Assembly: GCA_937934295.1 (NCBI GenBank)
Contig: CALHAI010000009.1
Coordinates: 1 to 64,000, forward strand
Length of the DNA stretch: 64,000 bases
Direction: 5' to 3'
DNA from: an uncultured Blastocatellia bacterium
GTDB taxonomy: Bacteria; Acidobacteriota; Blastocatellia; HR10
In this document: in pieces, positions 1 through 64,000 of the stretch
Position numbering within the stretch: position 1 is the first letter of the stretch
Layout of the letters: the number at the start of each line of letters is the position of its first letter
Program-made: the position numbers and the translations under genes
The notes under the pieces: model-generated
Databases searched by the model: none
Seen by the model: only the letters and a program-made list of their open reading frames with translations
What the model was told of the DNA's origin: nothing

Positions 1-87
1 GGTGATCCGTAGCTGTGGCACCTCGGACGCTGTGGATGAAATTCGCCCCCTGACTTGATCCCGCCCATGATGGACCTTTGATCCTCA

Positions 88-122
88 CCGGATCGCCCGC
101 TTGTGCGGGCTCGCGTGCGGAA
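88..122 (+). repeat. Degenerate intergenic repeat, copy A
   Basis: GC-rich segment containing the palindrome GCCCGC-TTGT-GCGGGC followed by TCGCGTGCGGAA. It matches the downstream half of two longer intergenic segments in this window (45941-46005 on this strand, 18904-18970 on the other strand). The preceding 87 bases show no gene. Origin unknown; it could be a REP-like element or a decayed mobile remnant. Confidence 0.4.
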
Positions 123-188
123 GAGTAATTGCAGCGCGCTCCCTCTGATTGAGAGCGATCCGCTTCTGCGCGAGTGAGCGATGGAGCG

Positions 189-217
189 TTGACTTCGTCG
201 GGGATTTGCGATATTAA
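189..217 (+). promoter_or_regulatory. Sigma-70-type promoter for the ACP gene cluster
   Basis: TTGACT at 189-194 and TATTAA at 212-217 are separated by 17 bases, close to the housekeeping consensus. Transcription would start near 224, about 27 bases before the ACP start at 251. A four-codon mini-ORF (ATG at 228, TGA at 240-242) lies in this leader and overlaps the alternative GTG start at 239. Confidence 0.5.
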
Positions 218-250
218 AGAGGCTCGCATGACGACCAGGTGAGAGCGACT

Positions 251-520
251 ATGAACGTGCAAGAGAGAGTGATTCGAGCCATCGCGCGAGCGTGCCGTCT
301 TGACCCCGAGCGCGTGCATCCAGAGGCGACGTTTGAGGAGCTGGGCGTGGATTCGCTCATGGGTCTGGAGATCGTCTTTGAGCTCGAGGAGGAGTTTAAG
401 GTTTCCATCCCGGAGAACATCGCTGTCGGCATGCGTTCGGTGCGGGATGTCATCGAGCGGCTGCACGCTGTCTTCGGACAAAGGGGAGGCCTCGAATATT
501 CGGCGGAGTCTTCGTCCTAG
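251..520 (+). CDS. Acyl carrier protein
   Basis: An 89-residue acidic protein with the carrier-protein fold signature. Ser35 lies in a GVDSLMGLE motif, the 4'-phosphopantetheine attachment site, followed by an acidic helix-II region (FELEEEF). It would hold acyl chains for the ketoacyl synthase encoded 88 bases downstream. A GTG at 239 would add four residues, but the ATG at 251 is preceded by GGTGAGAG and gives the usual ACP N-terminus. Its neighbours (ketoacyl synthase, acetyltransferase, deacetylase) are not the normal fab cluster, so this may be a dedicated carrier for a specialised lipid rather than the housekeeping AcpP. Confidence 0.88.
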   Translation: MNVQERVIRAIARACRLDPERVHPEATFEELGVDSLMGLEIVFELEEEFKVSIPENIAVGMRSVRDVIERLHAVFGQRGGLEYSAESSS

Positions 521-607
521 GCACGCGTCTTTGGGCGCGTGAGGACAAAAAGCCCTCACGATGTCGTGGACATCTCGTCCAGGGGATTCGCGCTGAGGTG
601 GGGAGAT

Positions 608-1837
608 ATGCGACGAGTGGTGGTCACCGGAATTGGCGTGATCTCGGCAGTCGGCCTGACGGCGGCCGAATTTTTCGAGAGCCTGATTCAGGCGCGTTCG
701 GGTGTTGGCGAGATCACGCAAATCCCCACGGACGCGCTGACGGTCAAAGTCGCCGCCGAGGTGAAGGGCTTCGATCCGTCGGTGCATTTTGCGGCCAAGC
801 AGATGGGGATGCTCGATCGCTTCGCGCAGTTTGCGCTTGTTGCTGCGCGCGAGGCGTTGGCCGATTCCGGCTTCTCGCCGACGGAAGCCGAAGCCGATCG
901 CTTCGGCGTCGCGATGGGGACATCGTTTGGCGGGATGGCGACGCTTGACGCCGGGTATGAGCGGCTCTATGGGGAGCGAAACCCGCGCCTGCATCCGCTC
1001 ACGATCCCGCGCATCATGTATAATGCCGCGGCGTCTCAGATCTCCCTGTTCTTCTCGGCGCGCGGGCCCATCTTGGCCATCAGCACGGCCTGCGCTTCGG
1101 GCGCGCAGGCGATTGGCTGGGCGTTTCATCAGATCAAGTACGGGTATGCCGAGGCCATGCTCGCTGGGGGGGCGGATGCGCCCATCACCTTCGGCGTCAT
1201 GAAAGCGTGGGAGGCGCTGCGCGTGTTAGCGAGCGGCCGCGGGGATCCGGCGCGCGCCTGTCGGCCCTTCAGTCGGGATCGCGAGGGATTGGTCATGGGC
1301 GAAGGGGCGGCCGTCTTAGTATTGGAGGACTATGAGCGGGCGCGAGCGCGTGGGGCGCGCATCTATGCGGAGATTGTCGGCTACGGGACATCGGCCGATG
1401 CGAGCCATATCACTGACCCTTCGGTCGAAGGGCCGGCCCGCGCCATGCGGGCAGCCTTGGCCGAAGCCGGGCTCGCGCCCGAAGCCGTCGGCTACATCAA
1501 CGCGCATGGCACGGCCACCAGGGCCAACGACCGCATCGAGACCGAGGCCATCAAACTCGTCTTCGGATCGCACGCGCGGCGTCTGGCCATCAGCTCGACC
1601 AAGGCCCTGCACGGCCACACGATGGGCGCAGCCGGCGCCATCGAGTTTGCCGCCGCTCTTCTGGCGCTACATCATGGGATCATCCCTCCAACGGCTCACT
1701 ATACGGAGCCGGATCCCGAATGCGATCTCGATTACGTCCCTAATCGCGCGCGGGAGCAGAAGCTCGAGGTCGTCCTCTCCAATTCGTTCGCTTTCGGGGG
1801 GATCAACGCCGTCCTCGTCGCGCGAAGGGTGTCATGA
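608..1837 (+). CDS. Beta-ketoacyl-ACP synthase II-like (FabF/KAS family)
   Basis: A 409-residue condensing enzyme, normal FabF length, that extends an acyl chain by decarboxylative Claisen condensation with malonyl-ACP. The active-site triad is visible: Cys162 in STACASGAQA, His300 in NAHGTAT and His337 in LHGHTMGAAGA. The start at 608 follows a GGTGGGGAGAT ribosome site and gives the typical RRVVVTGIGV N-terminus; the frame remains open 69 bases further upstream. The stop overlaps the next gene by ATGA, so the two are translationally coupled. Pairing with a private ACP and no reductase or dehydratase nearby suggests a specialised lipid or polyketide-like product. Substrate unknown. Confidence 0.9.
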   Translation: MRRVVVTGIGVISAVGLTAAEFFESLIQARSGVGEITQIPTDALTVKVAAEVKGFDPSVHFAAKQMGMLDRFAQFALVAAREALADSGFSPTEAEADRFGVAMGTSFGGMATLDAGYERLYGERNPRLHPLTIPRIMYNAAASQISLFFSARGPILAISTACASGAQAIGWAFHQIKYGYAEAMLAGGADAPITFGVMKAWEALRVLASGRGDPARACRPFSRDREGLVMGEGAAVLVLEDYERARARGARIYAEIVGYGTSADASHITDPSVEGPARAMRAALAEAGLAPEAVGYINAHGTATRANDRIETEAIKLVFGSHARRLAISSTKALHGHTMGAAGAIEFAAALLALHHGIIPPTAHYTEPDPECDLDYVPNRAREQKLEVVLSNSFAFGGINAVLVARRVS

Positions 1838-2553
1838 ACACGGCATTCGTTGAGATTCGCGTGCGCGCGGCACGGCCTGAGGATCGCGAGCGCATTCGCG
1901 CGATCTGCCAACGTTCGGTCTTGCCCGGGCATCCGACCGAACGGATCTTCGAGGACGTAGAGATCGTGAGCCGCCTTTTCGCCGATTACTACCTGGACTA
2001 CGAACCGGACTCCTGTTTTGTGGCCGAAGTTGGCGGGCGAGTCGTCGGCTACGCGCTCGCCTGCAAGGACACGCGGCGGTATCTTCGCGTCCTACTGGTG
2101 CGCATCCTGCCCGGCGTCCTCTGGCGCATCGCCAAGGGAATCGTGCTCCGGCGGTATCGGCGGCCCGAGACCTATCGCACCCTCTGGTGGGTGCTCACGC
2201 GCGCCTGGCGCGAGATTCCCACCGTGTCCATGCGAACGTATCCGGGGCATGTACACGTCAACGTAGACCCGGCCTTCACCGAAGAGAAGCTCGCGCTGTT
2301 GCGGATTGGGCGGCGATTGGGCGACGTTGTGATGGCGCATCTGCGGGAGGCGGGCGTGCGCGGCCTGCAAGGTGCGGTCGCCGAGGCGGACGGGGATGAG
2401 CGGCTGACGGAGTTCTATCGGCGATTCTATGGCGCGCGCATTGCCGCCGTCCGGCGCTTCTCTCTCTGGGAGCGCATCACGGGCACGCGGTGGTATGCCA
2501 AGCTCGTGGTGATTGATCTGCTTCCGAGGGCCGAGCGCTCGGAAGCGACGTAA
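1834..2553 (+). CDS. GNAT-family N-acetyltransferase
   Basis: A 239-residue protein with a GNAT-like beginning: an RAARPEDRERIRAIC opening helix region and the beta-strand segment FVAEVGGRVVGYALA. The C-terminal half (GADVVMAHL-type helix, then FYRRFYGAR) fits the acetyl-CoA-binding end of the fold, though the classical Q/RxxGxG/A loop is weak. It starts inside the stop of the ketoacyl synthase (ATGA overlap) and ends six bases before the deacetylase gene, so all three are probably one operon. The acceptor could be an acyl-ACP product or an amino sugar; the sequence does not tell. It is longer than a minimal GNAT domain (about 150 residues). Confidence 0.72.
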   Translation: MNTAFVEIRVRAARPEDRERIRAICQRSVLPGHPTERIFEDVEIVSRLFADYYLDYEPDSCFVAEVGGRVVGYALACKDTRRYLRVLLVRILPGVLWRIAKGIVLRRYRRPETYRTLWWVLTRAWREIPTVSMRTYPGHVHVNVDPAFTEEKLALLRIGRRLGDVVMAHLREAGVRGLQGAVAEADGDERLTEFYRRFYGARIAAVRRFSLWERITGTRWYAKLVVIDLLPRAERSEAT

Positions 2554-2559
2554 GAGCCG

Positions 2560-3606
2560 ATGCACTATCCCGTGATCCCCGCCGTGGACCGTTCGTTTGA
2601 CGACGTCTACATCTCGCCGCATCTGGACGATGTCGTCCTCTCCTGTGGAGGGCGCCTGCTGCGCGAGCGCGCTCAGGGACGATCAGTGCTGGTCGTCACC
2701 GTCTTCACGGCGGAGGCCGGACCCTGCCGGGAGATCCCCCCGCCTGTTCGTGCGCGCGTCGGCGACATGGCCCAACGGCGTCGCGAGGACGAGCGAGCGA
2801 TGACGCGCTTGGGCGCCGATTTCCTCTGGCTCGAGCATCCGGAAGCGATCTTTCGCGATCGCGCGTATCATACGCTCTTGGGCGCGTTTTCGCGGTTCGT
2901 TCCGGCGGATCGCGAGTTGGTGACCCAGCTGGCGCTTCAGCTCGTCGAGCTTGTGCAGCGGGTGCGTCCCCAACGCCTCTATTGGCCTCTGGGCGTCGGC
3001 CAGCATATCGATCATCGGGTGGTGTGTGAGGCCGGCCTGCGCCTGGCCGAGCATCTGGCACGGTTTCCGGCGAATGCCCGCGCTCCCGAAGTGTGTTTCT
3101 ACGAAGATGCCCCGTATGCCTTGATCCCTCATCTGGTGGAGCACCGGCTGAGGGACATGGGCGCGCACTGGATTGGCGAAGATGTCGAGCGAGGCTCCGC
3201 GTGGGCGCGCGCGCGTCAAGCATATGCGACGATGCTGACGCTCACCTCGGTGCGCGCAGAGGTCGGGCATTGGGTAATGCGGGCGGCGACGTATGGATTT
3301 TTGGTCCTCCGCTTCGCCAGGGAAGATCGCAGGATGGCGCGTGCGCGGCTCTGGCTGATGCCGGAGCTGTGCGAGATCAGCGAGGTCTTCTCCGAGAAGC
3401 TCGAGGCCATCGCCGCGTATCGTTCACAGATCGCGCCTGTGCTCGGCGATGTGGCAAGCTATGCCCGATTGCGCCGAGCGTACTCGCAGCGACTCGTTGG
3501 GGATGCCTCCGCGCGTTCCGATCACCCGCCGACTCATGGCATCTTCGAGCGCATCTGGCGGATGGCCCAAAGTCCGCCGGATGGAAAGGGTGAAGCCTCG
3601 CCGTAG
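2560..3606 (+). CDS. PIG-L (LmbE-like) family deacetylase
   Basis: A 348-residue protein of the zinc-dependent PIG-L/LmbE family, which removes acetyl groups from N-acetylglucosaminyl-type substrates. The metal-binding signature is present near the N-terminus as SPHLDDVVLSCGG, and a third ligand probably lies in GVGQHIDHRVV. The gene follows the GNAT gene by six bases. An acetyltransferase and a deacetylase together in a condensing-enzyme operon suggest that the cluster modifies an amino-sugar or aminoacyl lipid; this is an inference. The C-terminal third (about residues 250-348) is arginine-rich and has no recognisable domain. Confidence 0.8.
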   Translation: MHYPVIPAVDRSFDDVYISPHLDDVVLSCGGRLLRERAQGRSVLVVTVFTAEAGPCREIPPPVRARVGDMAQRRREDERAMTRLGADFLWLEHPEAIFRDRAYHTLLGAFSRFVPADRELVTQLALQLVELVQRVRPQRLYWPLGVGQHIDHRVVCEAGLRLAEHLARFPANARAPEVCFYEDAPYALIPHLVEHRLRDMGAHWIGEDVERGSAWARARQAYATMLTLTSVRAEVGHWVMRAATYGFLVLRFAREDRRMARARLWLMPELCEISEVFSEKLEAIAAYRSQIAPVLGDVASYARLRRAYSQRLVGDASARSDHPPTHGIFERIWRMAQSPPDGKGEASP

Positions 3607-3716
3607 CGGGGACCCTCACATCGGACACGACGATGCGGCATCGAAGAGCCCGAGACCTTCTTGACCACTTTGAGGCGAAAGCTTACACTTGGCGCTTTGC
3701 AAACGGGGGACTGAAG

Positions 3717-4709
3717 GTGCGCGCCCTGGGTGGAGTGATCGCCGTTCTCCTTCTAGCTTCTCCAAGCGGGTGTGACAAGGCCGTGCGCCAGCCGAAGGGG
3801 GAGGAGGGCGTTGTGCTTTCGGCGGATGTGCCGGTTCGGAACTCGACGGCGGTTTTGGCCATCGAGCTGACGAGACTTCAACGCGGCGAGGGGGTGGAGA
3901 TTCTGGAGCGGAAGGGGGCGGAGTGGATGCGTATCCGGACGCGAGGGGGGGTCGAGGGGTGGGTGGAAGCGCGCTATGTGTTGAGCAAACAGGCGTTCGA
4001 GCACGCGCAAGCGTTGGAACGGGAGATGGCGATGATCCAGCGACAAGCGCTCGGACAACTTGTGGGGAGCGCCGCGATTCGGCTGACGCCCGGTCGCGCA
4101 GTGGAAGAAAACGTGCTCTTTTATGCGCCTGCCGGAACGCTCGTGGATGTCCTGCGCCGCGAGCGGACGTCGCGGCTAGGTCGGGAGGTGCTCCCGCGGC
4201 GCTATCAGCCGTATGCGCGCCGCGCCCGAGTATCTGAACCCATGCCGCCTTCGGACCTCTGGTACTGTGTGCGGTTGCCCGAGTCCTTTCTCGTTCGCGT
4301 AGGGTGGGTCTATGCCCCTTTGGTGGAGCTGAAGGTGCCGGATCGGTTGCGCCACCTGCAGGGCGAATATACCTTCGTCGCATGGTATGAGCTGGCGTCG
4401 GTTGAGGACCCGGAGATCGGGACCTCATATCACTACCTGACCTTCGACACGCATCGAACGGCTCCCGTTCCGGGCACGGACTTCGAACGACTGCGCCTCT
4501 GGATCTGGGACATCGAGCAGCATCGGTATAAGATTGGACGCTGGGAGATCGCCCACGGTGTCCTTCCCATCGCGCATCAGCGCGACGCGACGCTTCACCG
4601 ATTTCGGATGCGGCTCTACGATCCGAAGACAGGGGAGTTGACCGACGTCGAATACCTCGTGGACGTGAGTGATCGGTTTGCCCCTCGGCTACTTCGCTCT
4701 CGGCCATAA
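3717..4709 (+). CDS. Lipoprotein with SH3-like domain
   Basis: A 330-residue protein. The chosen GTG start at 3717 gives a lipoprotein signal: hydrophobic VIAVLLLASPSGC, with the Cys about 19 residues in, so export and lipid anchoring are likely. Residues 40-95 resemble a bacterial SH3 domain (LQRGEGVEILERKG, MRIRTRGGVEGWV), usually involved in cell-wall or ligand contact. The rest (about 110-330) is of unknown type. The frame is open upstream to 3633, but a longer start would bury the signal peptide. It follows the deacetylase gene by 110 bases, so it may be a separate unit. Confidence 0.7.
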   Translation: MRALGGVIAVLLLASPSGCDKAVRQPKGEEGVVLSADVPVRNSTAVLAIELTRLQRGEGVEILERKGAEWMRIRTRGGVEGWVEARYVLSKQAFEHAQALEREMAMIQRQALGQLVGSAAIRLTPGRAVEENVLFYAPAGTLVDVLRRERTSRLGREVLPRRYQPYARRARVSEPMPPSDLWYCVRLPESFLVRVGWVYAPLVELKVPDRLRHLQGEYTFVAWYELASVEDPEIGTSYHYLTFDTHRTAPVPGTDFERLRLWIWDIEQHRYKIGRWEIAHGVLPIAHQRDATLHRFRMRLYDPKTGELTDVEYLVDVSDRFAPRLLRSRP

Positions 4710-4749
4710 CTTGCCGGAGGGTGAGCGCTCGGCGTATGCTCTCAAGCGT

Positions 4750-5538
4750 ATGAGATGGAGATACCGATCGGCCGTTCTCTCATTCCTCCTATTAGCTGGG
4801 GCGCCGATCCCGTCGCCGACTCAAGACAAGAAAGCCCTTGAGATCGTGCAACGCACCATCGCGGCCTACGGTGGGGAGGCCTCCGTGTATTTGCTGCGCC
4901 AGAGGGGGCAGCTGCGCGGCTTCGTGAAGGCCTACCTGGAGGACGGCAGCACCCGCGAGGGGGAGATCACGATCCGCTTCCTCCATCGCCTGGAGAGACA
5001 GGATGAGTTGCGGCAAATCGAGCTGCGGTTTCCCAATGCGCCGACGCTCACCATCACCTATGATGGGGAGCGCGTGGGGGGGACCGAAGACGGAGTGCCC
5101 ATCGTCCTGCGCTTGCGCACGGAAGCGGCGTTTCGAGCGGAGTTGAAGCACAACTACGAGACGCTCTTGCGCTATCGCGAATACAAGGCCGAAGTGAAGT
5201 ACGTCGGGCGAGAGAAACGGAGCGGGATTGACGTCGACGTCCTCGACCTCACCTTGCCGGATGGCGCGACCACGCGCTATTTCATCAGCACGAAGACATC
5301 TCGCATCCTCCACATCGAGTACGACGTCTCCGTCCCGTTGGTGAGCAAACCGATTCGCTTTCGGGATTCCTTCTACGACTTCCGCGTCGTGCAGACGACG
5401 CTCGTGCCGTATCGCATTGAGCGGTACGAGGACGGGCGACTCGTGCAGGAGATTCGGCTCACGGAAGTCGCTTACGGGGTGCAGATCGAGGAAGCGCAGT
5501 TTCGGCTCTCCGGCTCGGGAGACCGAAAGCCTCTTTGA
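4750..5538 (+). CDS. Secreted protein of unknown function (LolA-like fold suspected)
   Basis: A 262-residue protein. Starting at ATG 4750 gives a cleavable signal peptide (RYRSAVLSFLLLAGAPIPSP). The mature part alternates charged and aromatic residues in predicted beta-strands: a helix with AYGGE, then strands such as LTITYDGERVGG and TRYFISTKTSRILHIEYD. This is the layout of outer-membrane lipoprotein-carrier-like (LolA/LppX) folds, but no specific motif proves it. The open frame begins at 4669 inside the previous gene; that start lacks the signal peptide. It lies 40 bases after the SH3 lipoprotein and probably shares its transcript. Function unknown. Confidence 0.65.
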   Translation: MRWRYRSAVLSFLLLAGAPIPSPTQDKKALEIVQRTIAAYGGEASVYLLRQRGQLRGFVKAYLEDGSTREGEITIRFLHRLERQDELRQIELRFPNAPTLTITYDGERVGGTEDGVPIVLRLRTEAAFRAELKHNYETLLRYREYKAEVKYVGREKRSGIDVDVLDLTLPDGATTRYFISTKTSRILHIEYDVSVPLVSKPIRFRDSFYDFRVVQTTLVPYRIERYEDGRLVQEIRLTEVAYGVQIEEAQFRLSGSGDRKPL

Positions 5539-5563
5539 GGAGACGTCAGGAGAGGTCGTCTCC
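5539..5563 (+). terminator. Hairpin between convergent genes, possible terminator
   Basis: GGAGACG (5539-5545) and CGTCTCC (5557-5563) form a 7-bp stem with an 11-base loop in the short gap between convergent genes. There is no T-tract on either side, so its role as a terminator is uncertain. Confidence 0.3.
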
Positions 5564-5599
5564 GCGGGACCCTTCGCCGCTCGGACGTTGAAGATGCGC

Positions 5600-6610
5600 T
5601 CACATCGTTCGTCCCACGGCGGCGGCGATCTGCCGGAGTTGTCCGACCAACTCGTCGAGTTGCTCGGGCCGCAGCGCTTGCGGGCCATCGCAAAGCGCTT
5701 CTTCGGGCCGATGATGCACCTCGATGAGCAAGCCATCGGCGCCGGCCGCGACGGCCGCGCGAGCCATGGGTGGGACTTTGTCGCGACGTCCCGTACCGTG
5801 GCTTGGATCGGCGATCACGGGCAGGTAGGTGAGCTTCTTGAAGACGGGAATGGCCGAGATGTCGAGCGTATACCGGAGCGAGGTCTCGAACGTGCGAATC
5901 CCGCGCTCGCAGAGCATGACGTTCGGATTGCCGCCGGAGACGATGTACTCCGCCGCCAGCAGCGTCTCTTCGATGGTCGCCGCCGGACCGCGCTTGAGGA
6001 GCACGGGCTTGGGCTGCCGGCCCAATTCCTTGAGCAGGTTGAAGTGCTGCATGTTGCGCGCGCCGACCTGCAGGATGTCCACGTACTCGGACATGAGGGG
6101 GATCTGCGCGATCTCCATCACTTCCGAGACGACGAGCAGACCATAGCGATCGGCAGCTTCGCGTAAGTAGCGCAGACCTTCTTCGCCGAGCCCTTGAAAG
6201 CTGTAGGGCGAAGTGCGCGGCTTGAACGCCCCGCCGCGCAAGATCTTCGCACCCGCGCGCTTGACGGCGTCGGCGATCTCCAGGACTTGCTCGCGGCTTT
6301 CGACAGCGCAAGGGCCGGCCATGAGAATGATCTCGCGACCGCCGATCACGACATCGCCAAGGCGAATCTCCAAATCCTCCTGCCGGAAGGAACGGCTCAC
6401 GAGCTTATACGGCGTCGTCACGCGGATGACTTCGGCGACGCCGGGCAACAGTTCCAGCTCACGTGCGTCCACGATCTTGTTGCCGACGGCCCCCAGGACC
6501 GTGCGCGTGACGCCCGTCGAACGGTGGACGTCAAAACCAAGTTGCATGAGCTTCTCAATGACGCGCCCGATCTGCTCCTCGGTGGCGTTCCCCTCCATGA
6601 CGACGATCAT
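5600..6610 (-). CDS. aroF: 3-deoxy-7-phosphoheptulonate synthase (DAHP synthase, type I-beta)
   Basis: A 336-residue enzyme that condenses phosphoenolpyruvate and erythrose-4-phosphate in the first step of the shikimate pathway. Residues 1-70 form a ferredoxin-like/ACT-like regulatory domain typical of the I-beta class. The catalytic barrel follows, with [37 protein letters not shown] and [11 protein letters not shown]. It overlaps the chorismate mutase gene by ATGA and ends the trp operon. An adjacent chorismate mutase often supplies allosteric control for DAHP synthase in other bacteria; here the two are separate but coupled proteins. Confidence 0.95.
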
Positions 6611-6927
6611 CTCTCCCCCCTCCTCCTCATCCCCGGCGGGGGCTCATCGAGACCCTCGGGGGATTCGGCAGCGAGCCGTTCGAGTCGGCGCGATTCATCA
6701 ATGATGCGCTCGAAGAGGCGCTGTAACGCGTCGTCATCGAGCGGACCGTGATTGAGGCGTCGTACGCGCTCCAGCACTTGTTGCTCGCGCTCCGGGGAAT
6801 AGATGGGCAGATTTCGCGCCCGTTTCAATTTCCCGATCTCGAAGGCGCAGCGAGAGCGCCGATTCAATAGCTCGACCAATTGCGCGTCGATCTCGTCGAT
6901 CATCCGCCGCCAATCCTCGATCTCCAC
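6607..6927 (-). CDS. Chorismate mutase, AroQ class
   Basis: A 106-residue all-helical AroQ-type protein that converts chorismate to prephenate for phenylalanine and tyrosine synthesis. Visible features are the opening helix RRMIDEIDAQLVELLNRRS, then GKLKRARNLPIYSPERE with the conserved Lys and Arg residues, and a third helix LFERIIDESRRLE. The proline-rich tail (PEGLDEPPPG) is outside the domain. It lies 12 bases after trpA and overlaps the DAHP synthase start by four bases, so it sits in an operon where tryptophan and phenylalanine/tyrosine genes are co-transcribed. Confidence 0.9.
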   Translation of the reverse strand: MEIEDWRRMIDEIDAQLVELLNRRSRCAFEIGKLKRARNLPIYSPEREQQVLERVRRLNHGPLDDDALQRLFERIIDESRRLERLAAESPEGLDEPPPGMRRRGER

Positions 6928-6939
6928 GGTGCGACCTCC

Positions 6940-7746
6940 TCAGTTGGGGATTTCCGTCGCTCCGCTCTTCAGCCATCGGGCGAAACGGGCGACACGCTTG
7001 ACCAGATCCGGCTCTGCCGCATGCCGCTCGATCTCCTGGACGAGCGCGCTGCCGACCACCGCGGCATCCGCATAGTGCCAAATCTCCCGCACGTGTTCCG
7101 GTCGAGAGATGCCGAAGCCGACGGCGATGGGCAAATCCGTATGGCGACGCACGCGTTCGACCGTCGGACGCATCGTCTCCGAAAGCTGCTCGCGCGTTCC
7201 CGTCACGCCGGTGCGCGAGACGACGTAGATGAAGCCCGAGGCCGAGCGCGCGATCTCCGCGATCCGCTCATCTGTGCTCGTTGGCGCGACGAGGAAAATC
7301 GTCTCGATCCCCTGCGCGCGCATCACTTGTCGGAACTCTTCGGCTTCTTCCGGGACGAGATCAGTCGTGAGCACGCCATCGATGCCCACGACCGCCATCT
7401 CGCGCGCCAAGCGTTCGAGCCCGAATTGTAACAGAGGGTTGAGGTAGCTGAAAAGAACGATCGGGATCTCCGAATGCCGACGGACGTCAGCGACGATGTC
7501 CAAGCAGTCGCGCAGGCGCGTGCCCCGCCGCAGAGCGCGTTCTGCAGCGCGTTGGAGGATCGGCCCATCCGCGATGGGGTCGGAGAAAGGGACGCCGAGT
7601 TCGAGGACGTCCGCGCCCGCGGCCTCCAGGGCTCGGATCAAGCGCGCGGTCGTCTCCAGATCCGGATCGCCAGCCATCAGATACGGGATGAATCCCTTCC
7701 GCCCCGTTCGTCGCAAGGCCTGCAGTCGCTCTCGAAGCCGACTCAT
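6940..7746 (-). CDS. trpA: Tryptophan synthase alpha subunit
   Basis: A 268-residue TIM-barrel subunit that splits indole-3-glycerol phosphate to indole and glyceraldehyde 3-phosphate and passes indole to TrpB. The family signature [17 protein letters not shown] with the catalytic Glu and Asp is present at about residues 45-62, and the phosphate-binding end shows [11 protein letters not shown] and AAVVGSALV. The start overlaps the trpB stop by ATGA, which fits the equimolar synthesis needed for the alpha2-beta2 complex. Confidence 0.97.
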
Positions 7747-8957
7747 GGCGACGGCATCCCCTCAGGGTGGAACCGGTCGGCGACCGTCTGCACGTCTTTG
7801 TCGCCCCGACCGGAGAGGTTGACGATGAGAATCTGATCGCGCCGCATCGTCGGCGCCAGACGACACACGTAAGCGAGCGCATGCGCGCTCTCCAAAGCCG
7901 GGAGGATGCCCTCCGTGCGCGCGAGCAGGTGAAAGGCTTCGAGCGCTTCCTGATCGCTGACCGAGACGTACTCGATGCGCCCGCGATCCCGCCAGTACGC
8001 ATGCTCCGGTCCGACGGCCGCGTAGTCCAATCCGGCGGCGACCGAATGCGTGAGAGCGATCTGCCCATCTTCGTCCTGCAGGACATAGGTGTAGGTGCCG
8101 TGCAGGACGCCGGGCCGACCACCGGCGAATCGCGCGGCGTGCTCGCCGAGCGTGTGGCCGCAGCCGCCCGCCTCCACACCGATCATTCGCACCTGGGGTT
8201 CGGCGAGGAAGTCGAAGAACAGGCCGAGGGCATTGCTCCCTCCGCCGACACACGCGATGAGGACATCGGGCAAGCGCCCTGCGCATTCGAGGATTTGCTC
8301 GCGCGTCTCGCGCCCGATGAGCGATTGGAAATCGCGCACGATCATGGGATAAGGATGCGGCCCGAGTACCGAGCCGAGCAGGTAATACGTCGTCTCGACA
8401 TATGTCACCCAATCGCGCAAGGCTTCGCTGATGGCCTCCTTGAGCGTGCGACTTCCGGCATCCACGCCGCGCACCTCCGCTCCGAGCAGTTGCATGCGGA
8501 AGACATTGAGCGCTTGGCGCCGCATGTCTTCCGTCCCCATGTAGATGACGCACTGCAAGCCGAGCAACGCGCAGGCGGTCGCCGTCGCCACGCCATGCTG
8601 TCCGGCCCCGGTCTCGGCGATCACGCGCGTCTTCCCCATGCGCTTGGCCAGAAGCGCTTGGCCCAACGCGTTGTTGATCTTGTGGGCGCCCGTGTGGCAG
8701 AGGTCTTCGCGCTTGAGGTAGATCTTCGCGCCCCCGAGATGCTCGGTCAGCCGCCGGGCGAAGAAGAGCGGCGTCGGTCTCCCCACATAGGTGCGGAGCA
8801 ACTCGTGCAGCTCGCGGTGAAAGTCCGGGTCTTCGCGCGCAGCCAGGTAGGCCGCGGTCAACTCCTGCAGTGGATGCATGAGCGTCTCCGGGACGAATCG
8901 TCCCCCATAGGGGCCAAAATGTCCTCGCGCATCAGGAAGCGAAAAGGCACGGCTCAT
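7743..8957 (-). CDS. trpB: Tryptophan synthase beta subunit
   Basis: A 404-residue PLP enzyme joining indole and serine to tryptophan. The PLP lysine lies in [14 protein letters not shown], followed by the AETGAGQHG loop; the phosphate-binding glycines are in [10 protein letters not shown]. The ATG at 8957 follows an AAGGAGTC ribosome site and gives the family N-terminus ([15 protein letters not shown]). The frame stays open upstream through trpF, but that extension is a shadow. It is the normal TrpB1 type encoded directly before trpA. Confidence 0.97.
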
Positions 8958-8971
8958 GATCTGACTCCTTC

Positions 8972-9643
8972 TCATCCGAAAAGGCTCGAATCCTCTTCGC
9001 GCTCGGAAAGGTTGCGCGCGCCGGCCGCTTTCGCCGCGGCGATGAACGCGCGCATCCGCTCGACGTCTTTCTTTCCAGGACACGCCTCCACACCCGTGCA
9101 CACGTCGACGGCATAGGGACGCACCCAGCGGATCGCTTCCGCGACATTCTCCGGCGAGAGGCCGCCGGCCAGAATCAGTACGGGGACGAACGACTTCGCT
9201 CGTCGCGCGATCGTCCAATCGAAGCGTTGGCCCGTCCCGCCATACTCGCCCGCACGAGCGGCATCGAGCAGAATGGCGTGGGCCGAATACATCACCAATT
9301 CGTGCGGGTGAAAATCGGGGCTGACGCGCACGGCCTTGATGACGCGCCAACGCTGGGCGACGCGATGACAGAGGGCGGGTGATTCGTCGCCGTGAAGTTG
9401 AACGACAGCGAGCCGCGTCTCGACGACGAGGCGCGCCATCGCGTCCAGGTCGTCCTCGTTGACGAAGACGCCGACCGGCGTGACAAAAGGCGGCAGTCGC
9501 TCGATGATCGCCCGCGCCCGCTCGGGCTCGATATATCGCGGGCTCTTCCGATAGAAGTTGAATCCGAGCGCGTCGGCGCCCGCTTCGACGGCGACGAGGG
9601 CATCCTCCACATTTGTAATGCCGCAGATCTTCACCCGGACCAT
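8972..9643 (-). CDS. trpF: Phosphoribosylanthranilate isomerase
   Basis: A 223-residue TIM barrel for the third step of tryptophan synthesis (Amadori rearrangement of phosphoribosylanthranilate). The start at 9643 gives the classical [14 protein letters not shown]-terminus with the catalytic Cys. Later motifs include [21 protein letters not shown] and [15 protein letters not shown], carrying the catalytic Asp and phosphate-binding loops. It lies four bases after trpC and 14 before trpB. Confidence 0.96.
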
Positions 9644-9647
9644 CGGC

Positions 9648-10442
9648 CTACGCCTCCGAGTCCTCAAGCAACGCGCGAAGGGCGGCCCCCGGGCGTGCGG
9701 CGCGCATCACGTGCTCGCCGATCAAGAAGGCGCGATATCCGGCGCGGCGCAACGCCTCCAGCTCAGAACGCGCGCTCAGGCCGCTCTCGCTGACGAGCAC
9801 GACGTCCCTCGGCGCGCGTTTCGCCAGCTCGAAAGAGACGGCGAGGTCTACGACGAACGTGCGCAGATCGCGATTGTTCACGCCAATGAGCCGCGCACCG
9901 GCCGCGAGCGCTTTCTCCAAATCGGCGGGATCGTGGACTTCGACGAGCGCATCCAACTTCAGTTCCTCAGCGAGTTGGCGCAAGTCCCGAAGTTGCACCG
10001 CATCCAACAGCGCCGCGATCAGGAGCACGGCATCAGCTCCGGCCGCCGCCGCTTCGTAGACCTGATAGGGATCGAAGAGAAAATCCTTGCGCAGCAGCGG
10101 CACGCCGACGGCGTGCCGGATCGCCCGGAGATGTTCGAGTGCTCCCTGAAAGTGCTCCTCTTCGGTCAAAACCGAGATCGCCACGGCTCCGTTGCGCTCG
10201 TACTCGCGGGCGAGGGCGACCGGATCGAAATCCTCTCGCAACACCCCGCGGGAGGGGGAGGCGCGTTTCACTTCGGCGATGAGGTTGAGGCGATCCGGTC
10301 GCGCGCACGCCTGAAGGAGCGAGGGTCGCACGCCTTCACGAGCGGCCGCTTCCGCCCGCACATCGGCGAGCGACTTCTTCCGCTTCGCCTCGGCTAAGCG
10401 TTCGGCCTTACGCGTGACGATCTCCTTCAGAATGTCGGGCAT
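9648..10442 (-). CDS. trpC: Indole-3-glycerol-phosphate synthase
   Basis: A 264-residue barrel enzyme for the ring closure step of tryptophan synthesis. Motifs include LIAEVKRASPSRGVLRED near residue 55 (catalytic Glu and Lys), LLRKDFLFDPYQV, VEVHDPADLEKAL, IGVNNRDLRTF and VSESGLSARSEL. ATG 10442 is used because GGGAGGTG precedes it at ideal spacing; the GTG at 10448 would add two residues. It lies between trpD and trpF in the operon. Confidence 0.96.
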   Translation of the reverse strand: MPDILKEIVTRKAERLAEAKRKKSLADVRAEAAAREGVRPSLLQACARPDRLNLIAEVKRASPSRGVLREDFDPVALAREYERNGAVAISVLTEEEHFQGALEHLRAIRHAVGVPLLRKDFLFDPYQVYEAAAAGADAVLLIAALLDAVQLRDLRQLAEELKLDALVEVHDPADLEKALAAGARLIGVNNRDLRTFVVDLAVSFELAKRAPRDVVLVSESGLSARSELEALRRAGYRAFLIGEHVMRAARPGAALRALLEDSEA

Positions 10443-10460
10443 CGCCACCTCCCGTCTCGT

Positions 10461-11510
10461 TCATGGATTCGCGCGCTCGATCGCCTCGGCCGGAGATGGC
10501 GCATTCGTGAGGGTGATCAAGGCGCGCAGCTTCTCCCAGGCCGCCCCCGTGGCGATGGCTTCCGCCGCCATCGCGATCCCTTCGCGCAATGTAGGGGCAT
10601 GTCCACTCACATGGAGGCCGGCGGCGGCGTTGAGGAGCACGAGATCGCGCGCGGCATCCTGTCGGCGCCCGGCGAGCACCTCGCTGACGATGGCCGCGCT
10701 CTCTTCGGGCGACAGGGCGTGCAGCCCGCTGAGATCGTGGCGCGCCAATCCCTCCTTCTGGGGATCAAGGAGGAAGCGTCGGATCGTTCCTTCGCGCACC
10801 TCCACGACATGCGTCGGCCCAGAGAGAGTGATCTCGTCCATCCCGTCGCTCCCGTGAACGATCCACACGTGCTCGGCGCCAAGCTGCTCGGCTGCGCGCG
10901 CGAGCTTCTCCATGCTTTGCGGATCGGAGACGCCGATGAGCTGACGGCGCACGCCGGCGGGGTTGGTGAGCGGGCCGAGCAGATTGAAGATCGTTCGGAT
11001 GCCGAGTTGACGGCGCACCTGCGCCACGCGCGCCGTCGCTGGATGGAAGCGCGGGGCGAACATGAAGCAAAGGCCGATCTCTCGCAGGCAGCGCTCGACG
11101 ACCTCCAACGGCGGATCAATGCGCACGCCGAGCGTAGCCAGAACGTCAGCGCTTCCCGTTCGGCTGCTGGCGGCGCGATTCCCGTGTTTGGCGACGGGCG
11201 CGCCGGCGGCGGCGATCACCACCGCCGCCGCCGTCGAGACATTGAACGACTTACGCCGACCTCCGCCCGTGCCCGCCGTATCCACCGCATCCGATCGAGC
11301 GCAGCGAACGCGCCGCGCATGCGCGCGCATGGTCTCGGCGAACCCGAGGAGTTCTTCCACCGTCTCATCTTTCATCGCGAGCGCTGTGAGCGCGGCGGCG
11401 ATGAAGGCCTCGCTCGTCGTCGCGGCGAGCAACTCTTCGAGCAGCGCGGCTGCTTCCTCGCGCGTCAAATCCTCTCGCCGAATGAGCTTCTCAAGCAGCG
11501 GATGTCCCAT
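10461..11510 (-). CDS. trpD: Anthranilate phosphoribosyltransferase
   Basis: A 349-residue enzyme that transfers phosphoribosyl from PRPP to anthranilate. The PRPP-binding glycine motif DTAGTGGGRRKSFNVSTA is present at about residue 78, followed by VAKHGNRAASSRTGSADVL and the NLLGPLTNP segment typical of the family. It stands alone here: no trpG glutaminase is fused or adjacent, so anthranilate synthase must be encoded outside this window. Confidence 0.96.
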   Translation of the reverse strand: MGHPLLEKLIRREDLTREEAAALLEELLAATTSEAFIAAALTALAMKDETVEELLGFAETMRAHARRVRCARSDAVDTAGTGGGRRKSFNVSTAAAVVIAAAGAPVAKHGNRAASSRTGSADVLATLGVRIDPPLEVVERCLREIGLCFMFAPRFHPATARVAQVRRQLGIRTIFNLLGPLTNPAGVRRQLIGVSDPQSMEKLARAAEQLGAEHVWIVHGSDGMDEITLSGPTHVVEVREGTIRRFLLDPQKEGLARHDLSGLHALSPEESAAIVSEVLAGRRQDAARDLVLLNAAAGLHVSGHAPTLREGIAMAAEAIATGAAWEKLRALITLTNAPSPAEAIERANP

Positions 11511-11516
11511 GGCCGT

Positions 11517-12278
11517 TCAGAGATAGAAGAGGCTGAGGCGCGGCAGACCGTACTGCTCGCGCAAGCGCTTGGCGACATAATTTCGGAGCGTCTGTTCGTA
11601 GAGCTCGTCATCCATGCGCTTTCGGTACTCTTTGAGCTGGCGCTCGCCTTCCCGGCGCACTTCGGCGACGTGCTCCTCGGAAAGGCCTTGAAGCAGCGCG
11701 TCGTACAAAAGCTTCTCCAGCCGCACCAACTCCCGCTCCAAGGTTTCGAAATCCACCTCCTGCGCCGCTTGCACATCTTCAAGAAGGGCGGTGAGCCGCC
11801 CGATCACTCGCGCAATAGCCTCGCGCAACGGCGCCAGCTCCGGCTCGCGGCGCTGCTGGGCCAGACGCTGCAAGTTCGTTCGACCGTGCTCCAGATATTC
11901 GAGAACCATTTCGCGGGAGAAAGGCGGGGGCGCGCCATCGGACTCCTCGCGCGCGCCAATGCGGGCGTGTTGATACTCCTGGAAACAGGCCATCACTTCC
12001 TGTTGACAGTAGAGGATCGAGTTGATGCGTCGGGATCGCGGTCGCGCCTCATACGCGTCGAAAACACGATCCACGGCGCGCAAGACCACATGGAGGGGAA
12101 TCCCCATGTCCTTCCATGTCTCGATCATCGCCCAATCGAGCGTGGAGAGCAGCAGATGCTTTCCCCGCCGCCGCGCGAAGTGCTCTTCGACCTCGGTGAA
12201 ATAGTTGAAGTAGTTCACGACGAAGTCATCGGCTGGACGAGAGCGCCCCTCCTCCCCTGAGGATCGCTCCATGAGCAT
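11517..12278 (-). CDS. Conserved-looking protein of unknown function between coaX and trpD
   Basis: A 253-residue, mostly helical and highly charged protein. The region around residues 15-110 has a distinctive block (NYFNYFTEVEEHF, RRRGKHLLLSTLDWAMIETW, GIPLHVVLRAVDRVF, INSILYCQQEVMACFQEY). The C-terminal half (about 125-250) is a probable coiled coil ending in LREQYGLPRLSLFYL. From memory this layout recurs in Acidobacteria and some deltaproteobacteria as an uncharacterised family; I cannot confirm this here. The ATG at 12278 is preceded by GGGAAGG and lies 16 bases after coaX; trpD starts six bases after its stop. No enzyme motif is visible. Confidence 0.7.
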   Translation of the reverse strand: MLMERSSGEEGRSRPADDFVVNYFNYFTEVEEHFARRRGKHLLLSTLDWAMIETWKDMGIPLHVVLRAVDRVFDAYEARPRSRRINSILYCQQEVMACFQEYQHARIGAREESDGAPPPFSREMVLEYLEHGRTNLQRLAQQRREPELAPLREAIARVIGRLTALLEDVQAAQEVDFETLERELVRLEKLLYDALLQGLSEEHVAEVRREGERQLKEYRKRMDDELYEQTLRNYVAKRLREQYGLPRLSLFYL

Positions 12279-12294
12279 GCCGTCTTCCCTTCCC

Positions 12295-13074
12295 TCATCG
12301 GGCCTGAAGGTGTTGAACGCGCTCATAGATGATCCGTAAGCCCTCGAGCGTGAGAGTGTCATCGAGCATCTGAATGTAAGCTGACGCGCGCCCGATCAGG
12401 TGCGAGAGTCCACCGGTGGCGACGACGCGCGTCTCTGGCCCCAGCTCCTCAAGCATGCGGGCGAGAATGCCATCCACCAGCCCGATATAGCCGAAGTAGA
12501 GTCCCGATTGAATGCTGGCGACTGTCGAGCGGCCAATGATCGCACCCGGTCTCCGGATGTCCACGCGGGGCAGCTTCGCCGTCCGCTCAAAGAGGGCCTC
12601 AGCCGAGATGGTGATGCCCGGGGCGATGACGCCGCCCAGGTACTCGCCCCGGTGGGAGATCGCATCGAAGGTCGTCGCCGTCCCGAAATCCACGACAATG
12701 CACGGTCCGCCGTACTTGGCGAACGCCGCCACAGCATCGGCGATGCGATCCGCGCCCACCTCCTGCGGATTCTCGTAGAGGATGGGCATGCCCGTCGGCG
12801 TGCGCCAGTCGACAAAGAGCGGGTCCAGATGAAAATACATTTGCGCCATCTTCCGCAACGCGAAGTCAAGCGGGGGGACAACCGACGCGATCACGATGGC
12901 GTGCACGACCGAGACGTCCAACCCTTCCAGCGTGAAGAGCGTGCGGCAGAGGATGCCCAACTCGTCCACTGTCCGCTCGCGCTGCGTCGTCAGGCGCCAG
13001 ACGACGACGAGCCGTTCGCCCTCGTATACCCCGAGGGCCGTGTTCGTATTGCCCACATCAATGGCCAGCAGCAT
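12295..13074 (-). CDS. coaX: Type III pantothenate kinase
   Basis: A 259-residue enzyme of the ASKHA fold that phosphorylates pantothenate in the first step of CoA synthesis. The start at 13074 gives the family N-terminus LLAIDVGNTNTALGVYEG with the phosphate-binding Asp. Later motifs are GADRIADAVAA, VVDFGTATTFDAIS, LGGVIAPGI and ATGGLSHLI. The frame is open about 59 codons upstream, but that part covers the promoter region shared with cysS. It is the first gene of the run that continues into the trp genes. Confidence 0.95.
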   Translation of the reverse strand: MLLAIDVGNTNTALGVYEGERLVVVWRLTTQRERTVDELGILCRTLFTLEGLDVSVVHAIVIASVVPPLDFALRKMAQMYFHLDPLFVDWRTPTGMPILYENPQEVGADRIADAVAAFAKYGGPCIVVDFGTATTFDAISHRGEYLGGVIAPGITISAEALFERTAKLPRVDIRRPGAIIGRSTVASIQSGLYFGYIGLVDGILARMLEELGPETRVVATGGLSHLIGRASAYIQMLDDTLTLEGLRIIYERVQHLQAR

Positions 13075-13112
13075 GCGCCCTCGCGGGCCTCCCGGTGATG
13101 ATCGAGCTACAC

Positions 13113-13142
13113 AATTAAGCCATTCGCACGGCGAGAAGTCAA
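13113..13142 (-). promoter_or_regulatory. Possible promoter for coaX-trp operon
   Basis: On the minus strand TTGACT (13142-13137) and TTAATT (13118-13113) are separated by 18 bases, 39 bases before the coaX start. The -10 element is a weak match. This would drive the whole coaX to aroF run. Confidence 0.4.
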
Positions 13143-13175
13143 TCGCCGCCGGATGCCTCTTCGCCGATCGCCGCG

Positions 13176-13205
13176 TTGACATCGCGGGGGAAGCGAGAGT
13201 ATTTT
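13176..13205 (+). promoter_or_regulatory. Promoter for cysS
   Basis: A perfect TTGACA -35 (13176-13181) and TATTTT -10 (13200-13205) with an 18-base spacer. Transcription would begin near 13212, about 18 bases before the cysS ATG at 13230. This explains why the open frame reaching back to 13176 is not the coding start. Confidence 0.6.
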
Positions 13206-13229
13206 TCTGGCCTTGGAGCGCGCGCCCCG

Positions 13230-14663
13230 ATGCTGCGCTTGCGGAACACATTGTCGGGCGAATTGGAGGTCTTCACCCCTCTTGATGGGGAGACGGCCCG
13301 CCTGTATAGCTGTGGCCTGACGGTCTACGACTACGGCCACATCGGGAACTTCCGGACGTTTGTCTCGGTGGACATCCTCAGGCGCTACTTGAAGTACAAG
13401 GGATATCGCGTCCTTCACGTCATGAACTTCACCGATGTGGATGACAAGACCATTCGACGCGCGCGCGAGGAGGGGATAAGCCTGCGCGAGCTGACCGATC
13501 GGTACATCGCCGCCTTCCTCGACGACATGCGAACGCTCGCTCTGGAGACGCCCGAGATCATGCCGCGCGCGACCGAGCACATCCCGGAGATGGTGGCCCT
13601 GGTGAAGCGGTTACAAGAGCGGGGGTATACGTACCGGAGCGAGGGCTCGATCTATTTTCGCATCGCCGCGTTCCCGGAGTATGGGAAGCTCTCCAAGATT
13701 CGGCCGGAGCACATCAAGCCCGGCGCGCGCGTGGACGTGGACGAATATGAGAAAGCCGATGTGCGCGATTTCGTGCTGTGGAAGGCGCCGAAGGAGCCGG
13801 ACGAACCGCGATGGGAGACGGAATTGGGGCCGGGCCGACCCGGATGGCATCTGGAATGTTCGGCTATGTCCATGAAGTATTTGGGCGAGACGTTCGACAT
13901 CCACTGCGGCGGCGTGGACCTCATCTTCCCCCATCACGAGAACGAAATCGCGCAGAGCGAGGCGGCGACCGGGAAACCCTTCGTTCGATATTGGGTGCAC
14001 ACGGAGTTCCTCTTGGTCGAAGGGGAGAAGATGGCGAAATCGCGGGGGAACTTCTACACGCTACGCGATCTGCTGGAGCGCGGCTTCGACCCCATGGCCA
14101 TTCGCTACGCGCTGCTCTCGGTCCCCTATCGCACGCCGCTCAATTTCACCTTCGAGGGGGTGCGCGCTGCCGAGGCGACGCTGGCGAACCTGCGCGATTT
14201 CCTCTGGCGCGTGCGCGAAGCGCGCGGCGAGCCGGGATCGAATCCCGCCATCGCCGACGTGCTCCGGCGCGCGGCCCGCGAGTTCGAGGAGGCGATGGAC
14301 CAGGACTTGAACACGGCGCAGGCGCTCGGCGCCCTGCATACGCTTGTCGGCGAAGTCGCCCGCGCCGTGATCTCCGGTGCGCTGCGGGAGGATGACCGGT
14401 GGCAGATTCTGGACTGGATCCGTCGTGTGAACCAGGTCCTCGGTGTCCTCGGCGAGATCGAGCCGGAGCCGCTCGATCCCGAGCTGCACGCGCTTATCGA
14501 GGAACGGGCGCGCGCCCGCGCGCGTCGCGATTACGCGCGCGCCGATGAGATTCGCCGTCTCCTCTACGAGCGCGGCATCATCCTGGAAGACACGCGCTCG
14601 GGCACGCTCTGGCGACGCCGGCGCGATTTGCCGAAGGAACCCTCAGGAGGAGCGAGGGGATGA
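13230..14663 (+). CDS. cysS: Cysteinyl-tRNA synthetase
   Basis: A 477-residue class I aminoacyl-tRNA synthetase charging tRNA-Cys. The HIGH-like motif is YDYGHIGNFRTF (about residue 35-46), the KMSKS-like motif is KMAKSRGNF, and the zinc site is built by Cys in YSCGLTVYD, Cys in HLECSAMS and His in FPHHENEIAQ. The start at 13230 gives the expected MLRLRNTLSGE beginning. The C-terminal helical anticodon-binding domain is complete. The stop overlaps the next gene's start by ATGA. Confidence 0.96.
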   Translation: MLRLRNTLSGELEVFTPLDGETARLYSCGLTVYDYGHIGNFRTFVSVDILRRYLKYKGYRVLHVMNFTDVDDKTIRRAREEGISLRELTDRYIAAFLDDMRTLALETPEIMPRATEHIPEMVALVKRLQERGYTYRSEGSIYFRIAAFPEYGKLSKIRPEHIKPGARVDVDEYEKADVRDFVLWKAPKEPDEPRWETELGPGRPGWHLECSAMSMKYLGETFDIHCGGVDLIFPHHENEIAQSEAATGKPFVRYWVHTEFLLVEGEKMAKSRGNFYTLRDLLERGFDPMAIRYALLSVPYRTPLNFTFEGVRAAEATLANLRDFLWRVREARGEPGSNPAIADVLRRAAREFEEAMDQDLNTAQALGALHTLVGEVARAVISGALREDDRWQILDWIRRVNQVLGVLGEIEPEPLDPELHALIEERARARARRDYARADEIRRLLYERGIILEDTRSGTLWRRRRDLPKEPSGGARG

Positions 14664-15706
14664 TGCCCGCCTATCGCGAACATCCTTCGGCCACGCGAGC
14701 GCCTCTGACGCCCACCTACTCCATCGTCATCCCGCTCTACAACGAAGCGGAGAACGTCGAGCCGCTCTATCGAGAGTTGCGCCCGGTCTTGGAGCACCTT
14801 GGCGAGCCGTACGAGGTGATCTTCGTGGACGATGGGAGCCGAGATGAAACCTATCAGGCGCTCTTGGCCCTCTATCGCGAGGATCCGAACGTGCACCTCC
14901 TCCGCTTGAGTCGGAACTTCGGACAGACAGCGGCACTCGCCGCGGGATTCGATTTCGCCCAAGGAGCCGTCATCATCGCGATGGATGGCGATCTGCACCA
15001 TGATCCGCAGGACATCCCTCGACTCCTGGAGAAGCTCCGCGAGGGGTATGACATCGTGAGCGGATGGCGGAGGGATCGCCCTGAGGATTTCCTCACGCGG
15101 CGCCTCCCCTCGCGCATCGCCAATTGGCTCATGGCACGGCTCTCGGGCGTGCCCCTTCGGGATTTCGGCTCGACCTTCAAAGCCTATCGACGCGAGATCA
15201 TCAAGAACATTCGTCTCTACGGCGAACTGCATCGCTTCATCCCCGCACTGGCGAGCCTCGCGGGGGCGCGGATCACGGAGATCCCCGTGCGCGCCCGCCC
15301 GCGCTATCGCGGCCAGTCCAAATACGGCCTGTCGCGCACGATCCGCGTCCTGCTGGATTTCATCACGATCAAATTTCTGCTCAGTTACCTCACGCGTCCG
15401 CTCCACTTTTTCGGACCGGTGGGACTCCTGGCGCTCACAAGCGGCGTGCTCATCGGAAGCTATCTCACGGTGAAGAAACTCCTCTCCGGCATCAGCCTCT
15501 TGCAACACCACGGGCCGTTGCTGTTGCTCTCGATGCTGCTGATCATCACGGGTGTGCAGCTCATCTCGATCGGATTGATCGGCGAGATCATCATGCGCAC
15601 GTATTACGAATCGCAGCGGAAACCGATCTACATGATTCGCGAGATTCGCTCCCGGCGAACGGCGAGCGCACACATTTCGGCTCCCGAGGGGGACGAATCC
15701 CGTTGA
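14660..15706 (+). CDS. Membrane glycosyltransferase family 2 (DPM1/GtrB-like)
   Basis: A 348-residue protein with an N-terminal GT2 domain: SIVIPLYNEAENVEPL, EVIFVDDGSRDET with the Asp-Asp nucleotide-sugar site, AMDGDLHHDPQDI as the DXD-type metal motif, and a QSKYGLSRTIRV stretch before the membrane part. Two transmembrane helices follow (about 255-280 and 293-318). Proteins of this form move a sugar onto polyprenyl phosphate at the inner membrane. It overlaps cysS by four bases, a link without obvious functional meaning. Acceptor and sugar unknown. Confidence 0.88.
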   Translation: MMPAYREHPSATRAPLTPTYSIVIPLYNEAENVEPLYRELRPVLEHLGEPYEVIFVDDGSRDETYQALLALYREDPNVHLLRLSRNFGQTAALAAGFDFAQGAVIIAMDGDLHHDPQDIPRLLEKLREGYDIVSGWRRDRPEDFLTRRLPSRIANWLMARLSGVPLRDFGSTFKAYRREIIKNIRLYGELHRFIPALASLAGARITEIPVRARPRYRGQSKYGLSRTIRVLLDFITIKFLLSYLTRPLHFFGPVGLLALTSGVLIGSYLTVKKLLSGISLLQHHGPLLLLSMLLIITGVQLISIGLIGEIIMRTYYESQRKPIYMIREIRSRRTASAHISAPEGDESR

Positions 15707-15741
15707 CCTTCGCCGACGCCCTCTCAGAACGGCGGATGCCC

Positions 15742-16314
15742 TCACTCCCACAGCGCGAGCAGTTGCGTGAGGATGCGCTCGGTCATCCCCCAGATGGGCC
15801 CATAGGGTGAGGGGTACGCCGGCCACGCGCGCCATTCCCCATTCACGAGCTTCTCCACACGATCGGAGCGTCCCTGGCACCGAAGCGCATGGAGCGAGAC
15901 CCAGAATGCGCGTTCGACTTCGGGGCCGATCGTCACCTCCACATTCGGCCGAACGAGGGCCACAAGCGGCGTCACGCGAATGGGAGGAAGGAGGGGGGTA
16001 CTCGGCCAGAGGGGGCTCAAATACCCCATGATCTCGCCATCCCGCTCCAGATCAATGCCGACCTCCTCACGCGTCTCGCGCACGGCCGTTTCCCAGAGAG
16101 TGTGGTCCTCGGGCTCGCGGCGTCCGCCCGGCAACGCGATATGTCCGGACCACGGATCGCGTGCGTCCTCGATACGCTTGATGAGCAACACTTCCAGATC
16201 ATCGCCGACCTCTCGCAGCAGGAGAACGACGGCCGCTTGAAGGGGCCAGTCTTCGGACTCTTCGACAGAAGGTGCCGAAGCAGCGAGCTTCTCGCGAAGC
16301 TCCTCGATCCGCAC
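15742..16314 (-). CDS. CoA pyrophosphatase (NUDIX hydrolase, NudL-like)
   Basis: A 190-residue NUDIX enzyme likely to hydrolyse coenzyme A to 3',5'-ADP and phosphopantetheine. The CoA-type signature (HIALPGGRREPED) merges with the NUDIX box ending RETREEVGID. The beginning LREKLAASAPSVE is typical. The frame extends upstream to 16839 without a plausible N-terminus. I choose GTG 16314 because a perfect TATAAT lies exactly six bases upstream and there is no well-spaced ribosome site, so the mRNA may be leaderless. Downstream of asd on the same strand with a 43-base gap. Confidence 0.85.
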   Translation of the reverse strand: MRIEELREKLAASAPSVEESEDWPLQAAVVLLLREVGDDLEVLLIKRIEDARDPWSGHIALPGGRREPEDHTLWETAVRETREEVGIDLERDGEIMGYLSPLWPSTPLLPPIRVTPLVALVRPNVEVTIGPEVERAFWVSLHALRCQGRSDRVEKLVNGEWRAWPAYPSPYGPIWGMTERILTQLLALWE

Positions 16315-16320
16315 GACTCC

Positions 16321-16326
16321 ATTATA
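16321..16326 (-). promoter_or_regulatory. TATAAT -10 box six bases before a GTG start (leaderless type)
   Basis: A consensus TATAAT on the minus strand is followed after six bases by the GTG of the CoA pyrophosphatase gene. Transcription starting 7 bases after the hexamer would begin at the start codon. No good -35 element is seen. Confidence 0.5.
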
Positions 16327-16357
16327 CCGCAGGGCGACGGGCTCGCGACCACCTCGC

Positions 16358-17416
16358 TCACGAGAGCCATCCCTGAGCGACGAGCAATTCCGCGTTGAGC
16401 AAAGCGGCCCCGGCCGCCCCACGAATCGTGTTGTGCCCGAGGATGACCATCTTGTAATCGAGGATCGAGCACGGGCGGATGCGCCCGACGACCGAAGCCA
16501 TGCCGCGTTCGACGTCTCGATCCAGACGCGGCTGCGGCCGATCCGCTTCCTCGCGCACGACGATCGGATGGGAGGGAGCCGTGGGCAACTGGAGACGCTG
16601 CGGGAGGGACGCAAACGTGGCAAGCGCTTCGATGAGCTCCTCACGCGTCGGCGTGCGCTCGAAAGCGAGCGAGACGCATTCGAGATGCCCGTCGAGCGTC
16701 GGCACGCGATTGCACTGCGCGCTGATGCGAAGCGGCGCGAAGAGGAAGGTCTCGCCGTCCCATCGACCGAGCAGCTTCCGCGTCTCCGTCTCCAGCTTCT
16801 CCTCCTCGTTCTTGATGAACGGGATGACGTTGTCCACAATGTCGAGCGAGGTGACGCCCGGATATCCGGCGCCCGAGAGCGCTTGCAAAGTCGTGACCAT
16901 GACCTGCCGGAGACCGAAGCGATCCATGAGGGGTTTGAGAACGAGCGTCAGATGAATCGTCGAACAGTTGGGGTTGGTCACGATGAAGCCGCGCTCCCAT
17001 CCGCGACGTCGGCGCTGATGGGTGAGCGCCTGTAGGTGCTCGGGATTGACCTCGGGGATGAGGAGTGGGACATCCGGGTCGAGCCGGTGAGTGCTCGCAT
17101 TGCTGCAGACGAGATATCCGGCCCGCGCGAACTCCGGCTCCACGCTCGCGGCCGGCTCCGCCGGCAGGGCCGAGAAGACGAGCCGACAGTCGAGCGGAGG
17201 CGCGCAGTCCTTCACGACGAGCCGTCGCACTCGCTCCGGGATCGGCGACGGCAGGAGCCAATGCACGATCTCTTCATAGCGCGCTCCCGCCGAGCGATCC
17301 GAAGCCGCGACTTCCGTCACCTCGAACCACGGATGATCCTCCAAAAGAGCGATCAGCCGCTGACCGACGATGCCGGTCGCGCCGAGGATGCCGACGGGGA
17401 TCTTCTCCGCCCTCAT
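16358..17416 (-). CDS. asd: Aspartate-semialdehyde dehydrogenase
   Basis: A 352-residue NADP-dependent enzyme that reduces aspartyl phosphate to the semialdehyde, the branch compound for lysine, threonine and methionine. The nucleotide-binding start is VGILGATGIVGQRLI. The catalytic Cys is in VTNPNCSTIHL, and LSGAGYPGV and GHNTIRGAAGAALLNAELL mark the archaeal/fungal-like subclass rather than the E. coli type. It starts inside the stop of aspartate kinase (ATGA overlap), so the first two pathway enzymes are coupled. Confidence 0.94.
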   Translation of the reverse strand: MRAEKIPVGILGATGIVGQRLIALLEDHPWFEVTEVAASDRSAGARYEEIVHWLLPSPIPERVRRLVVKDCAPPLDCRLVFSALPAEPAASVEPEFARAGYLVCSNASTHRLDPDVPLLIPEVNPEHLQALTHQRRRRGWERGFIVTNPNCSTIHLTLVLKPLMDRFGLRQVMVTTLQALSGAGYPGVTSLDIVDNVIPFIKNEEEKLETETRKLLGRWDGETFLFAPLRISAQCNRVPTLDGHLECVSLAFERTPTREELIEALATFASLPQRLQLPTAPSHPIVVREEADRPQPRLDRDVERGMASVVGRIRPCSILDYKMVILGHNTIRGAAGAALLNAELLVAQGWLS

Positions 17417-18804
17417 CGGATGAACTCCTTGTGAAGAGCTCGAACGGCCGATGCGCGATCGCGCTCGCTGACGACGAAGGAGATATTCCGTTCGGACGAC
17501 CCTTGCGCGATGGCGATGATGTTGATGCCCTCGCGCCCGAGCGCGGAGAACAAACGTCCGGCCACGCCGGGCGTGCCGCGCATCCCTTCGCCGACCGCGG
17601 CCACGATGGCCACGCCGTTCTGCTTCTCGATCTGGCTGATATCGCCCTGTCGCCGCTCGCGCGCGAATTCGTCCTCAAGGGCACGCCGCACGCGTTCTGC
17701 ATCCTTCTGCTGGACGACGAAGCAGATGCTCTGCTGCGACGAGGCTTGGCTGATGAGCAGGACGTTGATCCCCTCGCGCGCGAGCGTATCGAAGACGCGC
17801 GCCGTGATCTCGGGCACGCCGAGCAAGCCCGCCCCTTCGACCGTCACCAGCGTGAGATGGCCGATCGAAGTGATCGCTTTGACGATGGGATTGCTCGGAG
17901 TCGTGCGCGGCACAATGCGCGTGCCCGGGAACGCGGGATTGAACGTGTTCTTGATGAGGATGGGAATCCCGCGCTCGATGGCCGGGAAGACCGTCTTCGG
18001 ATGCACGACCCTGGCGCCGAAATAGGCCAACTCCGCCACCTCGCGATAGGACAGCTCGGCGAGCGAACGCCCTTCGGGCACGACCTTAGGATCGGCCGTC
18101 ATGATCCCATCCACATCGGTGTAGATCCAGATCTCACGCGCGCCGATGGCCGCCCCAATGAGCGCCGCTGAATAGTCCGATCCCCCACGCCCGAGGGTCG
18201 TCGGAACCCCCTCGCGCGTGCTGCTCAAGAACCCGGTGATGACCGGGACGATCCCTCGCTTCACGAGGGGGAGGATCGCGCGCCGGCACTTCCGATAGGT
18301 GAGGTCTTTGAGCGGCGTCGCCGCGCCGAACCGATCATCGGTGAGGATGAACCGCTGCGCATTGAGCGCCTTGGCCTTCAGACCACACTCGTTCAATATG
18401 CCGGCGAGGATTTCCACAAGCAGCCGTTCACCGAAGGAGACGACGGCGTCCAGAGCGCGCGGCGTCGCCTCCCCAAGAAAGCTCATCCCCATGAGGATAC
18501 GCGTGAGTTCCTCGGCGAACTGATCCGTCAGCGCGAGCAACCGCGTGCGCGTCTTCGAATCAGCGATGGCTGCCGAGATCACGTGCGCATGCCGATTGTG
18601 AAACGCGCGCAGCTTCCGCTCGAGTTCATGATCTCGCCGGGCCGCCGCACCGTGCGCAGCTGCGAGCAAAAGGTCTGTGATCCCTGCCATCGCTGAGACG
18701 ACAACGATAGGTCGCCGCTTCCGATGGACAAGGATGATCTCAGCCACCCGCCGCAGGTTCTCCGCTCCTTCGACGGATGTCCCGCCGAACTTCATCACGA
18801 TCAT
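17413..18804 (-). CDS. lysC: Aspartate kinase
   Basis: A 463-residue kinase phosphorylating aspartate. The substrate site KFGGTSVEG opens the protein; GRGGSDYSAALIGAA and the YTDVDGIMTADPK loop follow. The C-terminal third carries two ACT domains (LTLVTVEGAGLLGVPEITARVF and AIVAAVGEGMRGTPGVAGRLF), which normally mediate feedback by lysine or threonine. It is a single-function kinase without a fused homoserine dehydrogenase. GGAGGAAAAC provides the ribosome site. Confidence 0.95.
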   Translation of the reverse strand: MIVMKFGGTSVEGAENLRRVAEIILVHRKRRPIVVVSAMAGITDLLLAAAHGAAARRDHELERKLRAFHNRHAHVISAAIADSKTRTRLLALTDQFAEELTRILMGMSFLGEATPRALDAVVSFGERLLVEILAGILNECGLKAKALNAQRFILTDDRFGAATPLKDLTYRKCRRAILPLVKRGIVPVITGFLSSTREGVPTTLGRGGSDYSAALIGAAIGAREIWIYTDVDGIMTADPKVVPEGRSLAELSYREVAELAYFGARVVHPKTVFPAIERGIPILIKNTFNPAFPGTRIVPRTTPSNPIVKAITSIGHLTLVTVEGAGLLGVPEITARVFDTLAREGINVLLISQASSQQSICFVVQQKDAERVRRALEDEFARERRQGDISQIEKQNGVAIVAAVGEGMRGTPGVAGRLFSALGREGINIIAIAQGSSERNISFVVSERDRASAVRALHKEFIR

Positions 18805-18848
18805 CGGTTGTTTTCCTCCAAGCGCGGCCTCTCCATAAAGAAAGCGCT

Positions 18849-18878
18849 ATTGTACCGGTGCAGCGCTAGGGGTGTAAA
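18849..18878 (-). promoter_or_regulatory. Promoter for lysC-asd
   Basis: On the minus strand TTTACA (18878-18873) and TACAAT (18854-18849) have an 18-base spacer, about 45 bases before the lysC start. No lysine riboswitch fold was recognised in the short leader. Confidence 0.45.
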
Positions 18879-18903
18879 CCCTCACGTGAGGCGGGAAAGA
18901 GAT

Positions 18904-18970
18904 GATCCGCACGTGAGCCCACGCGATCAGACGATGCGAATCGAGCCCGAGGTGAGCGGCAACGAACCCC
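18904..18970 (-). repeat. Degenerate intergenic repeat, copy B2
   Basis: Read on the minus strand this segment runs GGGTTCGTTGCCGCTCAC, then GGCTCGATTCG, then GGCTCACGTGCGGA. The same order of blocks, with scattered mismatches, occurs on the plus strand at 45941-46005. It lies in the 393-base gene-free gap between lysC and the di-iron protein gene. No open frame or transposase remnant is visible. Confidence 0.5.
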
Positions 18971-19156
18971 AGGCCAAAGAATCGGCCCCAAAGCGCTCTT
19001 GAATGGCCCAAACGGATGGGGCAAACAGAGGGGGCGTTCCTGGGCATGGGAGCGGCGACCGGATGGGTCGCCTCCTTCGAGGACTGAGGGGGAATTTCGG
19101 CTCACCCTGGGTGAGATCCCGCCGCCTGCTCCGGCTATAAGGTCGTTCCTCCATTT

Positions 19157-19187
19157 CGCTTGAGTCCCAGGCGAGCAGCAGCGAACC
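19157..19187 (-). repeat. Degenerate intergenic repeat, partial copy B1
   Basis: A second partial copy in the same gap and orientation as copy B2: on the minus strand GGTTCGCTGCTGCTCGCC followed by GGGACTCAAGCG. Only the first block of the repeat is conserved. Apart from copies B1 and B2, the rest of the 18805-19197 gap shows nothing recognisable except the lysC promoter. Confidence 0.35.
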
Positions 19188-19197
19188 TCAAGACCAC

Positions 19198-20469
19198 TCA
19201 CATGAGCCAAAAGGGTGAGGGCCCTCCGGTCCCACGCTCATGATACGCCTTCAACCGCTCAGCATATCGGCGAAAATCCTCGCTCGCGAGATACGGCTCG
19301 GGCAGGACGCGAGCCAAATAGGCGAGGTACCGCTCCGGAGGAATCGGGCGTCCACCCTCGGTGAGCAGATCCCCGCGCAGGTCATACGGCTGGAAGACGT
19401 ATTCCTCTGGCCCGCGCCTTCGGAAGAACCGGCGACTCGGAACAAGGAGGAGGTCTTCGGGACGGATGCCCCTACGGGAGTCTCCCGAACTCTGTACCTC
19501 GCGGATCAGCCGTCGGGCTTCATCCGGGGGCATATTCGGATGGCGCACGCGCACAAGGGCGATATTCACGCCCTCGATGATGCCTTCGACCTCGGCGCTA
19601 TACTCGGCTTGCGCCTGACCATTGGTCTTCGGTTTGAAACCGAAGGCGACGGCCGTTTCACCCGCCTGCTCGTTGCCGAACATCTCCAAGCCGCGCGGAT
19701 ACCACTTGTTGATCGCCCGCTGAATGTCCTCCAAGCTATATGCCCCTTGGCCGCGCGCGGCGGCGACGGCCAATTCTTTCACGGCCTGACGGCCAAAGCC
19801 CATGTGGAATCCTTCTTCGCCAAGCATCGGCCCCATGCTGCGCGCCATGGGTGCGTAGCTGAAGATTTGCATCATGTCGAGTTGATACTTCCCGACCAGA
19901 TCAATGATGGCCGTGTAGACAGCATTATCCAGGAAATCCCGGAACTCGATATTGAAGGCATCGAGCACGTGCGTCCCCATGCGCATGGCGAGCAACTCTT
20001 CGATCGTCTCGGCGGCCACATCCCCATGCCCCGGCCGCTTCCAGGTCGGATCGTGGTCAAGGACCCAGAACATCTGATAGGCATGGCGCAGCTCTTCGGC
20101 CATAATCCGAAGGATCTCAAAGCGCGCTGTATCATCGGGGGCCGTGTCCAGGCTCATGCGGTGCTGCTCGATGGAGCCGAATTCGGTCGAGCATTGCGCG
20201 CGAATGATGCGACGGGCCGTGTAGAACATGTTCCCGGCCATCTCGGCCGCGCGCTCGATCTTCGGCTGCCCGGTATATCTTCCGACCTCGATGACCTCGG
20301 ATCGCAATTCCCCAATCTTGGCGACCAGTTGAAAGCGCGGCAAGCCGGGGAAATACTTCTCCCAGTATGCCAACAGAATGTCGAGTTCGGGGAAGTTCTT
20401 TCGCTGCCAATCCAAGATCGCCCGATGGTACTTCGGGCTGATGGTCGTCACCGTATACCGGATCGCCAT
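19198..20469 (-). CDS. Ferritin-like di-iron oxygenase, BoxB/PaaA-related
   Basis: A 423-residue mostly helical protein. Two carboxylate-histidine iron motifs are visible, EELRH (about residue 125) and EEGFH (about residue 218), with IEQH (about residue 101) upstream, as in the PaaA/PaaC and BoxB family that epoxidises phenylacetyl-CoA or benzoyl-CoA. None of the partner genes (PaaBCDE, BoxA, BoxC, CoA ligase) is nearby, so the substrate is unknown. The C-terminal 130 residues after EVEGIIEGVNIALVRVR are beyond the core four-helix bundle. AGGAGGAGAG precedes the ATG. Other ferritin-like oxygenases remain possible. Confidence 0.68.
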   Translation of the reverse strand: MAIRYTVTTISPKYHRAILDWQRKNFPELDILLAYWEKYFPGLPRFQLVAKIGELRSEVIEVGRYTGQPKIERAAEMAGNMFYTARRIIRAQCSTEFGSIEQHRMSLDTAPDDTARFEILRIMAEELRHAYQMFWVLDHDPTWKRPGHGDVAAETIEELLAMRMGTHVLDAFNIEFRDFLDNAVYTAIIDLVGKYQLDMMQIFSYAPMARSMGPMLGEEGFHMGFGRQAVKELAVAAARGQGAYSLEDIQRAINKWYPRGLEMFGNEQAGETAVAFGFKPKTNGQAQAEYSAEVEGIIEGVNIALVRVRHPNMPPDEARRLIREVQSSGDSRRGIRPEDLLLVPSRRFFRRRGPEEYVFQPYDLRGDLLTEGGRPIPPERYLAYLARVLPEPYLASEDFRRYAERLKAYHERGTGGPSPFWLM

Positions 20470-20674
20470 AACTCTCCTCCTGATTCTCCTCGCCTTGCCT
20501 TTAGCGCAGGGATTATCTCATAGGTCAGGGGGAGAGGCAACTGTAACCGCGGATGCGCCTTGTTGGGAACCCCTCCCGCAGCGGGATCGAGAGATCGGAC
20601 CGGTGGAGGATGGCTGCGCGGTGCTGGGCTTACAAGGCCTCACCCGTTTCCTGGCCGAAAGCTGCACCTCTTTG

Positions 20675-20703
20675 TTGAAACTCAGCAGCCTTTCGTATAT
20701 AAT
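20675..20703 (+). promoter_or_regulatory. Sigma-70 promoter for the first TonB receptor
   Basis: TTGAAA (20675-20680) and TATAAT (20698-20703) with an exact 17-base spacer, one of the best promoter matches in the window. Transcription would start near 20710, about 30 bases before the receptor ATG, with GAGGAGGAAAG as ribosome site. Confidence 0.75.
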
Positions 20704-20739
20704 TAGGCTGCCCAAATTCCGACGAGGAGGAAAGCGTCT

Positions 20740-23700
20740 ATGATTCGAAGACGATTGGCGTGGAACATGGTCGGGGGGCTACTGTTTCTGCTGCTGAGCG
20801 CTCGGGCTTGGGCGCAGGCGACGACAGCACTTTCGGGAACGGTGACCGATCCGACGGGTGCGGTCGTCGTCGGCGCGACCGTGACGCTCACCAGCGTCGC
20901 GACCGGGGCTACCCGAACGACGACGACGAACGAGCGAGGATACTATGCCTTCCCGCAACTCCCGCCGGGCACCTATAACCTGCGGGTGGAGATGACCGGA
21001 TTCAAGAGCATCGTCCGTTCAAACCTGCAACTTCTGGTGAACATGCCCGTGGTGCTTGACCTGCAATTCACCGAGGTTGGAGAAGTCGTCGAGACCATAG
21101 AGATCATGGGCGAAGCGCTCATCAACAAAGCCGACGCCTCGATCGGCAACCCTTTCGGTGAGGTGCAGATCCGGCAACTGCCGCTTTTGGCCCGCAACGT
21201 GGTGGAGTTGCTCAGCCTCCAGCCGGGTGCCATATTCCTCCCGACGGAGGACATCCGCAGCGGGAGCATCAGCGGGAGCCGAAGCGACCAGCAGAACGTG
21301 ACCCTGGATGGCGTGGATGTGAATGATCCGCAGTTTGGCTTCGCTTACACCTCGGTCCTGCGTATGACGCTCGATTCCACGCAGGAATTTCGCGTGACGA
21401 CGACTAACTATAACGCGAGTCAGGGGCGCTCCAGTTCGGCTCAGGTGAGCTTGGTGACCAAGCGCGGGACCAATGAGCTGCATGGCTCTCTCTATTGGTA
21501 TCACCGAAACACGGCGACTTCGGCCAACGAGTTCTTCAATAAGCTCGCTCAGATCGAGTCTGGCCGACCGAATAAGCCACCCGTTTTGAACTATCACATC
21601 TTCGGGGCCTCGGCCGGTGGACCGATCATCAAGGACCGATGGTTCATCTTCGGCAACTACGAGGGATTGCGGGAGAAGCGTGAGGAGCCGGTCCTGCGCG
21701 CGGTCCCCTCGTTCTTGGTTCGTCACGGTTACTTCCAATATCGCTGCGCGAATCCGGCCGAGTGTCCGGCGACGACGATCACCGTCGCGGGGCGCACGTT
21801 CAATATTCCGGCGGGAATCCGCGTGGTAACGCCGGCGGAAGCGGCCACTCTCGATCCTCTGGGGATTGGCGTGAATCCGGCGTTGATGCGGTACTTGCAG
21901 CAATTCCCAGAGCCGAATGATCCGGGACGAGATGGGCTGAACATCATGGGCTTTCGGTTTGTGGCGCCGATCAAGAACGACTTCAACACCTACATCCTCC
22001 GCACCGATTTCAACATTGATCGCGCTGGTCGGCACATGCTCTTCTGGCGCGGAAATCTTCAGGATGATGTGATCAATTCCGAGCCTCAATATCCGGGCCT
22101 GCCGCCGAATCAGAAGACGCTCGTCAACTCCAAGGGCTTCGCGCTTGGCTACGATGCGACGCTGAAGCCGAATGTCGTGAACACGTTCCGCTATGGCTTG
22201 ACGCGTTTGGGAACGACGACGGCCGGCCTGCAACAGCGCACGCAAGTGACCCTCCGCTTCCTCAGCAACATTCCGGCTCTGACGAGCTCCTCCGGGCGCA
22301 TCGCGAGCACGCATAATCTCGTGGACGATCTCTCCTGGATTCGCGGCGCGCATACGGTCCAAGCGGGGGTCAACATTCGTGTCACGCGCATTCCGCGCTT
22401 CACCAACGCGACATCGTTCCATACAGTCGTTGGTAACGGCTCGTGGCTGCTCGGGGTCGGCCGCTACACGGCTCCAGGCCATCCGCGATGCCGGCAACCG
22501 GGGTGCCAGACGTTGCCAGCCGTCGCCAGCGGCTTCTACGCGGCGTGGGCGGATGGATTTCCCATCCTGGTGTTAGGAACGATCACGCAGTTCACGGCGC
22601 GGTACAACTACGACAAGCACGGGAATGTTCTGCCCGAGGGCGCGCTCATTCGCCGCCGTTATGCCACGAACGAGTACGAGGGATATGTGCAAGACCAGTG
22701 GCGCGTGAGACCGAACCTCACGATCACAGCGGGCGTGCGGTATTACCTCTACTCGCCGCCCTGGGAGACCAACGGCTTGCAGGTCCGACCGACGCCGAGC
22801 TTCGGCGAGTGGTTCGAGTTGCGGCGCGCGAGCATGCTCAAGGGGATCCCCTCATATGATCTCCCGCGCATCAGCTTCGATTTGGCCGGTCCGGCTAACG
22901 GCAAGCCGGGTTTCTTTGCGAAGGACTTCAACAATTGGTCGCCGCGCTTCTCCATCGCGTGGTCTCCGCGGAAGTTCCTGCGCTCGCTCTTTGGCGACGG
23001 GCGCACGGTCTTCCGCTTCGGATACGGGCTTGTGTATGACCGCATCGGACATGCGCTGGCGACGACCTTCGATGAGCAAGGAGCGTTTGGTCTGACGACG
23101 AGCTTGACGACTATATGGGGGACGATCACGGAAGCGAACGCGCCGCGCTTCACGGGCGTCTTCGACGTTCCACGCGTTGCGCGCGATGGATCGGAATTCC
23201 AGCGACCGGCGCCTCCGGGCGGCTTCCCGCAGACTCCCCCCTATGGGCTCTTCGCCATCACCATGAGTATAGACGATACCGTGCGAACGCCCTACGCGCA
23301 CATGTTCAACTTCTTCATCGGGCGCGAGCTGCCGAGGAACTTCAGCGTTGAGATGGGTTATGTCGGACGTCGCGGGCGGAAACTGCTCACCCGGTATGAC
23401 CTGGCCATGCCCATGAACCTGGTGGATCCGAAGTCCGGCATGGATTACTTCACGGCTGCGCAGATGCTCGTTCGTCTGATCGAGGCGAATACCCCGGTGA
23501 GTGCCGTGCCGAGGATCCCGTATTGGGAGAACCTCTTCCCAACGGCCGGAGCACGCGCCGGCGGTGGCTTGACGAGCACACAAGCCATCTACCTGCTCTT
23601 CCGCGAGAACGCGCCCGATTACCAAACGGCGCTCTACGAACTCGATCTGTTCTGCAATCCGGCTTGCTTTGGAGCAACGCCCGATAACCCAGCAGGGAAG

Positions 23701-24567
23701 CCCTTCGCGTTTTGGAACGATCAATACTCCTCGCTCGCGGCGCAAGGCTCAATCGGGTTCTCCGAATACCACGCTCTCCAGCTTCTTGTGCGCAAGCGCT
23801 TCAGTGCCGGTACGCAATTCGACTTCAACTACACGCTCTCGAAGTCGCTTGATCTGACCTCGGGAACGGAACGCGGTGGTGCATTCGGCTCCTTCTTCTC
23901 AGGTGGCTACACCGACTTCATCATCAACTCCTGGATCCCGCGCTTGCAGTATTCTTTCTCCGATTTCGATGTGCGGCATCAATTGAATGCCAACTGGATC
24001 GTCGAGCTGCCGTTTGGGCGAGGGAAGCCCTTGGGCAGAGACGTGCCGAGTTGGGTGAACCAGATCATCGGCGGCTGGCAGACGACGGGCTTGTTCCGCT
24101 GGACCAGCGGTCTCCCGCTCAACATCATCAACTGCCGCTCGTGCTGGGCGACGAACTGGAACCTTCAGGGGAATGCCGAGCTGAAGGAGGGGTTGAAGAA
24201 CTATCCCGTTGGGGAGACTAACAGGAGCTATAAGTTCCCTGATGGGAAAGTTCGACCCGCGGCCTTCCGCGATCCGGCCGAGGTGTTGAAGATGCTCCGG
24301 TTCCAACGTCCGGGCGAGGTGGGCTTCCGCAATCGGATTCGGGGTGATGGCTACTTCTCGCTCGATATGGGCCTGATGAAAGCCTTCCAGGTCACAGAGA
24401 CGCACCGGCTGCAATTCCGGTGGGAGGTCTTCAACGTGACTAACTCCGTGCGGTTCGATACCGGTAATCTCCTGGCCTTCCCAGATATCACGGCCACCTT
24501 CGGGCGGTATGAGGGGACGCTCACGCGTCCGCGCATCATGCAGTTCGCCCTGCGGTACGAATTCTGA
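20740..24567 (+). CDS. TonB-dependent receptor, Oar-like, with N-terminal carboxypeptidase-regulatory-like domain
   Basis: A 1275-residue outer-membrane protein. A signal peptide (LLFLLLSARAWAQA) is followed by a carboxypeptidase-regulatory-like domain (about 30-115: LSGTVTDPTGAVVVGATV, GYYAFPQLPPGTYNLRVE), a plug domain (ARNVVELLSLQPGA, NVTLDGVDVNDPQFG, SLVTKRGTNELHGS) and a beta-barrel ending in an aromatic residue (ALRYEF). Such receptors take up large or rare substrates using TonB energy. It is flanked by a strong promoter and a strong terminator, hence a single-gene unit with no degradative enzymes beside it; the substrate cannot be inferred. Confidence 0.93.
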   Translation: MIRRRLAWNMVGGLLFLLLSARAWAQATTALSGTVTDPTGAVVVGATVTLTSVATGATRTTTTNERGYYAFPQLPPGTYNLRVEMTGFKSIVRSNLQLLVNMPVVLDLQFTEVGEVVETIEIMGEALINKADASIGNPFGEVQIRQLPLLARNVVELLSLQPGAIFLPTEDIRSGSISGSRSDQQNVTLDGVDVNDPQFGFAYTSVLRMTLDSTQEFRVTTTNYNASQGRSSSAQVSLVTKRGTNELHGSLYWYHRNTATSANEFFNKLAQIESGRPNKPPVLNYHIFGASAGGPIIKDRWFIFGNYEGLREKREEPVLRAVPSFLVRHGYFQYRCANPAECPATTITVAGRTFNIPAGIRVVTPAEAATLDPLGIGVNPALMRYLQQFPEPNDPGRDGLNIMGFRFVAPIKNDFNTYILRTDFNIDRAGRHMLFWRGNLQDDVINSEPQYPGLPPNQKTLVNSKGFALGYDATLKPNVVNTFRYGLTRLGTTTAGLQQRTQVTLRFLSNIPALTSSSGRIASTHNLVDDLSWIRGAHTVQAGVNIRVTRIPRFTNATSFHTVVGNGSWLLGVGRYTAPGHPRCRQPGCQTLPAVASGFYAAWADGFPILVLGTITQFTARYNYDKHGNVLPEGALIRRRYATNEYEGYVQDQWRVRPNLTITAGVRYYLYSPPWETNGLQVRPTPSFGEWFELRRASMLKGIPSYDLPRISFDLAGPANGKPGFFAKDFNNWSPRFSIAWSPRKFLRSLFGDGRTVFRFGYGLVYDRIGHALATTFDEQGAFGLTTSLTTIWGTITEANAPRFTGVFDVPRVARDGSEFQRPAPPGGFPQTPPYGLFAITMSIDDTVRTPYAHMFNFFIGRELPRNFSVEMGYVGRRGRKLLTRYDLAMPMNLVDPKSGMDYFTAAQMLVRLIEANTPVSAVPRIPYWENLFPTAGARAGGGLTSTQAIYLLFRENAPDYQTALYELDLFCNPACFGATPDNPAGKPFAFWNDQYSSLAAQGSIGFSEYHALQLLVRKRFSAGTQFDFNYTLSKSLDLTSGTERGGAFGSFFSGGYTDFIINSWIPRLQYSFSDFDVRHQLNANWIVELPFGRGKPLGRDVPSWVNQIIGGWQTTGLFRWTSGLPLNIINCRSCWATNWNLQGNAELKEGLKNYPVGETNRSYKFPDGKVRPAAFRDPAEVLKMLRFQRPGEVGFRNRIRGDGYFSLDMGLMKAFQVTETHRLQFRWEVFNVTNSVRFDTGNLLAFPDITATFGRYEGTLTRPRIMQFALRYEF

Positions 24568-24579
24568 GGGCGTGAGATT

Positions 24580-24625
24580 GGCTGGCGGCATGAAGGGAAT
24601 CACTTCCGCCGCCAGCCGTTTTTTC
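24580..24625 (+). terminator. Rho-independent terminator after the TonB receptor
   Basis: A 10-bp GC-rich stem, GGCTGGCGGC (24580-24589) with GCCGCCAGCC (24608-24617), extended by an inner GAAG/CTTC pair, is followed by GTTTTTTC. It starts 12 bases after the receptor stop codon. Confidence 0.92.
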
Positions 24626-24751
24626 ACGCCTCAGCGGAATGGATCTGACCTCAACGGGACTCGCTCACGCACGTGGCATATGCGATCTGCTCGCATGCCT
24701 GACCCACTTTGCCCACAGGGGGGCGTCTCCTGCAGAAACACGAGGGCCGGC

Positions 24752-25291
24752 TCACACCCGCCAGAGACCGTCTTCCGCCTCGGGAGCGGAGCGGCTTTGC
24801 GCTTCCCAGAGGCGAACAAGCAGAGTGATCTGGCCCACATGGTGCGCCGCATGCTCGACAAGGTGATGCAGGATCATCGAGCGCCGAACCGGAAGGCGGT
24901 GACGGCCAACCGGTCGAAGCTCGTCCAGTGCACGTTCGTCCAAAGCACGAACCCGCTTGGCAACCTCTTCAAAGATGGCTTGCGCCTCCGCAAGAAGATC
25001 CGTCTTCGACCGATGAGTCGGGAGCCAGTCCCGCTCCGCCATCTGCGCTAAAGCCTGAAGGTCATAGTCTGCCTCGAAAGCATATGTCCCCAATCGCCGG
25101 GACGCCCCGATAAGGTGTTGAATCCTCGCTCCGATCGAGGGCACAGTCGAAGCCGGCTCCCACCAGAGCGCTTCCTCGGACATCTCGCGCAGAGCTGTCT
25201 CCAGAAGATACCGTGCCTGTTCGATCCCCTTGATGAGATCCCCCTGACGCGGGGGAATGGACACGTCATCCGGCGTCAACCACGGTTCCAT
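24752..25291 (-). CDS. DinB-family protein
   Basis: A 179-residue four-helix-bundle protein of the DinB/YfiT type, putative metal-dependent transferases often linked to thiol metabolism or stress. The family features are the opening helix DLIKGIEQARYLLET, the middle SIGARIQHLIGASRRL with the first metal His, and the late ILHHLVEHAAHHVGQI with two or three further His. ATG 25291 follows AAGGAGGCCG; the open frame upstream to 25384 lacks a ribosome site. It lies divergently from the NO reductase gene. Its substrate is unknown. Confidence 0.82.
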   Translation of the reverse strand: MEPWLTPDDVSIPPRQGDLIKGIEQARYLLETALREMSEEALWWEPASTVPSIGARIQHLIGASRRLGTYAFEADYDLQALAQMAERDWLPTHRSKTDLLAEAQAIFEEVAKRVRALDERALDELRPVGRHRLPVRRSMILHHLVEHAAHHVGQITLLVRLWEAQSRSAPEAEDGLWRV

Positions 25292-25435
25292 AATCGGCCT
25301 CCTTGAGTGTGTGCATCGCTCTCTCCATCGAGATCCGGCTCGGATTCCCCGACCGGACTGGCGAGAGCGTATCACATCGGGCATGAAATTCGAAAGCGCG
25401 CGTTAGTTCAGGGCTTTTGGCGAGCAGTGTCAGGG

Positions 25436-25447
25436 TGACTTAAGTCA
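25436..25447 (+). promoter_or_regulatory. Palindromic operator upstream of NO reductase (FNR/DNR-like site)
   Basis: TGACTTAAGTCA is a perfect 12-base palindrome. It has the two-half-site layout TGAC-N4-GTCA used by CRP/FNR-family regulators such as DNR, NnrR or HcpR. Its centre lies about 30 bases before a -10-like TATCTT (25472-25477), which places it near -41.5, the position for class II activation. The same site occurs at 27869-27882 before the NnrS-like gene. Confidence 0.7.
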
Positions 25448-25515
25448 TGGTCGGGGGTGATGGACAGGCTGTATCTTGGATCCCTGATCATGGGGCAGAA
25501 GGGAGGCGAGAAGCA

Positions 25516-27816
25516 ATGACCGACGTTCGATTGTCGCCTTGGTGGCGACATGCCGTGATTCTCGTTGTGATTGGGGGATTCACGATCCTGATTGCTCTGG
25601 CGGCGAGAGCGTATAAGGACGCGCCACCGATTCCCGAACAAGTTGTGGATCCAGGTGGTCGCGTCCTCTTCACGCGCGAAGACATCTTGGGGGGGCAAGA
25701 GGTCTTCCTGAAATACGGCCTGATGGAGAACGGGACGATCTGGGGACATGGGGCGTACTTGGGGCCGGACTTCTCGGCCGAATACTTACGCGTGCTCGGG
25801 CAAGACACGGCGGCCTGGATCGCGCGCGAGCGTTTTGGTCGCGATCTGAATGCCCTTGCCGAATCCGAACGGAATGCCGTTTGGGCTGAAGTCCGGCGGC
25901 TTCTCAAGCAAAACCGCTATGATCCGGAGCGCCGCCTCTTAGTCTTCACCGAACCAGAGGCATACTCTTACAAGCGGCAGATTCGCAGCTGGGCGGAATA
26001 TTTCTCTCATCCGGGGCAGAGCCGGGGCTTGCCAACCGCGTACATTCGCGATGCGGACGAGGTACGGCGCTTGACGGCCTTCTTCGCCTGGACGGCTTGG
26101 GCTTCGGTCGCGCCGCGTCCCGGTCGGACATATTCCTACACGAACAACTTCCCGTATGATCCGGCTGTGGGAAACACGCCGACGAGCGAGACGGTGCTGT
26201 GGAGCGCACTCAGCCTGATCGCGCTTCTGGGCGGGCTGGCCGTCGTGCTCTTCGTCTTCGGCAAGTTCGATTATCTGGGCTGGAAGGGATCTGAGGGGCA
26301 TGCGCATCCGCAGCTCATTCCCGGTCAGGCGACGCCGGGACAACGCGCCGTGCTCACGTACTTCGTCATCGTGGCGCTACTCTTTCTCGCGCAAGTGCTC
26401 GTTGGCGGGGCTGTCGCGCACTATCGCGCCGATCCCGTGAGCTTCTATGGCCTGGACCTCTCGCGGTGGCTCCCGAGCCATATCTTACGGACGTGGCATC
26501 TGCAATTGGCCATCTTCTGGGTGGCGACGGCCTATATCGCCGGAGGGCTCTTTCTGGCGCCTGCATTGAGTGGACATGAGCCGCGCCATCAGGTGCGTGG
26601 GATCAATCTGCTCCTTGCGGTGCTCGTGCTTGTTGTCGTGGGGAGCTTGCTTGGCGAATTCCTCGGCATCCATCGGCTCATGGACCGACTTTGGTTCTGG
26701 TTCGGCCATCAAGGATGGGAGTATCTGGACCTCGGGCGCGCATGGCAGATGCTGCTGGCTGGAGGATTGGTGACGTGGCTCGTGCTGCTGTTGCGCACCA
26801 TCGCGCCGGCTCGACATGATCCCGAGCGTCAGGAGATCCTCTCGCTCTTCCTCTATGCGGCCGTGGCCATCCCGCTCTTCTACCTTCCGGCGATGTTCTT
26901 CACCAGTCGCAGCCATTTTTCGATTGTGGACACGTGGCGCTTTTGGATCATTCACCTCTGGGTCGAGGGCTTCTTCGAACTGTTCGTCACGGTAATGGTG
27001 GCGGCGATCTTCTACCGGCTCGGCCTGATCTCGCACACGACGGCGGCGCGCGTCGTCTACTTGGATGCGCTGCTCTATTTGGGGAGCGGGATTGTCGGGA
27101 CGGGGCATCATTGGTATTGGACTGGCCAATCGCACATCACAATGGCGCTCGGCGCGACGTTCTCGGCGATGGAAGTGATCCCATTGACGCTGCTGACGCT
27201 CGATGCTTGGGACTTCATCAAGCTGACGCGCCAACGCTGTGACCTCTGCGACCGGCCCGTCTCCGTTCCGCATCGTTGGACGTTCTACTTCCTGATGGCC
27301 GTAGGATTTTGGAACTTCGTCGGCGCGGGTGTCTTCGGGTTCCTGATCAATCTGCCGATCGTGAGCTATTTCGAGGTCGGGACGCTGCTGACGCCGAATC
27401 ACGGGCATGCTGCAATGATGGGCGTGTTCGGGATGCTGGCTGTGGCGCTGATGGTCTTCGCATTCCGTCAGGTGCTCTCCGAAGAACGATGGGCGGCGGT
27501 CGAGCCGCTCATTCGCTTCTCCTTCTGGGGTTTGAACCTTGGGCTCGCGCTCATGGTCGGACTGAATCTCTTTCCCGGCGGTGTGCTCCAACTTCTGGAT
27601 GTGCTCCGGAACGGATATGCGCACGCGCGGAGCGCGGAGTTTCTGAATCAACCGATCATACGATGGATCGAATGGTTGCGCTTGCCGGCCGATCTCGTCT
27701 TCATCGGGCTGGGCGTGGTGCCGCTGGCGTTGGCGGCGCTGCGGACCTATCGGCTGGCGAGAACGGAGGCGCAAGTGGGTGTCTCGGAAGCCGCTCCGGC
27801 GCGACCCCTGACGTAG
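25516..27816 (+). CDS. norB: Quinol-dependent nitric-oxide reductase (qNOR)
   Basis: A 766-residue single-chain enzyme reducing NO to N2O with electrons from quinol, in the cytoplasmic membrane. The first helix (residues 12-32) is followed by a large periplasmic domain (DILGGQEVFLKYGLMENGTIWGHGAY split by the quinol-NOR type insertion), then about twelve helices with the haem and FeB ligands: RTWHLQLAIFW, HLWVEGFFELF with the conserved Glu, GTGHHWYWTG and TPNHGHAAMMGVFG. There is no norC, as expected for qNOR. ATG 25516 follows GGGAGGCGAG; an ATG at 25447 would overlap the operator. It may serve detoxification or partial denitrification. Confidence 0.94.
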   Translation: MTDVRLSPWWRHAVILVVIGGFTILIALAARAYKDAPPIPEQVVDPGGRVLFTREDILGGQEVFLKYGLMENGTIWGHGAYLGPDFSAEYLRVLGQDTAAWIARERFGRDLNALAESERNAVWAEVRRLLKQNRYDPERRLLVFTEPEAYSYKRQIRSWAEYFSHPGQSRGLPTAYIRDADEVRRLTAFFAWTAWASVAPRPGRTYSYTNNFPYDPAVGNTPTSETVLWSALSLIALLGGLAVVLFVFGKFDYLGWKGSEGHAHPQLIPGQATPGQRAVLTYFVIVALLFLAQVLVGGAVAHYRADPVSFYGLDLSRWLPSHILRTWHLQLAIFWVATAYIAGGLFLAPALSGHEPRHQVRGINLLLAVLVLVVVGSLLGEFLGIHRLMDRLWFWFGHQGWEYLDLGRAWQMLLAGGLVTWLVLLLRTIAPARHDPERQEILSLFLYAAVAIPLFYLPAMFFTSRSHFSIVDTWRFWIIHLWVEGFFELFVTVMVAAIFYRLGLISHTTAARVVYLDALLYLGSGIVGTGHHWYWTGQSHITMALGATFSAMEVIPLTLLTLDAWDFIKLTRQRCDLCDRPVSVPHRWTFYFLMAVGFWNFVGAGVFGFLINLPIVSYFEVGTLLTPNHGHAAMMGVFGMLAVALMVFAFRQVLSEERWAAVEPLIRFSFWGLNLGLALMVGLNLFPGGVLQLLDVLRNGYAHARSAEFLNQPIIRWIEWLRLPADLVFIGLGVVPLALAALRTYRLARTEAQVGVSEAAPARPLT

Positions 27817-27868
27817 TGGGGTGCGCGTCGAGACTCCGCCCAAGGATGAGCGGAGCGACGAGCCACCG

Positions 27869-27910
27869 GTGACTTAAGTCACGGCGCTCTCGGGCCGAGG
27901 GGGATATGCT
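27869..27910 (+). promoter_or_regulatory. Second palindromic operator and promoter before the NnrS-like operon
   Basis: GTGACTTAAGTCAC (27869-27882) is a perfect 14-base palindrome with the same core as the site before norB. TATGCT at 27905-27910 is a -10-like element, placing the start near 27917 and the palindrome centre at about -41.5. This is the geometry of FNR/DNR class II activation. Confidence 0.7.
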
Positions 27911-27970
27911 GAAGGTCTACGGGAAAGCCCATCGGGCGTCCCAAAGGACGAAACCGCAAGGAGGGAGGAG

Positions 27971-28204
27971 ATGAAGATCGCGCTCATCGTCGCGCTCATC
28001 ATCGTCGGGATCATCGCCGGAGGCGTGCTCTACATTCGCCAGAAGATCGCGGAGAAGTTCGGCGACGCGACCTTCAGAGGGGACGTGGGCGGTCTCAGTC
28101 GGCGCGTGGCGTTGCCGATGATGGACGATCAATGGTTGGGCGAGCGGAGACGTCAAGAGGTGCCGCCCGAGTCGGCGACGCGAGCGAAAGGGGGAGCAGT
28201 ATGA
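27971..28204 (+). CDS. Small single-span membrane protein in the NO cluster
   Basis: A 77-residue protein with one N-terminal transmembrane helix (ALIVALIIVGIIAGGVLYI, residues 4-22) followed by a short basic, polar tail. A strong ribosome site (AAGGAGGGAGGAG) precedes the ATG and the stop overlaps the next gene by ATGA, so it is translated and coupled to the NnrS-like protein. No family recognised. Its position as first gene after the palindrome suggests an accessory subunit or assembly factor for the membrane haem proteins here, as an inference from context only. Confidence 0.6.
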   Translation: MKIALIVALIIVGIIAGGVLYIRQKIAEKFGDATFRGDVGGLSRRVALPMMDDQWLGERRRQEVPPESATRAKGGAV

Positions 28205-30033
28205 GTGAACGACGAATCACGGGAGAGATGCTGTTGCCGGACGTGATCCGGCGCTTTCCGGCCACGCGCGCCGTGTTCGATCGGTATGGGCTTCATGGCT
28301 GCGGCGGCCCAGAAGGGCCGCGCGAGACGATCGCGTGGTTCGCGCGCTTGCACAGTGTGCCGCTTGAGCAGTTACTGGAGGAGCTGAACGCGGTGGCCGA
28401 GGGCGGGTCGCCAATCGGCGAGATCGCCGTTCAGCCTACGCGCGCGGATACGATCTATCGCCCGTTCTTTCTAGCGGGCCTCGTGACGTTGTTCACGCTT
28501 GGCTGCGCGTGGGGCGCGGTGAACCTCTGGCTCATTGGGACACGGCAAAATTTCGCCGGCGTGGATTATTCGTGGATCCTCGCGCACGGGCACGCGATGG
28601 TCTTCGGCGTGGTCGGCTTCTTCATCATGGGCTTCGCTTATCAAGCGTTCCCTCGATTCAAGCACACGAGCTTGTGGCGTCCGACGTTGGCCTTTGGGAC
28701 GCTGCCGCTCATGGCCGTCGGGATCGCGCTACAGGCGATCGCGCACCTTCTGGCACCGCGCGGGCCGTTTCTGGCGCTTGGTCTGTTGGCCGGAGCCCTG
28801 CAATTTCTGGCCGTCGCGCTCTTCGCCGGGGTGCTCCGGCAAACATTTCGACAAGCCGCTCGGCCCGAACCGTATGACCGCTTCCTCCGGGCCGCGCTCA
28901 TGTGGTTCCTGCTCGCAGCGGTCGCAAACCCCGTCATCTTCTGGCTCTTCGAGACGGCGCGCACGCGCTCGGAGTTTCTCTTTCGCGTGGCGACGTTCAA
29001 CATCCCCTATCGCGACGTGCAGCTTTTGGGGATCGCCGTGGTCATGATCCTGGGCGTCTCGCTGCGCTTTCTGCCACATGCCTACGCGTTGCGGGAGCCG
29101 ACGCCGGCCTGGCGACGATTCACCTTCTGGGGGACGAACGGCGCCATCGCAACGGCCGTCCTCACGTTTCTCGCAAGCATGCTCTCGGGCGATTCCCGAT
29201 GGCTGATCGGGCAGCCGATCGCGGCACTCGTGCTGCTGCTCATTGCGCTGGGGACGCCGCGCCAGTATCGCCTCTTCGGTCCGATCCCCGAGAGCGAGCG
29301 CGATCGCGGGGTGAAGTTCATCCGCGCGGCCTACGTATGGTTCATCGTGGCGATGGCGATGCTCGTGTTCGTTCCCGTCTACAATCTGCTCATCTATCAA
29401 CCGCTCACGGGAGCCGCCGTGCCGTTCTCGCACGCCTTCTTCGGGGCGTATCGGCATGCGCTGACGGTCGGCTTCATCACGATGATGATCGTGGGCGTTT
29501 CGAGCAAAGTCGTGCCGACGCTCTCGGGCGTGGACGTGCGGAGCGCGCCGGCGCTCTGGCCGACCTTTTGGCTGCTCAACGCCGGCAACGCTCTTCGCAT
29601 CACGGCGGAGATCGCGACCGATTATACGAGGGCAGCGTTCGCCGTGATGGGCCTCTCGGGATTCATCGAGGTTGCCGGATTGGCTCTGTGGGGATACGAG
29701 CTGGTGCGGAACATGCGCGCGGGGAAGCGGCTGGAGCGCGAAGCCTGGACTCGCGCGGCGAGCGAGCCCCTCGTCCTTGGGCCGCAGACGAAAGTCGCGG
29801 ACATTTTGGAGCGGTATCCACAGGCGCTTGAAATCTTCCTGCGGCATGGGTTCGCGCCGCTTCAGAATCCCATCTTGCGGCGGACGATGGCGCGCGTTGT
29901 GACGCTCGAGCAAGCATGTCGGCGGGAAGGCGTGGAGCTGAATCGCTTCCTGGCCGAGCTGGGGGCGTTCATCGAAGCCGAGCGGAAGGCGCACGCCTCC
30001 TCTTCAGAGGCTCGCGAAGCATTCTCCGTATAG
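28201..30033 (+). CDS. NnrS-like membrane protein with DUF1858-like domains at both ends
   Basis: A 610-residue protein with three parts. Residues 8-70 resemble a DUF1858/ScdA-N module (LLPDVIRRFPATRAVFDRYGLHGCGG). Residues 80-500 form about twelve transmembrane helices with His-rich motifs as in NnrS and haem-copper oxidase subunit I-like proteins (ILAHGHAMVFGVVGFF, FLPHAYAL, SHAFFGAYRHALTVGF). Residues 531-600 are a second DUF1858-like module (KVADILERYPQALEIFLRHGF). The Cys pair typical of DUF1858 is reduced to one Cys in the first copy and absent in the second. NnrS proteins protect against NO and metal-nitrosyl stress. Co-regulated with norB through the shared palindrome. Confidence 0.75.
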   Translation: MSERRITGEMLLPDVIRRFPATRAVFDRYGLHGCGGPEGPRETIAWFARLHSVPLEQLLEELNAVAEGGSPIGEIAVQPTRADTIYRPFFLAGLVTLFTLGCAWGAVNLWLIGTRQNFAGVDYSWILAHGHAMVFGVVGFFIMGFAYQAFPRFKHTSLWRPTLAFGTLPLMAVGIALQAIAHLLAPRGPFLALGLLAGALQFLAVALFAGVLRQTFRQAARPEPYDRFLRAALMWFLLAAVANPVIFWLFETARTRSEFLFRVATFNIPYRDVQLLGIAVVMILGVSLRFLPHAYALREPTPAWRRFTFWGTNGAIATAVLTFLASMLSGDSRWLIGQPIAALVLLLIALGTPRQYRLFGPIPESERDRGVKFIRAAYVWFIVAMAMLVFVPVYNLLIYQPLTGAAVPFSHAFFGAYRHALTVGFITMMIVGVSSKVVPTLSGVDVRSAPALWPTFWLLNAGNALRITAEIATDYTRAAFAVMGLSGFIEVAGLALWGYELVRNMRAGKRLEREAWTRAASEPLVLGPQTKVADILERYPQALEIFLRHGFAPLQNPILRRTMARVVTLEQACRREGVELNRFLAELGAFIEAERKAHASSSEAREAFSV

Positions 30034-30042
30034 GAGGTGGAG

Positions 30043-30582
30043 ATGTCGCCCGACGAGCGCGTCCACATCGAACAGGAATATGCGCGCGATCTCCTGGAGA
30101 TCGTCGAGCGCGAACCGAGCTTCTTGGCGCTGCTTCGCGTGCACGAGCGATTGAACGAGTTGTTCCAGCAGCATCAAGAGGCGCTGCTGGAACAAGACAT
30201 CGTGCGGGCGCGGGAGCGGCTCGTCGCCTACGAGCGCGAGCTGCTCGCGCATATGCATCTGGAGGAGGATATCCTTTTGCCCGTCTATGCGCGCGCTGGG
30301 GCGATCCCAGGTGGACCGATCGAGCTGTTCCTCGGCGAGCACCGGAAGATGCGGGAATTCCTCGAGCGGTTCCGTGCGGCGCTCGCGGAGCTGGAGGCGT
30401 ATCCGACAGACCGGCGACGAGGGATCATTCGGCTCTTCGACGAGCAGACGATGTTCAAGCATCTCGTCGAGCATCACGATCTGCGCGAGCAGAACATTCT
30501 CTATCCGACGCTCGATCGCATCACGACCGAAGCGGAGCGGCGCGAGCTGCTGCGGCGATGCCTCGATCCGTATCGGCCGTGA
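30043..30582 (+). CDS. Hemerythrin-domain protein 1
   Basis: A 179-residue four-helix protein with His and carboxylate ligands of a non-haem di-iron centre: LRVHERLNELF, HMHLEEDILLP, GEHRKMREF and EHHDLREQNILYP. HHE proteins bind O2 or NO or store iron, and similar ones repair nitrosylated iron-sulphur clusters. ATG 30043 is preceded by TAGGAGGTGG, which overlaps the stop of the NnrS-like gene, so it is coupled to it. A GTG at 30037 is inside the ribosome site and is not used. Confidence 0.85.
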   Translation: MSPDERVHIEQEYARDLLEIVEREPSFLALLRVHERLNELFQQHQEALLEQDIVRARERLVAYERELLAHMHLEEDILLPVYARAGAIPGGPIELFLGEHRKMREFLERFRAALAELEAYPTDRRRGIIRLFDEQTMFKHLVEHHDLREQNILYPTLDRITTEAERRELLRRCLDPYRP

Positions 30583-30635
30583 ACGCGCATGGGATGTTTC
30601 GAGACAGAGACGAACTTTGGAGAAGGAGGGGGGAT

Positions 30636-31190
30636 ATGCCCGGACCTGTTGAGATTCTGACGCACGAACATCGGATCATCGAGCGAGCGCTTCGGGCGCT
30701 GCGCGGCGTCTGTCAGAGACTCGAGCGCGGCATGTCGGTTCCCGCCGATGTGCCTGCGCAGCTTGTGGGATTCATCCAGACGTTCGCCGATCGTTGCCAT
30801 CATGGGAAGGAGGAGAAGCATCTCTTCCCGGTGCTCGAAGAGCAGGGCGTGCCGCGCGAGGGCGGACCAATCGGCGTCATGCTCCAGGAGCACGAGCTGG
30901 GGCGCGGATTCGTGCGCGAGATGGCCGAGGCGGCATCGGCCTACGCGCGCGGGGAAACGGACGCGGCCTCTCGCTTTGTGCGCGCAGCTCAGTCGTACAT
31001 GGACTTGCTGGCGCAGCACATCTACAAAGAGGATAATGTGCTCTTTCGGATCGCCGAGAACGTTCTCGATGCGCCGACGAAAGCAGCGCTTGTGGAAGCG
31101 TTCGAGCGCGAGGAAGCGGCGCTTGGTCTCGGAACGCATGAGCACTATGAGGCGATGGTCAGCGAATTGGAGAAGGCGTGGGCGGCCTGA
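30636..31190 (+). CDS. Hemerythrin-domain protein 2
   Basis: A 184-residue protein with a second, distinct HHE domain: LTHEHRIIERAL, ADRCHHGKEEKHLFPVL, MLQEHELGRG and LAQHIYKEDNVLFRIAE provide the di-iron ligands. It starts 53 bases after hemerythrin 1 behind a very strong AGAAGGAGGGGGG ribosome site. An open frame in the same phase reaches back to 29916 but is antisense-like in content and lacks any domain. Two tandem but diverged hemerythrins next to qNOR and NnrS support a role in NO or oxygen scavenging. Confidence 0.87.
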   Translation: MPGPVEILTHEHRIIERALRALRGVCQRLERGMSVPADVPAQLVGFIQTFADRCHHGKEEKHLFPVLEEQGVPREGGPIGVMLQEHELGRGFVREMAEAASAYARGETDAASRFVRAAQSYMDLLAQHIYKEDNVLFRIAENVLDAPTKAALVEAFEREEAALGLGTHEHYEAMVSELEKAWAA

Positions 31191-31232
31191 AGTGAGGGGG
31201 ACGCTCGCGCCGCCTGGTCGGAAGAGCCGACG

Positions 31233-32027
31233 ATGAGTTGGCGCGGTCGTCTGAAGCTGCCGAAAGAGCATGGGGCGTGGGCGATGCTCTACGTCCCACT
31301 CGCGATCGGGATGCTCGCGGCCGAGGGCGAGCGTCGCCCTGTGCTCTGGTTGAGCTTGGCTGTGACCTTCCTCTTCCTCGCGCGCGAGTCAGTGCTCGCC
31401 TGGTGGCGGGCGCGTCGCCGCGGTCGGGAAGCTCGGTCGGCGCGAACGCTGATGCTCCTCTACCTCGGGCTGGCGCTCACCTTTGGGGCTCCGCTCCTTC
31501 TGGAGTACCGGCTATTCGGCATGATCCCGCTGGCGATCGGCGCTCTTGGTCTGCTGCTGGTGAATGCCGAACAGGCGGCGCGGCTTGAAGACCGCACGAT
31601 CCTGGGGGAGCTGCTGGCCATCTTCGGGCTCACGATGACGGCTCCAGCCGCGCATTACGTGATCCAGCGGGAATGGGAACCGATGGCGTGGGGACTCTGG
31701 GGAGCGAGCGCGCTCTATTTCGCGAGCAGCGTCTTCTACATCAAGCTTCGCATGCAGGCCGCTCATGGGCGGCCGGAGCGACGGGAACAGATGCGGCGGC
31801 AGTGTGCGATCTATCACGCGTTTTTGATCGCCGCGCTATTTGGCCTCGCCCTCACGCATCGCATGGGCGTATTCCTCGCGCTGGCGTTCGCTCCGGCGCT
31901 GGGGCGCGCGCTCCGACATATTCTCCGGCCCGCCGAACGCGTCAATCTCCGACGCGTTGGGCTCGTGGAGATCTTCAACGCCCTCGTCTTTCTGATCTTC
32001 GCGACCCTGGCCTTTCGCGCCCTCTGA
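31233..32027 (+). CDS. YwiC-like membrane protein
   Basis: A 264-residue integral membrane protein with about eight helices and the family signature KLPKEHGAWAMLYVPLAIG at the N-terminus. YwiC of Bacillus subtilis lies beside narK and fnr, so the family repeatedly occurs with anaerobic nitrogen-oxide respiration genes; the molecular function is unknown. Here it closes the NO cluster, 42 bases after hemerythrin 2. The ribosome site is weak. Confidence 0.78.
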   Translation: MSWRGRLKLPKEHGAWAMLYVPLAIGMLAAEGERRPVLWLSLAVTFLFLARESVLAWWRARRRGREARSARTLMLLYLGLALTFGAPLLLEYRLFGMIPLAIGALGLLLVNAEQAARLEDRTILGELLAIFGLTMTAPAAHYVIQREWEPMAWGLWGASALYFASSVFYIKLRMQAAHGRPERREQMRRQCAIYHAFLIAALFGLALTHRMGVFLALAFAPALGRALRHILRPAERVNLRRVGLVEIFNALVFLIFATLAFRAL

Positions 32028-32047
32028 GTCCGAGGACGTCCCAGGTC

Positions 32048-33133
32048 TCAGCAAAACTCCTCTCGACCCTCGCGCTTCAACCGATCGGGGAATTGGCGCA
32101 CATCTTGCGAGCGCGCCAGATCACCAACGAGCACGACATCGGGCGTATCCACGATCACGACCCGCTCCAGCCCGAGCACGGCGATCAGCCGCCCCGTCTG
32201 TGAGTAGATGAGCGAATCCCGCACGTCAATGAGCATGGCCTCACCGACGATCAAATTCCGCGCTTCGTCGTGCTCGCGAGCGCGCAGTTCGTGGACGGCC
32301 TGCCAACTGCCGACGTCGCTCCAGCCGAAGGCGACCGGCAGGACATAGATCGGCTCCTCGGTCTTCTCCATGATGCCGTAATCGATCGAGATCACCTCGA
32401 CCTGACCATAGACCGCCTCCAAGGTCTGCTCATACATGTCGGTGCGCAGGCTCTCTTCCAGTTGAACGAGCGCACGGGCCAAGCGGGGAAGATGCCGTGC
32501 GATCTCCCGCCAGATGGTCTTCACGGTGAAGGCGAAGATGCCGCTGTTCCACAGGTACTGTCGGCTGACGACGTACTGCTGAGCCGTCGGCAGATCGGGC
32601 TTCTCCACGAACTGCTGGGCGCGGTGGACAGGATGGCCGAGGACGGGATCGCACAGTGCGCCCTTGAGGATGTAGCCGTAGCCGGTCTCCGGGCGTGTGG
32701 GCGTGATGCCCAAGGTGGCGATCCCCCCCGAGCGCACAAGCGCCGCCGCCGCGCGAAGCGCCTCTCGGAATGCTTCTTCATCGGCGATGAAATGATCCGA
32801 CGGCACAGCGATCATGACGGCGTCGTCGGCCTCCTGCTTGATGTGCAAGGCGGCCAACCCAATGCAAGGCGCCGTATTCCGCCCCTCTGGCTCAACGAGG
32901 ATACGCACGGCGCGCCCTTTGAAGATCTCTCGCACTCGAGGCGCATGCCAGCGATTGGTGACGATCAGAATGCGCGAGTCTTCAAGGAGCGGCGCCAGGC
33001 GCAGATATGTCTCCTCAATCAGCGGGCGCGGACCCGTGATGTTGAGGAACTGTTTTGGCAGCCGGGCCCGACTGGCCGGCCAAAAGCGCGTGCCCGACCC
33101 TCCAGCCATGATCACTGCATAGGTCGCTTCCAT
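32048..33133 (-). CDS. manC: Mannose-1-phosphate guanylyltransferase
   Basis: A 361-residue nucleotidyltransferase making GDP-mannose from mannose-1-phosphate and GTP. The signature VIMAGGSGTRFWPASR with KQFLNI is at the N-terminus, and FVEKPDLPTAQQYV, YLWNSGIFAF and SIDYGIMEKTE are the substrate-site blocks. It lacks the C-terminal isomerase domain of bifunctional forms. ATG 33133 is preceded by GGAGGGTTTT; the upstream open frame to 33205 has no site. Product feeds glycan or lipid-linked mannose synthesis. Confidence 0.93.
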   Translation of the reverse strand: MEATYAVIMAGGSGTRFWPASRARLPKQFLNITGPRPLIEETYLRLAPLLEDSRILIVTNRWHAPRVREIFKGRAVRILVEPEGRNTAPCIGLAALHIKQEADDAVMIAVPSDHFIADEEAFREALRAAAALVRSGGIATLGITPTRPETGYGYILKGALCDPVLGHPVHRAQQFVEKPDLPTAQQYVVSRQYLWNSGIFAFTVKTIWREIARHLPRLARALVQLEESLRTDMYEQTLEAVYGQVEVISIDYGIMEKTEEPIYVLPVAFGWSDVGSWQAVHELRAREHDEARNLIVGEAMLIDVRDSLIYSQTGRLIAVLGLERVVIVDTPDVVLVGDLARSQDVRQFPDRLKREGREEFC

Positions 33134-33472
33134 AAAACCCTCCCTCCAAACCAAGCCCCGCGCTGAAGCCGGTGGCGAAGGCGCATCGCTCAAAATACTG
33201 TTCAAAGCTATCCCGTTGATCGTCCTCCTTCAAAGGCCGAGGACCACGCGCACGCAGTCCTCGACATCGTGGAGATCACAAGGGACGCCCAATTTACGAA
33301 CAATTCCAAGCCGCCTTGGTGTCCGAAAAGGGGCGCAACTGCTGCGCGGCTTCCTCAGGTGTCGTCATACAAGTCCCCTGAATGCAAGAGCTCTCAACTC
33401 GATGGCAAAAGCTTAGCACAGGCGTTGGGAAAGTCAATTATTGACGCCTGGACAGAGTGTGGAAAGACATGA
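33134..33472. other. Gene-free region between manC and tRNA-Arg
   Basis: About 340 bases without a supportable gene. It should hold the manC promoter; two weak candidates are seen on the minus strand and neither is convincing. GTCAAT-T-ATTGAC (33433-33445) is a short inverted repeat close to the tRNA promoter. Small open frames here have no ribosome site. Confidence 0.5.
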
Positions 33473-33478
33473 TATTCT
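33449..33478 (+). promoter_or_regulatory. Promoter for tRNA-Arg(CCG)
   Basis: TGGACA (33449-33454) and TATTCT (33473-33478) with an 18-base spacer, 20 bases before the tRNA. GATATT with a 16-base spacer is an alternative -10 at nearly the same place. Confidence 0.4.
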
Positions 33479-33497
33479 TTGGGAGATTCGGGAACGC

Positions 33498-33574
33498 GCG
33501 CCCGTAGCTCAGCTGGACAGAGCGTCGGCCTCCGGAGCCGAAGGTCGCTGGTTCGAATCCAGTCGGGCGCGCCA
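33498..33574 (+). tRNA. tRNA-Arg, anticodon CCG
   Basis: A complete cloverleaf: acceptor GCGCCCG pairs with CGGGCGC, D arm GCTC/GAGC, anticodon stem TCGGC/GCCGA around the loop CTCCGGA (anticodon CCG, reads CGG), and T arm GCTGG-TTCGAAT-CCAGT with one internal mismatch-tolerant end. The 3' CCA is encoded at 33572-33574. Its acceptor stem is identical to that of the tRNA-Arg(TCG) at 46178-46254. Confidence 0.96.
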
Positions 33575-33650
33575 TTTTCTTTGCGTCGGTCGGTGGGGAG
33601 TGGTCGCGATCCCCTTCGAGCCGCGCGCGGATGATCGGGAGAAGGCGCAT

Positions 33651-34988
33651 ATGGATGAGGCCAACATGCGTTCCCTCTGGCGCGAGGCCGCGCTCGAATG
33701 TCTCAACGAGGCCTGTCGCCGACAATACCCTCTCACGGAAAAACTCTTCGCGTGTCCGAACTGCGGCGATTTGCTCTCGATCGCATATGAGCCGACGGGC
33801 GAGGAGCCCGATGCGGTGCGGGCGCGTTGGCGCGAGCGTCGGCTCTCGGACGACCCGCTTGATCAAAGCGGTGTCTGGCGCTTTCGGGAATGTCTGCCGC
33901 CGATTGCCCCCTCGCACGTCGTCACCCTGCGAGAGGGGAATACGCCGATTTATCGCGCGCGCTTCGCCGCCCAGTATGCGGGCGTCCACGATCTTCTCTT
34001 CAAGCATCTCGGCCTCAATCCGACGGGGTCGTTCAAAGACTATGGCATGACGGTGGCCGTCAGCCAAGCGCGCGCGCTCGGCGCACGCATCCTCATCTGC
34101 GCGTCCACCGGAAATACCTCGGCCTCGATGGCCGCCTACGCCGCGCGGGGGGGGATGCGGGCTATCGTCCTCATCCCGGGCGAGGACGTCGCCGTGGGCA
34201 AGGTGGCGCAAGCGCTCGAATACGGAGCGGTGACGCTGCAGGTGAGGGGCGCGAACTTCGATGACGTCTTGCGCCTGGTGCGCGAGCTGAGTGCGCGACC
34301 GGACGTGTATCTTTTGAACTCGCTCAATCCCTTTCGGATCGAGGGGCAGAAGGCGATCCTCATCGAGCTGCTCGATCAACTCGGATGGGAAGTGCCGGAG
34401 CATCTCGTCGTCCCGGGAGGGAACTTAGGGAATTCGGCGGCGCTCTTCAAGGCGATGGCGGAGCTGCGGCAACTGGGATTGATCGCGCGGTGGCCGAAAC
34501 TGACGATCGTGCAGGCGCAAGGAGCGAGTCCGCTCGTCGAGGCCGTGGCGCGCGGCGCCAAGCGCATCAGGCCGGTCGCACAACCGCGCACGCACGCGAC
34601 GGCCATTCGCATCGGCCATCCGGTGAATTGGAAGCGCGCGCTACAGGCGCTGGACGCGACCGGAGGATTCTGCGTGGCCGTGAGCGAAGAGGAGATCGCC
34701 GAGGCCAAAGCGGCCATCGGCCGTGATGGCATCGGTTGCGAACCGGCTTCAGCGGCGACGCTCGCCGCCGTCAAGAAGCTGCGCCAGGAGGGGAAGCTCG
34801 CTCCTTCGGAGACGATCGTGGCGCTGCTGACCGGCCACTTGCTGAAAGACCCCGACTACACGCTGCGCTATCACAGCGGTCAACTCGACGATGTGCCCAC
34901 GGGTCGCCTGGCCAATCCCCCGATTTTGGTGGAACCGTGTCTTGATACCATCGTTCGATACCTGTACAATGGAAAGCTTTCAGCGTGA
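33651..34988 (+). CDS. thrC: Threonine synthase
   Basis: A 445-residue PLP enzyme converting O-phosphohomoserine to threonine. An N-terminal zinc-ribbon-like piece (FACPNCGDLL) precedes the fold-type II domain; the PLP lysine is in NPTGSFKDYGMTVA, and STGNTSASMAAYAARGG and VVPGGNLGNSAALFKA bind phosphate and cofactor. ATG 33651 follows GGGAGAAGG. The frame continues upstream through the tRNA gene, giving a spurious N-terminus that must not be included. Start of a run of amino-acid genes with proC and an M20 peptidase. Confidence 0.94.
   Translation: MDEANMRSLWREAALECLNEACRRQYPLTEKLFACPNCGDLLSIAYEPTGEEPDAVRARWRERRLSDDPLDQSGVWRFRECLPPIAPSHVVTLREGNTPIYRARFAAQYAGVHDLLFKHLGLNPTGSFKDYGMTVAVSQARALGARILICASTGNTSASMAAYAARGGMRAIVLIPGEDVAVGKVAQALEYGAVTLQVRGANFDDVLRLVRELSARPDVYLLNSLNPFRIEGQKAILIELLDQLGWEVPEHLVVPGGNLGNSAALFKAMAELRQLGLIARWPKLTIVQAQGASPLVEAVARGAKRIRPVAQPRTHATAIRIGHPVNWKRALQALDATGGFCVAVSEEEIAEAKAAIGRDGIGCEPASAATLAAVKKLRQEGKLAPSETIVALLTGHLLKDPDYTLRYHSGQLDDVPTGRLANPPILVEPCLDTIVRYLYNGKLSA
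34942..34970 (+). promoter_or_regulatory. Promoter for proC inside the end of thrC
   Basis: TTGATA (34942-34947) and TACAAT (34965-34970) with a 17-base spacer, about 30 bases before the preferred proC start at 34996. It would allow proC and the M20 peptidase to be expressed independently of thrC. Confidence 0.55.
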
Positions 34989-34995
34989 GGCGGGG

Positions 34996-35823
34996 ATGTT
35001 GCGGCACCGAAACCTGGCGGTCCTTGGCGCTGGCAAAATCGGCGAAGCGCTGATTCGAGGCCTGCTCGAATCGGAGCTCCTCGAGCGGGAGAACATCATC
35101 GCGACGGCGAAGCATCAGAAGCGGCTCGACTATCTGGCCGAGCATTACGGCGTGCGGACGATGCGCGACAATGCCCTCGCTGTCGAGCAGGCGGAGCTGG
35201 TGCTCGTAAGCGTCAAGCCGCAGACGATGCGCGAGCTGGTGGAGGAGATCGCGCCGGTCGTCACCCCACGGCATCTGCTCATCTCGGTGGCGGCGTCGGT
35301 CTCGACCTCATTCATCGAGAGCCTATTGCCGGTCGAAGTCCCCGTCGTTCGGGCCATGCCCAATACCCCCTGCGTCATCCGAGCGGGGATGACCGTGCTC
35401 TGCCGCGGGCGCTATGCGACGGAATCGCATCTGCAACTGGCGCGCTCGCTCTTCGATGCCGTCGGACGCACGATGATCTTGGATGAGCGTCACATGGACG
35501 CCGTGACGGGATTGAGTGCGAGCGGTCCGGCGTTCATCTACATCGTCATCGAATCGCTGGCCGAGGCGGGGGTGAAAGTTGGCCTGGCGCGCGACGTGGC
35601 CACCGAGTTGGCCGCGCAGACGACGCTCGGAGCGGCGAAGATGGTGCTCGTCACCAATGAGCATCCGGCCAAGCTCAAGGATGCCGTGACCACACCCGCC
35701 GGATGTACGATCGATGGCATCCTGGAGCTGGAAGAGGGGGGACTGCGCGTGACGTTGATCAAGGCGGTCGTCAAAGCCACCGAACGCGCGCGCTGCCTAT
35801 TCCCCAACGGGGAGCGAGGATGA
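34996..35823 (+). CDS. proC: Pyrroline-5-carboxylate reductase
   Basis: A 275-residue NADPH enzyme for the last step of proline synthesis. Rossmann start NLAVLGAGKIGEALIRGL, the substrate segment VRAMPNTPCVIRAGM, and the C-terminal dimer helix LSASGPAFIYIVIESLAEAG with TTPAGCTIDGI match the family. ATG 34996 follows GAGGCGGGG, eight bases after the thrC stop; an in-frame ATG at 34969 overlaps a -10 element and is less likely. The stop overlaps the next start by ATGA. Confidence 0.95.
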   Translation: MLRHRNLAVLGAGKIGEALIRGLLESELLERENIIATAKHQKRLDYLAEHYGVRTMRDNALAVEQAELVLVSVKPQTMRELVEEIAPVVTPRHLLISVAASVSTSFIESLLPVEVPVVRAMPNTPCVIRAGMTVLCRGRYATESHLQLARSLFDAVGRTMILDERHMDAVTGLSASGPAFIYIVIESLAEAGVKVGLARDVATELAAQTTLGAAKMVLVTNEHPAKLKDAVTTPAGCTIDGILELEEGGLRVTLIKAVVKATERARCLFPNGERG

Positions 35824-36914
35824 GTGGCGATGTCCTCGTGGAACGCGCCGGGACGACGCTTCGCGCGCGTGTGCGCGAACTGGCGGCGGTGCTCGTGGAG
35901 ACGCCGACACCTAGCGGTAATGAAGCGGCGCTCTATCCCTTTTTGACCGGCGTGCTCCAAGCCTGCGGCTTTCGCGTGGAGCGGCAGATGACGTCGCTCG
36001 GACGCGAGAATCTCGTCGCGCGACGCGGCCAAAGCACCTTGCTCTTCTCCGCGCATGTGGACACGTACCCGGCCCATACGCATCCGGAGCCCTATCGGCT
36101 GCGCCAGGAGGATGATCGGCTCATTGGCCGTGGCGTCGTGGATTGCAAGGGGCAGATCGCCGCGCTGCTTGGCGCCGTCGAACTGGTGGACGCGCCTTGT
36201 CAGATCGCCTTCGTCGTGGATGAGGAGCGCACGGCGCTCGGCTCGCGCGAGGTACAGGTTGACGCCGAAGGGGTGATCGTGCTCGAGCCGACGGAGCTGC
36301 GCCCGGTCATTGCGCATGCGGGAGCGATCGAGTTGGAAGTCACCGTCTACGGACGAGCGGCTCACGGCAGCGCGCCGCATTGCGGGGAGAACGCTATTCT
36401 CAAGGCCATGCAGGTGATCGAGGAGATCGCTCGCCTGCCCTTCCTCGGACAGGCGCATCCGCTCTTTCCTCCAGCTCCGTGGGTGACGTTGGGGAAGATC
36501 GAGGGGGGACTCGATACGATGGTCGTCCCCAATCGCTGCACCTTCCAGATGGATGTGCGCGTGCTGCCGGGCGTCTCCATCCGCACGGCGTGCGAACAGT
36601 TATTCGCCCTGGCGGCGCAACATGGGGCTGAGCTGACGATCCTGGATGTCTCGGAGCCCTCAGAGGTCGATGCGCGGCACGCAGTCGTTCGAGCGCTCAT
36701 GGCCGCCCATGAGGCGATCACAGGCGAGCATCCGACACCCTGCGGCTACTACAGCTTCACCGACGCCACCCACTATCTCCAACGCGGCTTCCCCGCCGTC
36801 GTCTACGGCGCTGGAAGTCTCGGCGTCGCGCACTCCGATCACGAATGGGTCGCGCTTGAGGAGCTGGAGATCGCCGCGCGCGTCTTCGCACACGTGATCG
36901 CTCACTGGTCATGA
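35820..36914 (+). CDS. M20-family metallopeptidase (ArgE/DapE/LysK-like)
   Basis: A 364-residue di-zinc amidohydrolase. Ligands and catalytic residues: FSAHVDTYP (His, Asp), GRGVVDCKGQIAALLGA (bridging Asp), VVDEERTALGS (catalytic Glu pair), VLEPTEL and the late GVAHSDHEWV (His). A dimerisation lid domain sits in the middle. Such enzymes remove acyl or carrier-protein groups in arginine or lysine synthesis. Beside proC, thrC and a GNAT enzyme, an amino-acid biosynthetic role (acetylornithine, succinyl-DAP or LysW-linked substrate) is likely but not resolved. It overlaps proC by four bases and the convergent GNAT gene by 13 bases at its end. Confidence 0.87.
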   Translation: MSGDVLVERAGTTLRARVRELAAVLVETPTPSGNEAALYPFLTGVLQACGFRVERQMTSLGRENLVARRGQSTLLFSAHVDTYPAHTHPEPYRLRQEDDRLIGRGVVDCKGQIAALLGAVELVDAPCQIAFVVDEERTALGSREVQVDAEGVIVLEPTELRPVIAHAGAIELEVTVYGRAAHGSAPHCGENAILKAMQVIEEIARLPFLGQAHPLFPPAPWVTLGKIEGGLDTMVVPNRCTFQMDVRVLPGVSIRTACEQLFALAAQHGAELTILDVSEPSEVDARHAVVRALMAAHEAITGEHPTPCGYYSFTDATHYLQRGFPAVVYGAGSLGVAHSDHEWVALEELEIAARVFAHVIAHWS

Positions 36915-37429
36915 GCCTCTTCGAGAGGTTTGATCATGCGCACCCATTCGCCGAGCTGAACGCCGCACTCTTCAAACCCCAAGCTCCGGTACCACCGGCG
37001 CGCATGCCAATTGCGCTCGCCCACCCAGAGGCTGACGCATCGGCGTCCTCGCCCTCGAGCATACGCGATGGCCGCTTCAATGAGCTGTCGGCCCACGCCC
37101 TTTCCTCTCCAATGAGGGTGGACGCAGATCTCGTGGAGCTCGCCCGTCTCCCCCAAACACTTATCCCACCATTCGGCGTGGATGCTCACGAATCCGACCA
37201 CCCGTCCCGCCACCTCCGCCACGAAGAACCCCTCGGGTTCGCCGCTGTAGAGCCAGTTCAGATAATTGCGGATGCGGAACGTGGTCGTATCGGCGTATTC
37301 CTCCAGGCCACGATAAGCCTGCCGATAGATCTCCTCCAGCTGATTGAGCTCCTCGACACGTCCCCGTCGCACGATGACCGAGGGTGATGGGATCACGTCA
37401 ACCATAGCGCGAATCGTCCTGATCCTCAC
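36902..37429 (-). CDS. GNAT-family acetyltransferase (RimI-like)
   Basis: A 175-residue GNAT enzyme. The fold signature is complete: [37 protein letters not shown] with the acetyl-CoA pyrophosphate loop, and the late [16 protein letters not shown]. Two starts are possible. GTG 37429 has a GATAAT hexamer exactly six bases upstream and would make a leaderless mRNA; ATG 37405 is the first ATG, but no ribosome site precedes it. It runs convergent to the M20 peptidase and their ends overlap by 13 bases. Acceptor unknown. Confidence 0.82.
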
Positions 37430-37435
37430 GGAGAT

Positions 37436-37441
37436 ATTATC
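37436..37441 (-). promoter_or_regulatory. GATAAT -10-like box six bases before a GTG start
   Basis: On the minus strand GATAAT is followed after exactly six bases by an in-frame GTG of the acetyltransferase gene. This repeats the spacing at 16321-16326 and 57785-57790. Confidence 0.4.
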
Positions 37442-37608
37442 GTCCGGCGGACAGGTACGAAGCAATCTCTCAAAGGCTCGCTCGACATCGAGGGTTCAGG
37501 CCGATGCTTGCTTGCCCGGCGGCGGTTTGATAGAGTGTAGGTCGAACGCGCGAGGTGCTGGGGTTCTCCCGACATCGGTTCGGGAGAAGCTCCGAAGGGG
37601 GGAGAGCC

Positions 37609-37830
37609 ATGCCGATGTACGAATATGTGTGCGAGAAGTGTGGGGAGAAGTTCGAGAAGCTCGTCCGGTCCGTCGAGACGAAGATCGTATGCCCCCGTTG
37701 CGGGAGCCTCTCTTGCGAGCGCGTCTACTCCTCGTTCGCGTTCGGCGTGGCGCGGAAGTTCACAACGAGCGCTCGCTCCGCGAACGGATGCGGATGCTCC
37801 TCTGGAGGGTGTGGATGTCATCGCGAGTGA
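37609..37830 (+). CDS. FmdB-family zinc-ribbon protein
   Basis: A 73-residue protein starting [12 protein letters not shown], the hallmark of the FmdB/CxxC_CxxC_SSSS putative regulator family. Two CxxC pairs (CEKC, CPRC) form one zinc ribbon; the tail is rich in Gly and Cys ([10 protein letters not shown]) and may bind further metal. GGGGGGAGAG precedes the ATG. Its last 16 bases overlap the start of the carboxyltransferase gene in another frame, so the two are expressed together. Exact function of the family is unknown. Confidence 0.87.
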
Positions 37831-39377
37831 CCATCGCCGAGAAGTTGCAGCATTTGCGCGAGCTGAACCGCGTGGCCGAATCCGGCGGCGGGCCCGAGCG
37901 CGTGGCGCGCCAGCATGCCGAGGGGAAGATGACGGCCCGCGAGCGGATCGAATATCTCTTGGATGAAGGGACATTCCAGGAGTTCGACAAGTTCAAGAAG
38001 CATCGGTGCACGGATTTCGGCATGGCCGAACAGCAATATCTCGGCGATGGGGTCGTTGCCGGATGGGGGAAGATTGACGGGCGGACGGTCTTCGTCTTCG
38101 CGCAAGATTTCACCGTCTTCGGCGGATCGCTCTCGGAGACCAATGCCGAGAAGATCTGCAAGATCATGGACCTGGCGATGAAAGTCGGCGCGCCCATCAT
38201 CGGCCTGAACGATTCCGGCGGCGCGCGCATTCAAGAGGGCGTGGCGTCGCTGGCCGGATACGCTGAGATCTTCCTGCGCAACGTGCTCGCTTCCGGGGTC
38301 GTGCCGCAGATCTCGGCCATCATGGGGCCGTGCGCCGGAGGCGCCGTCTACAGTCCGGCTCTCACCGATTTCATCATCATGACCAAGCGCACAAGCTGCA
38401 TGTTCATCACCGGGCCGGACGTCATCCGCGCCGTCACACATGAAGAAGTGACCAAAGAGGAACTCGGCGGCGCTGTGACGCACACTACGAAAAGCGGCGT
38501 CGCGCACTTCGCCGTGGACACAGAAGAGGATTGCTTGAATCTGATTCGTGAACTGCTCTCGTTCCTGCCCTCGAATAATCTGGAGGACCCACCCCGACGA
38601 CCTTGTCAGGATCCGGTGGACCGCATGGAGGAACGCTTGGACACGCTCGTGCCGGCCGAGCCGCACGTACCTTACGATATCCGCGATGTCATCCATCTGG
38701 TCGTGGACGATGGATATTTCCTGGAGGTGCAGGAGCATTTCGCGCCGAACATCGTCGTTGGCTTCGCGCGCCTCAACGGGCAGCCTGTCGGGATCGTGGC
38801 CAATCAACCGGCGTATCTGGCCGGCGTGCTCGATATCGACGCATCGGTGAAGGCCGCTCGGTTCGTGCGCTTCTGCGATTGCTTCAACATCCCGATCATC
38901 ACGTTCGAGGACGTGCCGGGCTTTCTGCCCGGCGTGGATCAGGAGCATCGCGGCGTCATCCGACATGGCGCGAAGCTCTTGTACGCTTACGCTGAGGCCA
39001 CGGTGCCGAAGATCACGGTCATCACGCGGAAGTCCTATGGCGGCGCGTATTGCGTCATGGGCTCGAAGCATCTGCGCACGGACGTGAACTTCGCCTGGCC
39101 GACGGCCGAGATCGCCGTCATGGGCCCCGAAGGCGCCGTCAATATCCTCTATCGTCGGGAGATTCAGGGCGCGCGCGATCCGGAGACCGTCCGTCGCGAG
39201 CGCATTCGCGAATACGAGGAGAAGTTCGCCTCCCCGTATGTCGCCGCCGAGCGTGGGTTCATTGACGAAGTGATCGAGCCGCGCGCCACGCGCCCGAAGT
39301 TGGTTCGCGCCTTGGAGATGCTCGACACCAAGCGCGATACGAACCCGCCACGCAAGCACGGGAACATCCCGCTCTGA
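37815..39377 (+). CDS. pccB: Acyl-CoA (propionyl-CoA type) carboxylase, carboxyltransferase subunit
   Basis: A 520-residue biotin-dependent carboxyltransferase that moves CO2 from biotin to propionyl-CoA or a related acyl-CoA, or runs the reverse in methylmalonyl-CoA decarboxylase. Two crotonase-like halves are visible: the N-domain acyl-CoA loop [13 protein letters not shown] and [13 protein letters not shown]; the C-domain biotin-side loop [14 protein letters not shown] and [14 protein letters not shown]. The start at 37815 has GGAGGG upstream and lies within the end of the FmdB-like gene. No biotin carboxylase or biotin-carrier gene is next to it, so the rest of the enzyme is encoded elsewhere. 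Confidence 0.9.
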
Positions 39378-39409
39378 ATGATCGGGACCCGTGAAGGGGA
39401 GAAGGCGTC

Positions 39410-39916
39410 ATGAGCGATGAGCCCCACTTCTCCAAGGAGTGGTTGGAGAGGTTGCGAAGCATCCTCCCGGAATATCGGGGATATGCCGAGCAGGCCTCTC
39501 GCCGGGAGCAGGATGCCCTCTACCGCCAATACGTGAGCGATCGGCTCAGCGGATTGCTCGCGCCGCTGGAAGCGCTCATCGGCGAACGGGCTCAAGCCGG
39601 ACAGGTCATCGAGGTCTTGCCCTTGGAGCGCGTCCGCGAGAGAGTGCGCGCGCTCATCGGCGAGCTGCGCGCGCCCGATTACGGCGCGACGGCCTTCTTC
39701 AACGAACGTCCGGTGGACGAGACCGTGCTCGATCTGCTCTATCAATACGATCTCGTGCTCGCCGAGCAGATGCGGATCGTGCAGGCGCAGCTGGAGGAAT
39801 TGCGGGCGCATCCGCCGGAAGATTTCCTCCTGGCGGCCGAGCGATTGGAAGCGACAGTGCTCGCTCTGGAAGCCGAGTTCAAAAGCCGGTGCGAAGTGAT
39901 TCGTCACTGGATGTGA
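39410..39916 (+). CDS. Helical protein of unknown function beside an ABC exporter
   Basis: A 168-residue, mostly helical acidic protein with no signal peptide. It has heptad-like stretches (LRSILPEYRGYAEQASRRE, VLAEQMRIVQAQLEELRAH) suggesting a coiled coil. GGGGAGAAGG is a good ribosome site and the ABC ATPase gene begins three bases after its stop, so it is probably part of the exporter operon. No family recognised. Confidence 0.62.
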   Translation: MSDEPHFSKEWLERLRSILPEYRGYAEQASRREQDALYRQYVSDRLSGLLAPLEALIGERAQAGQVIEVLPLERVRERVRALIGELRAPDYGATAFFNERPVDETVLDLLYQYDLVLAEQMRIVQAQLEELRAHPPEDFLLAAERLEATVLALEAEFKSRCEVIRHWM

Positions 39917-39919
39917 ACC

Positions 39920-40864
39920 ATGATCGCGACTAAGGGATTGACAAAAGCCTACGACGGGAAAGTCGCCGTCGAAGCCCTCACAATGGAGATCCGATCCGGG
40001 GAGATCTTCGGCCTGCTTGGGCCAAACGGCGCGGGGAAGACGACGATTGTGCGCATGCTCGCGGCGCTGGTCGCGCCTACGGGGGGCGAAGCCGTCATCG
40101 GGGGATATCGCCTGGGAGAGCAGGATGCCGCGATTCGGCGCATTGTGGGGATCGTGACCGAGGCGCCGGGGCTCTACGAACGTTTGAGTGCGCGTGAGAA
40201 CTTGGAGGTGTACGCGCGGCTCTACGGCGTCACGGATGTTGCCCGACAGGTCAAGAAGTACCTGCGCCTGTTAGACCTCTGGGATCGGCAAGATGAGCCG
40301 GTTGGAACGTTCTCCAAAGGCATGAAGCAGAAGCTGGCGCTGGCACGTGCCCTGGTGCACGAGCCGAAGGTCTTGCTCCTGGATGAGCCCACCTCGGGAC
40401 TCGATCCGCAGATGACCCGCGTCGTGCGCGAGTTCATCGCCGATCTCCGAGGGCAGGGGCGAACGATCCTCCTCTGCACGCACAACTTGGACGAAGCCGA
40501 GCGCTTGTGCGACCGCATCCTCGTCTTGAAGACGCGCCCGATCGCACTGGATACCCCAGAAGCCTTGCGCCGACGGCTCTTCGGACGGCGCGTCATCGTC
40601 ACGCTCGCCGAGGTGACCGAGCGGATCCTGGAGCGCGTGCGCGCCCTCGAGTTCGTGCGCGATCTGCAGCACCAGGGGCAGCAACTTCACATCGCGCTCG
40701 CCGATCCGGAGCGCGAGAATCCGCACCTGGTGCGCGCATTGGTCGAAGCGGGCGCGGCCATCCAGTCCCTCGCCGAAGAGGAGCATTCGCTGGAGGAGAT
40801 CTACCTCCGCCTCATTGAGGAGGAGGCCGCCGCCTATCAGGCGGAAGCGGCGTCAGCGAGATGA
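39920..40864 (+). CDS. ABC transporter ATP-binding protein
   Basis: A 314-residue ATPase of the ABC-2 (CcmA/DrrA-like) exporter type. Walker A GPNGAGKTT, signature FSKGMKQKLALARAL, Walker B VLLLDEPTSGLDP and switch CTHNLDEAE are all intact. The C-terminal 90 residues (after RPIALDTPEALRR) form the usual DUF4162-like extension. It is followed after four bases by the permease gene. The cargo may be a drug, lipid or polysaccharide; nothing nearby decides this. Confidence 0.93.
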   Translation: MIATKGLTKAYDGKVAVEALTMEIRSGEIFGLLGPNGAGKTTIVRMLAALVAPTGGEAVIGGYRLGEQDAAIRRIVGIVTEAPGLYERLSARENLEVYARLYGVTDVARQVKKYLRLLDLWDRQDEPVGTFSKGMKQKLALARALVHEPKVLLLDEPTSGLDPQMTRVVREFIADLRGQGRTILLCTHNLDEAERLCDRILVLKTRPIALDTPEALRRRLFGRRVIVTLAEVTERILERVRALEFVRDLQHQGQQLHIALADPERENPHLVRALVEAGAAIQSLAEEEHSLEEIYLRLIEEEAAAYQAEAASAR

Positions 40865-40868
40865 GACG

Positions 40869-41672
40869 ATGTCGCCCGTGCTCGTCATCCTGAAGAAAGA
40901 ATGGACCGACCTGCGGCGGCACCACTTGCTCATGCTCTCGATGCTGGTGCCGGCTCTGGTCTTCCTCGTCCTGCCTTTTGTCCTCGCAATCCTGATCCCG
41001 CTCCTTGATCCTTCCAGCTTGAACGATCGCGATGTTCGCCGCATGCTCGAACTTCTGGGACGTGCGGAGCCGGAGCTGAAGCGATTGGATCCTCTGGTGG
41101 TCCTGCACATCTACATCTTCCGGCAGTTCGTCCTCATGTTTCTACTCGTGCCGATTCTCGGCGCGCTCTCCATCGCGACTTATAGCATTGTCGGAGAGAA
41201 GCAGAATCGCACGCTCGAGCCACTTCTGGCGACGCCGATCACGACGACCGAGTTGCTCTTGGGCAAGAGCTTGGCCGCCGCCCTTCCGGCAACGCTGCTT
41301 GTATGGCTCACCTTCGGGCTCTACGTGTTGGGTATCCGCGCGCTGAGCCCTCCGGAAGTGCTCCCCCGCGTCGCGAACCCCGTCGGCCTCAGCCTCATCT
41401 TCCTCATAGGGCCGTTGGTCGCCGTCCTGAGCCTGGGGCTTGGCGTGATCGTCTCCTCGCGCGCGAAGGACCCACGCACGGCGCAGCAGGTCGGCGTCGT
41501 GCTGATCCTTCCCATTGTGGCCCTCTTCATCATGCAGATGCGTGGCTTCTTCTCGCTCAACGTCCAATGGGTTTTCGCAAGCGCCATCGTCCTGCTCGGG
41601 CTCGACGTGATTGTCCTGAAGATCGGCGCGCGCCTCTTCGAGCGAGAGACGATCCTCACCCGATGGGCCTGA
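40869..41672 (+). CDS. ABC-2 type transporter permease
   Basis: A 267-residue membrane protein with six predicted helices, the partner of the ATPase encoded four bases upstream. The N-terminus ILKKEWTDLRRHH and the segment TYSIVGEKQNRTLEPLLATPITTTELLLGK are typical of ABC-2 permeases; the repeated ExxGT/RTLE-like motif anchors the ATPase contact. The last helices end shortly before the tail LFERETILTRWA. It runs convergent to the cytochrome c gene with a 12-base gap. Confidence 0.9.
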   Translation: MSPVLVILKKEWTDLRRHHLLMLSMLVPALVFLVLPFVLAILIPLLDPSSLNDRDVRRMLELLGRAEPELKRLDPLVVLHIYIFRQFVLMFLLVPILGALSIATYSIVGEKQNRTLEPLLATPITTTELLLGKSLAAALPATLLVWLTFGLYVLGIRALSPPEVLPRVANPVGLSLIFLIGPLVAVLSLGLGVIVSSRAKDPRTAQQVGVVLILPIVALFIMQMRGFFSLNVQWVFASAIVLLGLDVIVLKIGARLFERETILTRWA

Positions 41673-41684
41673 AGCCGACACGAG

Positions 41685-42131
41685 CTAGCGCGCCAGCGTG
41701 CGGATGTAGTTCACCAGATGCCAAATCTCCTCTGGGCGCAGCGTCTTCTCAAAATCCGGCATGGGCGGATTCCCCTTGGCGATCTTCCAGAACAGCTCCC
41801 CATCGCTCTGCACGTTCATTCGAGCGCGATCGGTCAAATCCCCCGGCTTCGTCTGGAGGGCTTCTGCCATAGGACCATCGCCTTTGCCTCGATCTCCGTG
41901 ACACATGGCACAATATTCGGCGAAAAGGCTCTTCCCCTTTCGGATCGAAGCGCCCGTCGCCCGGATCGGATTCTTCATTCGTTTGGCCGATTCGGGGACA
42001 TTCCAGCGATCTTGTTCAGCGAACCGCGCGCCCGGCGCTCGAAAGGCCGACGGATGTTCACGTCCGATGAACATAAGCGTCCCGATGATCGCGATCCCCC
42101 AGAGAAGTCGAACTAAGTCTTTGCTTCGCAT
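41685..42131 (-). CDS. Cytochrome c, membrane-anchored or secreted
   Basis: A 148-residue class I cytochrome c. An N-terminal helix (LLWGIAIIGTLMFIG) acts as signal or anchor. Haem attachment is at Cys74 and Cys77 with His78 (CAMCH), and Met124 (NPPMPDF) is the likely axial ligand. The family includes subunits of oxidoreductases that carry electrons in the periplasm. GAGGAGAGAGAG precedes the ATG. It follows the GH31 gene by 18 bases on the same strand, an odd pairing of a glycosidase with an electron carrier. Confidence 0.9.
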   Translation of the reverse strand: MRSKDLVRLLWGIAIIGTLMFIGREHPSAFRAPGARFAEQDRWNVPESAKRMKNPIRATGASIRKGKSLFAEYCAMCHGDRGKGDGPMAEALQTKPGDLTDRARMNVQSDGELFWKIAKGNPPMPDFEKTLRPEEIWHLVNYIRTLAR

Positions 42132-42149
42132 TCTCTCTCTCTCCTCTTG

Positions 42150-44780
42150 TCAGAATCCTCGTTGGTGAATCACCTCGCCCGAAGAAGACTCATTGTATCG
42201 GCTCTCGCTGTCCGGAAGCAAAGAGCGCGCGTCACCCCTGCCCGCTCCCCCCACCCCCGGGCGCGCCCCAAAGGGGATGAGAACCGTCACCCTCACGGCT
42301 CGCCCCTCATCGGGGAATTTCACCCAAACGAGTCGGCGCACCGGATCGTAGCTCCAGCCCTCGGAAAGGTGCGACAACTCGGCGAAGCTTCGGACGCGAA
42401 CCATCTCCTGCCCAGCGCGAGCGACGCGCAGGGGCTCACGCTCGATGGCGTTGACGCACAGAAGGTACGCGCGCGGGGGCGGCGCGTAGCCACCTTCTCG
42501 TTGACCGATCTCCACCGCGATCTCCTCGGCCGACACGCGACAGCCGAATCGCGTGCGCGCATACTGGCCGCGCTGATAGGCATCGCTCACACCGTCATCT
42601 TCGTAGAGCGCGCCCGCGCACTCGCGCGATGGAAAGATGTGGAGCACGAGGGGATTGATCGGCGCTTCGTCCACGTATTGGACGACCGGCTGCATGGGGA
42701 GGATCGCGCCACCGCGAACGAAAAGCGGTATGCGATCCAGCGGCGCTTCGACGCGAATGTGTCGCGAGCCGATGAGTCGCTCGCCTGTCCAGAGATCGAA
42801 CCATTCGCCCTCGGGGAGATAGACCTCGACCGAACGCGCCCCTTCCTCCAGTACAGGAGCGACGAGCAGATCGCGGCCGAGCAGAAATTGTGCGTCCATC
42901 CGGTAGGTCCGCCGATCCGTCGGGTACTCCAAGAACAACGGGCGCATCACCGGCCATCCCGTGCGTGCCGCCTCCTCAAAGACCGTGTAGAGGTAGGGCA
43001 GAAGCTCATAGCGCAGCTCGATGAAGCGACGATGAATGGCTTCGTATTCAGGACCCAAAGCCCATGGCTCTCGATCTCGCGTCCCCTTCTGCGAGTGAAC
43101 GCGACAGAAGGGACCGAAGACGCCCGCTTGCAAGAAGCGCGTGTACAACTCCGCGCTTGGGTTTCCTGCGAAGCCGCCGATGTCAGGCCCGGCGAAGGGC
43201 TGCCCGGATAAACCCAGATTGAGCACCATCGGAATCCAGAGCTGAAGATGCTCCCAACTGCTCGTATTGTCGCCAGTCCATGTGGCCGCATAGCGATGAC
43301 CGCCGGCATACGAGGCGCGCGTGAGGATGAAGGGACGTTCGCCGGGCCGAAGCCTCTGCAAGCCTTCAAACGTCGCGCGCGCCATGAGCATCCCATAGAC
43401 GTTGTGCACGCGGCGATGCGCCATTTGGCGACCTCGGTCTCCGTGGAGGGCTTCCAGCGCCATGGTGCGATCCACCTGCCGATCGGTCTCCACAAACACC
43501 GCCGGCTCATTCATATCGTTCCAGAACCCCTTGATCCCGGCTTCGACCAGCTCCTTGTACAGCCCACCCCACCACCGCCGCGTCTCCTCCCGCGCGAAGT
43601 CGGGGAAGACACACATGCCCGGCCACACGACGCCGGTATAGAGCGAGCCGTCCGGGAGTGTGACGAAATGACCGCCTCTGAGGCCCTCGTCATATACCCA
43701 ATAGCCGGGCTCCTGCTTGATCCCCGGATCAATGATGGCGACGACCTTGAAGCCGATCCGGGCCAGATCGGCGATCATCTGGCGAAAGTTCGGAAACTTC
43801 TGCGCGTCCACGGTGAAGCTCCGAAATCCGTCCATGTAGTCGATGTCCAGATAGATCACGTCACATGGGATCCGACGCTGCCGAAATGTGCGGGCGATCT
43901 CGCGCACGCGACTTTCGGGCTCATAGCTCCAGCGGGATTGCTGATAGCCAAGTGCCCATTTCGGTGGCAGCGGCATGCGCCCTACAAGCTCCGTGTAGCG
44001 CTCGAGGACTTTCTTCGGATCGGGGCCGTAGAAGACGTAGTAGTTCAGCTCACCCTCCTCCGCCCCGAACGAATACTGATCGCGCCGCGCATTCCCTAAG
44101 TCGAAACTGGAGCGCGAAGGGTTGTCAAAGAAGATCCCGTAGCTGCGCCCTTGACGCAGCGCCAGAAGAAACGGGATGGATTGATAGAGCGGATCGGTTC
44201 CTCGCTGATACCCATAGGCGTCCGTATTCCAGTTGACATAGGCCCGACCGCGATGTTCGAGCGGCCCCGCTCGTTCTCCCAAGCCGTAGTAATATTCGTC
44301 GGGAGGCATCACCTTCCACACACGCACTTCCTTCCCATTCCAACTCATGCCCTTCCCCGGCGCATCTGCCACGATGATCTCGCCCCGCCGATCGCGAATC
44401 ACCACCGAGCAGGGGAATTTGCGAATCTCGACGATCAGCTCCGACGTGCCCAATTGAACGCTCGTCCGATCCTCGATGAACTCCATGGGGACGGCCGGCC
44501 ATTCGGTCTTGACGACAGCCCAGCTCTCATCAGGGCCGAACGCCGTCCCCGGCTGCATCCGAACCCGAATGAGATCGGCCGCCAAGACCGTGACGTGAAG
44601 TTGCGCGTTCTGACAATCGAGCGTTACGCCGCGCGCCTGGCGCGTGACCGATCGGGCCGAGCCGATCCGTTGCCATTGCCCGACCGTTGGGAAGACCCGC
44701 CCCAGAAGCGCGAACAAGACCACGAGCCCCACGCCCCGAAATGTCCGGCGCCGCGCACCCACGGTGATTGACCGAAGCAT
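42150..44780 (-). CDS. Glycoside hydrolase family 31 (alpha-glucosidase or alpha-xylosidase type)
   Basis: An 876-residue exported retaining glycosidase. A signal helix (FRGVGLVVLFALLGRVF) is followed by the N-terminal beta-sandwich (to about 250), the catalytic barrel with nucleophile Asp422 in GFWNDMNEPAVF and acid/base Asp504 in ATWTGDNTSSW, and C-terminal sandwich domains ending near 850. The substrate within GH31 (alpha-glucan, isomaltoside, xyloside) is not determined. ATG 44780 follows GAGGAGGCG; the long open frame upstream to 45230 is a shadow. Downstream lies the cytochrome c gene. Confidence 0.93.
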   Translation of the reverse strand: MLRSITVGARRRTFRGVGLVVLFALLGRVFPTVGQWQRIGSARSVTRQARGVTLDCQNAQLHVTVLAADLIRVRMQPGTAFGPDESWAVVKTEWPAVPMEFIEDRTSVQLGTSELIVEIRKFPCSVVIRDRRGEIIVADAPGKGMSWNGKEVRVWKVMPPDEYYYGLGERAGPLEHRGRAYVNWNTDAYGYQRGTDPLYQSIPFLLALRQGRSYGIFFDNPSRSSFDLGNARRDQYSFGAEEGELNYYVFYGPDPKKVLERYTELVGRMPLPPKWALGYQQSRWSYEPESRVREIARTFRQRRIPCDVIYLDIDYMDGFRSFTVDAQKFPNFRQMIADLARIGFKVVAIIDPGIKQEPGYWVYDEGLRGGHFVTLPDGSLYTGVVWPGMCVFPDFAREETRRWWGGLYKELVEAGIKGFWNDMNEPAVFVETDRQVDRTMALEALHGDRGRQMAHRRVHNVYGMLMARATFEGLQRLRPGERPFILTRASYAGGHRYAATWTGDNTSSWEHLQLWIPMVLNLGLSGQPFAGPDIGGFAGNPSAELYTRFLQAGVFGPFCRVHSQKGTRDREPWALGPEYEAIHRRFIELRYELLPYLYTVFEEAARTGWPVMRPLFLEYPTDRRTYRMDAQFLLGRDLLVAPVLEEGARSVEVYLPEGEWFDLWTGERLIGSRHIRVEAPLDRIPLFVRGGAILPMQPVVQYVDEAPINPLVLHIFPSRECAGALYEDDGVSDAYQRGQYARTRFGCRVSAEEIAVEIGQREGGYAPPPRAYLLCVNAIEREPLRVARAGQEMVRVRSFAELSHLSEGWSYDPVRRLVWVKFPDEGRAVRVTVLIPFGARPGVGGAGRGDARSLLPDSESRYNESSSGEVIHQRGF

Positions 44781-44806
44781 ACGCCTCCTCCTCATCGCGA
44801 AGAAGA

Positions 44807-44824
44807 GAGCCCGATCTCGGGCTC
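44807..44824 (-). promoter_or_regulatory. Inverted repeat before the GH31 gene
   Basis: GAGCCCGAGATCGGGCTC (minus strand) is a near-perfect inverted repeat, 27 bases before the GH31 start. It may be an operator or a 5'-leader hairpin. No other copy was noticed in the window. Confidence 0.35.
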
Positions 44825-45004
44825 CGTTTGTCCGATGATTCCAAAGAGTCGGCCGCATTCTAATCCGTCTCCCGCATCCCTTCAACGTGTGAGCGAAAAG
44901 GAAGAGCGTGACCGGCGCTTTTTCGAAGGCGCGCGGTCGGGAGCACCTCGGCCTCGATTTCTTCTCCACCTTCGCGCTATGATGCTTCCTCCTTGGGTGA
45001 CGCG

Positions 45005-45328
45005 ATGAAGACGGTGCAATGGATGGAAGGGCAGCGGGCCCTCCTCGCGCGACGCGCGGATAAGATGGTGCGCGTGGCCGCCACGTTGTTTCTCGTGAGC
45101 TGCGCCCTGGCCCTCGGCGTCGTGATCGTGCGGCGATGGGCCGATCATCCGACGGGCATGTACGTCGTGCTCGGTATGGCTCTGCTCTCGGCCGCTCTGA
45201 TCGTGGCGGCCTTCGGCGTGCTCCTGCCACTCCCCTGGCTCATCCATCAGCTCAAGCAAATGGATGAGCTCATCGCCGAGCAGCAACGCCGCGAGGGATC
45301 GCAGCGCGCCTCTTTTCACGGTTCGTAA
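45005..45328 (+). CDS. Small two-helix membrane protein of unknown function
   Basis: A 107-residue protein with two transmembrane helices (about 23-42 and 52-80: LFLVSCALALGVVIV, MYVVLGMALLSAALIVAAFGVLLPL) and a polar C-terminal tail (QMDELIAEQQRREGS). TATGAT at 44979-44984 could be its -10 element. The ribosome site is weak, and a TTG at 44993 would add four residues. It is divergent from GH31 and its end overlaps the convergent 45316-45687 gene by 13 bases. Confidence 0.55.
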   Translation: MKTVQWMEGQRALLARRADKMVRVAATLFLVSCALALGVVIVRRWADHPTGMYVVLGMALLSAALIVAAFGVLLPLPWLIHQLKQMDELIAEQQRREGSQRASFHGS

Positions 45329-45687
45329 GCGAGCAGATCCGCCGAGAGCACATCGTCCGTCCTCGCGAGCTGATGAAGGATGAGATGCACATCTCGCGCT
45401 GAACTGTACAGCATGGGGAGCACATCGGCCAGAATCTTTCCGTTCCCTTGCTCGGGCCCGCCGCGCGGATCTATGTCCACGAGGAACGTGTGGCGGGAGG
45501 CGGTGGCTTCTTCCCCGACCACCTCAGCCTGCAGAAGCAACGTCTCGGGCACCTCGACCAGCCGCAGGAGTGCTTTGATCGTCGGCTTGTTAGCTTGGTT
45601 CAAAAGGCGCACGCACAGCCGAGCTTGAGCAAGCAGCTCGGCCTCGGCAAGCGATGTCGAGAGCACAAGCCGCACCTTCGGTCGCAT
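45316..45687 (-). CDS. Protein of unknown function
   Basis: A 123-residue soluble protein without signal peptide. ATG 45687 is preceded by GGGGGGAAG; the open frame upstream to 45774 is without a site. The start RPKVRLVLSTSLAEAELLAQA and middle DIDPRGGPEQGNGKILADVLPMLYSSARDVHLILHQL do not match a family I recognise. It ends in a convergent overlap with the small membrane protein gene. Confidence 0.5.
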   Translation of the reverse strand: MRPKVRLVLSTSLAEAELLAQARLCVRLLNQANKPTIKALLRLVEVPETLLLQAEVVGEEATASRHTFLVDIDPRGGPEQGNGKILADVLPMLYSSARDVHLILHQLARTDDVLSADLLAYEP

Positions 45688-45940
45688 ATCTTCCCCCCAA
45701 TCCACAAAGCCTTTGACAGCAAATCTACGCAAGAGGCCCCCATCCTGTCGAGCTGCGACACGGCCCGCGAACAATCAATGAGAGCCCGCGCATGCGGGCA
45801 ACAGCATCTCGCCGAGGGCGAGCCCGAGGAGAGACGAGATCCCATCCAAGCCCCCGAGGGGCGACCCTCCCGATCGCTCCCCCCCTGCCTGCTGTAGCCA
45901 CTGCCGTTCCCCAATGTGGGCCGCCCACGTCGCGGGCTTA

Positions 45941-46005
45941 GGGTTCGCTACCGCTCACTCCAGGCTCGATTCGGGTCGCTCGCTTGCGCAAGCTCGCATG
46001 CGGAA
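45941..46005 (+). repeat. Degenerate intergenic repeat, copy C
   Basis: Runs GGGTTCGCTACCGCTCAC, then GGCTCGATTCGGGTCGC, then AAGCTCGCATGCGGAA. The blocks match copy B2 (18970-18904, minus strand) along most of the length and copy A (88-122) in the last third. It lies in a 490-base gap (45688-46177) with no supportable gene; no other feature is seen there. Confidence 0.5.
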
Positions 46006-46177
46006 TGTGGATTTGGCCTTAATGGAGTCTGCTCGTATTCGCTCTCGACGGATGTCAACCTCTCTTTTCGCATGGACTACCGCACCTCAAAACGAGGAGC
46101 GCACGCTCCCCTTCATGGGACTCGGTCGCTCCCTCCGGAAGAGACTGTTGGCGGAAGCTTCTCGCAGATGATCTTCC

Positions 46178-46254
46178 TGGCGCGCCCGGGGGGACTCGAA
46201 CCCCCAACCCTTGGATCCGAAGTCCAATGCTCTATCCAATTGAGCTACGGGCGC
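46178..46254 (-). tRNA. tRNA-Arg, anticodon TCG
   Basis: A complete cloverleaf on the minus strand: acceptor GCGCCCG/CGGGCGC, D arm GCTC/GAGC, anticodon stem TTGGA/TCCAA around loop CTTCGGA (anticodon TCG), T arm GGGGG-TTCGAGT-CCCCC. CCA is encoded (46180-46178). The gap that follows up to the TolC gene (46255-46552, 298 bases) holds no supportable gene. Confidence 0.95.
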
Positions 46255-46552
46255 ACACGCATTGGCAAGGTAGGAAAATATCACATCCCGTCTCTCACCG
46301 TCCAGAGTCCCCGCAGGCCCTCTTGAAGAGAAACCCGAATCGCCTTCCCGCCGCGACGGTGCGAATCATCGAGCTGGCGGATGGGACGACAACGATTGCC
46401 CATTCGGATGAGACGAAGCGCTCGGTCATCGAGAGGTCTGTGATCTCTACAACGGACTTCTTCCACATGACCGTCCTCAGCACGCTGAGAGCACTTCTGT
46501 GAGCAAGCGATTGAGTGCTCATGTCAGGATGAGAAGGGCTCGGAGTGATAGT

Positions 46553-47938
46553 TCATCGCAAGAGCTGGCGGAGGGTTCCCATGGCGAGGGCCAGCTCCAG
46601 GCGCGCCAGATTGTAGGCGTAGAGCGCCGCCAGATGATTCTCGCGCGCACGCTCAAGGCGCGTTTGCGCCTCGGTGACTTCGAGGCTCGTTGTCACGCCG
46701 GCTTCGTACCGATGGCGCGCTTGCGTGAGTTCGCGCTCGGCCAACTGCAACCCCTCCTCGGCAACCTTCACCTGCATTTCGGCCAAGCGCAGGCTATCTA
46801 GGGCGGTGCGCACTTCCAGTTCGATTTGGCGTCGAAGGTCCTCCGTCCGCATGCGCTCGCGCATCCATGCGGCATGGGCGTCGGCGCATCGCGCCTCGCG
46901 TCGGCCGCCATCAAAGAGCGGGAGGCGCAGCGCAACCCCATAGGTGCGCGTGGGCACGGTGTGCGCGATGCTCGATCCAATGGTCCCGTAGTCGGCGAAT
47001 CCGATCAGAGATGGCAAGCGCTCCCATTTCGTCGCGCTGTAGGCGAGCTGAACCGCCGCCTCGCGCTCCTGCTGCGCCGCGTAGTCGGCGCGCGAGTGCC
47101 AGGCCGTCCTCAAAGCATGTTCCAATGTCGGCGTCTCCATCGGCGTGTATGTGAGCGCGTCCGTTAAGTGCACCTCTCTCTCCAGCGGGAGCCCGAGTGC
47201 CTTGAGCAACTCCAGGTGCGCGCGCCGGCGTTCGTTCTCAGCGATGAGCAGTTGTTGCCGCTCGTGGGTGAGCTGCACTTCGGCGCGCGTGACTTCGATG
47301 CCGATCCCGGTGCCCGCGGCCTTTTGATCGCGAGCGAGTTTAAGCAGCGCTTCCGCCAAAGCGACATTGGCGCGCGCGGTCGCCAGAGCCGCCTCGGCCC
47401 GAAGCGCGGTCAGATAAAGGCGAGCGATATGACCAGCCACTTGATCTCGCACGCGTTCGAGATCAATCTGAGCGGCATTCAAGCCCGTGTTCGCAGCTTG
47501 AAGGCGACGCACCAGACTGAGATCGAACAGCGTCTGCGCAGCCGTCGCGCGCAGATCGAAGGTCGTGAATGGTCCGACGAAGGGATGGAATCCGGGGAAT
47601 GGGATCCGAATGCCCAACGCTTCGAGATTCACGGTGCGGCTCTGCCCTCCAAACGAAGCTTCGACGTGGGGGAGAAGGGCGGCGCGCACTTCGTCCCGCT
47701 GCGCCCGCACTTGGCGAAGCTGCTGCTCGGCCAGGCGCACGCGCACGTCCCCCTCTTGGGCGAGCGCCAATGCGACGGCTTCTTTCAAGCTGAGAGAGAG
47801 GACCGGACGGACGCTCCGCTCAGGGTTCGATGTCCCTTCCTGCGCGACGTGCGTTGAAGGGATGAGGAAGAAGAGGACTAAAAGCACACGTCGTCCGCCA
47901 TGCTTTCGCCACGCGTTCGCAAGAGATACTCCTGGCAT
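46553..47938 (-). CDS. TolC-family outer-membrane efflux protein
   Basis: A 461-residue protein with signal peptide (RRVLLVLFFLIPSTHVAQ) and two repeated long coiled helices of the OEP type: LSLKEAVALALAQEGDVRVR, then AEQQLRQVRAQRDEVRAALLP, and in the second half RYEAGVTTSLEVTEAQTRLERARENHLAAL, which is diagnostic. It forms a periplasm-spanning exit channel as a trimer. No RND pump or membrane-fusion gene is adjacent, so it may serve several exporters. AGGAGGTCATACG precedes the ATG, and TACAAT (47996-47991, minus strand) is a possible -10. Confidence 0.9.
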   Translation of the reverse strand: MPGVSLANAWRKHGGRRVLLVLFFLIPSTHVAQEGTSNPERSVRPVLSLSLKEAVALALAQEGDVRVRLAEQQLRQVRAQRDEVRAALLPHVEASFGGQSRTVNLEALGIRIPFPGFHPFVGPFTTFDLRATAAQTLFDLSLVRRLQAANTGLNAAQIDLERVRDQVAGHIARLYLTALRAEAALATARANVALAEALLKLARDQKAAGTGIGIEVTRAEVQLTHERQQLLIAENERRRAHLELLKALGLPLEREVHLTDALTYTPMETPTLEHALRTAWHSRADYAAQQEREAAVQLAYSATKWERLPSLIGFADYGTIGSSIAHTVPTRTYGVALRLPLFDGGRREARCADAHAAWMRERMRTEDLRRQIELEVRTALDSLRLAEMQVKVAEEGLQLAERELTQARHRYEAGVTTSLEVTEAQTRLERARENHLAALYAYNLARLELALAMGTLRQLLR

Positions 47939-47996
47939 CGTATGACCTCCTGAAGTTGAGCTGTGGGAGATACGGTTTCACGACGCGGACATTGTA

Positions 47997-48209
47997 CACG
48001 AGGCATAGCCCTGCTGCCAGAAAGGGAGGGATCGGGAAAAGGCATCTCACGCAGGACGGGCGCGAGTGAACCCCGCTTTCCGCAAAGAGTTCACGCACAG
48101 GGGCGGTCCTGACAGATAGGCCAAACGGCGATGGCATTCCTCTGATGCGGGGAAGGTAGCCGAACGGGTTCCATCTGGCTCGCCACACATGAAGTTTGGC
48201 TAAACGCGC
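47997..48209. other. Gene-free spacer between divergent TolC and the regulator gene
   Basis: No supportable gene. An imperfect palindrome, GTTTGGCTAAAC (48193-48204), lies directly before the regulator promoter and could be a weak operator. Nothing else recognisable. Confidence 0.4.
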
Positions 48210-48238
48210 TAGACAGCGCACGTTCCCGTAAGTAGATT
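48210..48238 (+). promoter_or_regulatory. Promoter for the SBP-winged-helix regulator gene
   Basis: TAGACA (48210-48215) and TAGATT (48233-48238) with an exact 17-base spacer. The transcript would start near 48245 and reach the ATG at 48258 through GGGAGG. Confidence 0.5.
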
Positions 48239-48257
48239 CTCTGCGGGAGGTGTGGCG

Positions 48258-51095
48258 ATGGGTGCTCGCGCGAGTCGGGTTGGAAGAATGACGTGGGTTT
48301 TGATTCTCCTCGCGCTCGTCCTTCAAGCAGCCGTGGCATCGGACGATCCCGTCCTGCTCATCCGCATGCCGGATGAGACGGCTCTGGCGAGCGACCCTTC
48401 TGATGCCGGCATCGCTCGTTTTGTCGCCGAGCGGAGCCCGTACTTACAAATGACCGTGCACGATCTGGTTCGAGATCGAGCTTTCGCCCGTCAAGTCCTC
48501 GGGCAGCGGCAGATTTTTGAAGAACTGGAAGCCTTCCGGGCGCAAGAGAACATAACGGCGCGCGTGCGGTTCATCGCCTGGCCCGATGCCTTCCGCTTCT
48601 TCGCCGACTATGTCTCGGACAAGAGTAATCCGCCCATCGTCGCTCAGCTTGGCGATACCTGGGCGTCGTACTTCCGTTCGCTCGGCGTCGTGGCCTCCGA
48701 GCGGCGACACACCTGGGACGTGCGCGTGCTGTGGTATTGGAAAGATATGGTCGCGGCCCACGAGATCGCCGAGGGCGACGGTTTCTTGAGCACCTGTCGA
48801 AGGTTGCATGAAGCGCCGCCTTCGGGGCTGATAGCCCCGCTGGCGATTCCAACAGCTCCGGATTGGAACCTGCTGCATGATCTTTCGATTTGGCTCTACA
48901 ATGCCGGATTGCCCACGCTGATCTTGACCGACAAGAAGCCCGGCCTGCTTCCGTGGAAGGAAGCCATCTTCGCCGGTCCCGAAGGTGAACGCGCCGTTCA
49001 TTTCCTCATTCAACTTGCCAGGCGGGGATACGTGGCGCTTCCCGAGAAGCGGAGCGCGGAGCTGGCCGAAGATTTCCTCACGCGAAAATACGCCATGGTC
49101 ATCTTGGGGCCGTGGCTCACCAAACTGGCGGAGAAGACGCTCGGGACGGAGTGGCGCCACCAGATCGGCGCCACGTTGCCGCCACGCATTGGTTCACCGG
49201 CGGCCGTAACCATGAAGGGCGGATCCCTGCTTGTCGTGCTGGACCCGACGCGGGGGCGAGATCTGGAAGCCGTTCGCCGCGCGCGACGGCTGGTGGAGTT
49301 TTTCGCCTCATCGGAGAGCCAACGGCGATACGCTGAAGCCCTTGGAGCTCTTCCGGCCCGCCAAGAGGTGCTCGAAGCGTCTCCCTATTTTGATCTCTTC
49401 CAGATGGCGCTAGAGCAGGGGCGAACCTACCCGCAAATTCCCGAATGGGCGCCGGTCGTCGAGAACTTAGCGACACGAGACAATCTCTATGCCTTCTGGA
49501 AGCGGCTGTCGGCGCTGACTGAGGTACAGGCGACGGCCACTGAAGCCGAGCAAACGGCGCGCACCAAGCTGATTCTGGCCGCTCTGCATTCGGCCGAAAT
49601 GGACATCAACCGGGAGCTCTCTCCGGGACGACTGGCCTCCCTCCGCCCCTGGCTTCTGGCCATCGGGGCTCTTCTCTTTGCCATAGCTGCCCTCTCGTTC
49701 TGGCACCGCCACGTGGAACGAAAGCGGGTCGAGGAGCTGAGACAGACGCGTGATCTGTTGGCCACGCTGCAACGGCGCCTGGCTTCAGTGAAGGAAGCCG
49801 CGCCAGCCTCACCCGAGATCGCAACCTGGGCTGGGAAAGGCTATCCCGCCCTCTATCTGGACGCCGCTCATCGGAAGGTCTGGGTGCGTCGCTCACCCAC
49901 GCACCCTCTTGAAGAAATCATTCACGGAGCCGAATATGACCTGTTTCGGCATATCCTCGAGTGTCTCCAGGCCGGATGGCACGAGACGCATTGGATCTGG
50001 AGCTATGTGATCTGGCCGACGGCGCAACCGAAATTCCCCAAAGAGGCCTTCGCCACCCACTGTACGAAGCTGCGCAAGAAGATCGAAACCGTCTGGCAGC
50101 TCGGCCCCCTGCTGGGCCGAGGTGCTCGTCACAGCGGCGTGATCCCCATCGAGGTGAAGGACGCGCACTTTTACACCGAAGCCCTCCCGGAAGGAACAGC
50201 GTATCCTATCTGGGCCCTTTTTCATGCTTCGGAAAAGGCGCTGCAGGCTTATAGGGCTCATTCGTGGGAGGCAGCCTTGCACCACGCCAGGGAGCTTGTA
50301 ACAATGGACCCAGATAACTGGCTGGGCAATACACTTGTTGGCCATCTCGTCGTGCAAAAGCGCCTGGCAGCAGAAGATCCCCTCGCCCAGAGAACCATCG
50401 CCTTCGCGCATCAACAAAAATCCCACTATGACCAAGCGCTAGAGAAGACCGATCTTCTTCCTGAAGACAAAATCGAATCGGAACAGAAACAGCGCCTCGA
50501 AGCCCGACGGGAGATCTTGCAGCTCATCACCACGCACCAAGGGATGACGCAACCGACAACCCCGCACGCCAAACCTCTCACTCCCTGGCGCAACCGTGAC
50601 CAATTGCTGGCCTGGTTGGCCTATCTCAACGGAGAAAAATACTCCCTCTCCAGCGAAGAAATTAAAGCCCTTCGGGAAGTTCAACGTTTCCTCCATAACC
50701 ATCTCCGATGGGCTGCCCCACAGCAAGTGGATGAGCATTTTCGCTCTTTCCTCCAGGATCTCGTTGGAGATCGCACGAGCTGGCCCGATGAGCGATTGCC
50801 CCGAAGCAAACAAGCTTTCAAGAACCGGGCAGCAGATTATGTGCTGGCCAGCCTCTATGGCCTCCAGGACGATAAGGAATCAAAGGCGATTACGAAAGCC
50901 CAGAATCTCAGAAAGCTGTGGAGTATAAGGGCTCAACTGCGAAAGGAGCTTCAGCAGGAGCCCACTTCCGAGCAACTCTCTCACGCCTGTCGGCGACGCT
51001 ACGGGTGGAGCCGCTCTTTGGTCGAGCGCCTTCTCGATCTGGAGCGGTCATCCTACCACTTTTATGAAGGCCACTTATCTGGATCCGGCCGCTAG
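48258..51095 (+). CDS. Putative membrane one-component regulator: solute-binding domain, TM helix, OmpR-like winged helix, sigma-region-3-like tail
   Basis: A 945-residue protein. Order: signal/anchor helix (10-27); periplasmic family-1 sugar-binding-protein-like domain (about 28-450), with the segments GPEGERAVHFLIQLARRGYV, AMVILGPWL and FFASSESQRRYAEALGALP seen in ABC sugar-binding proteins; one helix (LLAIGALLFAIAALSFW, about 466-482); coiled stretch (484-512); a winged helix resembling OmpR/PhoB output domains (about 528-640: strands near YLDAAHRKVWVRR, helix AEYDLFRHILECL, recognition helix FATHCTKLRKKIE); a TPR-like patch (655-700); and a tail whose last 50 residues (LRKELQQEPTSEQLSHACRRRYGWS) look like sigma-70 region 3. 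It lies upstream of the secreted protein, TonB receptor, GH3 and GH144 genes. Base composition falls in the last 700 bases. Confidence 0.68.
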   Translation: MGARASRVGRMTWVLILLALVLQAAVASDDPVLLIRMPDETALASDPSDAGIARFVAERSPYLQMTVHDLVRDRAFARQVLGQRQIFEELEAFRAQENITARVRFIAWPDAFRFFADYVSDKSNPPIVAQLGDTWASYFRSLGVVASERRHTWDVRVLWYWKDMVAAHEIAEGDGFLSTCRRLHEAPPSGLIAPLAIPTAPDWNLLHDLSIWLYNAGLPTLILTDKKPGLLPWKEAIFAGPEGERAVHFLIQLARRGYVALPEKRSAELAEDFLTRKYAMVILGPWLTKLAEKTLGTEWRHQIGATLPPRIGSPAAVTMKGGSLLVVLDPTRGRDLEAVRRARRLVEFFASSESQRRYAEALGALPARQEVLEASPYFDLFQMALEQGRTYPQIPEWAPVVENLATRDNLYAFWKRLSALTEVQATATEAEQTARTKLILAALHSAEMDINRELSPGRLASLRPWLLAIGALLFAIAALSFWHRHVERKRVEELRQTRDLLATLQRRLASVKEAAPASPEIATWAGKGYPALYLDAAHRKVWVRRSPTHPLEEIIHGAEYDLFRHILECLQAGWHETHWIWSYVIWPTAQPKFPKEAFATHCTKLRKKIETVWQLGPLLGRGARHSGVIPIEVKDAHFYTEALPEGTAYPIWALFHASEKALQAYRAHSWEAALHHARELVTMDPDNWLGNTLVGHLVVQKRLAAEDPLAQRTIAFAHQQKSHYDQALEKTDLLPEDKIESEQKQRLEARREILQLITTHQGMTQPTTPHAKPLTPWRNRDQLLAWLAYLNGEKYSLSSEEIKALREVQRFLHNHLRWAAPQQVDEHFRSFLQDLVGDRTSWPDERLPRSKQAFKNRAADYVLASLYGLQDDKESKAITKAQNLRKLWSIRAQLRKELQQEPTSEQLSHACRRRYGWSRSLVERLLDLERSSYHFYEGHLSGSGR

Positions 51096-51189
51096 GAAAT
51101 ATTTCCGACGAGAAAGGAAGTGCCAGCTCTGTCGAAAGGGCTAGGTGTCTCGAGATCTGGCGTGTATGTTGGAACTTACTGGTTCGTGA

Positions 51190-51199
51190 AAACTAGTTT
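51190..51199 (+). promoter_or_regulatory. Short palindrome in the leader of the secreted-protein gene
   Basis: AAACTAGTTT is a perfect 10-base palindrome 18 bases before the next ATG. It overlaps a weak promoter candidate (TTGGAA at 51169-51174 with TAGTTT at 51194-51199, 19-base spacer). It could be an operator of the upstream regulator, but this is untested and short palindromes are common. Confidence 0.25.
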
Positions 51200-51217
51200 G
51201 ATTCAGGGAGGTGTCCG

Positions 51218-51961
51218 ATGAAAAAGATTGGGCTTATCGTGATTCTCCTCGGGCTGATTGGGTGGCCTGGCCCACTGGTCGCGGGCTCGCCGCAGGACAA
51301 AGAGGTTAAAGAGGTGGTCGTTCTCCCACGGGTTGTGCATGGGGGCGATCCTCAATCGAAATTCTGCTTCGTCAAGGTACCCCCGGTGGTTGCCTTTTCC
51401 GACGCCGAGGTCAGCCATCCCGGCCAATTTGCCAACCGTCACGACTGGGCACTCTCAGAGGATGGCGAAGAACCCTTGGCCTTCGGTATTGATGATTTCT
51501 TCGAGTTCAGCTTCGATGTGGTCCTTGTGGGAACCCCGCCGGGAACGAAGTTTGCCGAGCGAAAGGAGGCGGGAATCATCATCACGACATCCGTTGCGGG
51601 AGAGGGACAATACATTATCAACACCGATGCGCATGAAGTGGTTGCCTTCGGCGGCCCGTTCCCCTTTTTCAAGTTCAATCTGAGCTACAGTTCCGGGGAT
51701 GTCATTACGTTGGGGATCAAGTACTTCAAGGATATGGATGGCAAGCGCAAGATCGTCTACCGGGCCAACGACCAGTCGAGTCCGGCTCTGGCATTTGAAA
51801 ATCTTGAACAAGGGATTCCCGGCCCGTTCTTCATCAAGGGCTACATCCAGACGGTGATCAACACGGAGATTGCGACAAACAGCGCGGCAGCCGCATTCAC
51901 CAACATTCGTTGGAATGGCAAGCTCCTGACGGGCGGGACGACGGCGGGCGACTGCCGGTGA
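51218..51961 (+). CDS. Secreted protein of unknown function in the glycan locus
   Basis: A 247-residue protein with a clear signal peptide (KKIGLIVILLGLIGWPGPLVAG). The mature part is rich in beta-strand segments and aromatic residues (PFPFFKFNLSYSSGDVITLGIKYFKD, GPFFIKGYIQTVINTEIATN), which would suit a secreted carbohydrate-binding or surface-layer-like protein, but no family is recognised. AGGGAGGTGTCCG precedes the ATG. It sits between the regulator and the TonB receptor, in the place where Bacteroidetes loci carry surface glycan-binding proteins; that comparison is positional only. Base composition is less GC-rich than in neighbours. Confidence 0.62.
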   Translation: MKKIGLIVILLGLIGWPGPLVAGSPQDKEVKEVVVLPRVVHGGDPQSKFCFVKVPPVVAFSDAEVSHPGQFANRHDWALSEDGEEPLAFGIDDFFEFSFDVVLVGTPPGTKFAERKEAGIIITTSVAGEGQYIINTDAHEVVAFGGPFPFFKFNLSYSSGDVITLGIKYFKDMDGKRKIVYRANDQSSPALAFENLEQGIPGPFFIKGYIQTVINTEIATNSAAAAFTNIRWNGKLLTGGTTAGDCR

Positions 51962-52037
51962 GAACGGCGCTCAGCTCTTGTCGCGATTCAGGTCCTTGAG
52001 CGAAGGGGCGGGCGACAATCTTAGCCTGTGGGTTATG

Positions 52038-52078
52038 TTTCGATCCCTGACCGACTTTGAACCGGTCGGGGATCGAAA
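52038..52078 (+). ncRNA. Strong hairpin between secreted-protein and TonB receptor genes
   Basis: TTTCGATCCCTGACCG (52038-52053) pairs with CGGTCGGGGATCGAAA (52063-52078): 16 pairs, one of them T:G, around a 9-base loop. No T-tract follows. It could be an intra-operon attenuator, an RNA-processing or stabilising element that sets the receptor level, or a protein-binding operator. It lies 76 bases after the upstream stop and 43 before the receptor start. Confidence 0.6.
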
Positions 52079-52121
52079 TGCTCTCACCAAGGGTGAGGGT
52101 GCTGCTTTGTTGGAGGTCATC

Positions 52122-55100
52122 ATGTTTGGTGTCAGATCCCGTTGGCTTCTCTTGTCCTGGATCTCTGTGCTGGGGGTGACGGCCACCGGTCTTGCCCAAT
52201 TCAAGGCGGGGATTCAGGGGACCGTCACAGATCCCACGGGGGCCGTCATTGCTGGTGCACCGGTCGTGCTCACCAGCCATGAGACGGGCAAAACGCAACA
52301 AGTCGTCACCAGCGCCGAGGGGTTTTATCGCTTCTCCGGGCTGCCGCCGGGAACATATCGGGTCACGGCAGAATACCCCGGCTTCAAAAAGAAAGTCATC
52401 GAGCGCGTGATCGTCCGCGCCGAGGAGGTTCACGGCCTCGATCTTATTCTTGAACCGGGCGAGATCGCCGAGACGCTCACTGTTGAGGCGAGCGGCGAAG
52501 CTATGGCCCTTCACACGGAGAATCCCGATGTGACGCGCGCGGTGACAAATCGCGAGGTGCTGCGACTGCCGCAATTTGGGCGCGATCCTTACGAGCTGAT
52601 TCGCTTGACGCCGGGCGTTCTGGGCCTTGGCGCGCGCGGCAGTCGGGGCGAATCCGTCGGTCTGCCCAATACGACCGGCCCCGGCGGATCGAACGTCTCG
52701 ATCTTCCAGGTCGAGAATCAGGTTCCCCTGAGTGCCAACGGCCAGCGTCTGTCGGCCAACAACTACATGATTGATGGCGTCAGCGTCAACAGTCTGGGCT
52801 GGGCTGGAGCTGCCGTCGTCACCCCCAATCAAGAGTCGGTCAAAGAGATTCGCGTCCTCTCCAGCGCCTATTCGGCCGAGTATGGGCGAAATACCGGCGC
52901 GCAGATTCAGGTCGTCTCGCAAAACGGAACGAACGAGTTTCACGGCAGCGCCATCATCAAATACAACGATCCCGATTTGAACGCCTTCAATCGCTGGGGC
53001 GGGATCACCGGTGATCCGAACCGAGATGCGCCTCCGGTGCGCGTGGAGCAGCTCTATCGTCAGTTTGCCGGGAGTCTCGGCGGGCCCGTTGTCAAGAATC
53101 GGCTCTTTTTCTTCTTCTCCTACGAGGGATTGCGCAGCAACAACACGGACTTCGTGAGCACCTGGATCGAGACACCTGAATTTCGGCAACTGGTCAGGCA
53201 GCAGAGGGCAGGCGGGGTGACGGCACGAATCTTTGGAGCCGAAGGGATCGCGCCGCGCGCTCTCACGGTTCTGCCGGCGGATTGTTCCCTCTTTCTCAAC
53301 GATCCGCGTCGCTGCCAGGCCGTCGCCGGAGGCCTGGACATCGGATCGCTCACCGGAAGCCTTGGTCGCTATGTCCCCGTCGGCAACACGGTGGGCGGGG
53401 GGCTTGACGGCATCCCCGACGTTCAATTCGTCCGCGTCGCCCTGCCCAACATCACTCGGGGCGATCAATTCAATGCCCGCGTGGATTTCACCCGCGGCAA
53501 CGATCAGTTCGCCGTGAGCACGTACATCACGCGCCGCAACGACTTCAAGAATGTCGCCCAGAGTCGTCCTATCGGTGACCTGCGATCCCGACCGATGAAT
53601 TCGGCGGGCACGGTGACCTGGATTCGCACGCTCGCACCCACGCTGCTCAATGAGTGGCGAGCGAACTTCACCCGCTTCACCTTCAATGAGGTGAAGGACA
53701 ATCCCGAAGCCAACTGGGGCATCCCTCGCGTTGAGGTCGAAGGGCCCTCGGCGCTGCGACTGGAGATCGGGGTGATCCGCGCGGAGACGACACCCGGCAT
53801 CTTCGCGCAGAACACCTACGAGGTTCGGGATACGCTCACTTGGGTGCGCGGCGCGAAGACGCTCAAATTCGGCCTGGAGATGCGCCGCGAGCAGGACAAC
53901 AACAACCTCGCCGGCGGAGCCCGTCCGCTTTATCTCTTTCGCGGGCTGTACAACCTGGCCAACGATGCGCCCTATCTGGAAGCGATCAACGCCGATCCGG
54001 GCACCGGCTTGCCCGCCGATGCGCAGCGATACTTCCGCTACACCACCTATGGGTTCTTCTCCCAAAACGATTGGAAAGTTCGTCCCAACCTCACGCTGAA
54101 TCTCGGACTTCGCTATGAATACTTCACGCCACTTCGGGAGAAGCGCCGTCGTTTGAGCAACCTCGTCTTCCCGCCCGGACAGCTCGACCAGTCGCGAATC
54201 GTCGTGAGCGATCAACTGTTTGAGCCGGATCGGAACAATTTTGCGCCGCGCCTCGGTTTTGCCTGGAGCCCGAAGATGTGGAAAGATAAGCTCGTGCTGC
54301 GGGGTGGATTCGGCCTTGGCTACAACCGCATCCCCGGCGTGCTCTTTGGCAACACGCGAGGGAACCCGCCGTTTTTCGCCCGCCATTTCATCTGCTGCGG
54401 GGGATCGGCTTCTGAAGGGCTCTTTCCTTTCGCCGGCGGCCGCATCCTCTACGTGTTGGGCACAAGCCGTGCGCTGACGAGCTATCCGCTGAATCCGGCG
54501 CTGGCGCAAGGTATCGATCCGGCGACCGGAGGCGTGCGCGGCAGCCGAGTCGAGATTTACGGCACGGAACGAAAGGTGCCGAACGCTTACGTCTACTTCT
54601 GGTCGCTGGAGACCGAATACCAACTGCCGGGGAACTTCACCGCGTCCCTAGGCTACCAAGCCAGTAGCAGTCACAAGCTCATTCGCATCATCAACCAGAA
54701 CTTGCTCTATCCGCGCAATCCGTTTTTCGGTCCCGTCTTTTTCCTACTCCCTGACGTCAACGCCAACTATCACGCCATGCTGGCCCGGTTGACGCATCCG
54801 TTCTCACGCGGATTCCGACTTGATGTGAGCTACCGCCTCGGCAAGAGCATTGACACGCTCTCTTACGAAGGGCCGGGGGCGCCGACCAATCAAACCTATC
54901 CGAGCGACTTGCGGTCCGAGCGTGGCCCATCGGATTATGACGTGCGCCATCATACCGTCATCTCGGCGCTGTGGGATCTGCCGCTCCTGCGCACGCGCCC
55001 CGATTTCTGGGGCAGGGCTTTCGGCGGCTGGCAGCTCAACGGCATCTGGACGATCTCCACGGGCTTCCCCTATACGGTGAAGATCGGCCAGAGCCTTCGC

Positions 55101-55523
55101 TTTGCCAACGGCGAGCCCTGGGGGCCGATACGCCCCACGCGCTATTTTGGCGGCGCGCTCACGGATCGCAATGACCAAGCGTTCATTCGACCGGGCGGCA
55201 ATTTCCCCGGCGGCGGCGCGCGCTATTTCGACAGCTCGACGCTCGGTCCTCCGGGCATCGGACGCAACTCGTTTCGCGGGCCGGGCTATCGCAGCGTGGA
55301 CCTCAGCCTGGTGAAAGAGACGGCCCTGCCGCGCATTCCGGGACTGGGCGAGGCCGCCCGACTCGAAATCCGGTTCAACTTCCTCAACGCCCTCAACGAG
55401 CTGAATCTGCAACCGCTTGGCTTCTTCGATGAGGGCGTCTTTGCCGATCGTCCGAACTTCGGCCGGGCGGCGCGGGGGCTTGCCGGTCGCGTCATCGAAT
55501 TCCAAGCGCGGTTCAGTTTTTGA
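52122..55523 (+). CDS. TonB-dependent receptor, Oar-like, of the glycan locus
   Basis: A 1133-residue outer-membrane receptor. ATG 52122, with GGAGGTCATC upstream, gives a signal peptide (LLLSWISVLGVTATGLAQ). Then a carboxypeptidase-regulatory-like domain (about 25-110: IQGTVTDPTGAVIAGAPV, YRFSGLPPGTYRV), a plug (NYMIDGVSVNSLG, YSAEYGRNTGAQIQVVSQNG) and a barrel ending in ARFSF. The frame is open 48 codons upstream through the hairpin and lacks a signal there. GH3 and GH144 genes follow within a few bases, so it probably imports the glycan fragment that they make or break. No SusD-like lipoprotein accompanies it. Confidence 0.92.
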   Translation: MFGVRSRWLLLSWISVLGVTATGLAQFKAGIQGTVTDPTGAVIAGAPVVLTSHETGKTQQVVTSAEGFYRFSGLPPGTYRVTAEYPGFKKKVIERVIVRAEEVHGLDLILEPGEIAETLTVEASGEAMALHTENPDVTRAVTNREVLRLPQFGRDPYELIRLTPGVLGLGARGSRGESVGLPNTTGPGGSNVSIFQVENQVPLSANGQRLSANNYMIDGVSVNSLGWAGAAVVTPNQESVKEIRVLSSAYSAEYGRNTGAQIQVVSQNGTNEFHGSAIIKYNDPDLNAFNRWGGITGDPNRDAPPVRVEQLYRQFAGSLGGPVVKNRLFFFFSYEGLRSNNTDFVSTWIETPEFRQLVRQQRAGGVTARIFGAEGIAPRALTVLPADCSLFLNDPRRCQAVAGGLDIGSLTGSLGRYVPVGNTVGGGLDGIPDVQFVRVALPNITRGDQFNARVDFTRGNDQFAVSTYITRRNDFKNVAQSRPIGDLRSRPMNSAGTVTWIRTLAPTLLNEWRANFTRFTFNEVKDNPEANWGIPRVEVEGPSALRLEIGVIRAETTPGIFAQNTYEVRDTLTWVRGAKTLKFGLEMRREQDNNNLAGGARPLYLFRGLYNLANDAPYLEAINADPGTGLPADAQRYFRYTTYGFFSQNDWKVRPNLTLNLGLRYEYFTPLREKRRRLSNLVFPPGQLDQSRIVVSDQLFEPDRNNFAPRLGFAWSPKMWKDKLVLRGGFGLGYNRIPGVLFGNTRGNPPFFARHFICCGGSASEGLFPFAGGRILYVLGTSRALTSYPLNPALAQGIDPATGGVRGSRVEIYGTERKVPNAYVYFWSLETEYQLPGNFTASLGYQASSSHKLIRIINQNLLYPRNPFFGPVFFLLPDVNANYHAMLARLTHPFSRGFRLDVSYRLGKSIDTLSYEGPGAPTNQTYPSDLRSERGPSDYDVRHHTVISALWDLPLLRTRPDFWGRAFGGWQLNGIWTISTGFPYTVKIGQSLRFANGEPWGPIRPTRYFGGALTDRNDQAFIRPGGNFPGGGARYFDSSTLGPPGIGRNSFRGPGYRSVDLSLVKETALPRIPGLGEAARLEIRFNFLNALNELNLQPLGFFDEGVFADRPNFGRAARGLAGRVIEFQARFSF

Positions 55524-55539
55524 TCCGTGAGCGACGTTC

Positions 55540-57792
55540 ATGCGTCAGTACGCAAGCAGCTACAGAAGCACAAGAGGGTGGAAGCTCACGATGTGGATGT
55601 TCGGCCTGATGAGCGCCTTGCTCCTGACAGGGATACCCGTTCCCCCCGCGTCGCCCGCCGATGAGATCGAGCGCAAGATTGCTGCCCTGCTCCGGCAGAT
55701 GACGCTTGAGGAGAAGCTCGGGCAGCTTCAGATGCTCGATGGCGACGTGGATGGCTCTTATCGCCCCGACCATCTCGATCTCGTGCGGCGGGGACTTGTC
55801 GGCGCGTTCCTCAACGTGCGCGGAGCGCGCCGCGTGAACGAGCTGCAGCGGATCGCCGTCGAGGAATCGAGGTTGAAGATCCCGCTTCTTTTCGGCTTCG
55901 ATGTCCTGCACGGCTATCGGACGATCTTTCCCGTGCCGCTTGCGGAAGCGAGCAGTTGGGATCCCGAGGCCGTCCAGCGGGCCGCCAGCATCGCGGCCGC
56001 CGAAGCGCGAGCTGCTGGCGTCACCTGGACCTTCGCCCCCATGGTGGACATCGCCCGCGATCCTCGCTGGGGCCGCATCGTCGAAGGCTCGGGCGAAGAC
56101 CCGCATCTGGGCTCGGTCATGGCACGAGCCCGCGTGCGGGGATTTCAAGGGCACGACTACAGCGCCTCAGATCGAGTCCTCGCCTGCGCCAAACACTTCG
56201 TCGGCTATGGCGCGGCCGAAGGCGGACGCGATTACAACACGACCGATATGTCCGAACGAACGTTGCGGGAGATTTATCTTCCTCCCTTCAAGGCGGCCGT
56301 CGAGGCGGGCGTGGGCACGATCATGAGCGCCTTCAACGATCTCAGCGGCATTCCGGCTTCGGCCAATCCCTTCACGCTGACGACCATTCTACGGGGCGAG
56401 TGGAAGTTCGACGGCGTTGTCCTGAGCGATTACACGGCCATTGAAGAACTCATGGCGCACGGGCTCGCTGCCGATGGGGCCGAAGCCGCGCGCTACGCGC
56501 TTGATGCCGGCGTGGACATGGAGATGGTGAGCCGCCTCTACAGCCGGCACGTGCCGCAGCTCATCAAAGAGGGCAAGCTCTCGATGGCCACTCTGGATGA
56601 GGCGGTGCGGCGCGTGCTGCGGATCAAATTCCGATTGGGATTGTTCGAGCGCCCGTACGCCGATGAAGCGCGCGAGCGCGCCGTGCTTCTCCGCCCGGAG
56701 CATCGAGCGGCGGCGCGCGAGATGGCGGCGCGTTCGATCGTGCTCTTGAAGAACGAAGGCCACCTGCTGCCGCTGAGCAAGACGGTGCGAACGCTCGCCG
56801 TCATCGGACCTCTGGCCGATGATCAACGAAATCTGCTCGGCCCCTGGTCGGGGGACGGACGCGCCGAGGATGTCGTCGCCATCCTGTCGGGCATCACGGC
56901 TAAGCTCGGGCCAACGGCGCGAGTCCTCCACGCGCGAGGATGTGAGATCACCGACTGCTCCTCACGCGAAATCGCCGAAGCCGTGCGCCTCGCGCGCCAG
57001 GCCGAGGTCGCCATCGTTGTCGTCGGGGAATCGGCGGAGATGAGCGGCGAAGCGGCCTCGCGCGCCTCGCTCGATCTGCCGGGACGACAACTGGAACTGG
57101 TGAAAGCGATCCACGCCACCGGCACGCCGACGGTCGTCCTGCTCGTCAACGGACGCCCGCTCACGATCCCCTGGATCGCCGAGCATGTGCCGGCCATCCT
57201 CGAAACCTGGTTCGCCGGAACCGAGGCCGGTCACGCCATCGCCGACGTCCTCTTCGGTGATGTCAATCCCGGCGGCAAATTGCCCGTGACGTTTCCCCGC
57301 TCGGTCGGGCAGATCCCGATCTACTACAACCACAAGAGGACGGGGAGACCGCCCAATCCCACAAACAAGTACACGTCCAAGTATCTCGATGAAGAAGTGA
57401 CGCCGCTCTTCCCCTTCGGCTACGGGTTGAGCTACAGCCAATTTCAAATCTCACATCTCCAACTGAGCCGCCAGCGAATCCGACCGGATGAGTCGCTGAC
57501 TGTCAGCGTCGAGGTTGAAAACATTGGCTCTCGCACGGGCGATGAAGTCGTCCAGCTCTACATTTGCGATGTGGCGGCCAGCGTGACGCGACCGGTGCGG
57601 GAACTGAAAGGCTTCCGGAGGATCACCCTGCGACCGGGAGAAAAGGGTCGCATCACGTTCACGCTCGGGCCGGAGCATCTGGGCTTTTACGATCGTCAGA
57701 TGCAGTTTATCGTCGAGCCGGGAGAATTCCGCATCTTCGTCGGCACCAGCTCCGTCGGTGGATTGGAAGCGAGCTTCGAGGTGGTACAATAG
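55540..57792 (+). CDS. Glycoside hydrolase family 3 beta-glucosidase-like enzyme
   Basis: A 750-residue exported enzyme. After a signal segment (MFGLMSALLLTGIPVPP) come the GH3 N-domain with Lys218-His219 (CAKHFVGYG) and nucleophile Asp297 (GVVLSDYTA), the C-domain (VIGPLADDQRNLLGPWSG, VVVGESAEMSGE, FPFGYGLSYSQF) and a fibronectin III-like end (about 650-750). It removes glucosyl units from beta-linked oligosaccharides; some GH3 enzymes prefer sophorose (beta-1,2). The ATG at 55540 lacks a good ribosome site; ATG 55591 (MWMFGL), preceded by GAGGGTGGAAG, would keep the signal and may be the true start. Confidence 0.92.
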   Translation: MRQYASSYRSTRGWKLTMWMFGLMSALLLTGIPVPPASPADEIERKIAALLRQMTLEEKLGQLQMLDGDVDGSYRPDHLDLVRRGLVGAFLNVRGARRVNELQRIAVEESRLKIPLLFGFDVLHGYRTIFPVPLAEASSWDPEAVQRAASIAAAEARAAGVTWTFAPMVDIARDPRWGRIVEGSGEDPHLGSVMARARVRGFQGHDYSASDRVLACAKHFVGYGAAEGGRDYNTTDMSERTLREIYLPPFKAAVEAGVGTIMSAFNDLSGIPASANPFTLTTILRGEWKFDGVVLSDYTAIEELMAHGLAADGAEAARYALDAGVDMEMVSRLYSRHVPQLIKEGKLSMATLDEAVRRVLRIKFRLGLFERPYADEARERAVLLRPEHRAAAREMAARSIVLLKNEGHLLPLSKTVRTLAVIGPLADDQRNLLGPWSGDGRAEDVVAILSGITAKLGPTARVLHARGCEITDCSSREIAEAVRLARQAEVAIVVVGESAEMSGEAASRASLDLPGRQLELVKAIHATGTPTVVLLVNGRPLTIPWIAEHVPAILETWFAGTEAGHAIADVLFGDVNPGGKLPVTFPRSVGQIPIYYNHKRTGRPPNPTNKYTSKYLDEEVTPLFPFGYGLSYSQFQISHLQLSRQRIRPDESLTVSVEVENIGSRTGDEVVQLYICDVAASVTRPVRELKGFRRITLRPGEKGRITFTLGPEHLGFYDRQMQFIVEPGEFRIFVGTSSVGGLEASFEVVQ
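57785..57790 (+). promoter_or_regulatory. TACAAT box (extended -10, TGG before it) six bases before a GTG start
   Basis: TGGTACAAT ends at 57790 and the GTG of the glucanase-like gene follows after exactly six bases. The hexamer is made from the last codons and stop of the GH3 gene, so the gene may have its own leaderless transcript in addition to the operon mRNA. Chance overlap is possible. Confidence 0.4.
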
Positions 57793-57796
57793 AGTT

Positions 57797-59125
57797 GTGG
57801 ATCGCCGGATCGTCATCGGGCTCATCGGCCTCTTGCTCATGGCCCCCGCGCAATGTGGGTTGGCGCCGACGCCCCAGCAGCTCTCACCAGAAGACGAGGC
57901 CTTTCTGGAAGACCTCTCCCGCCGCGCCTTTTTATTCTTTTGGGAGCAGACCGATCCGAACACGGGCCTGGTGCGTGATCGCGCCGGAGTCAACGGCGAA
58001 CGTCGGTCGGATCTCGCGAGCATTGCGGCGACCGGTTTCGGCCTGACGGCGCTCTGCATTGCCGCCGAACGGGGCTGGGTCAGTCAGGTCGAGGCCCGCC
58101 AGCGCGCTCGCACGACGCTTGAGTTTTTCGCCGAGCGAGCCTTCCACAAGAATGGGTGGTTTTACCACTACCTGAACGCCAGGACCGGCGCTCGCGAGTG
58201 GGCGAGCGAGGTTTCGACGATTGATACGGCTCTGCTTCTGGCCGGCGTGCTCACGGTGCGGCAGTGCTTCGCTTCCGATGCCGAGATCGTCGCCCTGGCC
58301 ACGACGATCTACGAGCGGGTGGATTTCCCCTGGATGCTCAACGGGCATCCGACCTTGTTCTCACAGGGGTGGATGCCGGAGAGTGGATTTCTCTCCGCCC
58401 GCTGGGACACGTATAGCGAGCACATGATCCTCTATCTCCTGGCCATCGCCTCGCCGACGCATCCGATCTCGCCCGAGGCGTGGTATGCCTGGCGGCGGAA
58501 TCCGATCACCTACGCGGGCTACACATACATCCACGGGGCGCCGCCGCTTTTCATCCATCAGTATTCGCACGCTTGGATAGATTTTCGCCGTCGCCGAGAA
58601 GAACGTGGGATGCGCACCGATTGGTTCGAGAATTCGATCCGGGCCACGCGCGCCCATCGAGAATTTTGCCTTCGACTCGCTCGGGAATTTCCCGCGAGTT
58701 ATTCGGAGAACGTCTGGGGCATCACGGCCTCCGATTGCGTGCGGCAGGAGCGCATCCAATACTGCGATTGGGGTGGGCCGCCGCCCCGGGGCTTTCCCCG
58801 CGATGGGCGGATTGATGGAACGGTCGTGCCCAGCGCCGCCGCCGGGTCGCTCATGTTCACGCCGGAGATTTCGCTGCCGGCGCTCCGCACCATGAAGGAA
58901 AGGTTCTCCGCCGAGTACGGCGAGCGCTTTTACGGTCGCTACGGCTTCACCGATGCCTTCAATCCGACGACCGGCTGGGTGAATGCGGATGTGATCGGCA
59001 TCAGCGTGGGCATCACGCTGCTCAGCGCCGAAAACTTGCGCGCGGGAACCGTCTGGCACTTCTTCATGCGCAATCCGGAGATCGAGCGAGCCCTCATCTT
59101 CATTGGCCTCCGACCGGAAGGGTAA
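57797..59125 (+). CDS. Glycoside hydrolase of the PF10091 group, likely GH144 beta-1,2-glucanase-like
   Basis: A 442-residue exported (alpha/alpha)-barrel enzyme. A short signal (RRIVIGLIGLLLMAPAQ) precedes a domain with family blocks: FLEDLSRRAFLFFWEQTDPNTG, ASEVSTIDTALLLAGVL, SEHMILYLLAIASPTHPI, FIHQYSHAWIDFRRR, ENVWGITASDC and GFTDAFNPTTGWV. These match the Glycoamylase (PF10091) group, where the characterised CAZy family is GH144, endo-beta-1,2-glucanase, known to lie beside GH3 enzymes acting on sophorooligosaccharides. Activity on another beta-glucan cannot be excluded. GTG 57797, four bases after the GH3 stop, is preferred over an in-frame GTG at 57758. Confidence 0.85.
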   Translation: MDRRIVIGLIGLLLMAPAQCGLAPTPQQLSPEDEAFLEDLSRRAFLFFWEQTDPNTGLVRDRAGVNGERRSDLASIAATGFGLTALCIAAERGWVSQVEARQRARTTLEFFAERAFHKNGWFYHYLNARTGAREWASEVSTIDTALLLAGVLTVRQCFASDAEIVALATTIYERVDFPWMLNGHPTLFSQGWMPESGFLSARWDTYSEHMILYLLAIASPTHPISPEAWYAWRRNPITYAGYTYIHGAPPLFIHQYSHAWIDFRRRREERGMRTDWFENSIRATRAHREFCLRLAREFPASYSENVWGITASDCVRQERIQYCDWGGPPPRGFPRDGRIDGTVVPSAAAGSLMFTPEISLPALRTMKERFSAEYGERFYGRYGFTDAFNPTTGWVNADVIGISVGITLLSAENLRAGTVWHFFMRNPEIERALIFIGLRPEG

Positions 59126-59262
59126 TCACATGCGCCGCATGCCATCCGCAGGGGTGTCGTGCGCCTCCTTTGTCGATCAATTTGAGAATGGCCGGCCGTT
59201 ATCTATGGCTCGTTGCACCTCTCCTGAAGCTACGTTCGACCGCTTGCTCTTGGCGCGCATGG

Positions 59263-59268
59263 TATAAT
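59263..59268 (+). promoter_or_regulatory. Consensus extended -10 (TGG-TATAAT) seven bases before a GTG start
   Basis: TATAAT preceded by TGG lies seven bases before GTG 59276. The first ATG of the frame (59267) falls inside the hexamer, so it cannot be on the message made from this promoter; translation from the GTG at the 5' end is the consistent reading. Confidence 0.6.
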
Positions 59269-59275
59269 GCCCCTT

Positions 59276-61282
59276 GTGAGACCTCGCGGCGTAAGACGTC
59301 GGAGATTTATCGCGCTATTTCTCATCGCCCTTGGGCTCAAGGGGCTGCCGCTGCGGGCACAGGAAGCTACGCTCCGCATCTTCTTCCCCGATGTCGGTCA
59401 TGGACATGCCGTGCTCGTCATCTCGCCAGCGGGGCGCACGCTGCTCATTGATGGTGGTCCAGATGGAGCCGGAAATGCTGTCCTTGTGCCATGGATGCGC
59501 GACCTCGGACTCTCCCGTCTCGATGTGATGATCGCCACCCATTACGATGTTGATCACATTGGCGGACTGGATGAGGTCGCTGCAGCTTTCCCCCCGGCAG
59601 TCGCCTACGATAGCGGCGATCTCACAGCTCCTCGTGAGAGTCGATTCTTCATCGAGTATGTGAGCACTATTGGGGCGGCCCGTCGGACGATCCGCGCGGG
59701 AGAGGTCATTGACCTCGGCGGAGGCGTTCGCGCTACATGTCTTGTTGTCAACGGCGATCTCTTGAGCGGCGGGCGCGTCGGCATCTTCGGCCGCTCCGAT
59801 CCGTTCGATCAGGTGGATAACAGCGCTTCAATTGGCCTCCTCATCCAATACGGCGATTTCGACCTCTTCATCGCAGGTGATCTCACGGGCGGAGGCGGCG
59901 TGACGACGGACGTCGAATCCACGGTCGCGCAGCTTGTCGGCGACGTAGACGTGCTGCAATTGAATCATCACGGGAGCGCGACGAGCAGCAACGCGACGTT
60001 CCTCTCGCGGCTCAAAGCCGAAGTCGGGATCGTGCAAGCCGCGACAGCGAACCCGTTCGGTCATCCGAGTGTGGAAGTCGTGGATCGCTTCGTCACGACG
60101 ACGCCGACAAGTGGACTGACGCCCATTCCCCCCGATGGAGACTTCCCACTCCCTCGCCCTCCCGTCCTTTTTCAAACACAGGCGAGCCCACCTTCGGATG
60201 CGCGCGTGAGCCAGCAAGGATTTGTCGCCGAAGGAACGATCGCCATGGAGACCGACGGACGTCAATACACGGTGCGTGGCGAGCGGCTATTGCCGCGGAC
60301 CTTCCCGACCGACGGCGCCGAACGTGGCGTGCGCACCGATTTCCCGCCGACGATCTTGATGCGAACTTCTCCCATTGTTCCGCAAGCCGGAGAGGCCGTT
60401 CTCCTCATGGCGCAGATCGCGGACGATTCCGGGCAGATTCGTTCGACCCGCTTGACCGTCTCCGTGAATGAAGGAGAGCCGATGCCCATTCCGATCGCGC
60501 GCTTTTCGCAAACGCTCTTTGTTGGGGAGATCCCTGGGCAACCGGATGGGGCACTCGTGCGCTATTGCCTCACCGCCGAGGATGAGGTGGGGCAAGCGAC
60601 GACGGCCTGTGGCCTCTATTTCGCCGGCATCACACCGATTCGCGCTCTCCGAGCTGTGGACGCCTGGGGCGTTCCGCGTTACGAAGGCGCGGTCGCTCGT
60701 ATCGTCGGCACGGTGACCGTCAGAAGCGGAGCGTTCCATCGCACGCAAACCGATGTGTTCGTGGAAGATGAGACCGGAGGGATTCGCGTCTTCGAATTGC
60801 GATCTCAAAGCCAGTGGGTGAACCTTGGAGATCGCGTTCTGGCTACCGGGCGCGTGAAGAGCTTCAACGGGCTTTTGGAACTCGACATCACCAATCCGCT
60901 GCCTGTGCCGCCGTTCCCCTTTCCGTTCGGCATTCGCGTGCTCAGCCGCTCAGATACAGAGCCCGCTCCCCGACCCGCACGCATTGCCGACGTGGGCGAA
61001 GCCCTTGAAGGGCAGCTCGTGCGAATCGAGGGGGTGAGGATCATTCAGGGTGCGATCCCGCCGTCCGGCAACGCACAGCTCACTATCACCGACGGCACGG
61101 GGACGACGACGCTGCGCATCCTCGGCTCGACGGACATCCCCGGATTACCGACGCCGACCGGCCCCTTCACCCTCATCGGCATCGTCGGACAGTTCGACCG
61201 TTTTCGCCCCTTCACGCGCGGATATCAGATCTTGCCTCGCCGCCGCGCGGATGTCGTTCTCGCCGCTCACCCATCGGCTTAA
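59276..61282 (+). CDS. Secreted metallo-beta-lactamase-fold hydrolase with OB-fold domain (ComEC-MBL-like)
   Basis: A 668-residue exported protein. After a signal peptide (RFIALFLIALGLKGLPLRAQ), residues 30-275 form a metallo-beta-lactamase domain like that of ComEC/Rec2: DVGHGHAVLVIS, TLLIDGGPDG, ATHYDVDHIGGL (the HxDxDH metal site), LFIAGDLTGGG and QLNHHGSATSSN. The middle is beta-sandwich-like (about 350-450). The region around 460-540 (ARIVGTVTVRSGAFHRTQTD, FVEDETGGIRVFE) and a second copy near 570-650 look like OB-folds of nucleic-acid-binding type. Together this suggests an extracellular nuclease or phosphodiesterase. It runs convergent to the next gene with a 6-base gap. Confidence 0.8.
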   Translation: MRPRGVRRRRFIALFLIALGLKGLPLRAQEATLRIFFPDVGHGHAVLVISPAGRTLLIDGGPDGAGNAVLVPWMRDLGLSRLDVMIATHYDVDHIGGLDEVAAAFPPAVAYDSGDLTAPRESRFFIEYVSTIGAARRTIRAGEVIDLGGGVRATCLVVNGDLLSGGRVGIFGRSDPFDQVDNSASIGLLIQYGDFDLFIAGDLTGGGGVTTDVESTVAQLVGDVDVLQLNHHGSATSSNATFLSRLKAEVGIVQAATANPFGHPSVEVVDRFVTTTPTSGLTPIPPDGDFPLPRPPVLFQTQASPPSDARVSQQGFVAEGTIAMETDGRQYTVRGERLLPRTFPTDGAERGVRTDFPPTILMRTSPIVPQAGEAVLLMAQIADDSGQIRSTRLTVSVNEGEPMPIPIARFSQTLFVGEIPGQPDGALVRYCLTAEDEVGQATTACGLYFAGITPIRALRAVDAWGVPRYEGAVARIVGTVTVRSGAFHRTQTDVFVEDETGGIRVFELRSQSQWVNLGDRVLATGRVKSFNGLLELDITNPLPVPPFPFPFGIRVLSRSDTEPAPRPARIADVGEALEGQLVRIEGVRIIQGAIPPSGNAQLTITDGTGTTTLRILGSTDIPGLPTPTGPFTLIGIVGQFDRFRPFTRGYQILPRRRADVVLAAHPSA

Positions 61283-61288
61283 CGCGAC

Positions 61289-62521
61289 TCAGCCCCTTCC
61301 TCCGCGGTGCTTGGAAGTCCCATACACATCCGGGGGAGGATCCGCCCCCTTCACACGACGAACGCCAATGATCCCGTTGGTTTGCGTCGCGCCGGAAGAA
61401 TCCACAAAGAAGACCTCCCCCGTCACAGGACTGACGGCGAACCCCGCATTTTGATGGAAGAACCGAGAGACAGGACCTCCCGCTCTGTTACGGATCGAAG
61501 GATCCGCCAAAATTTCCGCCTCCGAGGCAAAGAGCACAGCCTCCCCTTTCCCCTCCCCGGCATTTCGGATCTCGATGATCCCACGAGTGGCCGGATGCCC
61601 CGACGTCCCAAACGTGTTCAGGAGATAGATCACATCGTTCGGCCCCACATCCACGCCAGAGTACCCGACATCCGGAATCCCCAAATCCGCCTTGATATCC
61701 GTAGCAGCGACGAGGAGGGAGACCTTCCCCGTCTCAGGATTCACCTCTAAGAGATCATCCGTCGCCTGAGCACGACCGCTATTGATGACGACCAACGTTC
61801 GCCGCGACGACCATACGGCGGCGTCGTTGAGATCAATATCCCGCCCGATCCCGATGACTTCCTCCAACTGCGCCTGAGAGATCAGTTCCGTAGCCGCCGT
61901 TCGTCCTCCATCGGGAGCGTGCACATCGATCTTCACGATGCTATCGCCGTAGAAGGCGCCGAACCGGTCGTTCAACAGGATGTACGCCGTTGTGCCCAAA
62001 ACGGCCATCGAGCGATTCCCTTCGATCGAGGAGATGGGCGAGAGGGATTCAAACGGCCGATCGAGGCCAGAGATCAAAGCGATCTCTCCACGTTGGGGAT
62101 CAATGCGGAAGAGGTAGGCGAGCTCCTCTCCCCCTCCATCCGTGAGGATGACGATGTGTCCATCTTCATCCGCATCCACCGCCTGTAGCGTCATCACGGT
62201 GGGAGCCGGATCTGCACCATTTTCGGCATCGACTTTCGCCTTGAGCGCCGCCGTATCCGTAACCTTCGTGAGGATCGGAGGATTCGCCGAGACGTCGGCG
62301 ATGAAGATCTCGTTGTTCGCCGCATCGGAAAAATCGGTGAAGATCAGCCGGCCATCGGGCATCGCGCCCAAGCGTCCGGGACGCGCCCCTCCCGAGAGCG
62401 TTTTCTCCGCGATTTGATTCCCCGACACGGCAAGACGCACCAAAAGAACATCGGCTTGTTGTCCCCATAAGGTTGGACATGCAAGAATGAGGAAGAGGAT
62501 CGAAATCATCCACGTTTTCAT
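61289..62521 (-). CDS. Secreted beta-propeller-like protein of unknown function
   Basis: A 410-residue exported protein with signal peptide (MISILFLILACPTLWGQ). The mature part consists of repeated short strands of the NHL/PQQ-propeller kind (GRLGAMPDGRLIFTDFSD, LQAVDADEDGHIVILTDGGG, GVDVGPNDVIYLLNT, FAVSPVTGEVFFVDSSG). Such proteins bind ligands or act as lactonase-like or adhesion modules. GAGGAGGGAGACT precedes the ATG and it starts 15 bases after the stop of the TonB receptor gene upstream, so they form one operon. No specific family assigned. Confidence 0.7.
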   Translation of the reverse strand: MKTWMISILFLILACPTLWGQQADVLLVRLAVSGNQIAEKTLSGGARPGRLGAMPDGRLIFTDFSDAANNEIFIADVSANPPILTKVTDTAALKAKVDAENGADPAPTVMTLQAVDADEDGHIVILTDGGGEELAYLFRIDPQRGEIALISGLDRPFESLSPISSIEGNRSMAVLGTTAYILLNDRFGAFYGDSIVKIDVHAPDGGRTAATELISQAQLEEVIGIGRDIDLNDAAVWSSRRTLVVINSGRAQATDDLLEVNPETGKVSLLVAATDIKADLGIPDVGYSGVDVGPNDVIYLLNTFGTSGHPATRGIIEIRNAGEGKGEAVLFASEAEILADPSIRNRAGGPVSRFFHQNAGFAVSPVTGEVFFVDSSGATQTNGIIGVRRVKGADPPPDVYGTSKHRGGRG

Positions 62522-62536
62522 AGTCTCCCTCCTCTT

Positions 62537-64000
62537 TCAAAATGTGAGCCGCAGGCCGAGCTGCAGATCGCGGGCGCGCAAGCCAAAGATCGGCTGGAGG
62601 AAATCGGCGCGCGGGCGCAAGGTGAAGATGCGCGAGGTGACGCCGCCGCTGCGCGTGGCATCATAAGCATCCACCTGCACGCCGGTGAATTGCGGCCGAT
62701 TGAAGACGTTGAAGGCCTGGAAGATGAACTCCAACCGCCGTCGCTCGGCCAGATCAATGCGCTTGCGCAGGCTGAGATCAATCTGATTTCGCCCCGGGCC
62801 GCGGAAGGCTCCGCGTCCCCAATGCGGTGCGCGATCATCGGGCACGTTATCCTCGTTCAGGTCCGTGTCCGTGCTCGATCCGGCGAGATCGGCCGTCACG
62901 GCGCGCCCGCTCGCGAACGTCGCGATCCCGCTCACGCTCCAATTCCCCAGGACATGGCGCACGATGCGATGAGTCGCGTTCTTGAAGAATGGTATCTGCC
63001 AGATGCCGCTTATGACGAGTCGCTGTCGCTCGTCCAAGCTGGAGAGCCCGCGATCGCGGCGCACGTTGAATGGGTCGAGGATGTCGGTGAAGCGTCCGTC
63101 AAGCGCGTTGCGGATATCATCGGTCGTCTTCGAGAGCGTGTAGGAGATGAGCAGCGAGAGCCCGCGATGGAAGCGGCGATTGATACGCACGGCCATGCCG
63201 TGATAGATCGAATTGGCCGCGCTCTCGACCATATTGATCTGCCGGAAATTGGGATTCGGCCGAAGCGACGTCGGCGAGACGACACCAATGCGTGGGAATT
63301 GGAACGTGTGGACGACTCGCCCCTGTTCATCCAACACACGGATGGTCGCCACGCCGGCCGGCCCCTCAAGCGGCGGCCGGACGTTGATGTTGCGCGAGCG
63401 CGAGATGTGAACGCCTCGCGTGAAGAGATAGGCGACCGAGACCGTCGTCTGCGGGAAGAGCTCCCGCTCGATCTCCAAGTTCGCCTGTTGCGTGTACGGA
63501 TTCACCCGATCCGGCGCGAAGACCATGATGTCCGAGAAGGGATCGGCGAATCGCATACCCCCCGGAGGTGCTTCCAGTTTGGGGAACTTCGTCTTCGAGA
63601 GATCGAGCGGATCGAGCGAGGTGATTGGCGGAAAGACGATCCCATTGGCCGCCAAGGCCGTGCCCGAGAGGAAGAGGTTGATCGAATAGGCGTTGTTGTT
63701 CGTCAGGACATCGTTGATCATGAGGTTAGGCGTCAGCCCGTAGAAGATCCCATATCCGGCGCGAATGACCATCTTTCCGCTCTTGAACGGGGAGAGGGCG
63801 AGGCCCAGGCGCGGCGCCACATTGTTGGTGTCCTCATTGATCCGCTCGGTCTCCGGCACAAGCGGGTTCACCACCAGCGGCCCCGGAAGCGTCTGCAACT
63901 CATACCGCATGCCGTAGTAGAGCGTCAGCCGCGAGCTGAGGCGAAACGTATCCTGGCCATAGATGCCGTAGACCATCGTCCGCTGCCGAACGAGTGGATC
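62537..64000 (-). CDS. TonB-dependent receptor, Oar-like (N-terminus outside the window)
   Basis: The C-terminal 487 residues of an outer-membrane receptor; the frame is open to the window edge, so the signal, regulatory-like and plug domains lie beyond 64000. Barrel features are clear: TLYYGMRYELQTLPGP, NNVAPRLGLALSPF, NLEIERELFPQTTVSVAYL, SRNINVRPP, and the end LQLGLRLTF with terminal Phe. It is co-directional with the secreted propeller protein 15 bases downstream, which may be its partner. Substrate unknown. Confidence 0.92.
   Translation of the reverse strand, partial: DPLVRQRTMVYGIYGQDTFRLSSRLTLYYGMRYELQTLPGPLVVNPLVPETERINEDTNNVAPRLGLALSPFKSGKMVIRAGYGIFYGLTPNLMINDVLTNNNAYSINLFLSGTALAANGIVFPPITSLDPLDLSKTKFPKLEAPPGGMRFADPFSDIMVFAPDRVNPYTQQANLEIERELFPQTTVSVAYLFTRGVHISRSRNINVRPPLEGPAGVATIRVLDEQGRVVHTFQFPRIGVVSPTSLRPNPNFRQINMVESAANSIYHGMAVRINRRFHRGLSLLISYTLSKTTDDIRNALDGRFTDILDPFNVRRDRGLSSLDERQRLVISGIWQIPFFKNATHRIVRHVLGNWSVSGIATFASGRAVTADLAGSSTDTDLNEDNVPDDRAPHWGRGAFRGPGRNQIDLSLRKRIDLAERRRLEFIFQAFNVFNRPQFTGVQVDAYDATRSGGVTSRIFTLRPRADFLQPIFGLRARDLQLGLRLTF

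Follow-up and report, generated by a model that had tools for sequence, protein, structure and literature searches.

A predicted nitric oxide regulon of a Blastocatellia bacterium with a DnrT/DNR-like candidate regulator and a putative cytochrome c oxidase target

Among the described systems closest to the one considered here, DnrT is required for the transcription of nor and nirJ in Thermus (PMC5748679). The nor and nir promoters of Thermus carry the palindrome TGACC-NN-GGTCA, CTTGACCNNGGTCATGG, which overlaps the DnrT footprint on Pnrc; gel shifts of CTTGACCNNGGTCATGG were achieved with NsrR-Th, and those attempted with DnrT failed (PMC5748679). For HcpR, the reported motifs are wTGTGAn6TCACAw in Desulfovibrio and TTGACn4GTCAA in Geobacter and cyanobacteria, and HcpR is encoded divergently to norB in Synechocystis (PMC1274295). 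The motifs of DNR and NnrR are CTTGATn4ATCAAG and ctTTGcgn4cgCAAag, and according to the half-site rule of the family, R180 of the recognition helix pairs with G3 and E181 with A6 (PMC1274295).

The 64,000-nucleotide stretch of DNA analysed here (the window) carries two palindromes identical over 12 bases, one ahead of norB and the other ahead of an nnrS operon, and a diverged third copy precedes a cytochrome c oxidase operon on contig C5 of the same hot-spring-type Acidobacteriota genome. We consider it highly probable that all three are operators of a CRP/FNR regulator encoded on contig C20, which would control three units by class II activation. The regulator dimer would bind GTGAC-N4-GTCA[C/T] centred at approximately -41.5 and, once bound, stand in for the -35 element. 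The units activated would be norB, the operon comprising a small ORF, nnrS, two hemerythrin genes and ywiC, and the C5 cytochrome c oxidase operon, with nitric oxide or an NO-derived signal as the inducer. The mechanism as first proposed was largely right; the circuit type is already well known, and the cox target is the surprise.

Operators and promoter geometry

Both palindromes of the original prediction, at 25436-25447 and, as a 14-mer, at 27869-27882, were confirmed. A scan of the window returned exact copies of TGACTTAAGTCA at 25436-25447 and 27870-27881 (Table 1) and no further copy at up to two mismatches. The remark that no further copy was noticed is correct for the 64-kb window; in the genome, a slightly diverged third site lies on C5. 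From a first-order Markov estimate based on the window, 0.0004 exact copies of TGACTTAAGTCA are expected per window and 0.016 per genome, and the probability of two or more exact copies in the window is about 7e-8. The genome (2,785,368 bases in 25 contigs) was examined by pattern searches. The genome-wide search at one mismatch that had been suggested as a check yielded two exact copies and one near copy, GTGACTGAAGTCAC at C5:119867-119878, located before norB, the nnrS operon and the cox operon, respectively; numerous copies inside genes, the outcome that would have spoken against a regulatory role, were not encountered. At up to two mismatches, GTGACTTAAGTCAC occurs at three places in the genome only, namely both operators and the C5 site, compared with one match for the reversed control. 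No published binding-site report for the exact palindrome was found by literature search.

Table 1. Coordinates of the predicted regulatory elements and genes (window positions unless a contig is named)
Feature	Position	Strand	Details
Operator 1 (predicted)	25435..25448	+	GTGACTTAAGTCAT; centre 25441.5; 13/14 bases match the longer palindrome
-10-like hexamer, norB promoter	25472..25477	+	TATCTT; predicted transcription start ~25483
norB, single-chain quinol-type nitric oxide reductase	25516..27816	+	766 aa; PF22085 4.9e-56, COX1 9.4e-55
Operator 2 (predicted)	27869..27882	+	GTGACTTAAGTCAC; perfect 14-base palindrome, centre 27875.5
-10-like hexamer, nnrS operon promoter	27905..27910	+	TATGCT; predicted transcription start ~27917
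Small membrane-type protein, first gene of operon	27971..28204	+	77 aa; overlaps nnrS start
nnrS-like gene	28201..30033	+	610 aa; PF05940 4.4e-18; PF08984 1.8e-27 in two stretches
Hemerythrin-domain protein 1	30037..30582	+	PF01814 1.7e-11
Hemerythrin-domain protein 2	30630..31190	+	start approximate; PF01814 2.9e-23
YwiC-like membrane protein	31233..32027	+	PF14256 3.3e-24
CRP/FNR regulator	C20:40491-41165	minus	PF00027 6.1e-26, PF13545 6.5e-19

A -10-like hexamer had been noted about 30 bases past the centre of each palindrome, and the measured distances from the centre to the start of the hexamer are 30.5 bases (TATCTT) and 29.5 bases (TATGCT). The same spacing recurs in a set of 63 distinct, gene-oriented sites drawn from the genome itself, from its order and from the phylum at large: TANNNT begins 22-23 bases past the 14-mer in 54 of the 63 and almost never at other offsets. 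These sites are related by descent, so that a binomial estimate overstates their independence; the sequence between operator and -10 has nonetheless diverged. The distance from the centre to the -10 element is constant at 29-31 bases, with no constant -35 element. If the -10 element is assumed to start at -12, the palindrome centre falls near -41.5, as originally proposed, which is the class II geometry of CRP/FNR proteins and supports the palindromes as predicted class II CRP/FNR-type sites.

The consensus GTGAC-N4-GTCA[C/T] is present in essentially all 63 sites, the promoter-distal half being almost always GTGAC, the proximal half ending in T or C, and the middle four bases varying with a preference for nnAA. 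Two details of the original prediction must therefore be revised. The half-site is of the GTGA type seen in CRP and HcpR rather than of the TTGA type, and the TTAA of TGAC-TTAA-GTCA is not a lineage-typical core, as only the outer bases are conserved. The literal 12-mer was likewise rejected as a lineage motif; relatives hold many genuine exact matches to it, but its four central bases are variable. When site and promoter were combined as GTGACNNNNGTCAY-N22/23-TANNNT, the genome gave exactly three matches, before norB, the nnrS operon and the cox operon (reversed control, 0), and ten genomes of the order gave 17 (control, 0), of which 15 precede norB, nnrS, hemerythrin-ywiC, ric or cox genes.

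The norB start given in Table 1 is backed by congeners, whose matches begin at residue 1 of that codon. The longest norB frame opens at an ATG overlapping the end of operator 1 (window 25447-25516), and automatic annotation could place the norB start inside the operator. The nnrS unit runs from the 77-aa ORF through nnrS and two hemerythrin genes to ywiC, every gene being on the plus strand and little space lying between them. The 77-aa protein has no Pfam match, and a similar ORF is present in three relatives (G001, G002 and G004). In the NnrS-like protein, the N-terminal end and the C-terminal end each have a DUF1858/TIGR03980 domain (hybrid-cluster-protein-associated redox disulfide).

In gene orientation, the C5 site reads GTGACTTCAGTCAC, with TAGATT at an equal distance downstream, and the operon behind it (L023:2798-6790) encodes cytochrome c oxidase subunit II, subunit I and two subunit III-like proteins. 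This site is kept in two congeners, as GTGACTTCAGTCAC with TAAGTT and as GTGACTTTCGTCAC with TAAACT, and was not found in G005, a genome of the same family. None of the other cox2-like genes in the genome is among the three genome-wide operator-promoter matches. An operon for an oxygen-using respiratory oxidase is most likely an unexpected third target of the predicted operator.

Across the order, sites in orthologous promoters are conserved despite diverged flanks. The site orthologous to operator 1 reads GTGACCTAAGTCAT in two of the congeners, another congener having GTGATCTAAGTCAT, and sites orthologous to operator 2 are present in G001, G002, G004, G005, G008 and G009. G001, G002, G004, G008 and G009 keep the site at the norB and nnrS promoters wherever the gene exists. 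The operon is broken up in G005, and hemerythrin-norB, nnrS and hemerythrin-ywiC each carry a site of their own; an nnrS orthologue in another family (G023) has no site. Evidence against the proposal comes from the congener G003, which keeps a 91% identical regulator but has no norB, nnrS or strict operator-promoter; its regulator must have other or weaker targets. Additionally, GTGAC-N4-GTCAC promoters were observed before unrelated genes in other Blastocatellia (L225, L227, L239 and L241, the gene in L241 being cytochrome-like), three of these loci having overlapping divergent promoter pairs. A close orthologue of the C20 regulator is absent from these bacteria, in which this half-site probably serves a different CRP paralogue.

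The candidate regulator and its relatives

Searched with two Pfam domains, the genome proved to encode just two CRP/FNR proteins, on contigs C20 and C3. The C20 protein combines a cNMP-like sensor domain with a Crp-type HTH, the architecture of the CRP/FNR superfamily. Its recognition helix, GTVRELISR, presents R180, E181 and R185 (CRP numbering), so a GTGA half-site is expected by the rule, matching that observed. The CRP-like protein on C3 was rejected as the binder, since it lacks R180 and R185. A further point against it is that, in the window's genus, the C20 gene is not linked to the units that it would control. The unlinked CRP/FNR activator that had been postulated is supported in that the genome holds one suitable regulator, relatives of which adjoin this site and NO genes in other genomes; a single activator for both units of the window is the best-supported reading, given the fixed spacing and the order-wide sites.

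The orthologue in G005 (73%) lies directly upstream of a site-hemerythrin-norB arrangement and is sister to the regulators of the window's genus (98/94) in a tree whose outgroups were the long-branch E. coli CRP and FNR. A scan of named genomes yielded 80 regulator loci, with Blastocatellia and Terriglobia-type Acidobacteriota accounting for nearly all of them. Across Acidobacteriota, relatives at 45-54% adjoin site-ric-qNOR, the usual order being regulator, site, ric and often qNOR. The site was found upstream of NO genes near the regulator in 48 of 71 regions, including 40 of 42 for ric, whereas 59 permuted half-sites gave a mean of 0.8 and a maximum of 5 in the same 71 regions. The association between site and regulator is not circular, because the loci were picked by the regulator and not by the site. 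Two regulator copies in the same orientation were observed upstream of ric at two loci, adjacent in L141 and ~2 kb apart in L135. Whether the NO regulator ancestral to the Acidobacteriota was a DnrT-like protein with a CRP-type GTGAC half-site, which in the window's genus also captured the cox operon, is, in our judgement, evenly balanced.

An alignment with E. coli FNR revealed that the C20 regulator has no N-terminal cysteine cluster for [4Fe-4S]. The cAMP-contact residues R82/S83 of CRP align to P/A, and YP is invariant in the ten aligned orthologues. With the FNR cysteines and R82/S83 of CRP missing, oxygen-labile iron-sulfur sensing of the FNR type or cAMP sensing of the CRP type is not expected.

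Signal and direction of control

The sites, their rarity, the fixed spacing to the -10 element, their conservation and the linkage to the regulator in relatives could be demonstrated at the level of sequence. The possibility that the two palindromes are chance or duplicated sequence with no regulatory function draws on the fact that 12-mers can recur by chance, with 0.5 matches to TGACTTAAGTCA expected in the window at up to two mismatches. However, exact copies are rare, orthologous promoters are conserved despite diverged flanks and the -10 spacing is fixed; this possibility is already refuted as far as sequence can refute it, and we rate its probability as close to nil. We infer that the C20 regulator would bind these sites and activate rather than repress transcription. 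Repressor sites are usually less fixed in spacing, although repression is also possible for CRP/FNR proteins. A regulator that blocks transcription at these operators until released by NO would have a parallel in Thermus, where DnrT represses nqo and fbc (PMC5748679); the constant 29-31 bases from centre to -10 with no constant -35 element is instead the geometry of class II activation, which makes repression most improbable here. Binding by an Rrf2-type NsrR, modelled on the gel shift of the similar CTTGACCNNGGTCATGG promoters by NsrR-Th (PMC5748679), also appears very unlikely. In dozens of genomes, the gene adjoining the site belongs to the CRP/FNR family and not to Rrf2, and a crude motif search revealed no convincing Rrf2 gene in 94 regulator-site loci or in the window. 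Furthermore, the helix residues and half-site obey the CRP/FNR rule, and the sites are spaced as in class II promoters of CRP/FNR proteins.

We infer nitric oxide as the inducer from the target genes. Alternatively, the same regulator and sites could respond to low oxygen, redox state or nitrite, with a general respiratory switch inducing the NO genes. The cytochrome c oxidase encoded by the third target reduces oxygen, and in Thermus, DnrT acts under DnrS, a partner sensitive to oxygen, and DnrT additionally represses complexes I and III of respiration (PMC5748679); owing to this target and this parallel, oxygen or redox state is a serious rival to NO as the signal. Nevertheless, most of the targets conserved phylum-wide (ric, qNOR and hemerythrin) are NO-stress genes, the C20 regulator lacks the FNR cysteine cluster, and no DnrS-like GAF partner lies beside its gene, so that we regard a respiratory signal as possible but doubtful and retain NO as the proposed inducer.

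Comparison with characterised regulators

No Acidobacteriota NO regulon of such a kind was found described in the open-access papers searched. The predicted system would provide the phylum with a compact NO regulon consisting of one regulator, one fixed-geometry operator and a defined gene list. It would also add a new clade, tied to Thermus DnrT, to those covered by the R180/E181 helix-to-DNA rule, and it leads to the prediction that the NO response of Acidobacteriota from hot springs includes a terminal oxidase. If this is true, NO would switch on both NO reductase and a respiratory oxidase via one class II operator type.

By sequence, the best structure match of the C20 regulator is M. tuberculosis CRP (117 bits, compared with 69 bits for DNR), and the CRPs of M. 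tuberculosis and E. coli share the GTGA half-site with R180/E181. The C20 regulator differs from CRP in the change of the cAMP-contact residues R82/S83 to P/A and in its targets. It resembles HcpR as a CRP/FNR protein predicted to regulate NO-related genes, with a GTGA half-site and R180, as in Desulfovibrio (PMC1274295). Of the helix and site features of HcpR, whose core target is hcp and whose site is TGTGA-N6-TCACA, R180/E181 and GTGA/TCAC are present, and the outer T/A is found at the cox site only. DNR and NnrR of denitrifying Proteobacteria are members of the CRP/FNR family that activate nor and nnrS promoters in response to NO, with heme-dependent sensing. The likeness to them lies in the sites that precede norB and the nnrS operon; the FNR-like box of DNR/NnrR (TTGATn4ATCAA or TTG-N8-CAA) is not present at these sites, which read GTGAC-N4-GTCA[C/T]. 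We describe the C20 protein as a DnrT/DNR-like regulator and assign it to none of DNR, NnrR and HcpR.

The closest characterised relative found is DnrT, a CRP/FNR protein of the nitrate respiration element of Thermus thermophilus and the top match in the plasmid collection at 44-45% over nearly the whole protein, the plasmid gene being taken as DnrT from its position beside a GAF-domain gene and the nar operon. DnrT, like the C20 regulator, is without the FNR cysteines. At position 180, DnrT has Pro where the C20 regulator has Arg, and the half-site has T as its outer base in Thermus and G here, a change that agrees with the prediction of the rule. On Thermus plasmids (L243 and L244), TTGACC-NN-GGTCAT was observed in promoters near DnrT, covarying with the Arg/GTGAC pair found here. 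In contrast to DnrT, the C20 gene adjoins neither a gene for DnrS, the co-transcribed GAF-domain partner of DnrT, nor one for a nitrate reductase, its neighbours (L024) being unrelated, and its proposed targets, unlike those of DnrT, include nnrS and the cox operon.

Follow-up and report, generated by a model that had tools for sequence, protein, structure and literature searches.

A putative transmembrane beta-glucoside sensor with winged-helix and sigma-like parts, and a candidate operator at its neighbouring TonB-glycosidase operon, in Blastocatellia

The 64,000-nucleotide stretch of DNA from an uncultured Blastocatellia bacterium that we analysed (the window) encodes a 945-residue protein that is probably a transmembrane one-component beta-glucoside sensor controlling a TonB-GH3-glucanase operon through the palindrome GGAAATATTTCC. 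In the proposed scheme, whose ligand, direct palindrome binding, polymerase contact and sign of regulation we infer, a beta-glucoside or beta-gluco-oligosaccharide would bind an extracytoplasmic solute-binding protein (SBP) domain, and closure of that domain would be transmitted via a single transmembrane (TM) helix and a continuous helical linker to the cytoplasmic part of the protein. There, a winged helix would bind GGAAATATTTCC upstream of the operon encoding the TonB receptor, the GH3 enzyme and the glucanase, a sigma2-sigma3-like domain would engage RNA polymerase at that operon, and the operon would be switched by sugar. The reading is strengthened by invariant tryptophans in the sensor, by a version of the sensor that is fused to a kinase, and by the palindrome, which tracks the regulator across genomes. 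A sequence-only reading of the same DNA had already proposed a one-component layout, and most of that proposal stands: an SBP domain predicted to lie outside, one TM helix, a predicted winged helix inside, an adjacent TonB-glycosidase operon, and neither an ABC permease nor a kinase adjoining the gene. A plain winged helix is probably not the whole output.

The regulator gene and its relatives

The whole regulator gene lies at 48258..51095 (+) in a single open frame, which runs uninterrupted for 945 residues from an ATG at 48258 to a stop at 51095, with a GTG at 48252 as an alternative start. Full-length, collinear relatives were found in six other Blastocatellia (G002, G004, G006, G023, G135 and G146) at 57-71% identity end to end; G002 and G004 belong to the window genome's genus, G006 to another family, and G023 is Pyrinomonas methylaliphatogenes K22 (hereafter K22). 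Because these relatives are full-length and collinear, a frame error or gene-fusion artefact joining two genes is excluded, and the earlier claim of one intact frame at 48258-51095 was upheld. Estimates of synonymous rates, where these were obtainable, put dN low, at between roughly one tenth and one quarter of dS in each of the regulator's four parts, and between genera the winged helix was the best conserved domain (75-86%, vs 65-74% for the SBP domain). The copy in G001, 86% identical, is frameshifted by a one-base insertion relative to the window near residue 740 (L040, G001:C4, about 11030), and this insertion may be real or an assembly error. A further copy, 85% identical but truncated to its N-terminal part, lies at 12335-12994 in G005 (L037, G005:C58), a genome that carries a kinase-fused sensor elsewhere.

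By sequence search the regulator family is narrow. A profile of the cytoplasmic half matched eight of the class's 162 genomes. In 396 genomes drawn from the phylum, its one match beyond the class was due to chance. A contig scan across 84,980 species returned five records. A match of the C-terminal profile in G433 was rejected as chance; it sits in an RND-type pump. The host is an acidobacterium, and the relatives named in databases are from Acidobacteriota and Pyrinomonas, so the comparison with Bacteroidetes loci that had been drawn from the sequence alone is inapplicable.

Sensor, membrane passage and cytoplasmic half

Hydropathy gave two membrane-grade hydrophobic stretches in the regulator, and only two, at about residues 8-35 and 458-484, in agreement with the earlier description of a signal or anchor helix followed by one further hydrophobic helix. 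The first holds the predicted signal peptide or N-terminal anchor (48288..48344 (+), residues 11-29). The second, supported by hydropathy and alignment, holds the TM helix that would pass the signal (49644..49703 (+), residues 463-482), and after it comes the basic WHRHVERKRVEELRQTR, which fits a cytoplasmic side. The predicted cytoplasmic helical linker that follows (49704..49826 (+), residues 483-523) overlaps a model helix at 459-512, and it is here that the kinase fusion of a relative diverges from the regulator.

The extracytoplasmic sugar solute-binding domain is assigned to 48345..49622 (+) (residues 30-455). It scored 39.1 bits against SBP_bac_8 (cut-off 27) and found sugar SBPs in the PDB at E 1.7e-18 by single sequence and 1.4e-22 by profile, bearing out the proposal that the N-terminal half is a sugar solute-binding domain; the assignment rests on sequence because the full-length AlphaFold model, built on a shallow alignment, was unusable for this part. 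The nearest solved proteins in the profile search were CbpB (7x0i, E 1.4e-22) and a beta-glycoside-binding protein (7c63, E 6e-22). Three tryptophans of 7c63 (W41, W67 and W177) align with W108, W135 and W203 of the regulator, which are invariant in 9/9 alignment rows. They are the residues mutated in PDB entries 7c6x (W41A), 7c6z (W67A) and 7c6f (W177X); the alignment of W67 was seen directly in the W67A entry, while W41 and W177 were placed via a one-residue offset. Our reading of why they were mutated is that they would be ligand-binding residues.

No partner ABC permease is encoded near the gene in the window, where the neighbours are TolC, the TonB receptor and glycosidases, and none was noticed beside the relatives, in neighbourhoods read from frame starts only. 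The relative in G005 shares the SBP domain and TM helix (58% identical over residues 3-493) and then continues into PAS, HisKA and HATPase domains (L034 5909-8527). Since the same sensor and TM helix stand on a kinase in G005 and on a DNA-binding half in the other genomes, they are, by this comparison of domain order, a signal-input module, and if that is true the one sensor is interchangeable between outputs, a kinase in one case and direct control of transcription in the other. A tree gave no clear placement of the kinase fusion as arising inside the winged-helix group or not.

The cytoplasmic half (residues 490-945) gave nothing significant in Pfam and NCBIfam, and Trans_reg_C in Pfam gave no match up to E=1. 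Residues 524-655 were aligned by hhalign to 32 Trans_reg_C domains from the same class (P=5e-4, 68 columns) in OmpR register, which places THCTKLRKKIE of the regulator on the OmpR motif DVHIRRLRQKLE. This score was reached by 0/100 column shuffles, and neither the SBP profile nor a reversal of the profile gave anything; the hhalign probabilities were about 30% despite the small P-values. The structural model has strands at 531-535, 540-544 and 552-556 and then three helices, which is the strand-strand-strand-helix-helix-helix order of a winged helix, with low confidence after residue 584. The winged helix earlier placed at 528-640 is therefore retained on a weak but controlled profile match, as a predicted OmpR-type domain at 49836..50192 (+) (residues 527-645). 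The adjoining region at 50193..50552 (+) (residues 646-765) appears TPR-like, being helical in the model and giving weak TPR matches (TPR_2 in 5/7 members; best TPR_16 0.0017). Compared with SARP/BTAD activators, in which a TPR-like domain comes after a winged helix, it gave these weak TPR matches and no match to BTAD. Hexokinase-type matches from a PDB sequence search with the cytoplasmic profile were set aside as chance.

At its C-terminus the protein has a diverged sigma2-sigma3-like domain, predicted at 50583..51053 (+) (residues 776-932). Aligned by hhalign with seven alternative sigma factors, the tail matched at P=4e-4 over 129 columns with regions 2 and 3 collinear (2.1-2.4-3), and 0/60 shuffles scored as high. 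The likeness to region 3 noticed earlier in the last 50 residues is borne out, and in this profile match it reaches across both sigma2 and sigma3. When the tail was modelled alone with AlphaFold (pLDDT 87.6, pTM 0.79), 50/50 of the PDB matches listed by Foldseek were sigma-70 entries (RpoD, RpoS and SigB types), their probabilities mostly 0.8-0.99, yet with E of at least 0.03 and TM-scores of about 0.4. Homology of the tail to sigma2-sigma3 is probable from profile and model together, and with a sigma2-sigma3-like module of this size the output of the regulator is probably something other than a plain winged helix. Could the winged-helix and sigma resemblances both be chance, and the cytoplasmic half no transcription factor? 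The lack of a curated family match would suit that view, which we find barely credible in the face of a separate profile match for each resemblance, with shuffled and reversed profiles as controls, the outcome of the structural search and the co-occurring palindrome.

The tail may act as a sigma, a recruiter or a mimic. In the alignment an invariant pair, Q833-D834, sits opposite the Q-E by which region 2.2 of sigma-70 contacts the beta' clamp, and it is the sole kept pair bearing on core RNA polymerase binding. The tryptophans of sigma region 2.3-2.4 are not kept, and sigma4, responsible for -35 recognition, is missing, the frame ending past the sigma3-like part. One alternative is a membrane-tethered sigma proper, in which sigma2-sigma3 of the tail would be active, sigma4 would be replaced by the winged helix together with the TPR-like region, and the ligand, perhaps with intramembrane proteolysis, would enable the protein to assemble a holoenzyme of its own at the promoter of the operon. 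The collinear profile match, the exclusively sigma-70 character of the listed structural matches and the Q-D pair argue for it, as do precedents with a fused membrane part (IutY and ECF48/52/53; PMC8999054); the missing sigma4, the lost tryptophans and a visual inspection that showed no common -10-like element downstream of the palindrome argue against it, and we judge it unlikely. To the same low degree we entertain a sugar-gated, membrane-bound initiation factor, combining an SBP with its own sigma2-sigma3 and with a winged helix that stands in for sigma4, by which an outside ligand would directly create a promoter-specific holoenzyme at the membrane. The strong divergence of the tail from working sigma factors, again with no sigma4, would also agree with a PhyR-like decoy for an anti-sigma factor or other partner that leaves the winged helix as the sole DNA-binding part; given that no anti-sigma gene was recognised beside the regulator, and that the tail, unlike PhyR, is fused to a DNA-binding domain, such mimicry seems distinctly improbable.

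The neighbouring operon and its candidate operator

Downstream of the regulator, the first operon gene (51218..51961 (+)) encodes a 247-aa secreted protein with no family match. It is followed by the likely targets of the one-component sensor: a TonB-dependent (OAR-like) receptor (52128..55523 (+)), a BglX-like GH3 beta-glucosidase (55540..57792 (+); NF011678 BglX, 849 bits; its PDB relatives are periplasmic beta-glucosidases and Lin1840), and a PF10091 glycosidase related to endo-beta-1,2-glucanase (57758..59125 (+)). In G135 a TonB receptor lies directly downstream of the regulator and in K22 a cellulase-like GH5 gene comes after it, while relatives of the GH3 and TonB genes in G006, K22 and G146 are present but unlinked, on another contig than the regulator. 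Another 64 genomes have TonB relatives but lack the regulator; the receptor therefore does not need the regulator, and co-occurrence with the receptor was discarded as a link between the two because it is not specific. A clean deletion in G003 that joins window 48760 to 58173 (L036, G003:C16, about 10489) takes out the 247-aa gene, the TonB receptor and the GH3 gene, with most of the regulator before them and part of the glycosidase after them, and since a single deletion is one event, this joint loss is not independent evidence.

Several side observations were made on these genes and their surroundings. The 247-aa secreted protein is conserved, and among ten genomes searched was found in G000 (the window genome), G001, G002, G004 and G006 only. 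In K22 (L060), the reverse strand of the long gap that separates GH3 from TonB (about 8900-9660) resembles, by eye, a fragment of a helix-turn-helix transposase. Elsewhere in the window, positions 25447-31190 hold a row of genes for NorB-like nitric-oxide reductase, NnrS-like and hemerythrin-domain proteins, and 59267-61282 encodes a ComEC/metallo-beta-lactamase-like domain with a DUF5689/OB-fold-like C-terminus.

The candidate operator GGAAATATTTCC is located at 51095..51106, about 110 bases 5' of the downstream gene. It is found upstream of the TonB/GH3 operon in 8/8 regulator-bearing genomes, exactly in G000, G001, G002 and G004, with one mismatch in G006, K22 and G135, and with two in G146. 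Allowing at most one mismatch, it occurs in 7/8 operon upstreams with the regulator vs 0/40 control loci (hypergeometric P 1e-7 by locus, and 1.7e-4 by lineage with four lineages vs 17 genera). The controls were upstream regions of up to 1.75 kb from 39 TonB loci in 38 regulator-free genomes and from one K22 paralogue, and several belong to G135's own genus. As the palindrome was spotted, by eye, in the very eight upstreams that also supplied its count, only the contrast with the 40 controls is a test. Shared neighbourhood is no explanation of the pattern, since in G006, K22 and G146 the regulator and the operon are on different contigs. Neighbourhood sequence totalling about 335 kb (some regions counted twice) contained no further copies with at most one mismatch.

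Two DNA sites, one on either side of the regulator gene, had been proposed from the sequence alone. The downstream one was kept, narrowed to 51095-51106, while nothing comparable was found upstream of the regulator, where the absence of a GGAAATATTTCC copy led us to reject autoregulation. That same absence, together with the TonB relatives in regulator-free genomes, would be expected if the protein signalled without controlling the adjoining operon and the palindrome were read by a different, co-occurring regulator. The palindrome nevertheless tracks this regulator in four lineages and is missing from the control loci, including those from G135's own genus, which makes a separate reader of the palindrome quite unlikely. 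The candidate operator can be put to the test, and the regulator is present in an isolated organism, Pyrinomonas methylaliphatogenes K22.

Comparison with known systems

No description of an SBP-TM-winged helix or SBP-TM-sigma protein was recognised in open-access full text (subscription papers were outside the scope), in keeping with the initial impression that no regulator of this layout had been described. Transmembrane one-component regulators and membrane-tethered sigmas are known kinds, and we see a minority chance that the regulator is categorically new. If the reading is true, this would be, within the open-access search, the first described protein in which a single helix links a sugar-binding domain of transporter type to both a winged helix and a sigma-like module. 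It would also mean that regulation of an Acidobacteriota TonB-dependent glycan locus can do without SusR-type, hybrid two-component or anti-sigma systems.

Like ToxR and CadC, the regulator would couple an OmpR-type winged helix across a single TM helix to an extracytoplasmic sensor without a phosphorelay. Those proteins have an N-terminal winged helix and a C-terminal periplasmic sensor, whereas the order here is reversed, as had been pointed out from the sequence, and the regulator differs further in its SBP sensor and in the additional TPR-like and sigma2-3-like parts. SgrR likewise fuses a winged-helix-type DNA-binding part to a solute-binding-protein fold, but it is cytosolic, its DNA-binding part is N-terminal and its SBP domain is of family 5. 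BvgS and EvgS, and the relative in G005, couple an SBP sensor across the membrane to a signalling output, which in their case is a histidine kinase; the sensors of BvgS are family-3 SBPs. PhyR likewise bears a sigma-like domain, but as a response regulator it is cytosolic, and it sequesters NepR, an anti-sigma factor.

Membrane-tethered ECF sigma factors (IutY/ECF243 and ECF48/52/53) unite a sigma module with an extracytoplasmic part in one membrane protein, and in the ECF52 member SCO4117 that part is a carbohydrate-binding domain (PMC8999054). They consist of sigma2 and sigma4 with a C-terminal, anti-sigma-like membrane part (PMC8999054), whereas the regulator described here has a true SBP at its N-terminus, a predicted winged helix, and a C-terminal sigma2- and sigma3-like module with no sigma4.
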